This document shows positions 1-33,579 of a stretch of 33,579 nt of DNA, in pieces (position 1 is the first letter of the stretch; each line of letters opens with the position of its first letter). Under the pieces are notes generated by a model. The model saw nothing but the letters and a program-made list of their open reading frames with translations. It had not been told where the DNA came from and made no database searches. The DNA lies in NCBI RefSeq assembly GCF_001913705.1, contig NZ_MKQD01000041.1, positions 1-33,579 on the forward strand. The letters are read 5' to 3'. A program made the position numbers and the translations under genes. The stretch is from Thalassotalea sp. PP2-459 (GTDB taxonomy: Bacteria > Pseudomonadota > Gammaproteobacteria > Enterobacterales > Alteromonadaceae).

Positions 1-161
1 CTTTCGTCGTCCTGACTCGCTCTAATAAGTATTTCCTATACAGAACCTTCTTGGCTTGTCCCCGAGAAGTGGATGCGCATTTTAGGGATTTTTACCGCGC
101 CGTCAACAACTATTTTCAATTTATTAGTAAAAGTCGTTTGATCGCTGAAATATCATACAAA
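1..161. other. Unassigned left edge
   Basis: No gene can be supported here. One plus-strand frame is open from the window edge to about 326, but most of it lies antisense to the 3' end of gmhB and it resembles no family I recognise. The edge may be the tail of a gene or repeat lying outside the window. The base composition before about position 110 is less AT-rich than what follows. Confidence 0.3.
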
Positions 162-698
162 TTATACAATAAACGAACGAGCATCTGCGATTTTAGTGAT
201 GCTACAGGCTGTTTCAAGCTGTCTATCATTATATTGACTCGCAACCAGTATTCGATTAACAACACCTGCGGATTCTGCTGCTTGCATATCAGAAACTTTA
301 TCACCAATAAACACACTTTTGTTTAAATCAACATGATGAATTTTTGCCGCTTGAAGTATCATACCTGGTTCAGGTTTACGACATTGACAGTCTTTAAGAT
401 ATTCACCTTTACCTTTCGTAGGGTGGTGAGGACAATACATTACATCTGTAATTCGACATTCACGCTGTTCAAATTGGTCTTTCATCCACTGTGTTAGCGT
501 AAGAAAGTCAGCTTCAGTGTACTTCCCTCTCGCTATTCCTGATTGGTTCGTTATTACAATTAGCAAGTAACCCAACTTAGATGCATGCTGACAAAGCTCG
601 AAGATCCCTTCTGTAAACTCAAAGTCTTGTTGTTGATAGACATAACCATGATCTACATTAATAATGCCATCACGATCTAAAAATAATGCTTTATTCAT
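162..698 (-). CDS. gmhB: D-glycero-beta-D-manno-heptose 1,7-bisphosphate 7-phosphatase
   Basis: This 178-residue HAD-superfamily phosphatase should remove the 7-phosphate of heptose bisphosphate in the cytoplasm, during ADP-heptose synthesis for the LPS inner core. Visible motifs are DRDG at residues 8-11 (nucleophile D8, acid/base D10), TNQSG at 50-54, K108 and GDKVSD at 132-137. The zinc-loop ligands C89, H91, C104 and C106 separate the GmhB/HisB-N type from other HAD enzymes. Length fits the family. The gene is separated from the upstream fabG-like gene by the terminator at 739-763, so it probably has its own promoter in 699-738. A histidinol-phosphatase activity is the main alternative, but no his genes are nearby. 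Confidence 0.9.
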   Translation of the reverse strand: MNKALFLDRDGIINVDHGYVYQQQDFEFTEGIFELCQHASKLGYLLIVITNQSGIARGKYTEADFLTLTQWMKDQFEQRECRITDVMYCPHHPTKGKGEYLKDCQCRKPEPGMILQAAKIHHVDLNKSVFIGDKVSDMQAAESAGVVNRILVASQYNDRQLETACSITKIADARSFIV

Positions 699-738
699 AA
701 CTTATTTAGATAACTCTATTATTTACAAGCTTAGATGA

Positions 739-763
739 AAAAAGCGAGTAAGACTCGCTTTTT
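739..763 (-). terminator. Intrinsic terminator after the icmF-acuI-SDR cluster
   Basis: A perfect 11-bp stem (739-749 pairs with 753-763, loop AAG) has a GCGAGT core and A/T arms, so it ends in a U-run on either strand. It lies just downstream of the SDR gene at 795-1556 and closes that transcription unit before gmhB. Confidence 0.8.
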
Positions 764-794
764 CCTAATTCATACTATTTAGTATAACTATCGA

Positions 795-1556
795 TTACAT
801 CGATAAGCCACCATCTATTTCAACCACTCTGCCAGTAAAGAATTCATTTTCAAAGATATACTTCACCGTATGGGCAATTTCATCTGCTTCACCAAGGCGG
901 CCAACAGGTTTCATTTTCTCTAAACGTTCACGCATTTCAGGTTTCATCGCATCTGTCATCGCAGTGCGTATAACACCTGGCGCGATTGCACCAACACGAA
1001 TATCATGACGACCAAGTTCTCTCGCCCAACACACTGTCATGGCGACAACGCCTGCTTTTGATGCAGCATAGTTGGTTTGACCCATATTGCCATTACGCGC
1101 GATAGAAGACATATTAATAATAACACCTTTACGCTTATTCTTGATCATATGAGCTGCGGCTTCTCTACCACATAAAAATACCCCCGTTAAATTAACATCA
1201 ATAACAGATTGAAACTGTTCAAGTGACATTTTTTTAACTATTTCACCATCTTTTGCTTTTAGTAGCATACCGTCTCGTAATATACCAGCGTTGTTAATCA
1301 ATCCATCAAAACCATTAAAGTCATCATTTATTTGGTTAAATGTTTGCTCAACTTCTGTTTCATTGGTCACGTTCGCTAAATAATATTTAGCCGTAGAACC
1401 CTCGGACTCAATTAAGCTTACTGTTTCTTTTAATAAATCTTCATTCAAATCGATTAATGCTAACTTTGCACCACTTGACGCTAAATTTATCGCCATTGCG
1501 CGGCCTAGTCCTTGTCCGCCACCAGTAATAGCAATGACTTTGTCTTGTATGTTCAT
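795..1556 (-). CDS. SDR-family 3-oxoacyl/3-hydroxyacyl reductase (FabG-like)
   Basis: A classical short-chain dehydrogenase/reductase of 253 residues. The Rossmann motif TGGGQGLG is at 11-18, NNAG at 88-91, the catalytic serine at 150/151 and YAASK at 163-167 (Tyr163, Lys167). The family interconverts 3-oxo and 3-hydroxy acyl thioesters, or other secondary alcohols, with NAD(P)H. It follows the AcuI-like reductase by only 8 bp and lies downstream of icmF, so a 3-hydroxyacyl-CoA substrate in branched or short acyl-CoA metabolism is more likely than fatty-acid synthesis. That assignment is inference from context. It is not in a fab cluster, so I give no symbol. Confidence 0.85.
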   Translation of the reverse strand: MNIQDKVIAITGGGQGLGRAMAINLASSGAKLALIDLNEDLLKETVSLIESEGSTAKYYLANVTNETEVEQTFNQINDDFNGFDGLINNAGILRDGMLLKAKDGEIVKKMSLEQFQSVIDVNLTGVFLCGREAAAHMIKNKRKGVIINMSSIARNGNMGQTNYAASKAGVVAMTVCWARELGRHDIRVGAIAPGVIRTAMTDAMKPEMRERLEKMKPVGRLGEADEIAHTVKYIFENEFFTGRVVEIDGGLSM

Positions 1557-1564
1557 AAATTCCT

Positions 1565-2581
1565 CTAATTATCTAATGATGCGTCTATTTCTACAATAGT
1601 TCTGGCTGTTACAGAGCCTTCTATGTAGGCATTAAATGCTGACTCTATGTTCTTGAATAAAATGGTTTTAGGGGCAATAAGTGATAATTGCGTCGGCTTA
1701 AGATCGGTTGCTATCCGTTGCCATGCTTTATCACGTACAGATAATGGCATTTCAACAGAGTTTATCCCTAACAAACTAACTCCTCGTAAAATAAATGGCA
1801 TGACTGTGGTGTCTAACTTAAAGCCTGCGGCTAAACCAATAGAAGCAATATTCCCCCATGGCACAACGGTTTTAGTTAACCATGCTAATATTTCATCACC
1901 AAGGTTGTCTACCGCACCACCCCAAATAGCTTTTTCTAATGGTCGTTTACCCATATCAAGCTCTCGACGGTCAACAATTTCACTTGCCCCCAATTGGGTT
2001 AAATAGTCGTGTTGATCTGGTTTACCGGTTAATGCAGCAACCCGATAGCCTATATTAGATAACATATTGATCGCGAAACTACCGACACCACCCGTAGCAC
2101 CAGTGACTAAAATTGTTCCTCGTTCTGGAATTTGCCCGTTGTCTTCCATACGTTGTACGGCAATAGCAGCAGTATAACCAGCCGTTCCTAAAGCCATAGC
2201 ATCTTTTAATGTTAACCCTGTAGGTAATGCAACAACAGCATCAGCTTTAACTCGTGCATATTCGGTATATCCGCCATCATAAAGTTCAGAAAGCTGTGCG
2301 CCACACACTAACACTTTATCACCTACTGAAAATCGCTGATCAGAAGAGGTAACGACTACACCTGATAGATCAATCCCCCCCACTAAAGGATAAGTACGTA
2401 ATATTTGGCCTTTACCCGTTGCGGCAAGAGCGTCTTTGTAGTTAATATCAGAATAGGCGACTTTAATAACAACTTCACCTTCAGTTAACTGTGCTAAAGA
2501 TATCTGCTCGAAACCACTACGAATTGATTTATCTTCGTTTCGGTGAATGCGAAATGCGGTAAATTTTTCAGGTATATTCAT
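1565..2581 (-). CDS. acuI: AcuI/YhdH-family acryloyl-CoA (quinone-like) reductase
   Basis: A zinc-independent medium-chain dehydrogenase of 338 residues. It has an N-terminal GroES-like domain (GDKV at 87-90) and a nucleotide-binding domain with GTAGYTA at 132-138 and LVTGATGGVGS at 158-168, both typical of the YhdH/AcuI group. Characterised AcuI proteins reduce acryloyl-CoA to propionyl-CoA with NADPH, which detoxifies acryloyl-CoA. The gene lies 120 bp downstream of icmF and 8 bp upstream of the SDR gene, so it probably acts on a short-chain enoyl-CoA. No DMSP lyase or acryloyl-CoA-forming gene is visible, so the substrate is uncertain. The symbol is a family-level assignment. Confidence 0.8.
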   Translation of the reverse strand: MNIPEKFTAFRIHRNEDKSIRSGFEQISLAQLTEGEVVIKVAYSDINYKDALAATGKGQILRTYPLVGGIDLSGVVVTSSDQRFSVGDKVLVCGAQLSELYDGGYTEYARVKADAVVALPTGLTLKDAMALGTAGYTAAIAVQRMEDNGQIPERGTILVTGATGGVGSFAINMLSNIGYRVAALTGKPDQHDYLTQLGASEIVDRRELDMGKRPLEKAIWGGAVDNLGDEILAWLTKTVVPWGNIASIGLAAGFKLDTTVMPFILRGVSLLGINSVEMPLSVRDKAWQRIATDLKPTQLSLIAPKTILFKNIESAFNAYIEGSVTARTIVEIDASLDN

Positions 2582-2646
2582 TGTAACGTAATGCCTTATT
2601 TATAAAAGTAGTTAAAGAACATACCCAAGTGTTTGAGCATGCACTA

Positions 2647-2694
2647 GGCGACTTTAGTATTAATCATACCAATCAGCATGGAATTAAAGTCGCC
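2647..2694. repeat. Inverted repeat between icmF and acuI
   Basis: A 10-bp perfect stem (2647-2656 with 2685-2694, GGCGACTTTA) encloses a 28-nt loop just after the icmF stop. It has no strong U-run. It may be an mRNA-stabilising or attenuating hairpin that lowers expression of the two downstream genes relative to icmF, or a REP-like palindrome. Confidence 0.55.
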
Positions 2695-2701
2695 AAACAA
2701 C

Positions 2702-5700
2702 TTACATATTTCGACGGTATTGACCACCAACATCAAACAATGCATTAACAATTTGTCCCAGCGAGCACACTTTACAAGCACTCATCATATGTTCAAATAG
2801 GTTTTCATGTTTAATGGCAGCGGCTTGAAGAACCGATAAGTCTTTATTTGCTTTATCTGCATGTGCTACATGCAAATTTGCTAACATATCAATTTGATAG
2901 TGCTTTTCTTCCTCAGTAGCACGAATAACTTCTGCAGGAATGACTGTTGGCGAACCTTTAGAACTTAAGAAGGTATTTACGCCAATGATTGGGTATTCAC
3001 CCGTATGTTTAAGGTTTTCATAATACAAGCTTTCTTCTTGAATTTTACTGCGTTGGTACATCGTTTCCATCGCCCCTAATACACCACCACGCTCTGTAAT
3101 ACGATCAAATTCAGTTAACACCGCTTCTTCGACGAGTTCAGTTAACTCTTCGATAATAAATGAGCCTTGGATAGGGTTTTCATTTTTCGCTAGCCCTAAC
3201 TCTCGGTTAATAATTAATTGAATTGCCATGGCGCGACGAACGCTATCCTCCGTTGGTGTTGTGATTGCTTCATCATACGCGTTGGTATGTAACGAGTTAC
3301 AGTTATCATATATTGCATATAACGCCTGCAATGTGGTGCGAATATCGTTAAAATCAATTTCTTGCGCATGTAACGAGCGACCAGAGGTTTGAATGTGATA
3401 CTTCAACATTTGTGCACGAGCATTTGCGTTATACTTCATTTTCATGGCTTTTGACCATATTCTACGAGCTACGCGACCAATTACAGCATATTCAGGGTCA
3501 ATACCATTTGAAAAGAAAAATGACAGGTTTGGTCCAAATTCATTGATGTCCATCCCTCTACTTAAGTAATATTCTACAAACGTAAAACCATTCGCTAAGG
3601 TTAATGCTAACTGCGTGATTGGGTTAGCACCTGCTTCTGCAATATGATATCCAGAGATAGAAACTGAATAAAAGTTACGAACACCTTTATCAATAAAATA
3701 CTCTTGCACATCCCCCATTAGACGCAATGCAAATTCGGTAGAGAAAATACAAGTATTTTGCGCTTGATCTTCTTTTAATATATCGGCTTGCACTGTACCG
3801 CGAACTTGCGTCAATGTTTTCGCTTTTATTTCGCTGTAAACATCGGCTGGTAAAACTTGATCACCAGTTACCCCCAATAGCATTAGCCCTAAACCGTCAT
3901 TTCCTTCTGGTAACGCTCCTTGATAGCTTGGCTTTTCACCTTCTTTACCTTTATAAATCGCCTTAATCTTTGCTTCAACTTCTTTTTCCAGTTGATGCTC
4001 TTTGATATAAAGTTCACATTGCTGGTCAATGGCAGCATTTAAAAAGAAACCTAAGAGGATTGGTGCAGGACCATTAATAGTCATCGATACAGATGTAGCA
4101 GGATCTGCTAAGTTAAAACCTGAATAAAGTTTCTTTGCGTCATCTAAACAACATATTGAGACCCCTGCATTACCAATTTTTCCGTAAATATCAGGTCGAA
4201 TATCAGGGTCATTACCATAAAGCGTTACTGAGTCAAATGCTGTTGACAATCGTTTTGCTGGCATGCCTTTAGATACATAATGAAAACGACGATTAGTTCT
4301 TTCTGGACCACCTTCACCGGCAAACATACGCGTAGGGTCTTCACCTTCACGTTTAAAAGGAAATAAACCAGCAGTATAAGGAAACTCACCAGGAACGTTC
4401 TCTTGCAAGCTCCATCTAAGAATATCCCCCCAGCCCTGATACTTAGGTAAACACACTTTTGGAATATCCAACTGAGATAATGATTTAGAGTGGGTTTCTA
4501 TCGACAGTTCTTTATTTCGAACTTGGAATTTAAAAAGTGGTGCTTTGTATTTTTCAACTTTTTCATGCCACTGTTCTATTATCAATTTATTTTTTGGGTC
4601 GAGCTCTAACGCGACGGTATCAAAAAGTGTTTGAAGATTTTCAGCGAGTGCCTTGCCAGTTTCTTCATTGCTTTCATTGGCCGCATTCATGGCTTGTTGA
4701 ATACCATAAAGCTTTTGTGCAACGGTTGCTTGAGCTTCTACCCATTCATCATAACCGCGGTTATTATCTGCAATTTCAGATAAATAACGTGTACGTTTGC
4801 CTGGAATAACACTTGCTTTTTCCGCTTGAGTTCCTTCAAGCGCTAGCACGTCAGCTTTTAATGCATCTGATTTTTGCGCCAATTCACTGATCACTTTATT
4901 ATAAAGCTCTGTCATACCGCGATCATTAAATTGAGAAGCAATCGTGCCAAAAACAGGTACTTCGTCATCACCTGCTTCAAACATGCCACGATTACGTTTG
5001 TATTGCTTTTTAACATCACGTAATGCATCTTGCGCACCGCGTTTATCGAATTTATTTACCGCTATGATGTCGGCAAAGTCGAGCATATCTATCTTTTCTA
5101 ATTGTGTAGCAGCACCATATTCTGGCGTCATTACATAGAGTGATACATCTGAATGTTCTTCAATTTCAGTATCTGATTGGCCAATACCTGAGGTTTCAAG
5201 AATAATTAAATCAAAATCAGCTGCTTTTAAAATATCTAACGTATCATTAACATAAACAGATAAGGCTAAATTTGATTGGCGAGTTGCAAGAGAGCGCATA
5301 TACACACGGTCATTGTTTACTGCATTCATACGAATTCTATCGCCAAGCAGTGCACCACCTGTTTTTCGTTTAGAGGGATCAACCGAAACGATAGCAATTT
5401 TATTGTCTTGGGTTGCTAACAAAAACCGCCTGATTAACTCATCCACTAAAGAAGATTTACCCGCGCCACCTGTACCTGTAATACCAAGAACGGGTGTTTT
5501 ACTCACTGATGCAATTTTTTTAATTTTATCTAATGCTGTTTTATTTTCTTCTGGGGCATTTTCTGTTGCGGAGATTAAGCGTGCAATAGCTTGTTTATCG
5601 TTTTTCTTTAGATTGGCTACATCATCTTTTTTAACATTGACGCCTGTTTTAAAGTCGCAACGCATGATCATATCATCAATCATGCCTTGTAAACCAAGCT

Positions 5701-6082
5701 CTCTACCGTCATCAGGAGCATAAATACGTGTAATACCGTATTCGTGTAGCATCTTAATTTCTTCAGGTAATATTACACCACCACCACCACCAACAATGCG
5801 AATGTGCTCACAGCCACGTTCTTTTAACAAGTCATACATATATTTAAAGTATTCGTTGTGCCCACCTTGATAAGAGGTCATGGCGATTGCATTTGCATCT
5901 TCTTGAATAGCCGTATTCACAACTTCTTCTACACTACGGTCATGACCAAGGTGAATGACCTCTACACCACTCGCCTGCAAAATTCTGCGCATTATATTGA
6001 TCGCGGCATCGTGACCATCAAATAAAGAAGCTGCTGTTACAACGCGTACTTTATTTTTTAATTGATATCTTTCTGTCGTCAT
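2702..6082 (-). CDS. icmF: Fused isobutyryl-CoA mutase with G-protein chaperone
   Basis: A 1126-residue adenosylcobalamin enzyme fusing three parts of the acyl-CoA mutase system. The N-terminal B12-binding domain has DGHDAAIN at 22-29 (His24 as the lower cobalt ligand) and a GGGGG run at 98-102. The MeaI/MeaB-type GTPase domain has a Walker [10 protein letters not shown] at 203-211, ETSGIGQSD at 296-304 and NKFD at 343-346. The C-terminal half is the mutase barrel, with a segment reading [16 protein letters not shown]. This order is that of IcmF, not of two-subunit methylmalonyl-CoA mutase. IcmF interconverts isobutyryl- and n-butyryl-CoA, and homologues also convert isovaleryl- to pivalyl-CoA. 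It is first in a unit with the AcuI-like and SDR genes and diverges from an AraC-type regulator. No B12 riboswitch is visible upstream. Confidence 0.93.
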
Positions 6083-6303
6083 ATTGGGTCTCTTTAGTTA
6101 AGCAATGTTACTTACTATTTTTTGCAACATCTAACTACAGGCGTTGAACTACAACTATTGATCACATTTGCTAATTTCGCTAATCGTCAACGCGATCTTA
6201 ATGAAAAGTAATAATTTTTTTGTGCCTGCTTGTTATTACAGTTTCTATCTTGAAACCATTAAATCACATATAAAGTAAGGACAACATTGATATTATTGTT
6301 TCA
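6083..6303. promoter_or_regulatory. Divergent promoter region icmF / araC-type gene
   Basis: These 221 AT-rich bases must hold the promoters of both divergent genes. I see no clear -35/-10 pair that I would defend, no cobalamin-riboswitch box and no LiuR-type palindrome. AAGG at 6277-6280 is too far from the ATG at 6304 for a normal ribosome binding site. In the araC frame the sequence stays open upstream to an ATT at 6286, so that gene's start is uncertain. Confidence 0.5.
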
Positions 6304-7215
6304 ATGATGGACTATATTGTTATTATTGACATGGTTTCTAAAACAATGAATACCGTATATACAACACGCTCATTCGCCGATATTCGCTTAATCATTCCTA
6401 AGTTCTTGTTAGAAAAGTTAAAAGTGCACCCTTTAACGGCAGGGCTTTACCCTACTGCCCTCGGCAAATACTCACAACAATATTTCACCACCATTGAACA
6501 AGCTCGTGCAGACCAGCACCAACTTATTTATTGCCAATATGGTGAAGGTATTTTGAGTTACAAACATAAAAAACGCACGGTAAAGCGTGGCGATCTTGTA
6601 TTGATATCACCTAACCAACCTTTTCAATACCAACGAAAAAGTGGTAGTAAAAATGCCGTTTATTGGATTCATTTTACAGGAAAATTAGCTGATGATTTCG
6701 CAGAACGTTTATTAATGAAAATGGAAGATGGTTTAGGTTTTGTTAATGTACAAGAAAATATCTATAAAGATTACGATAACCTGATTGCCTTAGGTAGCAG
6801 AGGCTATACAGCAACCAACGTTATCCATGCCGTTCATGTACTACAACAAACGTTAAGCTTTTTAGCGCTGCAATTGAGAATAGAGTCGTTTAATAAAGGT
6901 TCTAGCTTTAGTATTGACGCTATAGACGACTTAATGAGAGACAACCTGAGTCAAGAGCTGAATTTAGATACCCTCGCCCACTATAGCCAACTATCAAAAT
7001 TCCATTTTGCTAAAAAGTTTAAAGAACTCACAGATACATCACCTATACAGTACTTTATCAATATGAAGATGCAACAAGCCTGTTTTCAACTAGATAATAC
7101 GACAGAAACCATCAAGCAGATTGGCGAATCATTAGGATATGGTGATCCCTATTATTTTTCACGGTTATTTAAAAAAGTTGTTGGAATGTCACCAAAACGA
7201 TATAGAGGAAATTAG
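6304..7215 (+). CDS. AraC-family transcriptional regulator
   Basis: A 303-residue regulator. An N-terminal cupin-like ligand-binding region (about 50-190) is followed by a C-terminal double helix-turn-helix (about 200-303). The second HTH ends in the family signature with YGDPYYFSRLFKK and GMSPKRYRGN at the very C-terminus. This type usually senses a small molecule, often a sugar, and activates neighbouring genes. It diverges from icmF, while the chitinase locus lies on its other side, so either could be its target. The start is uncertain: ATG at 6304 lacks a good RBS, and ATGs at 6331 and 6346 are alternatives giving a more usual N-terminus. Its last ~175 bp are repeated at 8304-8478. This copy keeps the HTH consensus better, so I take it as the functional one. 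Confidence 0.88.
   Translation: MMDYIVIIDMVSKTMNTVYTTRSFADIRLIIPKFLLEKLKVHPLTAGLYPTALGKYSQQYFTTIEQARADQHQLIYCQYGEGILSYKHKKRTVKRGDLVLISPNQPFQYQRKSGSKNAVYWIHFTGKLADDFAERLLMKMEDGLGFVNVQENIYKDYDNLIALGSRGYTATNVIHAVHVLQQTLSFLALQLRIESFNKGSSFSIDAIDDLMRDNLSQELNLDTLAHYSQLSKFHFAKKFKELTDTSPIQYFINMKMQQACFQLDNTTETIKQIGESLGYGDPYYFSRLFKKVVGMSPKRYRGN
7041..7215 (+). repeat. Direct repeat, copy 1 (3' end of araC-type gene)
   Basis: This segment recurs exactly 1263 bp downstream at 8304-8478 with no indels. I count 7 differences in 175 bp, four of them in the first 22 bp; the last ~80 bp are identical. Similarity stops abruptly after the TAG stop codon, since 7216 onward and 8479 onward are unrelated. Confidence 0.95.
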
Positions 7216-7700
7216 AAAGCATTAATAACGAATAAAATAGATAACGATATTGCATTCACGAACATATGCGGAATTAGTGCCGCTGAGAAACCTTTAATAC
7301 TCGAGTATTTATACCAAACGATATAACTATGGCTGAAGATATAAAAATTCCAAAAGGTGCCAAAGACTTTCATCGGTGAAATTAATCCATGTAAAAAAGC
7401 CCAAGTCAATGATGAAACCAAACAAATTTGCCAATTACACAATGAGGTTTTAAGAAGACTTTTCAAAAAGACAATTAACAAAAATGTTTCAACAATTGGC
7501 GCAAAAACAACAGTACCAAATATGTCAAATATGGACATCTTAGGTTTAGAAAAAGCAACTAAAAGTTCGATTTGTAATAAAGTTGCACTGTGGAACACAA
7601 TTGACACTATTAACAAAGAACCAAAAAATGCAGACAAGCTAGCTATACAAACCGAGATTGCGAAAGAATTATTTCGATTGGGTAAAATAAAGGTCTTCAT
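7212..7700 (-). CDS. Small CPBP-like intramembrane protease-family protein
   Basis: A 162-residue, very hydrophobic protein with about four to five membrane segments. Remnants of the CPBP/Abi (CAAX protease, bacteriocin-processing) motifs are seen: E71 in VETFLL for motif 1, FLHG with H104 for motif 2, and HMFVN with H145/N149 for motif 3. Motif 1 lacks the usual second glutamate and the arginine, so activity is doubtful. It converges on the araC-type gene and the two stop codons share bases 7213-7214; its own stop lies inside the repeated araC tail. It is very AT-rich and has no good RBS before the ATG at 7700. This looks like acquired DNA. The family call is moderate; it could be an unrelated membrane protein. 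Confidence 0.55.
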   Translation of the reverse strand: MKTFILPNRNNSFAISVCIASLSAFFGSLLIVSIVFHSATLLQIELLVAFSKPKMSIFDIFGTVVFAPIVETFLLIVFLKSLLKTSLCNWQICLVSSLTWAFLHGLISPMKVFGTFWNFYIFSHSYIVWYKYSSIKGFSAALIPHMFVNAISLSILFVINAF

Positions 7701-8286
7701 AAATAAAATATGAAAGGAAGAGTCACCTCTACCTTAACAATTATTAACCGTGAAAGCCCCCCGTGTATCTACTGGGAGACAGTGGACGTCCGCTCGCCAA
7801 GGCTATTTTAAGTCCTTCCCAAGCTAATTGGAAAGCAGCCAAGGAATTATCCACCGTTTACACTTTTTATCTCATTTATATTCAAATCTCGCATTGTATT
7901 ATCTCCATATAGTTGCCCTTCATTGGGCATGCGATTCGTTGTTTCTTATACTGAATCAACAGTTTATTTACTCACTAAAATTAACTTATATGTTGTTAAT
8001 AAAAGTCAGTCTCTCTTTATCTATAATGAAGTAACATAAGCATCACTTTATTAGAAAATCCCTTGAGTCTAAGCTAAATAATTCATTACACATCCATCTA
8101 TATTCCAGCAATATGGTTTGAGAAATCGTGATTAAAAATCTATAAGTGCTGATCATTTCAATCTTATATTCCCAATAGGCCGACAGAATTAATGTAGCAG
8201 CGAATTACATCCTTTTATAGCCAAGCGCAATTTCATTTGAAGATAAAACTAGTAAGTAACATTAGTATTGTCAAATTTTAACTTTA
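7701..8286. other. Gene-poor segment inside the duplicated-araC interval
   Basis: About 590 bp with no convincing gene. A plus-strand frame at 7828-8034 is open for 68 codons but has no RBS, family resemblance or plausible composition. The part at about 7750-7850 is clearly more GC-rich than the rest, and 8035-8290 is extremely AT-rich, which suggests that pieces of different origin were joined. Confidence 0.5.
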
Positions 8287-8478
8287 AAATTAAATAATAG
8301 TTCACCCATACAATATTATATCAATATGAAGATGCAACAAGCCTGTTTTCAACTAGGTAATACGACAGAAACCATCATGCAGATTGGCGAATTATTAGGA
8401 TATGGTGATCCCTATTATTTTTCACGGTTATTTAAAAAAGTTGTTGGAATGTCACCAAAACGATATAGAGGAAATTAG
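8287..8478 (+). pseudogene. Truncated duplicate of the araC-type gene 3' end
   Basis: Read in the same frame as the gene at 6304-7215, this stretch encodes a recognisable C-terminal HTH tail of about 60 residues, ending in the identical GMSPKRYRGN and TAG. It has no start, no N-terminus and no first HTH. The strong match begins at 8304, and a weaker protein-level match (NSSP against DTSP) reaches back a few codons. Substitutions such as Asp to Gly, Lys to Met and Ser to Leu hit positions usually conserved in the second HTH, consistent with decay. It is either the original 3' end displaced by an insertion or a leftover from a tandem duplication. Confidence 0.85.
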
Positions 8479-8497
8479 GGTTTATATTATAAAAAAA

Positions 8498-8523
8498 ACC
8501 GTAAATACCGAGGTATTTACGGT
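8498..8523 (-). terminator. Intrinsic terminator of the chitinase gene
   Basis: A perfect 12-bp inverted repeat (8498-8509 with 8512-8523, ACCGTAAATACC) is preceded on the plus strand by eight A residues at 8491-8498. On the minus strand this is a hairpin followed by a U-run, 45 bp after the GH18 stop codon. It has no U-run in the plus direction. Confidence 0.8.
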
Positions 8524-8567
8524 GGCATATATTAGGGAAAGTCTAATTTGCCTACGTGTGAACTGTG

Positions 8568-9611
8568 TCACTTTTTCTCATTTTTATTCTTTTTAATAGT
8601 TTCATTAATCATATGAAGTAACCCCAAGTTAGCTGGCACGTCTTGCGATAGTTCCCAAATCATAACGCCAGCTCCTAACTGCAAAGCTAATTCAGTTTTT
8701 GCTTTGATGGTTTGGTAGCCATTAAAGGTAATGTAATCGCAATCAGCACAATTGTTACCAATTAGATCGCCCTTGCTTTTTTCAGGCCCAAACTCACCAA
8801 AAATATCATCGAATGTATAGTTTTTCTTATATTTTCCAAAGCCATAACCATAAAAAGGTAGGCCTAATATTAATTGCTTTTTACTGAGTCCTTTATTTCG
8901 CCATAGTGCTAAGTCAGCTTCCGCTTTCGCTAATGTAGAATGCTCAACACCTACACTTCCCCACGTTGGACCTACAGCGTCATATGACATGACAGAAACG
9001 AAATCAAAAAGAGGTAAAGTAGATTCTGGTAACATTCCACCAATGTAAGAACCCGTCGCCGCGGTAAGTAACTTGTCATGTGCCATCAAGCTTTGTTTTA
9101 ATGACTTAATGAAAGGTAAAAAATCTCCGTTGTTATCAATGTCAGTTAACATTTTACTTTCAATATCGATATCCAAACCATCGAATCCTAGTTCATGCAC
9201 AAAGGCCAACACGTTCTTTATCGTTTTGTCGCGATTTTCTGATAATAAGAGTGTGCGCCAATCCCCGGCACAAGATGGATAAGCTGCTCCGCCAATAGAT
9301 ACAAGAACTTTGACATTTGAACGATGAGCTTTCTCAAGCAAATGCTCAATTTCGCTTACCCTTAAAGGAAAACCATGTTGTCCAGTCATACAGCTCGGTT
9401 GATTATTTTCGATGAACTCCCCTTGTTTATTTGGGTGTAAAAAAGCTAACGTTAAATGCGTAACCTTTGATAAATCTATCCGTTCAAGTTGATTCTCTAT
9501 ACCATGGTAACTCGGTATATAGCCTATTATCATTGGTGTTGCATGCGCGCTAAAAGGCAACGCTAGCATTACCCCAACCACAACAAAGATGTTTTTTAGA
9601 AATTTATACAT
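8568..9611 (-). CDS. Secreted GH18 chitinase-family glycoside hydrolase
   Basis: A 347-residue glycoside hydrolase family 18 protein with a signal peptide (residues 1-24, ending SAHA). The single catalytic domain is complete: SIGG at 105-108, the DxxDxDxE motif as DGLDIDIE at 144-151 (acid/base Glu151), MSYD at 208-211 and a C-terminal MIWELSQD. Family members cleave beta-1,4 bonds of chitin or chitooligosaccharides through the substrate's N-acetyl group. There is no chitin-binding module, so soluble oligomers are likelier than crystalline chitin, although an endo-N-acetylglucosaminidase activity cannot be excluded. It is the last gene of the minus-strand glycan locus, about 200 bp after the halogenase, and has its own terminator. 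It contrasts with the catalytically altered GH18 domain at 15034-17832. Confidence 0.9.
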   Translation of the reverse strand: MYKFLKNIFVVVGVMLALPFSAHATPMIIGYIPSYHGIENQLERIDLSKVTHLTLAFLHPNKQGEFIENNQPSCMTGQHGFPLRVSEIEHLLEKAHRSNVKVLVSIGGAAYPSCAGDWRTLLLSENRDKTIKNVLAFVHELGFDGLDIDIESKMLTDIDNNGDFLPFIKSLKQSLMAHDKLLTAATGSYIGGMLPESTLPLFDFVSVMSYDAVGPTWGSVGVEHSTLAKAEADLALWRNKGLSKKQLILGLPFYGYGFGKYKKNYTFDDIFGEFGPEKSKGDLIGNNCADCDYITFNGYQTIKAKTELALQLGAGVMIWELSQDVPANLGLLHMINETIKKNKNEKK

Positions 9612-9810
9612 AATTCAATAAACCTTGTTTACCTCATCAGTTATTCTGATGCAATTTAAAGCAAAATAAGCGGCTTGAATCCCATCAAGTCACCATAAAG
9701 CTCTTTTTAAGATGAAAATTAATTTAAGCTTGCCATTTTCTCAGATGGAAATATGCCATCGACAGCCAATAAAATAGCGTTACCCGAGAAAGTTGTTAAA
9801 TTCTTGTAAC

Positions 9811-11316
9811 TCATTTATTCGCCCGGCAATGCTGATGAATAAAATCACTGTGCAATGGCATTGTGCTCACCGTATCTTTAATCAATTGCGCATTTTTCAT
9901 GAGCATATTGGCGAGTTTTTGAGGATCAAATCCATCGATCAAGGGGTAATATTTATTAGGACGAATATGCATGCCTTCTAGAACGGCGCACCAACTATTT
10001 TTAGTGAAAAAATCCCCATAAACACTTTTAAGTTCACCACGCTTTTTAAAAATAGATAAGGTCTCATTAAGGCTTTCAGGAATTGGCATTTGCTGACACA
10101 TCTGCCAAAAGTCAGTATCAGCACGCTGGGCAGTTGCATAATGCAGAATAATAAAGTCTCGTATTTCTAAATAATCTAGATCCATTTTTTGATTAAACAT
10201 TTGCTCGTTTTGCTCATCAAAGTCAGTATCTGGAAAATGCTGAGAAAAATTAACGAGTGTTTTATATACTAAATGAATCGCTGTTGACTCTAGTGGCTCT
10301 AAGAAGCCTCCTGCTAATCCTAATGCAAGACAGTTTTTATGCCATACTTTTTCTCTTTTACCTGTGGTAAATGGAATAACGTTAGGCTCAGTCAGTATTT
10401 TACCTTGCACATTGTTGGTCAATGTTTTTATTGCTTGTTCATCAGTGCAATATTTGCTTGAAAAGACATAACCATTACCCGTTCGATGTTGTAGCGGAAT
10501 AGTCCATGACCAACCAGCAGCTTGTGCTTTAGCAATGGTATAAGGTACAGGAGGCTGGTCAGTTTGTGTTTGGATAGTTACAGCACGATCACAAGGTAAG
10601 TATTTTGACCATTCTTCAACAGGAATACCTAACGCCTTTTCTATAAGCAGTGCTTTAAACCCAGTACAATCAATAAAAAAGTCACTGGTGATTTGTTTTT
10701 TACAATCAGTATGCAGTTGATCAATAAAGCCTTGTTCGTTTAGCACCACATCGCTAACAGTCGCTTCTATTCTCTCTACACCTCGTTGCAGACAAAGTTC
10801 TCTTAAAAAACGAGTTACTTGTGATGCGTCTAGGTGTAAAGCTGACGAACTGTTAGCTATCACCCAATCTTTCGTCTGTTTAGGCTTCAGGACGAAACGG
10901 TTATGCTTTGCCATTTCTGCATTAACGGAATAGTCCATTAAGGAAGCTTTATTCCCTTCTGATAAGGACTTAAGCCAAACCTGATAAAAATCAAAACCAT
11001 TTAAAGACCTTCCTATATGGCCAAATGGATGAAAATAATGCTCATTTACCGCGTACCAGTCATCAAAACGAATACCTAATTTGAAGGTCGCAGAGGTTGC
11101 TTTGATAAATTCTTTCAGATCTATTTGACTAGCATTTAAAAAGTCAATGATAGAAGGAACGGTAGATTCACCAACACCGATAGTTGAAATATCGGGTGAT
11201 TCCACTACAGTGGTCTTAATTTGACACCCTTTAAGTAGGTTAGATAGTAGCGATGCAGCCATCCAGCCTGCCGTGCCACCACCCACAATACAAATTGAAT
11301 TAATACCTTTTTGCAT
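9811..11316 (-). CDS. Flavin-dependent tryptophan-halogenase-family protein
   Basis: A 501-residue FADH2-dependent halogenase. The FAD motif GGGTAG is at 12-17, the catalytic lysine is K79 (in TFKLGIRF), the halogenase signature WSWTIP is at 269-274, and the glutamate E343 lies in PLESTAIHLV. All key residues are present, so it should form hypohalous acid and halogenate an electron-rich, possibly indole-like, substrate given reduced flavin. No flavin reductase or biosynthetic genes are nearby. Its partner is instead the TonB-dependent receptor 109 bp upstream, a pairing seen in Xanthomonas, Caulobacter-type bacteria and Alteromonadales, with unknown physiological substrate. The intergenic hairpin at 11374-11405 probably sets its level relative to the receptor. 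Confidence 0.9.
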   Translation of the reverse strand: MQKGINSICIVGGGTAGWMAASLLSNLLKGCQIKTTVVESPDISTIGVGESTVPSIIDFLNASQIDLKEFIKATSATFKLGIRFDDWYAVNEHYFHPFGHIGRSLNGFDFYQVWLKSLSEGNKASLMDYSVNAEMAKHNRFVLKPKQTKDWVIANSSSALHLDASQVTRFLRELCLQRGVERIEATVSDVVLNEQGFIDQLHTDCKKQITSDFFIDCTGFKALLIEKALGIPVEEWSKYLPCDRAVTIQTQTDQPPVPYTIAKAQAAGWSWTIPLQHRTGNGYVFSSKYCTDEQAIKTLTNNVQGKILTEPNVIPFTTGKREKVWHKNCLALGLAGGFLEPLESTAIHLVYKTLVNFSQHFPDTDFDEQNEQMFNQKMDLDYLEIRDFIILHYATAQRADTDFWQMCQQMPIPESLNETLSIFKKRGELKSVYGDFFTKNSWCAVLEGMHIRPNKYYPLIDGFDPQKLANMLMKNAQLIKDTVSTMPLHSDFIHQHCRANK

Positions 11317-11373
11317 GCTAATACCGCGTTATTTCGTTATGGAGATGTTAATATTTAATACTAATTGACATAA

Positions 11374-11405
11374 GGATGCTACTCAGTAGGTACTGAGTAG
11401 CATCC
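11374..11405. repeat. Perfect hairpin between receptor and halogenase genes
   Basis: A perfect 15-bp inverted repeat with a 2-nt centre (11374-11388 / 11391-11405, GGATGCTACTCAGTA) lies directly after the receptor stop codon. It lacks a U-run on the minus strand, so it probably protects the receptor mRNA 3' end from exonucleases or partly attenuates transcription into the halogenase gene. Confidence 0.75.
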
Positions 11406-11425
11406 TATTATCAAATCACTTATCG

Positions 11426-14400
11426 TTAAAAGCTCCCTCTAAGCGTTAACGCATAACGACGGTCTGTGGTAAAAGTAAAGGCATTAGTTAAGGTACCTTC
11501 CTGATTTTGTTGATACTTAGTGTTGGTATCTTCGCCAAGTACATTACTCACTTCAAAGCCTACTTTAAAGTTGTCAGTAAGGTTGTAGTGAATGCTGAAA
11601 TCCATGAGGCCTTGAGCTTCTGAATACACAGGTACAAATTCAGTTGACTCACGTAGTGCCAATAAATATTCCGAACGCCATGTGTAAGCTAAGCGTGCTG
11701 AGATACCTTCATATTCATACATACCAACAATATTTACATTTTGATCAGAGTAACCTACCAATGGCAAATCGCTGAACTGTCGGAAAGAATTACGTCCGTC
11801 AGGTGCTTCTAGCGAGCCATTCGAGAAACGTGATTGTAACGATGGGTTTTGATTTGGATCTTCAAGTCCATCTTGGTCGATAAAGGTATAATTCAACTGT
11901 AAGCCTAAACCTTTCCATGCACCGGGAAGCATATCGTAGAACTGGGTATATGAAACTTCATAACCTTGAATCGTTCCAGAGCCTTCATTACTTGGGCCAT
12001 AAGCTGATACGGTATAGTCTTGACCATTCGCTTCAACCGTTGATGCGAAGGATTTATTTCGAATAATACCGTCTAGCTTTTTATGAAATAAACCAAACGT
12101 TAACGAACCTGTTTCTGAAAAGTACCATTCAGCTGTTAAATCCAAATTCACCGATTCTTCAGGATCTAAATACGGGTTACGTGCATTAGCGGTAATTTCA
12201 ATGTTTTTGTAGTCAACAACAGGGTTTGTCTCTTCATTTTCTTCTAGATTAGGATCTTGAAGCACGCTTTCAGCATTTAAACTGACAAACATTTTGTTCA
12301 CTGAATCTGTTAAACTCGGGAAGTAAATCCCTTTTGACGCACCAAATCGCACAACCACATCATCGCCAATACCAAAGTTTAGGTTTAAACTTGGCAGCAC
12401 TGTTGAGTAGTTATGTTCTACCGTTGAGAAAAATGCTTCACCGGTAGATAAACTGACAAGCTCAGGGTAAAGATCTTCCCACACTTGACGTCGAGCAGTC
12501 CCTTCTTGGCTGACAGATGCAGGTGCAGGTAGTGTAACGGCACCTGTCGATTCAAGATCATAATCAACTGAACGTAAGCCAACATTACCGGTCAAATAAA
12601 TATCATTCGATAAATCAACTTCGAAATCTGCACGTAAGTAAAACTCTGTACGTTGTGTGTTAGTTTCACTGATATGGCGCGCAGCAAAAGGTCCATCTAC
12701 CCTGCCGGTCATATCTTCGTACGGAATCGCACAATCTCCGCTTTGATCCCACGCATTATCGAGTGAGAAATACGTACCGCAACCATCACGTAATGTTTGA
12801 TCAAAATTTTCGGTAAGATCCATCCTTGGGAATAAATAGCTAGTGAATGGGCCTTGTACGGTATGACCTCGGAAATGATCTTTAAATTCAACACGTTCAA
12901 ATAGCTCAGGTGCAACTTGTGGTGAAGAAAGGTAGGCTTCGTCCGCTTCCCACCGTTTGTTCAACGGCTGCCAACCTTCGTATTCCGTATTTCGAGCAAT
13001 TAAATTTTTGTCTGAGTAAAACGCGCCAGCATAAACTTTGGTAAACATGCCCTTTTCAATGACATATTCTAGATCAAGTTTAAAGGAGTCTGATTCAGCA
13101 TCATTGACTTCTAGCTGTGGTAAACCTGAGTATAAGCTCAATACTGGATGGGTATATTCAAGATCGCCTTCTTCATTTGTTATAGGACCTTCAACATCTG
13201 GTGGGTTAGAGATACCACTGTTGAGAAATTCCACCGATGGCGTTTCATTACGAAGATCTAAGAAAAACGGCGCATATTGATCAGTATAAGCACCACCACG
13301 AACTGAAGCCGTTAGTTGATAATTATCAACAGTGCGTTCAGAGTCAACGTTTTGGTAATCAAAGTGAACCGTTAAGTTATCGGTCGCTTTAAACCTAACA
13401 TTAATAGACGTATCTGCAATCTCGCTTTCTGTATTGTTATAACGAGAAGAAAAGTTATGGTGATATTGACCTGTTGTTAAATCACCAACACCTGATGTTA
13501 CATAACCATTTTCATCAACCGTTAATGGATAACGATTGCTTCCTGCACCCCACTGGATACCGTCTGGCACAGCTGATACGAAGCCACGTTCACCATTAAA
13601 GATCACATATTCGCGCCAATCTAACGATGCTTTCGAGTAAATATGCTCTACCGTCACTAACGTTCTTTCATCTGGGCTTTCCCACTGCACTGATGCGGTT
13701 AAACCGGTGCGTTTACGCTCATTTTCTGCCGTTGTGATCGTCAACGCTGCTGGCGTATAATAAGTAACACCATCTGGTTGACCCTCTACTGGGCCGCCTT
13801 CATATGGAGGAACATAATTTGCCTCATCTTCTTCGGTATAAAGACTTGACGGTTCACAAGTTCCGTCCCAAGACTGCACAGAAAGCGAACAAGGACCGTC
13901 CCAATAGCCAGCTACTATACCTGGTCCCCTCAACTCGCCCCAGTTTTCATAATGAAATGGAACAGGGCCTCGACTATGATAATTACCTAAACCAAAACCA
14001 TCACCTTTAGTTTTAAATTCAGATCTAGAACCCGCAACTAAAATGCCCCATTTACCTGAATTTGTTTCCCAGCTATCAGAAAGTAACATATTAAATGAAG
14101 GTGTTGCCTCTTCACGATAATCGCCATAATTTGCTTTAGCGCCAAAAGCAAACACACGCTCATCAGAGTCAAACGGTTTACGCGTAATAAGGTTAACGGT
14201 ACCTGCAATACCGCCTGAAATTAGATCAGCGGTTTGGTTTTTAACAACTTCTACAGCTCCTAGCAATTCCGCCGGAAAGTCTTCATAACTTAACCCACCG
14301 TTTGGATTTGCACTAAACGCGCCTCGGCCATTAATTTCACTACGTACGCGATCTAAACCACGAACTAACACGCCTGTTCCTTCATCCGCAAAGTGCTTAG

Positions 14401-14710
14401 GATCATCTGAAGCAGCAAACCGTTCAATAGTAACGCCCGGAACGCGTTGTAAAGCTTCAGTTACTGATTTATCTGGCAATGCACCAATATCTGTCGCGGT
14501 AATAACATCCTTAACCGTATCAGCCATACGTTTAAGGTCTTGAGCTGAAGCAATACTTTTTCGTATTCCCAATACCTCAATAACTTCAACATTTTCATCT
14601 TCAGCTTTTTTGCTGTCTGTTTCTTCTTGATAAGCGATGGCAGAATGCGAGTAAGCTAACGCACTACAAACGGCTATCGATAATAAGTTTTTATTGAATT
14701 TTTTAGTCAT
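11426..14710 (-). CDS. TonB-dependent outer-membrane receptor (large glycan-type)
   Basis: A 1094-residue outer-membrane transporter powered by TonB/ExbBD. The signal peptide ends near residue 26 (HSAIA). The plug domain (about 45-170) contains ALPDKSVTEALQRVPGV, NQTADLISGGIAGTVNL and the DRVRSEINGRG segment, all typical of the long TIGR01782-type receptors of Alteromonadales and Caulobacter that import oligosaccharides. The rest is a 22-strand barrel ending in the aromatic residue of ALTLRGSF. It sits between the GH18-LytTR regulator upstream and the halogenase and chitinase genes downstream, so a chitin-derived oligosaccharide is the best guess for its substrate (inference). Its 323-bp upstream region carries a perfect palindrome at 14821-14834 and other repeats. 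Confidence 0.93.
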   Translation of the reverse strand: MTKKFNKNLLSIAVCSALAYSHSAIAYQEETDSKKAEDENVEVIEVLGIRKSIASAQDLKRMADTVKDVITATDIGALPDKSVTEALQRVPGVTIERFAASDDPKHFADEGTGVLVRGLDRVRSEINGRGAFSANPNGGLSYEDFPAELLGAVEVVKNQTADLISGGIAGTVNLITRKPFDSDERVFAFGAKANYGDYREEATPSFNMLLSDSWETNSGKWGILVAGSRSEFKTKGDGFGLGNYHSRGPVPFHYENWGELRGPGIVAGYWDGPCSLSVQSWDGTCEPSSLYTEEDEANYVPPYEGGPVEGQPDGVTYYTPAALTITTAENERKRTGLTASVQWESPDERTLVTVEHIYSKASLDWREYVIFNGERGFVSAVPDGIQWGAGSNRYPLTVDENGYVTSGVGDLTTGQYHHNFSSRYNNTESEIADTSINVRFKATDNLTVHFDYQNVDSERTVDNYQLTASVRGGAYTDQYAPFFLDLRNETPSVEFLNSGISNPPDVEGPITNEEGDLEYTHPVLSLYSGLPQLEVNDAESDSFKLDLEYVIEKGMFTKVYAGAFYSDKNLIARNTEYEGWQPLNKRWEADEAYLSSPQVAPELFERVEFKDHFRGHTVQGPFTSYLFPRMDLTENFDQTLRDGCGTYFSLDNAWDQSGDCAIPYEDMTGRVDGPFAARHISETNTQRTEFYLRADFEVDLSNDIYLTGNVGLRSVDYDLESTGAVTLPAPASVSQEGTARRQVWEDLYPELVSLSTGEAFFSTVEHNYSTVLPSLNLNFGIGDDVVVRFGASKGIYFPSLTDSVNKMFVSLNAESVLQDPNLEENEETNPVVDYKNIEITANARNPYLDPEESVNLDLTAEWYFSETGSLTFGLFHKKLDGIIRNKSFASTVEANGQDYTVSAYGPSNEGSGTIQGYEVSYTQFYDMLPGAWKGLGLQLNYTFIDQDGLEDPNQNPSLQSRFSNGSLEAPDGRNSFRQFSDLPLVGYSDQNVNIVGMYEYEGISARLAYTWRSEYLLALRESTEFVPVYSEAQGLMDFSIHYNLTDNFKVGFEVSNVLGEDTNTKYQQNQEGTLTNAFTFTTDRRYALTLRGSF

Positions 14711-15033
14711 GTTCCACTCTCATTTGCTTATAGTTTTTTTAATGGGCGCTTTGGTGTTATTAACATACTCGTGCTCGTTACAATACTTGCTTAGTTTTTC
14801 TGCATATTATTAACAACATTTGACAGCGCTGTCACCCTGATTTTGACTATATCAAGCACAATGACACAAGGATATATCAACAAACGGATCATATCATGAA
14901 ATGTAACAAAACAAAAAACAAATGATTGTTTTATAAGGTTTTTTTGTTCATTTCCATTGCTTTGACATTCATGAAATGTACTAGGATTCAATAAAAATAA
15001 TGGTAACAGGAGAGGTAAAATTGAATATAAGTA
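14711..15033 (-). promoter_or_regulatory. Upstream regulatory region of the receptor operon
   Basis: These 323 bp have no gene. An open minus-strand frame at 14791-14991 is compositional. The region holds the palindrome at 14821-14834, a 12-mer TCATGAAATGTA twice in the same orientation (14894-14905 and 14969-14980, 75 bp apart), and a short inverted repeat ACATT-N5-AATGT at 14965-14979 overlapping the second copy. It is the obvious place for the regulator encoded just upstream to act. Confidence 0.65.
14821..14834. promoter_or_regulatory. Perfect palindrome, candidate LacI-type (NagR-like) operator
   Basis: TGACAGCGCTGTCA is a perfect 14-bp palindrome with a central CG step, typical of LacI-family operators. 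From memory it matches the core of the NagR operator described for N-acetylglucosamine genes in Shewanella and relatives. It lies 111-124 bp upstream of the receptor ATG. On the minus strand its GTGACA could serve as a -35 with an AT-rich -10 about 17-19 bp on, so a bound repressor would block the promoter. No LacI-family gene is in the window. Confidence 0.65.
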
Positions 15034-17832
15034 TTATGAAAACCACTGAGGAAAATGCTCTTTAAGCATCGGAACATAGGTTCTGCTTACTGGTATTTTT
15101 ACTGAACCAATTTCAAGTTCAAACTTCAATTTAGCTACTGTATTTATTCTATCCACTTTTTTGGGATTCACTAAATATGAGCGATGCACTTGCACTAAGG
15201 CGACATCATCAAAATACTGCTTGATTGAGCGTAATCGCATGGAGATATAACGGGGTTCTTTAAGTGATTGAATGTAAATTCCCGTATAACCTGATTCAGC
15301 CTTAAGATACTTTATTCTATCTTTATAGCGTGTTAACTCATAAAGTTCTGCTAATATAGAAGGCTCTTTTAATAACGATTGAATCGCCTTTTGCACCATT
15401 AATGTTTGGTACACTAACACTTGTATTAATTGTTGTTCAGCTTCGCTCAATTTTTCCTGCGTAATAACTTCTACAGTAACGTCATCTGAATTAACCAATA
15501 TTTCGTGCCGAGAGGTTAAAGACTCTTTGCCAAGTTTACTGACAACTTGTTCGTGGTGAAAAACGCGTACTTTCGCTTCTTGTTGTAATATGTCAATAAA
15601 GTACTGACACGCTTGTTCTAAACCTTTATAAATATCTTTACTCGGAGCTGCCGACATATTAAAGGAGGTTATCGCCGCAAATAACGTTGAATATTCCTCG
15701 ATATGCGTTGAACTTGCATGAGGTATCACATCATGACTAGCTGATTCGTCTTCAATATTATCAGCGACTAAATTATCGGTTGATAAGGGCGAAAGGTGTT
15801 GATCAAATGTAAAGGCTAAAGAGCCAATATGCTGTTCATCATTCACGATAACATCATTATTAATAAGCACAGATAACAAGCCTTTTTCCCTATCCAAACG
15901 CATTGAGAAATCTAATAATTTAGCTTGATGAAATAACGTATTTAACCTTGTATGATTAATTTGATTGTTATCAGTGTTTACGAGTAATGTAATATTTAGC
16001 TGTATAGTTTGCTCAAGCGCAATAATATCTAGTGTTATGTTTTCGTTTGTGCTTTTCTGTAATATCACATAATCACATAAGTAATAAAGAAATTGCTGAA
16101 ACCTGTCTGGATTCACAAGCAGTCTGGCTTTTATCTGTTTATTCCATGTTAATCGCCTATTACTTTCGACTTCTAACAAAATATCAACATTTTGAATGAC
16201 TTGTTGAAGGCTAACAATTTCTTTAAATGATTGATTAACTGAAAAATTTAGTTTGGTTTCCGAAATAATAGAAGAAATAGGTAGTAATACTTCTGAAGAT
16301 AATTTAGCAAGGGACTCAACCTGTTCAGTAGATAATAGTGCTTTTTCTTGTGCGCTTTTAGCGACTGTAACAACATTAAGTAAAGGCCATTCAATACTCT
16401 GCATCCAATACTGCAACCTATTAAACTGTTGTTTTTCATGAAATAATTCATTATTTTTTTTATTTTGCCAATAAACGAACATAACTAAGCCAATAAGAAT
16501 AACAGCTAGCATTTGAAACAACACGATCAATGCATTACGATTTTCATGCCAAAACTGAATCAACTGATAATATCGACTTTTCAAAAAGTGGAACTGATCA
16601 AAAACATTAAATAATGCGGCATCGCCATGATGTAACTGGATAATTGCCACACCGGCCAGGTGGTTTTCTTTTACGTAGTCAGCTTTAGCCGCTATAGCTT
16701 TAGCGCCTTCATAGGTTATAAAATGTCCGCCATATTTATTAGGGTTATACACATAGTCTGTTTTGCCCACATCATCCCAATAATGTCGGTATTCGCCAGT
16801 AGCTAAGAAATACGTTAAATTCTTTTGATTGTATATCCCTGTAGCACCACTGCTTTTACTGTCCCAACTTCCCCAACTTAATGTTTGATGCGGTTGTTTA
16901 AAGCCATTATTTTTTGCTGGAACCCCTTCCCAACCAACAGCAAAAGAGGCAATTGAAATGACGATTTTTTCTTGTTTGACACCATACCCCACCATAGTAC
17001 TTACAACAGAATCTACAGAGCGTTCACCTTGTGCAGCATAAAGTGCTGATTGCGGCTCAGCTAATTCCCCTATATCGCCTGGTAACCGTGTAACGTCAAC
17101 TACAATAACATCAGCACTATTACTGAGTAAGCTTGCATCCCATGCATTTTCTAATGAGTAAGGTGCTAATACCGCTTGTAACCAACAATCTATGCTCATC
17201 TGTTCACACTGACGTTTAATTTCAGCGAGTAATAAATTTAAATGTTTACCATCTTCTTTACGGTAACTAGTAATTTCTGTGCTAGAAGCGCGATATATCG
17301 GAAACTGCCAGTCAATTTCAATTCCATCAAATTGATATTTCTGCATAAACTGTATCGCACTTTTTGCTAGCTTAGCTCTTCCATTTGGCGAAGCAGCTAT
17401 TGAAGAAAAGTGCTCAGATCGCCCCCAACCACCAATGCTTATTATTGCTTTTAATTCAGGTTGACGTTTTTTTACCTTTGTTAATTGCCCAAAGCTACCG
17501 AGAAATCGATCGTTTCTATCAGCCCCTGGGTAAAGAAACTCAATATCAGCATACGAATCGCCAAGAATAACCTCACCATCTTTGGTTAAGTCGGCACTTT
17601 TATAGACAAAGTGTGTCATTAAATGTGTAGGTAGATCTCGAATATGAATGTTTGGGCTATAGACTGACCACTGTGAATAGTAGCCCATAATAACAGGTGG
17701 TTTATTCTGTTCAGCATGGTTTATCGCTGACACATTGGCAGTATATAATAGAAATATTGAAAAAATAGACGAACAGAACAAGCGCAATGATTGTTTGTGA
17801 AAAAGAAAAGAGTCTTTAAAAGTTATTAACAT
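15034..17832 (-). CDS. Membrane regulator: inactive GH18 sensor, HK-like, GAF-like, LytTR
   Basis: A 932-residue protein with an unusual order of parts. Residues 1-36 are a signal peptide or N-terminal anchor. Residues 45-415 are a GH18 chitinase fold with SIGGWG at 132-137. The catalytic motif, normally DGxDxDxE, reads DGIEIDWQ at 169-176, so the acid/base Glu is Gln176 and the middle Asp is Glu172. The usual MxYD is replaced around 244-249, and the C-terminal Trp is Ile398. One membrane helix at 434-455 puts the rest in the cytoplasm: a degenerate histidine-kinase-like region (about 460-680, N-box-like around 574-590, no clear phospho-His), a GAF-like region (about 710-825) and a LytTR DNA-binding domain (about 833-930, with HRSYLVNP at 883-890). 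I infer a chito-oligosaccharide receptor that binds DNA from the membrane and controls the receptor-halogenase-chitinase genes just downstream. Confidence 0.88.
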   Translation of the reverse strand: MLITFKDSFLFHKQSLRLFCSSIFSIFLLYTANVSAINHAEQNKPPVIMGYYSQWSVYSPNIHIRDLPTHLMTHFVYKSADLTKDGEVILGDSYADIEFLYPGADRNDRFLGSFGQLTKVKKRQPELKAIISIGGWGRSEHFSSIAASPNGRAKLAKSAIQFMQKYQFDGIEIDWQFPIYRASSTEITSYRKEDGKHLNLLLAEIKRQCEQMSIDCWLQAVLAPYSLENAWDASLLSNSADVIVVDVTRLPGDIGELAEPQSALYAAQGERSVDSVVSTMVGYGVKQEKIVISIASFAVGWEGVPAKNNGFKQPHQTLSWGSWDSKSSGATGIYNQKNLTYFLATGEYRHYWDDVGKTDYVYNPNKYGGHFITYEGAKAIAAKADYVKENHLAGVAIIQLHHGDAALFNVFDQFHFLKSRYYQLIQFWHENRNALIVLFQMLAVILIGLVMFVYWQNKKNNELFHEKQQFNRLQYWMQSIEWPLLNVVTVAKSAQEKALLSTEQVESLAKLSSEVLLPISSIISETKLNFSVNQSFKEIVSLQQVIQNVDILLEVESNRRLTWNKQIKARLLVNPDRFQQFLYYLCDYVILQKSTNENITLDIIALEQTIQLNITLLVNTDNNQINHTRLNTLFHQAKLLDFSMRLDREKGLLSVLINNDVIVNDEQHIGSLAFTFDQHLSPLSTDNLVADNIEDESASHDVIPHASSTHIEEYSTLFAAITSFNMSAAPSKDIYKGLEQACQYFIDILQQEAKVRVFHHEQVVSKLGKESLTSRHEILVNSDDVTVEVITQEKLSEAEQQLIQVLVYQTLMVQKAIQSLLKEPSILAELYELTRYKDRIKYLKAESGYTGIYIQSLKEPRYISMRLRSIKQYFDDVALVQVHRSYLVNPKKVDRINTVAKLKFELEIGSVKIPVSRTYVPMLKEHFPQWFS

Positions 17833-17942
17833 TTATCTGAAATTGATGCATTTCAAAAGCATATATTATTTTAATTGTTCGTGTAGCATAACGAAAAACA
17901 CAATTGATGTGAATAAATATTCCATATAATTGATTAATCATT

Positions 17943-18365
17943 TTAAATGAATGACAACCTTTGTTTTAAGGCAATCTCATTTAATACAATGGTTAATTTC
18001 TTATCTAAAATTGCTGCTAGTATAGATTTTTTTTGTTTCGCTAGTTCGATTTCTGTACCGGTCAATTGAACATAGCATTGATATTTACATTGTTCATCAT
18101 GATAAGCAAAATGCACATCATCGGCTAAAACGATAAACTCATCTGCAACGGGAAATAGTTGTTTTGGAAAAAACGGCTCGCTATTAACCGAAAACTCAAT
18201 GGTTAATTCCTGTTCTGGATCAGAAAACCACCCTGCGGTCATCGCAATAAAATTTAATTGCGCTTCTAATTTATTTACCACCGAGCTAATGTTAGCTAAC
18301 GATTTTTTAGCTTCATCAGCAGCCTTAATCTCAATAGGTAGTGCTTCAGACATTATTGCAAGCAT
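17943..18365 (-). CDS. Uncharacterised small cytoplasmic protein
   Basis: A 140-residue protein that I do not recognise. It has no signal peptide or membrane segment. The N-terminal third is a probable amphipathic helix or coiled coil (about 13-37), the middle is mixed beta with a CKYQCY pair of cysteines, and the C-terminal half has a Lys-rich helix. The likely start is ATG at codon 5 (MSEALPIE), since the preceding codons add little. It lies between the thiolase terminator and the GH18-LytTR gene, 110 bp upstream of the latter and on the same strand, so it could be co-transcribed with it. No function is proposed. Confidence 0.6.
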   Translation of the reverse strand: MLAIMSEALPIEIKAADEAKKSLANISSVVNKLEAQLNFIAMTAGWFSDPEQELTIEFSVNSEPFFPKQLFPVADEFIVLADDVHFAYHDEQCKYQCYVQLTGTEIELAKQKKSILAAILDKKLTIVLNEIALKQRLSFI

Positions 18366-18427
18366 AGTGTTATAAAATTGACAGTTATAATAAGTACTAT
18401 ACGTTTATTCAAAAGCCATACCAACAA

Positions 18428-18457
18428 AAAAACCACTTAAAAAATTAAGTGGTTTTT
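18428..18457 (-). terminator. Intrinsic terminator of the thiolase gene
   Basis: A 13-bp perfect stem (18428-18440 with 18445-18457, AAAAACCACTTAA, loop AAAA) ends in a U-run on both strands. It lies 42 bp after the thiolase stop codon and separates it from the small gene at 17943-18365. Confidence 0.85.
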
Positions 18458-18498
18458 AAAAGTCATTTCAATAACATCAATCAATGAATTTATAACAA

Positions 18499-19683
18499 TT
18501 AGATCATTTCTAACGCAATTGCCGTTGCTTCACCGCCACCAATACACAATGAAGCCACGCCTTTTGATAAACCTTTATTTTTTAACGCATGAATTAACGT
18601 TACCATGATACGCGCACCACTTGCCCCTAAAGGATGACCAAGCGCACATGCCCCACCATTAACGTTAACCTTTTCAACATCAAGAGATAAAGACTTAATC
18701 GCTAACATAGTTACCATGGCAAACGCTTCATTGATTTCCCAAAGTTCTACCTCATCAGTAGTCCAATTTGCTTTATCTAATACTTTTTTCATTGCCCCTA
18801 CAGGCGCAACGGTAAATTCAGCAGGCTTTTGTGCATGCGTTGCATGAGCAACGATTTTACATAAAGGTGCTAAACCGCGTTTTTCAGCTTCTGATTGCTT
18901 CATCATCACCAAGGCTGCAGCACCATCAGATATTGAACTAGAGTTAGCCGCTGTAATGGTACCGTCTTTTTTGAACGCTGGGCGTAATGAAGGAATTTTG
19001 TCCGGACGAGCATTCCCCGGCTGTTCATCAGTATCAAAAATAATCTCGCCTTTACGTGATTTAATGGATACAGAAGCTATCTCTTGGTTAAAAGCACCAC
19101 TGTCAATTGCTGCATTTGCTCGAGATAATGAGCGAATGGCATAGTTATCCATTTCTTCGCGGGTAAAGCTTGCTTCATCAGCAGTTTCTTGAGCAAAACA
19201 CCCCATTGAAATACCATCATAAGCATTTTCAAGGCCATCAATCATCATGTGATCAAGCAATTGTCCGCTACCCATTTTAATCCCGGAACGGCCAGAAGCT
19301 AGTAGATGAGGAGCATTGGTCATACTCTCCATACCACCAGCAACAGCAACATCGATAGAACCAGCAAATAATGCATCATGTGCTTGCATAGCCGCCTTCA
19401 TACCTGAACCACATACTTTATTAATAGTGGTACAAACGGTTGAAAGATCTAAGTCAGCTTCAAGTGCAGCTTGGCGTGCTGGTGCTTGTTTTAAACCAGC
19501 GGGTAATACACAGCCCATAACGACTTCATCAATTTGGTCAGCACTTAAGCCTGATTCAGCAACAGCGGCTTTAATTGCCGTTGCACCAAGGTTTGGTGCA
19601 GTTACCGCTGACAATCCACCTAGGAAGCCTCCCATAGGGGTTCGCTTAGCAGCAACAATAACCACAGGATCTTGCGTAGACAT
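18499..19683 (-). CDS. atoB: Acetyl-CoA acetyltransferase (thiolase)
   Basis: A 394-residue thiolase that should cleave acetoacetyl-CoA plus CoA to two acetyl-CoA, the last step of leucine and ketone-body breakdown. The nucleophile Cys91 is in INKVCGSG, His350 in GGACALGHPLGASGAR and Cys380 in LCIGGGEA. I chose ATG at 19683 because it has GGAG at 19690-19693 at good spacing; the longer frame opens with a TTG at 19695 that would place this ribosome site inside the gene. It diverges from liuR, and a LiuR-like palindrome lies 64-79 bp upstream of the start codon, which ties it to the leucine operon across the shared promoter region. A broader 3-ketoacyl-CoA specificity cannot be excluded. Confidence 0.92.
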   Translation of the reverse strand: MSTQDPVVIVAAKRTPMGGFLGGLSAVTAPNLGATAIKAAVAESGLSADQIDEVVMGCVLPAGLKQAPARQAALEADLDLSTVCTTINKVCGSGMKAAMQAHDALFAGSIDVAVAGGMESMTNAPHLLASGRSGIKMGSGQLLDHMMIDGLENAYDGISMGCFAQETADEASFTREEMDNYAIRSLSRANAAIDSGAFNQEIASVSIKSRKGEIIFDTDEQPGNARPDKIPSLRPAFKKDGTITAANSSSISDGAAALVMMKQSEAEKRGLAPLCKIVAHATHAQKPAEFTVAPVGAMKKVLDKANWTTDEVELWEINEAFAMVTMLAIKSLSLDVEKVNVNGGACALGHPLGASGARIMVTLIHALKNKGLSKGVASLCIGGGEATAIALEMI

Positions 19684-19746
19684 ATTATTCTCCAAAAATT
19701 AAAACAGTGTCATTTGACTTGTTAAACAGACTAACTCAAATTTACG

Positions 19747-19762
19747 TTTACGCCAACGTTAA
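19747..19762. promoter_or_regulatory. LiuR-like operator upstream of the thiolase gene
   Basis: TTTACGCCAACGTTAA matches 13 of 16 positions of the perfect palindrome at 19876-19891, and a further TTTACGTTTACG overlaps its left side. Its position in the thiolase promoter suggests co-regulation with the liu operon. Confidence 0.6.
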
Positions 19763-19875
19763 CTTAAGCTTTCAAAAGCAGAAAAGTACCACACAGTGTA
19801 TTAGAAAATTTCCACTATGCGTATCACACTATAGTCACATATGAGGAGAATAAGGTAGCCAAACCAAAAAGGAAG

Positions 19876-19891
19876 TTTACGTAAACGTAAA
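19876..19891. promoter_or_regulatory. LiuR operator, perfect palindrome
   Basis: TTTACGT-AA-ACGTAAA is a perfect palindrome 45 bp upstream of the liuR ATG. It fits the ACGT-containing palindromes recalled for gammaproteobacterial LiuR and the way MerR proteins bind promoter spacers. It should autoregulate liuR and control the operon. Confidence 0.78.
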
Positions 19892-19935
19892 GTTCATGCT
19901 ATGTTATCGACACTATTATTCATAATGGGTGCGAA

Positions 19936-20331
19936 ATGAGCAAGAAAAATAATGCAACCTACTCTATTGGCGAGTTAGCCAAAGAGTTTGATGTGACTAC
20001 ACGAAGTATACGTTTTTACGAAGATCAAGGGTTAATTCACCCGACACGTAAAGGTCAAACAAGAATTTATAACCAAAGAGACAAAGTTCGTCTAAAGTTA
20101 ATTTTACGCGGTAAACGTCTAGGTTTCTCATTAGCTGAAACAGGAAGATTGTTTGAGCTTTATGATGCCGATAGATCAAGTGCAACACAATTAACAACCA
20201 TAATGAAGTTAATTGCCCAAAAGAAATCTGATTTGACGCAGCAATTAGAAGACATTCAAGCGGTATTAGTTGAGCTTGATGGTTTAGAAGAAAACTGTAA
20301 AGACGCGTTGCATAACATAAATAATAAATAA
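19936..20331 (+). CDS. liuR: MerR-family regulator of leucine degradation
   Basis: A 131-residue MerR-family protein. The N-terminal winged HTH (about 9-75) begins YSIGELAKEFDVTTRSIRFY, with the family's EDQGLI. A coiled-coil dimerisation helix runs over about 85-125. There is no cysteine cluster for metal sensing, apart from one Cys near the end. LiuR proteins respond to branched-chain acyl-CoA intermediates and repress or derepress leucine-degradation genes. It is the first gene of the liu operon, 62 bp before liuA, and has the palindrome at 19876-19891 in its promoter. The stop codon lies inside a tandem ATAATAA heptamer (20321-20341). Confidence 0.92.
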   Translation: MSKKNNATYSIGELAKEFDVTTRSIRFYEDQGLIHPTRKGQTRIYNQRDKVRLKLILRGKRLGFSLAETGRLFELYDADRSSATQLTTIMKLIAQKKSDLTQQLEDIQAVLVELDGLEENCKDALHNINNK

Positions 20332-20341
20332 TAAATAATAA
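20321..20341. repeat. Tandem heptamer ATAATAA x3 at the liuR stop
   Basis: Three exact copies of ATAATAA run through the liuR stop codon (20329-20331). A gain or loss of one 7-bp unit would shift the reading frame at the extreme C-terminus only. Confidence 0.8.
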
Positions 20342-20393
20342 ACGCAATATAACGCACCCATTGCTAGACAAATATTACAATTAAGGAAACAAC

Positions 20394-21563
20394 ATGATTT
20401 CGACATTTTCATCACTTAATTTCAATCTTGGCGAAACCGTTGAGATGATCCGTAGCCAAGTAAACGCATTCGCCCGCGATGAGATTGCCCCACGCGCTGC
20501 TCAAATTGATATAGACAACGAATTTCCTGCTGATTTGTGGCGTAAATTTGGTGATATGGGTTTATTAGGTATGACTGTTGAGGAACAGTATGGAGGTTCT
20601 GAATTAGGCTATTTAGAGCATGTTGTTGCCATGCAAGAGATATCTCGCGCTTCCGCTTCAGTAGGACTGAGCTATGGTGCTATGTCAAATTTATGCTTAA
20701 ACCAGTTACGAAAAAATGGTAGTCACGAACAAAAATTAAAATATTTACCTAAATTATGTACTGGTGAACATATCGGCGCACTCGCTATGTCTGAACCCAA
20801 TGCAGGTTCTGATGTAGTCAGCATGAAACTTCGTGCTGAAAAGCAAGGAGATAAATACATTTTGAATGGTAATAAAATGTGGATCACTAATGGCCCAGAT
20901 GCCCATGTGTTTATTATCTATGCCAAAACAGATGTATCTGCAGGTTCAAAGGGGATTACTGCGTTTATTGTAGAACGAGATTTCCCGGGGTTTAGTCGCC
21001 ATCAAAAGCTCGATAAATTGGGTATGCGCGGCTCTAACACGTGTGAACTTGTGTTTGAAAATTGCGAAGTACCCGCTGAAAACATTCTTGGTGAAGAAGG
21101 CAAAGGTGTTCGTGTATTAATGTCAGGTTTAGACTATGAGCGCCTAGTATTATCAGGTGGTCCTTTAGGCATTATGGATGCTTGTATGGATCTCGTTGTT
21201 CCTTACGTACATGACCGAAAACAGTTTGGTCAATCTATTGGTGAATTTCAGTTAGTCCAAGGAAAAGTCGCCGACATGTACACACAAATGAACGCTGCTA
21301 AGTCGTACGTTTATATGGTAGCGCAAGCCTGTGACCGCGGTGAAACCACACGAAAAGACGCCGCAGCAGTCATTTTATATTCTGCAGAGTTGGCAACAAA
21401 AATGGCGTTAGATGCTATACAGTTACTTGGCGGAAATGGCTACATAAATGAATTTCCTGCCGGACGATTATTACGTGATGCAAAACTCTACGAAATTGGC
21501 GCTGGTACTTCAGAAATTCGCCGAATGTTAATTGGTCGCGAGCTTTTTAACGAGAGTAAGTAA
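20394..21563 (+). CDS. liuA: Isovaleryl-CoA dehydrogenase
   Basis: A 389-residue acyl-CoA dehydrogenase that oxidises isovaleryl-CoA to 3-methylcrotonyl-CoA and passes electrons to ETF. It has the complete family layout: the FAD/substrate segment [10 protein letters not shown] at 131-140, WITNG at 163-167 and a C-terminal segment with QLLGGNGY and [13 protein letters not shown]. The catalytic base Glu249 sits in [10 protein letters not shown], the helix position characteristic of isovaleryl-CoA dehydrogenase, unlike the C-terminal Glu of short- and medium-chain enzymes. It follows liuR and precedes the methylcrotonyl-CoA carboxylase genes, which settles the assignment. Confidence 0.95.
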
Positions 21564-21568
21564 CCCTA

Positions 21569-21602
21569 AACGCAAGGCTGATAAAACCATAAGTCTTGCG
21601 TT
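21569..21602 (+). repeat. Hairpin between liuA and liuB
   Basis: An 11-bp stem with one G-U pair (21569-21579 / 21592-21602, AACGCAAGGCT) and a 12-nt loop has no U-run. It is probably an mRNA-stability or partial attenuation element within the operon, not a full terminator, because the downstream genes have no obvious separate promoter. Confidence 0.55.
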
Positions 21603-21648
21603 GTTCACGCTAAATTTTAGTTGTTAATACAAATATTAAGGTAGCAAC

Positions 21649-23256
21649 GTGGCTAAGATCATTTCAAAAATTAATTCAAGAAGCCCTGAATTCATCGAAA
21701 ATGCACAACATATGCAGCTTCAAGTTGACGACTTAAAGCAAAAACTCAATCAAATAAAACATGGTGGTGGTGAACGCAGTCGTGATCGACATCTATCTAG
21801 GGGAAAGTTATTACCTAGAGATAGAGTTAATGAATTACTTGACCCAGGTGCTCCATTTCTTGAGCTATCACAATTAGCAGCTTATGAAGTCTATGATGAT
21901 GATGTACCGGCCGCTGGAATTATTACCGGTATTGGCAGAGTGGGTGGTCAAGAGTGTGTCATTGTAGCTAATGACGCAACGGTGAAAGGTGGTACCTACT
22001 ACCCACTAACCGTTAAAAAGCATTTAAGAGCACAAACCATCGCACAAGAAAACAATCTACCTTGTATCTACTTAGTTGATTCAGGTGGCGCCAACCTTCC
22101 TAATCAAGATGATGTATTTCCCGATAGAGAACATTTTGGTCGTATCTTTTTTAATCAAGCGACGATGTCTGCGAAAGCCATTCCTCAAATTGCCGTAGTT
22201 ATGGGGTCATGTACTGCCGGTGGTGCTTATGTGCCAGCAATGGCAGATGAATCTATTATTGTAAAAGAACAAGGCACTATTTTTCTCGCTGGCCCTCCTC
22301 TAGTAAAAGCCGCTACAGGCGAAGTGGTTTCGGCAGAAGACTTAGGTGGCGCAGACGTACATTGTCGAACCTCAGGTGTCGCTGATCATTATGCACAAAA
22401 TGATAATCACGCCCTCGAGTTGGCCCGAACTGCCGTTACAAACCTGAACCGTGTTAAGCCTGTTCAAATGGACATCAAGCCGGTAGTTGAGCCAGAGTAC
22501 CCTGTAGAAGATATTTACGGGATCATCCCAAAAGATACTAAACAGCCCTTTGATATTAGAGAAATTATTGCCCGAATTGTCGACGGCAGCGAGTTTGACG
22601 AATTTAAAGCATTATATGGCACAACATTGGTGTGTGGTTTTGCACGCATTTTTGGTTACCCTGTTGGTATTATCGCTAATAACGGTATTCTTTTTGGAGA
22701 GTCTGCACAAAAAGGCGCTCATTTTATTGAGTTATGCGCGCAGCGTAAAATTCCATTGGTCTTTTTACAAAATATCACTGGTTTTATGGTGGGCCAACAA
22801 TACGAGTCCGGCGGAATAGCTAAACATGGTGCAAAAATGGTGACTGCCGTAGCCACGGCACAAGTGCCTAAATTTACCGTCTTAATCGGTGGCAGTTTCG
22901 GTGCAGGTAACTATGGTATGTGTGGTCGCGCTTATGACCCACGCTTTCTCTTTATGTGGCCAAATGCACGAATTTCAGTGATGGGTGGCGAACAAGCTGC
23001 CGGAGTACTCGCACAAGTAAAACGTGATCAGAAAGAAAAACGCGGTGAAACTTGGTCAACAGAAGCAGAACAATCCTTCAAGCAACCTATTATTGATACG
23101 TATGAACATCAAGGGCATCCCTACTATGCATCAGCCCGCCTTTGGGACGATGGTGTTATTGACCCCGCGGACACCCGACAAGTATTAGGTTTAGCTATTT
23201 CCGCTTCATTAAATAAAGCCATTGAAGAGACCAAGTTTGGTATCTTCCGTATGTAG
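21649..23256 (+). CDS. liuB: Methylcrotonyl-CoA carboxylase, carboxyltransferase (beta) subunit
   Basis: A 535-residue biotin-dependent carboxyltransferase. It moves CO2 from biotin on LiuD to 3-methylcrotonyl-CoA, giving 3-methylglutaconyl-CoA. The N-terminal half has the acyl-CoA-binding segment with [11 protein letters not shown] and [11 protein letters not shown]. The C-terminal half has the carboxybiotin region with [20 protein letters not shown] and [10 protein letters not shown], both typical of MCC beta and distinct from propionyl-CoA carboxylase. The ATG printed in some frames is a GTG at 21649 (GTGGCTAAG), 12 bp after AAGG. Its stop codon overlaps the AGGAGG site of liuC, so the two are translationally linked. 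Confidence 0.95.
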
Positions 23257-23264
23257 GAGGCAAC

Positions 23265-24080
23265 ATGAATACACCTGAAAACTCTGTACTTTTTGATGTT
23301 GATCGTTATGGTGTTGCAACAGTAACACTCAACACTCCAGACAAGCATAACGCGTTTGATGACACTATCATTGATATATTAAAACGCTTATTCATTGATA
23401 TTGCTAAACGCAGCGATATTCGCATTATGATTCTGGCCGCAAACGGTAAAAGCTTTTCAGCGGGTGCTGATTTAGCTTGGATGAAGCGAATGGCCAATTA
23501 TAGTTTTGAAGAAAACCTAAACGATGCCAACAATCTTGCACAAATGCTACACGCATTAAACTTCATGCCACAAACAACCATTGCAAAAGTGCAAGGTGCG
23601 GCATTTGGCGGCGCTGTTGGCTTAGCTAGCTGTTGCGATATTGTCATTGCCAGTGACCGAGCTAGCTTTTGTCTAAGCGAAGTAAAACTAGGTCTAATTC
23701 CAGCTACCATCAGCCCTTACGTTGTCGCTGCCATTGGTCAAAAAGCAGCTAGGCGATATTTTCAAACCGCAGAAAGGTTTTTTGCTGAAAAAGCAAATCA
23801 ACTAGGGTTAGTTGATGAAGTCGTCGATCTTGAAGCGCTCGATAACACTGTAAATGATATGGTTTCAACACTTTTAGCGAATGGCCCAGAAGCGATTCAA
23901 CAAGCAAAACAACTCGCCTTAGATGTCGCTTTTCAAGACATTGACAATAAATTATTAGGTATTACCAGTGAGCGTATCGCCGCTATTCGTGTTTCAGATC
24001 AGGGTCAAGAAGGGTTAAATGCTTTTTTTGAAAAGCGTCAGCCACAATGGCAAAAAGTAGATAAGAATGAAGGACAATAA
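23265..24080 (+). CDS. liuC: Methylglutaconyl-CoA hydratase
   Basis: A 271-residue crotonase-fold hydratase that adds water to 3-methylglutaconyl-CoA to form HMG-CoA. It shows SAGADL at 65-70 and GAAFGG at 111-116 (oxyanion hole) and the catalytic glutamate E139 in LSEVKLGLIPA. AGGAGG at 23255-23260, overlapping the liuB stop, fixes the start at 23265. It lies between the two carboxylase genes, as in other liu operons. Confidence 0.92.
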   Translation: MNTPENSVLFDVDRYGVATVTLNTPDKHNAFDDTIIDILKRLFIDIAKRSDIRIMILAANGKSFSAGADLAWMKRMANYSFEENLNDANNLAQMLHALNFMPQTTIAKVQGAAFGGAVGLASCCDIVIASDRASFCLSEVKLGLIPATISPYVVAAIGQKAARRYFQTAERFFAEKANQLGLVDEVVDLEALDNTVNDMVSTLLANGPEAIQQAKQLALDVAFQDIDNKLLGITSERIAAIRVSDQGQEGLNAFFEKRQPQWQKVDKNEGQ

Positions 24081-24081
24081 C

Positions 24082-26130
24082 ATGCAACATGCTTCAACAA
24101 TGTTCACTAAGATACTCATTGCTAACCGTGGTGAAATAGCTTGTAGAGTGATTAAAACAGCCCGTAAAATGGGCATTGCTACGGTGGCGGTGTATTCTGA
24201 CGCTGATGCTAATGCTTTACATGTGAGTATGGCAGATGAAGCTGTTTATCTTGGCCCCTCTCCCTCTCGTGAGAGTTATTTATTATCAGAAAAAGTGATT
24301 GCGGCAGCAAAACGTACAGGTGCACAGGCAATACACCCTGGCTATGGTTTTCTCTCTGAAAATGCAGAATTTTGTCGTTTATGTGAACAGGAAAATATTA
24401 CCTTTATCGGCCCACCAGTTAGCGCTATTGAAGCCATGGGCTCTAAATCTGCCGCGAAAACAATCATGGAAAAAGCACGAGTTCCACTCGTACCAGGTTA
24501 CCATGGTGATGATCAAACGGAAGCAGTCATTAAAAATGCGGCTGATGACATGGGTTATCCTGTCTTGCTAAAAGCAACTGCTGGCGGTGGTGGTAAAGGT
24601 ATGCGCCAAGTGTGGAGCGAAGAAGACTTTGCCGAAGGTTTTGCTGCAGCAAAACGCGAAGCAAAATCATCTTTTGGTGACGACACGATGTTAGTGGAAA
24701 AATACTTAACACAACCCCGCCATGTTGAAATACAAGTCTTTTGTGATAATCATGACAATGCAGTTTATCTGTTCGAACGTGATTGTTCAGTGCAACGCCG
24801 ACATCAAAAAGTGATCGAAGAAGCACCTGCATTCAACTTATCGCAAACGTTACGTGAAAAAATGGGTGAAGCTGCAATAAAGTCAGCTAAAGCAATTGGT
24901 TACCGAGGGGCAGGTACTGTTGAATTCTTACTTGACCAAGACGGTTCCTTCTATTTTATGGAAATGAATACTCGTTTACAGGTTGAACACCCTGTTACAG
25001 AGTTAATTACCAGACAAGATCTAGTTGAATGGCAGCTACGTGTCGCAGCTGATGAAGCCTTACCAAAAACACAAGACCAACTTGAGATCCACGGACATGC
25101 TTTTGAAGCACGTATTTACGCTGAAGATGCCAATAATGACTTTTTACCAGCTACCGGCAATTTAAGTTTTCTACGTACGCCACAAGAAAGCAAATATGTT
25201 CGAGTGGATACCGGCGTACGCCAAGGTGATGAAGTCAGTGTTTTTTATGATCCAATGATAGCTAAACTTATTGTTTGGGATGAAAATCGTGAAAAAGCAT
25301 TACAACGTTTAACGAAAGCACTGACAGAATACCGTATTAATGGTGTGGTCACTAATCTCGACTTCCTATATAACTTAGCAACTTGCCGAGCGTTCATAAA
25401 CCGCAATATTGATACTGGTTTTATCGAAAAACATCACGATGATATTTTTCACGATACCGAGCAAGCACTAACCAACGAATTACCAATGGCTGCTCTGTAT
25501 TTAGTGCTCTCTTTAGCTGAACGCTCTAAAACACACGCTAAAAGTACGACAGATCCTCATTCTCCTTGGAATCACACCAATGCTTGGCGACTTAATGAAG
25601 CCCACATTCATAAGCTAACATTAGCGCATAATGACACTCACTACCCCGTTATTGTTGAGCAAAAGCGAATGGGGAATCGACGCTACTACATAATCACTGT
25701 TGAGCATCATGCATTTCAAGGACGTACATTAGACTGTCAAGGAACAATAGTTGGTGATGAACTTTCTACCAGTATTGACGGTTATCGCAGTCAAGCAACG
25801 ATAAGTCGTGAAGGCGATAATATCAGTTTATATAGATCAAATGGCGTGTTTAATTTTACTTATATACGCCCTGATTGTGGGTTAAGTAACGCTGAAGATA
25901 ATGCAAACGGCTTAACTGCGCCTATGAACGGAACCATGGTCAGCGTATTAATTAATCAAGGAGATGCGGTTACGAAAGATCAACCATTAATGATCATGGA
26001 AGCAATGAAAATGGAGCATACTATTAAGGCACCTACAGATGGCATAATCGATACAGTTTATTATCAAACTGGCGATATGGTAGATGGCGGCGCTGAACTA
26101 TTAGCGTTTACGCCCAAGGAGCAAGGCTGA
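24082..26130 (+). CDS. liuD: Methylcrotonyl-CoA carboxylase, biotin (alpha) subunit
   Basis: A 682-residue biotin carboxylase with carrier domain. It charges its own biotin with bicarbonate and ATP for LiuB. Domains are the biotin-carboxylase N domain (from about residue 8, [14 protein letters not shown]), an ATP-grasp domain with GGGGKG at 168-173 and the [16 protein letters not shown] segment, the biotin-carboxylase C domain, a linker region and a C-terminal biotinyl domain with EAMKM (biotinyl Lys643). The start at 24082 is preferred because AAGGA at 24070-24074 precedes it at proper spacing; an in-frame ATG at 24067 would overlap liuC by 14 bp and lacks a ribosome site. The TGA overlaps the next ATG (TGATG). 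Confidence 0.95.
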
Positions 26131-27035
26131 TGGCACTACCTAAGTCAGTAAAAATTGTTGAAGTTGGCCCTAGAGACGGCTTACAAAATGAAAAAGAACT
26201 CGTTGCCGCAAAAGATAAAATACAGTTAATTAACAAACTGAGTAACGCCGGATTAAGCTATATCGAAGCTGCAAGCTTTGTGTCGCCTAAATGGGTACCA
26301 CAAATGGCAACCTCTTCCGACGTAATGGCAGGTATAGAACGAAAAACAAACGTCACGTATGCGGCATTAACTCCTAATTTAAAAGGCTTTGAAGCAGCGC
26401 TTGCTGCAGGTGTTTCAGAAGTTGCTATTTTTGGTGCTGCTTCAGAAGCATTTAGCCAAAAAAATATTAATTGCTCAATAGATGAAAGCCTAGCGCGATT
26501 TGAACCTGTTATTCGTGCCGCAAAGCAACATGGCATACTTGTACGAGGTTATGTTTCTTGCGTAGTTGGTTGTCCTTACGATGGTGATATTGCACCAGAT
26601 ACAGTGGCTGAGGTTGCTGAAAAGTTATACAAAATGGGCTGCTATGAAATCTCACTTGGTGACACAATTGGCGTAGGTACTGTAGCCAGTGTCAATAAAA
26701 TGTTACAGGCAGTAAGCGCCCGAATCCCCGTAAAGCACCTTGCTGTTCACTTTCATGATACCTACGGTCAAGCGTTAACGAATATTTACGCCGCGTTACA
26801 ACACGGCGTAAGTGTTGTCGACTCAGCCATTGCTGGCTTAGGCGGTTGCCCTTATGCTAAGGGTGCTTCAGGTAATGTAGCAACAGAAGACGTTGTTTAT
26901 ATGCTAAATGGCTTAGCGATAGAAACAGGGATTAACTTCGATACCTTACTTGAAGCAGGCTGGTATATCAGTAACAAACTCGGCAAGGCACCGGTTTCAA
27001 AAGTTTCAAATGCATTTTTAGCTAAATGCGAATAG
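26130..27035 (+). CDS. liuE: Hydroxymethylglutaryl-CoA lyase
   Basis: A 301-residue TIM-barrel lyase that splits HMG-CoA into acetyl-CoA and acetoacetate. The metal-site residues are D16 in [11 protein letters not shown] and the HFH pair at 207-209. The active-site cysteine C240 is in the family signature [14 protein letters not shown]. It starts one base before the liuD stop ends, with AAGGAG at 26116-26121, so it is translationally coupled to liuD. Confidence 0.95.
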
Positions 27036-27112
27036 CTTTACTTTTATAATCATTCAAATTTTAATGATCAACTGCAACACTCGTTGATCTTACATTTAGC
27101 AAGGAGTTAATC

Positions 27113-27814
27113 ATGTCAGGTTTTGACAAAGTAGTGTCGAGCTATGAAGAAGCATTAGCAGGGCTAGAAGATAACATGACAGTTATTGCTGGCGGTTTTG
27201 GCTTATGCGGTATACCGGAAAATCTTATTACAGAGATCAAACGTAAAGGCACAAAAGGGTTAACCGTTGTTTCAAATAACTGCGGTGTTGATGATTTTGG
27301 TTTAGGGGTATTACTGCCTAATCGACAAATAAAAAAAATACTCGCTTCATATGTTGGCGAAAATGCTGAGTTTGAGCGACAAATGATGAGTGGTGAACTT
27401 GAAGTTATCTTAACTCCTCAAGGTACACTCGCTGAGAAAATGCGCGCAGGTGGCGCAGGTATTCCTGCATTTTATACCGCCACAGGTTATGGTACACCTG
27501 TGGCCGAAGGTAAAGAAGAACGTGAATTTGATGGTCGTCACTATATATTAGAAAAAGCCCTTACCGGTGACTTTGCCATCGTAAAAGCATGGAAAGCAGA
27601 CCGATACGGAAACCTTGTGTTTAGAAAAACCGCACGTAACTTCAACCCTATGGCTGCTACTGCAGGCAAAATAACCGTAGTTGAAGTAGAAGAAATCGTT
27701 GAGCCGGGTGAGTTAGCACCTGATGAAATTCACACCCCTGGCATTTACGTTAACCGTCTCATTAAAGGGACGTTTGAGAAACGCATCGAACAACGCACAA
27801 TTAGAAGCGCATAA
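27113..27814 (+). CDS. scoA: 3-oxoacid CoA-transferase, subunit A
   Basis: A 233-residue family I CoA-transferase alpha subunit, paired with the next gene. Together they should transfer CoA from succinyl-CoA to acetoacetate. It shows the CoA-binding segment [13 protein letters not shown] near residue 28 and a typical [10 protein letters not shown] region. AAGGAG precedes the ATG. It lies 77 bp after liuE with no terminator between, so it is probably part of the liu transcript and uses the acetoacetate that LiuE makes. The names liuF and liuG are also used for this pair. Confidence 0.92.
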
Positions 27815-27823
27815 GGAGTTAAC

Positions 27824-28483
27824 ATGGCTTTATCTAGAGAACAAATTGCGCAACGCGTAGCACAAGAACTGCAAGATGGTTTTTACGTAAATCTTGGCAT
27901 AGGCATTCCTACATTAGTCGCCAATTACGTACCCAATGGCATGGAAGTCATGTTGCAATCTGAAAATGGTTTACTTGGCATGGGTCAATTTCCTACTGAA
28001 GACGAAATAGACGCTGACTTAATCAATGCTGGTAAGCAAACAGTAACCACCGCTAAGGGAGCATCAATTTTTGATTCAGCAGAATCATTTGCTATGATCC
28101 GTGGTGGGCATGTTGACCTCACTGTATTAGGCGCTTTTGAAGTTGACGTTCAGGGCAATATTGCTTCATATATGATCCCTGGTAAGTTGATTAAAGGCAT
28201 GGGTGGTGCAATGGACTTAGTTGCAGGTGCTGAAAACATTATTGTTACTATGACCCATGCGTCTAAGCACGGGGAATCTAAGTTACTCTCGCAATGTACC
28301 TTACCATTAACAGGTAAAGGCTGTATCAACAAAGTGCTAACTGATTTAGCCTTTATCGAAATCAAAGATAATAGCTTTCATCTGGTTGAACGTGCACCTG
28401 GTGTATCTGTAGAAGAGATTAAAGCGTTAACTGCTGGTGAACTTGTTATACCTGAAAATGTACCTGAGATGACATTTATATAA
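27824..28483 (+). CDS. scoB: 3-oxoacid CoA-transferase, subunit B
   Basis: A 219-residue CoA-transferase beta subunit. The catalytic glutamate that forms the acyl-CoA thioester intermediate is E47 in SENGLLGMG, and GIGIPT at 25-30 forms the oxyanion region. The gene starts 9 bp after scoA, with AAGGAG overlapping the scoA stop region. The terminator at 28516-28543 ends the operon here. The product acetoacetyl-CoA is the substrate of the thiolase at 18499-19683. Confidence 0.93.
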   Translation: MALSREQIAQRVAQELQDGFYVNLGIGIPTLVANYVPNGMEVMLQSENGLLGMGQFPTEDEIDADLINAGKQTVTTAKGASIFDSAESFAMIRGGHVDLTVLGAFEVDVQGNIASYMIPGKLIKGMGGAMDLVAGAENIIVTMTHASKHGESKLLSQCTLPLTGKGCINKVLTDLAFIEIKDNSFHLVERAPGVSVEEIKALTAGELVIPENVPEMTFI

Positions 28484-28515
28484 CTTTTACCAATAAATTT
28501 ATTAGTAAATACAAT

Positions 28516-28543
28516 AAAAAAAGAGCTTTAATGCTCTTTTTTT
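28516..28543 (+). terminator. Intrinsic terminator of the liu-sco operon
   Basis: An 11-bp stem (28516-28526 with 28533-28543, AAAAAAAGAGC, loop TTTAAT) ends in seven T residues, 32 bp after the scoB stop. Confidence 0.9.
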
Positions 28544-28705
28544 ATAACAATTAGAAAGTCATATGTAATGTTTCCATATATCCTACAAGAGAAAGTTACA
28601 CCTAACACATTGTAAAATATACATTTATAGTAAAAACTTAACATTCAACATACTTGCCAATTTCACAAGACTTGATTTTATCTTACAAATTAGTGATACT
28701 GAAAT

Positions 28706-28797
28706 TGACAAAGAAAAGGCAAAACATGCGAAAACATGTTACGCAAAACCACCGGTCTAAGGATAATTTAATTTATCTATGACAGCGGAGTTACCGA
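28706..28797 (+). promoter_or_regulatory. Cyclic-di-GMP-I (GEMM) riboswitch
   Basis: The sequence follows the GEMM consensus in order. AGGCAAAAC comes first, then a short stem (28724-28728 with 28735-28739) capped by a GAAA tetraloop at 28730-28733. ACGCAAAACCACCGGTCTAA follows at 28741-28760, then a weak AT stem (GGATA/TATCT), and GCGGAGTTACCGA at 28785-28797. The tetraloop, the ACGCAAA core and the GCGG-GTTACCG end are the hallmarks of the Vc2-type aptamer. AAAACCAC (28745-28752), inside the aptamer, is complementary to GTGGTTTT (28817-28824), which starts a T-run. Ligand binding could therefore prevent a terminator and turn the gene on. It controls the DUF3718 gene at 28864. Confidence 0.88.
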
Positions 28798-28816
28798 GTT
28801 CAATTAGGTACGTCCT

Positions 28817-28830
28817 GTGGTTTTTTCTTT
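28817..28830 (+). terminator. Expression-platform U-run of the riboswitch
   Basis: GTGGTTTTTTCTTT lies 34 bp before the start codon of the next gene. The GTGGTTTT part can pair with AAAACCAC in the aptamer core, which would form a terminator only when the aptamer is not folded. No good local stem competes with this pairing. Confidence 0.5.
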
Positions 28831-28863
28831 TAATAAACTCAACTTGAATTAAAGGTTATTAAA

Positions 28864-29223
28864 ATGAAAAAATTATTACTAGTTTCAACTATTACAGCGT
28901 TAACAATGACGTCTATCGTTTCTGCTCCTAAAGCAGAAGCATCGAATATAGCTCAAAGCTTATGTGAGTATGTAGCTGCAGATGATAAGAAGCGTATGCG
29001 CTCATTTTTAAGAACGAATAAAATCAAAATCCGCAGAGTTTTTGATGGTATTCAATGTAATGGTCAAAACTTACTGGTATTTGCTTCTGCAAGAGGTGCG
29101 GTTGAAACAGGTTCTATGATAGTAAGTAAGCTACCAAAGAAAGTTGTTTCAGAGAACCTTGCAAATCTCCAGAGTGGATCGCAACCATTGATAGATGCCG
29201 CTAACGAACGCGTTAGCAGCTAA
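28864..29223 (+). CDS. Small exported DUF3718 protein under riboswitch control
   Basis: A 119-residue protein with a clear signal peptide (basic MKK, hydrophobic 4-19, cleavage after about residue 26, KAEA). The mature part has two cysteines, C34 in LCEYVAADD and C65 in GIQCNGQNLL, likely joined by a disulfide, and a conserved ETGSMIVSKLP segment, all typical of the DUF3718 family of Alteromonadales and Vibrio. The function is unknown. Control by a cyclic-di-GMP riboswitch suggests a role in the surface-attached or biofilm state. It is monocistronic, with terminators on both sides. Confidence 0.85.
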   Translation: MKKLLLVSTITALTMTSIVSAPKAEASNIAQSLCEYVAADDKKRMRSFLRTNKIKIRRVFDGIQCNGQNLLVFASARGAVETGSMIVSKLPKKVVSENLANLQSGSQPLIDAANERVSS

Positions 29224-29292
29224 AATTATTTTTTAGTAGGCGTTATTTGTTAAATCAATAGCTTTACTAGTTTATAATTCTTCTGTCGACTT

Positions 29293-29322
29293 AAAAAAGC
29301 CAGCTAATGCTGGCTTTTTTTT
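29293..29322 (+). terminator. Intrinsic terminator of the DUF3718 gene
   Basis: A 12-bp perfect stem (29293-29304 with 29309-29320, AAAAAAGCCAGC, loop TAAT) is followed by further T residues, 70 bp after the stop codon. Confidence 0.9.
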
Positions 29323-29433
29323 CAACTCAACAAAAGTAGCCTTTACTTTTATAAACCTTTTATTAATTTAAATGTTCGTGTTGGTTACCATTGTTTATAC
29401 AGAACGATTTTTAAACCCAGCTAACATTATTTA

Positions 29434-29627
29434 ACCTGAGCTCGGGATAAGAAGTTAGCGAATCAACAGAAACGGTAAGCTTTTTATTTATCACACTGTT
29501 CTAGCACGGAGTTTTTTCTTAGTGCAAGGAAAATTTGTGCGTCAATAACGTGTCTATTGCAAATACATTTAACGCAGTAATAAGGAAAAACAACGGCAGA
29601 AAGTAAGTTGTTATCCCTAGCTCAGGT
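29434..29627. mobile_element. MITE-like element with 17-bp terminal inverted repeats
   Basis: The left end ACCTGAGCTCGGGATAA (29434-29450) and the reverse complement of the right end, ACCTGAGCTAGGGATAA (29611-29627), differ at one base. Both ends abut TATTTA (29428-29433 and 29628-29633), a plausible 6-bp target duplication. The 194-bp element codes for nothing and must depend on a transposase elsewhere. It fills most of the gap before the patatin gene. Confidence 0.8.
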
Positions 29628-29700
29628 TATTTAACTTGGTAATCTTTAAAATAAACGATAAACTCTCGTTAATTGATAGAATAGATACCGTGATTAATTT

Positions 29701-30852
29701 GTGACGTACCGATCGCGCCAGCATGAAAAAAACGCATTAGTATTAACTGGGGGCGGTGCAAGAGCTGCCTATCAAGTTGGTGTGCTGTCTGCAATTTCAA
29801 AATTTGCCCCACGGCATCACCCTATCCCTTTTTCAATTATTTGCGGTACCTCTGCCGGAGCGATCAACTCAACCGGTTTAGCCTGTTATGCATCTTGCTT
29901 TCAACTTGGCGTTAAAAAACTTGAATGGGTATGGAAGAACTTAACAACAAGCAGGATATATCATAGTGACCCTGCTCGTGTATTTAGTCATTTATACCGT
30001 GGTATATTAGCGAGCTTTCAAGCAGATTATGCAAACAAGTCGGCGCACAGCTTACTTAACAATGCACCATTAAGAGCCTTACTAACAGATGTTGTTGACT
30101 TTCAGCGTATAGACAATAATCTATTAAAAGGACATTTACGCGCGCTTTCAGTCACTGCGTCTAGTTACAGTAGTGGTGATTCCATTAGTTTTTTTCAATC
30201 AAGTGAAACCATTTCTCCATGGTTTCGAGCTAAACGAAAAGGCTTACCCTGTCAGATTAATAGTGATCATTTACTTGCTTCAGCAGCAATTCCACTATTG
30301 TTCCCGTCGATCAAACTTGGAAAAGAACATTTTGGTGACGGCTCTATTCATCAACTATCTCCTTTGAGCCCTGCAATACATTTAGGCGGTGAAAAGCTAT
30401 TTATTATCGGTGTTGAGCAACCGTCAGAACCATTACATCCTAAGGAAAACAATCCTCATCCTCCAACAAGCGCGACCATCGCAGGTCATTTACTAGATGG
30501 CATTTTTTCAGACACTTTGCAAAGTGACTTAGAACGTCTCAAACGTGTAAATAAGACACTTTCGTTAATCCCAGAAGAAAAGAAAATAGCACAAGAAGGC
30601 TTAAAATCAATAGAGACATTAGTAATAAACCCAAGCCACGACTTCAATGCAATTGCAGTAGAGCACTATCATCAAATGCCAATATCAATTCGACTGCTAC
30701 TTAGGACGATGGGCATCAGCAATGATCCTGAATCAAGTATCATTAGCTACCTGTTATTTGATCGCACCTATTGCCATCAACTTATTAAACTCGGCTTTCA
30801 AGATGCATTAGAAAATGAAACACGTATTCGTGAGTTTTTATCGCTTAAGTAA
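29701..30852 (+). CDS. Patatin-like phospholipase
   Basis: A 383-residue patatin-domain lipase. It has the oxyanion motif GGGARAAY at 17-24, the nucleophile elbow GTSAG at 49-53 (Ser51) and the dyad aspartate D213 in FGDGSIHQLSPL. Such enzymes hydrolyse phospholipid or other acyl esters. No signal peptide is seen, so it is cytoplasmic or exported by a dedicated system. The start is a GTG at 29701; the nearby ATG at 29723 is out of frame, and no strong ribosome site is visible, so translation may be weak. It is flanked on both sides by MITE-like elements, and the upstream element may affect its promoter. Confidence 0.85.
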   Translation: MTYRSRQHEKNALVLTGGGARAAYQVGVLSAISKFAPRHHPIPFSIICGTSAGAINSTGLACYASCFQLGVKKLEWVWKNLTTSRIYHSDPARVFSHLYRGILASFQADYANKSAHSLLNNAPLRALLTDVVDFQRIDNNLLKGHLRALSVTASSYSSGDSISFFQSSETISPWFRAKRKGLPCQINSDHLLASAAIPLLFPSIKLGKEHFGDGSIHQLSPLSPAIHLGGEKLFIIGVEQPSEPLHPKENNPHPPTSATIAGHLLDGIFSDTLQSDLERLKRVNKTLSLIPEEKKIAQEGLKSIETLVINPSHDFNAIAVEHYHQMPISIRLLLRTMGISNDPESSIISYLLFDRTYCHQLIKLGFQDALENETRIREFLSLK

Positions 30853-30931
30853 ATACGGTTAACATTTCAAGATAAACTTTACTCAAGGTAACAATGCAGA
30901 GATATGGGGATAGAGCAAAAGAAACCTATTA

Positions 30932-31242
30932 TACCAATTCGCATCAATATTCGGTCATTCAGCGAGAATTAAACGCTTTAGAGGCACGGCGTTGATTGCA
31001 GAGAATGGTTATTCAGGAAAACGTGCTCCTGCGTTCTCTAATAAGCTACATCCTTGTAGCGTCCTTGTTAAAATCAACAACACAGGCTATGAAGCGTTTA
31101 AACTCCCCTTTGGGAGCGTGTTAGAGGTGCGATAATTGCGCAAAACCTGTTTGATGTAGAACAACTATACCTGCAAACGTTTCGCTTATTCTCCCACCTC
31201 TGACATCGCTCTGAACTGACTTAATCTTTATGCGAATTGGTA
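30932..31242. mobile_element. MITE-like element with 13-bp terminal inverted repeats
   Basis: TACCAATTCGCAT at 30932-30944 is the exact reverse complement of 31230-31242, and both ends are flanked by TTA (30929-30931, 31243-31245), a likely 3-bp target duplication. The 311-bp interior has no gene. An internal 10-bp inverted repeat (30969-30978 / 31092-31101, TTAAACGCTT) gives it a folded structure. It ends 5 bp before the stop codon of the antiporter gene and fills the space between two convergent genes. Confidence 0.78.
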
Positions 31243-31247
31243 TTACG

Positions 31248-33224
31248 CTAACCCCCTTCATGCATAAAACGTTCAACCCGCTCAACACGTCTTGGTTTGC
31301 CACGAATAATCAAGGTATCATCTGCTAACAAAATGGTATTTTCATCAGGCTGTTCGGTTTCAAAACCAGCTCTTCTCAATGCAACCACGGTTACGCGGCG
31401 TGTGGCTAAGTTCAAAGATTGTAAGTTTCGCCCTACCGCATAAGAATGGCCAGTTAAATTCACCGCATTAGCAAATTCTATACGGTCCATAGCATCAGGG
31501 CTCATATCTGTATGTTCCCCCTGAAAAAAGCCATGCAGATGACTGTAATGACTTTTCCTTTCCTTCTGTACTCGTTTAACGATATGCGAAAATGGCACGC
31601 CTGAAAGTGACAACACTTGTGAAACCAACATCAAGCTCCCTTCAAGGCTTTCAGGCACTACTTGATCTGCACCAGCAGCTTGTAATTTATCAAGCTGATC
31701 ATCATTACGAGTTCGTACTAAAATAGGTACATTAGGTGATAAACTTCGTACTTTACGTATCACTTCTATCGACTGTTTATCTTCACCAAACGCGATGACG
31801 ACAAGTTTAGCCGTCGACAACTTAGCCGCCTCTAACAATTCAGTTTGTCGGGACGAGCCAAATAACACATTTTCTCCCGCTTCACGCGCTTTTCGCGTAC
31901 GTAAGGGGTCCATATCAATGGCAACAAAATCAATACCTTCTTGTTTTAAAAACCGACTAACCGTTTGACCGATACGACCAAAACCACAAATAATCACATG
32001 CTCTTTCAGTTCTGTATTAACTTCTAACTCTTTAAAGGCTTGTAAGTCTTCGTGATCAGTTTTTTGTTCATTGGCTAGCCACTTTCCCCAATTTCGAGCA
32101 TTATCAACCATAAATGGCGTTACCGCCATGCTCAAAATACCTGCCCCAATCAATAAAGAAGCAACATCAAGAGGTAATACATTGACTTGTGTAGCAAGCG
32201 CAATTAACACAAAGCCAAATTCCCCCATTTGTGCGAGCATGATCCCAGCTGCCCAAGCATCTTTTCCTTGTTCACCAGCTTTTACTGCTAAAATTCTTAT
32301 CACGACCACTTTTAGTAGCATCAAACCAACAACCAAGCTGACAATGGTCAAAGGTGAAGACACCAACACATTAATATCTAATTTCATCCCAACTGTCACA
32401 AAAAACAAACCAAGCAATATATCTCGGTAAGGTCGTATGTCAGCTTCTAGTTGGTGCTTATATTGGCTTTCTCCTAACATCATGCCCGCGAGAAAAGCAC
32501 CCAGCGCCATTGAAAGACCAAACCATTGCGTTAATGCGGAAGCGACAAGTGTGACTAATAAAGTCGTTAATACAAACAATTCATCTGTTCTAACTTGTGC
32601 AACTAGATTAAATAAACGAGGAAGTATCCATTTTCCTGCGGCCAGTAAAATACCAACAACAAATACCCCTTTTATTAGCGCAGCAAACAAAGCGATTATC
32701 ATCGAACCTTCGGTACTTGGTGCTAATAATGGAATAATAATCAGTAATGGTACAACGGCAACATCTTGAAATAATAAAACAGCTACAGCTATTTGCCCTG
32801 ACTTTCGCTTCATGGCACCAGACTCGCTTAACTGTCTGATCACAATCGCGGTAGATGATAAAGCAATGACACCACCTATCACTAAAGCACTGCCAAAGGA
32901 TTGACCAAAGAAGAGTGAAATAATGGTAAAACAAATTAATGATAACACCACTTGCAAGCAACCTACCGCTAGCACTAAGTGTCGCATTGCCATTAGCTTA
33001 GGTAAGGAAAACTCTAGCCCTAAAGTGAACAACAGAAAAACGATGCCTAGCTCGGCAAAATGTTCATAATCTACATGTTCATGCGCAAAAGCTAAACCAT
33101 GCTCACCAACAAGCATCCCTGCAACTAAATAAGCAAGAATAGCTGGTAAATGTAATTTTCTAAATAACCAAACAATAAACACTGCACTGGTTAAAATAGC
33201 CAGAATTTCAATATGGGAAGCCAC
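31248..33224 (-). CDS. CPA2 cation/proton antiporter with RCK domains (KefB/YbaL-like)
   Basis: A 658-residue inner-membrane transporter. The N-terminal part has about 12-13 membrane helices of the Na/H-exchanger fold (residues 5-372) with the Kef-type motif QDVAVVP at 153-159, whose Asp154 is in the transport site. A RCK-N (TrkA-N) domain follows, starting HVIICGFGRIG at 409-419, then an RCK-C domain in about 570-655 with a long linker. It should exchange K+ or Na+ for H+, gated by a nucleotide. I cannot see a glutathione-binding signature, and no KefF/KefG ancillary gene is adjacent, so I leave the symbol empty. A perfect palindrome lies 53-66 bp upstream of the start. Confidence 0.88.
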   Translation of the reverse strand: MASHIEILAILTSAVFIVWLFRKLHLPAILAYLVAGMLVGEHGLAFAHEHVDYEHFAELGIVFLLFTLGLEFSLPKLMAMRHLVLAVGCLQVVLSLICFTIISLFFGQSFGSALVIGGVIALSSTAIVIRQLSESGAMKRKSGQIAVAVLLFQDVAVVPLLIIIPLLAPSTEGSMIIALFAALIKGVFVVGILLAAGKWILPRLFNLVAQVRTDELFVLTTLLVTLVASALTQWFGLSMALGAFLAGMMLGESQYKHQLEADIRPYRDILLGLFFVTVGMKLDINVLVSSPLTIVSLVVGLMLLKVVVIRILAVKAGEQGKDAWAAGIMLAQMGEFGFVLIALATQVNVLPLDVASLLIGAGILSMAVTPFMVDNARNWGKWLANEQKTDHEDLQAFKELEVNTELKEHVIICGFGRIGQTVSRFLKQEGIDFVAIDMDPLRTRKAREAGENVLFGSSRQTELLEAAKLSTAKLVVIAFGEDKQSIEVIRKVRSLSPNVPILVRTRNDDQLDKLQAAGADQVVPESLEGSLMLVSQVLSLSGVPFSHIVKRVQKERKSHYSHLHGFFQGEHTDMSPDAMDRIEFANAVNLTGHSYAVGRNLQSLNLATRRVTVVALRRAGFETEQPDENTILLADDTLIIRGKPRRVERVERFMHEGG

Positions 33225-33276
33225 AAAAAACCTAATAAAAATAAAAACTAACTTTAATCATAGTATATCGCTCATT

Positions 33277-33290
33277 GTTTGAGCTCAAAC
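33277..33290. promoter_or_regulatory. Perfect palindrome upstream of the antiporter
   Basis: GTTTGAGCTCAAAC is a perfect 14-bp palindrome, 53-66 bp before the antiporter ATG, where an operator would be expected. I do not recognise the regulator. The half-sites have the opposite order to the PsrA consensus (CAAAC-N-GTTTG). Confidence 0.45.
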
Positions 33291-33299
33291 GCTTTTATT

Positions 33300-33579
33300 C
33301 ATGATCAAAATAATTTCATGTCATTCTAGAGCGTGTTGATCTTTCATGTTTACTTTTGCCGCAATTTGTTTGGTATTTATACAAGGCAACACTTGCGCCG
33401 TGTAGTTATTCTACTCCAGTCAAGCGTTAACACAGTAGAAATGCCAAACAGATACAGTCCTAAGGGTTCAACTAAACGCCTCCTCCTCTTTGTTACTTGA
33501 ATTAACCATAGAATGACTATGCAATAATCCAAGTGCCGCGATCAGAAGGCGTTTAATTTGAACAAAACTTAAACAGCAA
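33300..33579. repeat. Palindrome-rich right edge, possible mobile-element end
   Basis: No gene is seen. The stretch 33368-33449 is an interrupted palindrome with nested arms: 33368-33378 with 33439-33449 (10 of 11), 33388-33395 with 33421-33428 (7 of 8) and 33402-33405 with 33411-33414. A second inverted repeat of about 16 bp pairs 33466-33481 with 33547-33563. It may be the terminal or leader part of an insertion sequence continuing outside the window. Confidence 0.45.

Follow-up and report, generated by a model that had tools for sequence, protein, structure and literature searches.

The 932-residue protein described here appears to be a one-component transcription regulator bound to the membrane, with a pseudo-chitinase as its receptor, controlling neighbouring uptake and chitin-digestion genes. 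From comparative sequence evidence, we put the probability of this reading at roughly 0.7. The gene lies in a 33,579-nucleotide stretch of Thalassotalea sp. PP2-459 (contig NZ_MKQD01000041.1), which is called the window below; the features discussed are collected in Table 1. The preliminary description had proposed that an enzyme fold became a membrane-bound DNA-binding regulator that works without phosphotransfer. The loss of catalytic residues in 22 of 22 intact family members and a dN/dS of 0.05 are in keeping with this.

Table 1. Features of the regulator gene, its proposed target genes and the receptor promoter (positions in the window)
Feature	Positions	Strand	Basis or remark
GH18-TM-LytTR regulator gene	15034..17832	-	932 aa ORF
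N-terminal hydrophobic segment (signal or signal anchor), residues 19-37	17722..17778	-	hydropathy, weak
Pseudo-GH18 domain, residues 45-403	16624..17700	-	Pfam, 5gzu, profile match; predicted topology, periplasmic
Gln176 codon, position of catalytic Glu	17305..17307	-	
Membrane helix, residues 435-453	16474..16530	-	hydropathy 2.98
Degenerate histidine-kinase-like region (DHp and first part of CA), residues 458-690	15763..16461	-	
Conserved segment ahead of LytTR, residues 712-825	15358..15699	-	earlier "GAF-like" label unsupported
LytTR DNA-binding domain, residues 838-927	15052..15321	-	Pfam
TonB-dependent receptor, proposed target	11426..14710	-	Pfam/NCBIfam; adjoins regulator in 7/7 sub-clade loci
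Tryptophan-halogenase-like protein, proposed target operon	9811..11316	-	Pfam; in 7/7 sub-clade loci
GH18 enzyme, intact DGxDxDxE, proposed target operon	8568..9611	-	Pfam; in 7/7 sub-clade loci
Palindrome TGACAGCGCTGTCA, NagR-like (GlcNAc regulon) operator	14821..14834	.	beside proximal repeat
Upstream direct repeat TACATTTCATGA, proposed regulator site 1	14969..14980	-	
Downstream direct repeat TACATTTCATGA, proposed regulator site 2	14894..14905	-	75 bp from site 1

Pfam places a Glyco_hydro_18 domain at residues 48-397 of the regulator (E 5.7e-58) and a LytTR domain at its C-terminus (E 1.5e-14). Among PDB sequences, the 5gzu chitinase is the best solved relative of the GH18 domain (E 8.5e-71), and Ym1 chains are also found among the matches. 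The hydropathy profile contains a single strong helix and a weak N-terminal one. A helix between GH18 and LytTR is above the cut-off in 21 of the 22 family members and is lacking only in L037. The NCBIfam BtsR model gives a weak match to residues 789-927 (3.1e-8, below the model's cut-off). Pfam detects no receiver domain family in the regulator or in the nine relatives scanned, and all nine carry GH18 and LytTR together. The 932-residue frame represents one gene and not two merged ones; 21 intact relatives carry both domains in one frame, which rules out a merge or frameshift. The domain layout given earlier was recovered for the GH18 domain, the membrane helix, the degenerate kinase-like region and the LytTR domain, but not for a GAF-like region. 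For the segment concerned, the best PDB chain has an E value of 0.81 and Pfam reports no GAF family. Structure prediction from four sequences reached a mean pLDDT of 43, both for the whole regulator and for residues 705-932, a confidence too low for either model to be of use. The GAF identity of this segment, without backing in PDB sequences or Pfam, was dropped.

The GH18 domain of the regulator carries DGIEIDWQ with Gln176 in place of the catalytic Glu, as first described. In the stretch corresponding to MxYD the sequence is VVDVTRL, and the barrel Trp has Ile398 opposite it in the alignment, so that these two replacements were also read correctly. The catalytic Glu is absent from all 22 intact GH18-LytTR proteins, where the position is occupied by Arg (9), Gln (7), Asn (3), Pro (2) or Ile (1). 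The catalytic Tyr of MxYD is likewise absent in 22/22, and the barrel Trp is lost in 18. In the fetched loci, 67 of 67 GH18 domains that are not joined to LytTR have kept both Glu and Tyr (63 domains once near-copies are dropped). One further row in this comparison represents a fragment of a broken regulator gene, and an incomplete GH18 ORF at the end of a contig (L049) was left out of the counts. A still-active or slow membrane-tethered chitinase that regulates through its products would fit the strong similarity to chitinases such as 5gzu, and Asp174 is kept in 22/22; however, with the acid/base Glu and the Tyr missing from every member, and with Arg, Pro and Ile as replacements that should not serve, we consider such an enzyme highly improbable.

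The intact GH18-LytTR proteins found number 22 including the window's own, and one broken copy was found in addition. Their dead GH18 domains form one clade (SH-aLRT 99). The preliminary description had asked whether the Gln is conserved across homologues; it is fixed only in the sub-clade of seven loci to which the window belongs. Because Gln is not the family rule, the likeness of Gln176 to the laboratory E-to-Q mutant is probably a coincidence. In the one species pair compared, dN/dS was lowest for LytTR (0.019), followed by the dead GH18 domain (0.049) and the kinase relic (0.113). By this measure, the dead GH18 domain is under strong purifying selection. A search of 369 genomes of the class (E 1e-12, two candidates scored per genome) found no member outside the order, the window's own being the only one. 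A LytTR-profile search of the class at 1e-15 added no further members. In a 398-genome sample of the phylum, order included and again with two candidates scored per genome, the LytTR part was matched by the window's own only.

The GH18 domain is predicted to lie in the periplasm, where its remodelled groove may bind, and not cut, a chitin-derived oligosaccharide. The animal chitinase-like lectins YKL-40 and Ym1 are glycan-binding GH18 folds without the catalytic Glu; they differ in being soluble secreted proteins that have neither a membrane helix nor a DNA-binding domain. The Trp after SxGG, which we assign to the aglycon side of the groove, is kept in 22/22 GH18-LytTR proteins. With the Glu, the Tyr and, in 18/22, the barrel Trp gone, the -1 subsite may no longer bind GlcNAc either. 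It is conceivable, if unlikely, that the domain senses a docking protein (a periplasmic solute-binding protein or a chitinase) and not a sugar. Such a role would account for a domain that has lost the Glu and Tyr of the -1 subsite in every member and yet is strongly constrained, and it has a precedent in Vibrio ChiS, which is governed by a chitin-binding-protein partner. The conserved Trp argues against it, and Pfam found no periplasmic binding protein among the six window neighbours scanned. ChiS is a membrane-bound regulator of chitin genes whose kinase-derived cytoplasmic part binds DNA. It differs from the regulator in its sensor, in its control by a binding protein and in its DNA-binding domain. 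Its sensor and its DNA-binding domain are named by neither the Pfam nor the NCBIfam scan.

The kinase-like region proposed earlier is real. A profile built from 14 members finds structurally solved histidine kinases, among them ZraS at E 1.8e-7. Its catalytic features are degenerate. On the alignment, judged by eye, the acceptor position holds His in one of 13 long members, and the Asn of the N-box is replaced. Pfam HATPase_c is found in one of 14 members, at E 0.051 only. In the shortest members (588 and 614 aa), 88-96 residues separate the helix from LytTR, and the kinase region is absent altogether. Signalling without phosphotransfer, as first suggested, is consistent with the lack of a conserved acceptor His, with the failure to find a receiver and with these short members. 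The profile match itself, together with HisKA, which Pfam reports in five of 14 members when E values as high as 1 are admitted (9.4e-7 at best), could mean that the region still hands phosphate to a separate receiver. We regard this phosphorelay as very improbable, for it would have to run through a region that nearly always lacks its His, has its Asn box replaced and is dispensed with in the short members, and the DNA-binding domain sits on the same chain. In the mechanism we favour, ligand binding would instead change how the membrane helix and the dimeric kinase relic pack. Paired LytTR domains, still held at the membrane, would then bind two direct repeats 75 bp apart before the TonB receptor gene, and the receptor, halogenase-like and GH18-enzyme genes would be switched on.

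The cytoplasmic part might alternatively be released by an intramembrane protease in the manner of RsgI factors, which are cleaved by RseP (PMC12203970). The one strong membrane helix of the regulator would allow this, but LytTR regulators such as CoxC are reported to be active while membrane-bound (PMC11347149), and we think release rather unlikely. CoxC is a membrane-bound single-component LytTR regulator with an MHYT sensor, and resembles the regulator in having a membrane sensor and a C-terminal LytTR on one chain and in using a direct-repeat operator; unlike it, CoxC has a seven-helix gas-sensing MHYT domain, represses, and has an operator of three close repeats (PMC11347149). MHYT gives no Pfam match in the regulator, where GH18 occupies the place of the sensor. 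HigX of Caulobacter is also a LytTR factor anchored in the membrane, and the LytTR proteins of Caulobacter crescentus are all likely transmembrane (PMC13384398).

A glycoside hydrolase fold outside the membrane serves as a polysaccharide sensor in RsgI6 of Clostridium thermocellum, whose GH10 domain has very low activity and has kept binding (PMC4711584). RsgI6 differs in its hydrolase family, in its Gram-positive host and in working as an anti-sigma factor instead of a DNA-binding regulator (PMC4711584). The statement that no regulator of this design had been described was nearly right, but LytTR appears in the legend of a figure of GH18 proteins from Andreprevotia ripae (PMC8802321). Four of the 25 secreted GH18 proteins of that species are without the catalytic Glu; the LytTR domain is drawn, and the available text of the paper discusses no regulatory role for it (PMC8802321). 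Sensors with a hydrolase fold (RsgI6) and LytTR regulators in the membrane (CoxC, HigX) are already known, and a protein with GH18 and LytTR has been drawn. If our reading is true, the family offers a clean natural case of an enzyme becoming a receptor: catalysis was lost once, a whole clade can be compared, true enzymes of the same fold are encoded nearby and can serve as controls, and an operator is proposed. Experiments could then address the passage of a glycan signal through the membrane in the absence of phosphotransfer, the way in which a factor tethered to the membrane locates two sites separated by 75 bp, and the induction of uptake in marine chitin degraders other than Vibrio. Annotators should be cautious, for we expect GH18-LytTR genes to be labelled as chitinases.

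In all seven sub-clade loci, the regulator gene is followed by genes for a TonB receptor, a tryptophan-halogenase-like protein and a true GH18 enzyme. The adjacency of TonB-receptor genes, whose constancy the preliminary description had proposed to check, holds in these seven, but no relative of the window's receptor was found in the 15 loci outside the sub-clade. A GH18 enzyme or a polysaccharide-deacetylase-type gene is near the regulator in 10 of those 15. The seven receptor promoters each contain two TACATTTCATGA-like direct repeats at a spacing of 75-76 bp (up to 4 mismatches). In 500 shuffles at most two promoters had such a pair; the motif was derived from the same seven promoters, which are related. 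Two sister loci have further repeat pairs ahead of the GH18 enzyme, outside the set from which the motif was built. Promoter -10 and -35 boxes, judged by eye, were too doubtful to be listed. Regulators of other sub-clades have no 75-bp pair alongside, only unpaired matches.

TACATTTCATGA is similar to the sequence recognised by the LytTR regulator YpdB, which binds direct repeats of GGCATTTCAT (PMC4847170). YpdB and BtsR of E. coli share the LytTR domain with the regulator, but they are response regulators with separate kinases and a site spacing of 11-13 bases (PMC4847170). Because known LytTR sites are repeats of 9-11 bases with spacers of 10-13 bases (PMC4847170, PMC11347149) and not 75 bp, the repeats may belong to another factor. 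The receptor operon could then be under the sole control of NagR and such a factor, by way of the palindrome and the repeats, with the GH18-LytTR protein acting elsewhere. The unusual spacing favours this arrangement, which we nevertheless find improbable: the repeats occur in 7/7 loci that have the regulator next door, their CATTTCAT core is common to the YpdB site, and exact TACATTTCATGA is confined to the two receptor-promoter places in the 4.08 Mb genome. With one mismatch allowed, the motif matches the genome at 95 places against 71 for the reversed control. The spaced-pair search of seven genomes gave 10 matches, six at sub-clade loci and four elsewhere, against four for the reversed control. 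The sequence alone is therefore weakly specific.

Four other exact TWCATTTCATGA places were considered for a wider regulon, and none was counted as a chitin target. They lie inside an ATP-synthase gene (C17), inside an AraC-type gene (C19), between ThiF- and DUF3083-type genes (C85), and in a family-less ORF some 500 bp past the end of a gene of GH109, an amino-sugar hydrolase family (C42). The last was set aside because it is behind, not ahead of, the GH109 gene. A fuller version of the regulator reading has, in our judgement, an even chance of being right. It holds that this is a monophyletic bacterial receptor family in which barrel catalysis was lost once and the barrel, its fold maintained by selection, turned into the ligand-binding head of a one-piece membrane transcription factor acting through a dead histidine kinase. 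In the window's sub-clade, glycan uptake would be controlled by a membrane-held pair of LytTR domains that reads two half-operators spaced by about seven helical turns, with looping as a possible means.

A second input would come from relief of a LacI-type NagR repressor at the palindrome beside the proximal site. With both inputs, the operon would respond to oligosaccharide outside the cell and to GlcNAc catabolism inside it. The palindrome is absent from one sub-clade locus, L045. In the window's genome, the exact NagR-like palindrome occurs at six places only (reversed control, 0): at a LacI-type gene (2), at GH3/acetyl-CoA synthetase genes, at NagK-NagB-NagA-MFS-like genes, at GH20/halogenase genes and at the window's receptor.

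The regulator matched Pfam GH18 at residues 48-397 (5.7e-58) and LytTR at 838-927 (1.5e-14), and hydropathy gave a single strong internal helix at 435-453. Three features of its GH18 domain agree with the preliminary description: the DGIEIDWQ motif with Gln176, VVDVTRL at the place of MxYD, and Ile398 at the place of the barrel Trp. The closest named relatives that we found come from Thalassotalea and Colwellia.

Features of the window and of related loci
Feature	Positions	Strand	Remarks
GH18-LytTR regulator ORF	15034-17832	minus	932 residues
Receptor promoter (intergenic)	14711-15033
TGACAGCGCTGTCA palindrome	14821-14834		exact TGACARCGYTGTCA occurs at six places genome-wide, this one included
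Halogenase-like gene, window	9811-11316	minus
140-aa protein, upstream of regulator gene	17943-18365
CoA-related gene cluster	18499-28483
Halogenase-like genes, L144	10809-12332; 14016-15566
GH109-type gene, L147	5999-7459		contig C42, window's genome
PatG-like subtilase, L048	5544-7478		PatG_C domain
Regulator region, L101	11417-17292

We searched 98 genomes, including the window's own, with the whole protein and, by reading stretches picked among the matches, counted 16 proteins in 11 genomes that combine GH18 with LytTR. At least six further intact proteins (4 genomes) and one broken copy were found in 394 genomes of the order, searched at E 1e-25 with two candidates scored per genome, so that this count is a lower bound. 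The broken copy, L102 (G285:C190), has several stops, and its two relatives in the genus are intact. No family member beyond the window's own was seen in a class-level search of 369 genomes; in a phylum sample of 398 genomes, members of the order among these, the LytTR part matched none but the window's own. Pfam showed both domains in all 10 scanned members of the 22-member family, the others being assigned by blastp. Two genomes of one genus each carry three paralogues (L034, L037 and L040 in G069; L035, L038 and L039 in G093). These have differing neighbours, and possibly provide one receptor per glycan.

We aligned the 22 LytTR-linked GH18 domains with 12 neighbouring GH18 enzymes as controls. 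The catalytic Glu is absent from all 22 (R in 9, Q in 7, N in 3, P in 2 and I in 1), as is the catalytic Tyr, and the barrel Trp is gone from 18. Every one of these domains has lost the first Asp of DxD and kept the second. The 12 controls all retained Glu, Tyr and Trp. We widened the comparison to every GH18 domain in the fetched loci that spans 220 residues or more, which gave 90 rows; of the 68 without LytTR, 67 retain Glu and Tyr, and the sole exception is the GH18 fragment from the broken regulator gene. The 67 rows include genes fetched twice, and dropping rows with a common 100-mer leaves 63. Of the 67 rows, 56 show the barrel Trp, and in the other 11 its position lies within an unaligned end. 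A quick maximum-likelihood tree joined the 22 domains and the broken-gene piece in one clade (SH-aLRT 99), with Arg on deep branches and Gln confined to the window's seven-member sub-clade; because the tree kept the catalytic columns and has some long terminal branches, its inner order is unsure. Because the dead domains form one clade with Arg deep and Gln only in the sub-clade, catalysis seems to have been lost once, early in the family, with Gln arising later. Gln176, whose conservation among homologues had been put forward as a check, is not general (7/22). Between the window's regulator and its nearest relative, dN/dS was 0.049 (dead GH18 domain), 0.113 (kinase relic) and 0.019 (LytTR), values that are rough because dS is 0.9-1.7. 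The dead GH18 domain is under selection.

Fourteen members have a long middle region, and a profile built from them matched histidine kinases (ZraS at 1.8e-7, and others), the match stopping short of the glycine boxes. Pfam found HisKA in 5 of the 14 and HATPase_c in one (E 0.051), and gave no match on the window's own kinase-like region. The acceptor-His place, read by eye in 13 alignable members, holds Gln in 10 and His, Arg and Lys in one each. The kinase-like region is missing from the short members, with helix-to-LytTR distances of 88 (L048) and 96 (L038) residues. Since the acceptor His is mostly replaced and the short members do without the region, the simplest reading is that the signal would pass without phosphate. 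A GAF-like region had also been proposed and found no support: segment 712-825 is conserved and had no convincing match in PDB sequences or Pfam.

The expectation that a TonB receptor gene always adjoins the regulator held in all seven sub-clade loci, where the receptor gene directly follows the regulator gene and a halogenase-like gene comes next; it did not extend to the 15 other loci, in which no relative of the window's receptor was detected by blastp. A true GH18 enzyme is present in 7/7 sub-clade loci, and four of these loci (one of them Pfam-scanned) also carry a Cupin_8-type gene together with a second halogenase-like gene. Outside the sub-clade, GH18 enzymes adjoin the regulator in L039, L040, L096, L098 and L037. 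In L034, L035, L097, L099 and L036 its neighbours are polysaccharide-deacetylase-type genes that include chitin-binding parts (two Pfam-scanned, three assigned by cluster). Neither a GH18 enzyme (blastp) nor a deacetylase of that cluster was found in the stretch fetched for L041, L048, L038, L100 and L101. Overall, a GH18 enzyme lies near the regulator in 12/22 loci and a deacetylase-type gene in 5 more.

TACATTTCATGA occurs twice in the receptor promoter, on the receptor's coding strand, 75 bp apart. Allowing up to 3 mismatches, six of the seven sub-clade promoters have a repeat pair at 75 or 76 bp; with up to 4, all seven do. The corresponding maxima over 500 dinucleotide shuffles were 1 and 2 promoters. 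Because the consensus was drawn from the same promoters, which share descent, this is footprinting and not an independent test. More independent support comes from L042 and L043, where further 75-bp pairs, outside the motif-building set, lie 481 bp ahead of the gene for the GH18 enzyme; the two genomes are sisters. Within the 4.08-Mb genome, exact TACATTTCATGA is confined to two places, both in the receptor promoter; TWCATTTCATGA matches seven times, at six places of which two are in that promoter. At one mismatch the repeat motif matched the genome 95 times and its reversed control 71 times; across the genome, the loose motif is therefore not strongly enriched. Across 7 genomes the spaced core pair matched 10 times, 6 of them at sub-clade loci (control, 4). 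The LytTR regulator YpdB binds direct repeats of GGCATTTCAT (PMC4847170); LytTR sites are usually spaced 10-13 bases (PMC4847170, PMC11347149), which makes 75 bp odd. This spacing is the weakest link in the proposed LytTR operator.

The same promoter holds the palindrome, which in its TGACARCGYTGTCA form we take to be the NagR motif; its reversed control has zero exact places in the genome. Two of the six places are at a LacI-type regulator gene, one is between GH3 and acetyl-CoA synthetase genes, one between GH20 and halogenase-like genes, and one before a BadF-kinase/SIS/amidohydrolase/MFS group that we read as NagK-NagB-NagA-NagP. The palindrome is exact in 5/7 sub-clade loci, has a single change in L043 (by eye), and is absent only from L045. 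PMC5343134 describes NagR as a regulator of the LacI family and places TonB receptors in its regulon in two Xanthomonas species. Tryptophan-halogenase-like genes recur by GlcNAc-regulon-like operators in the sugar uptake regions of the window and L144, with at least three in the window's genome. A palindromic site of the TTCATTTCATGAA type lies roughly 500 bp from the end of the GH109-type gene of L147.

RsgI6 (PMC4711584) is a known sensor made from a glycoside hydrolase, and CoxC (PMC11347149) and HigX (PMC13384398) are known membrane LytTR regulators; PMC8802321 names LytTR in the legend of a GH18 figure and reports four GH18 proteins without the catalytic Glu. A literature search, mostly without subscription papers and preprints, found no description of a GH18-LytTR regulator. 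New here are the joining of GH18, membrane helix and LytTR in one protein, the loss of catalysis across the clade, and an operator and regulon that we propose.

The 140-aa protein is encoded in 4/7 sub-clade loci and had no Pfam match above cut-off and none in NCBIfam. The CoA-related cluster, with thiolase, MerR-type regulator, acyl-CoA dehydrogenase, carboxylase pair, hydroxymethylglutaryl-CoA-lyase-like and CoA-transferase genes as judged from their sequence, resembles one for leucine/isovalerate degradation, and several of its genes adjoin the regulator in 5/7 sub-clade loci. The PatG-like subtilase gene of L048 is near the GH18-LytTR gene. In L101 the GH18-LytTR gene adjoins PEP carboxylase and M20 peptidase genes and has a chemotaxis receptor gene nearby; L102 has this gene cluster next to its broken copy, and L100 and L101 have the genes on the opposite side in common.
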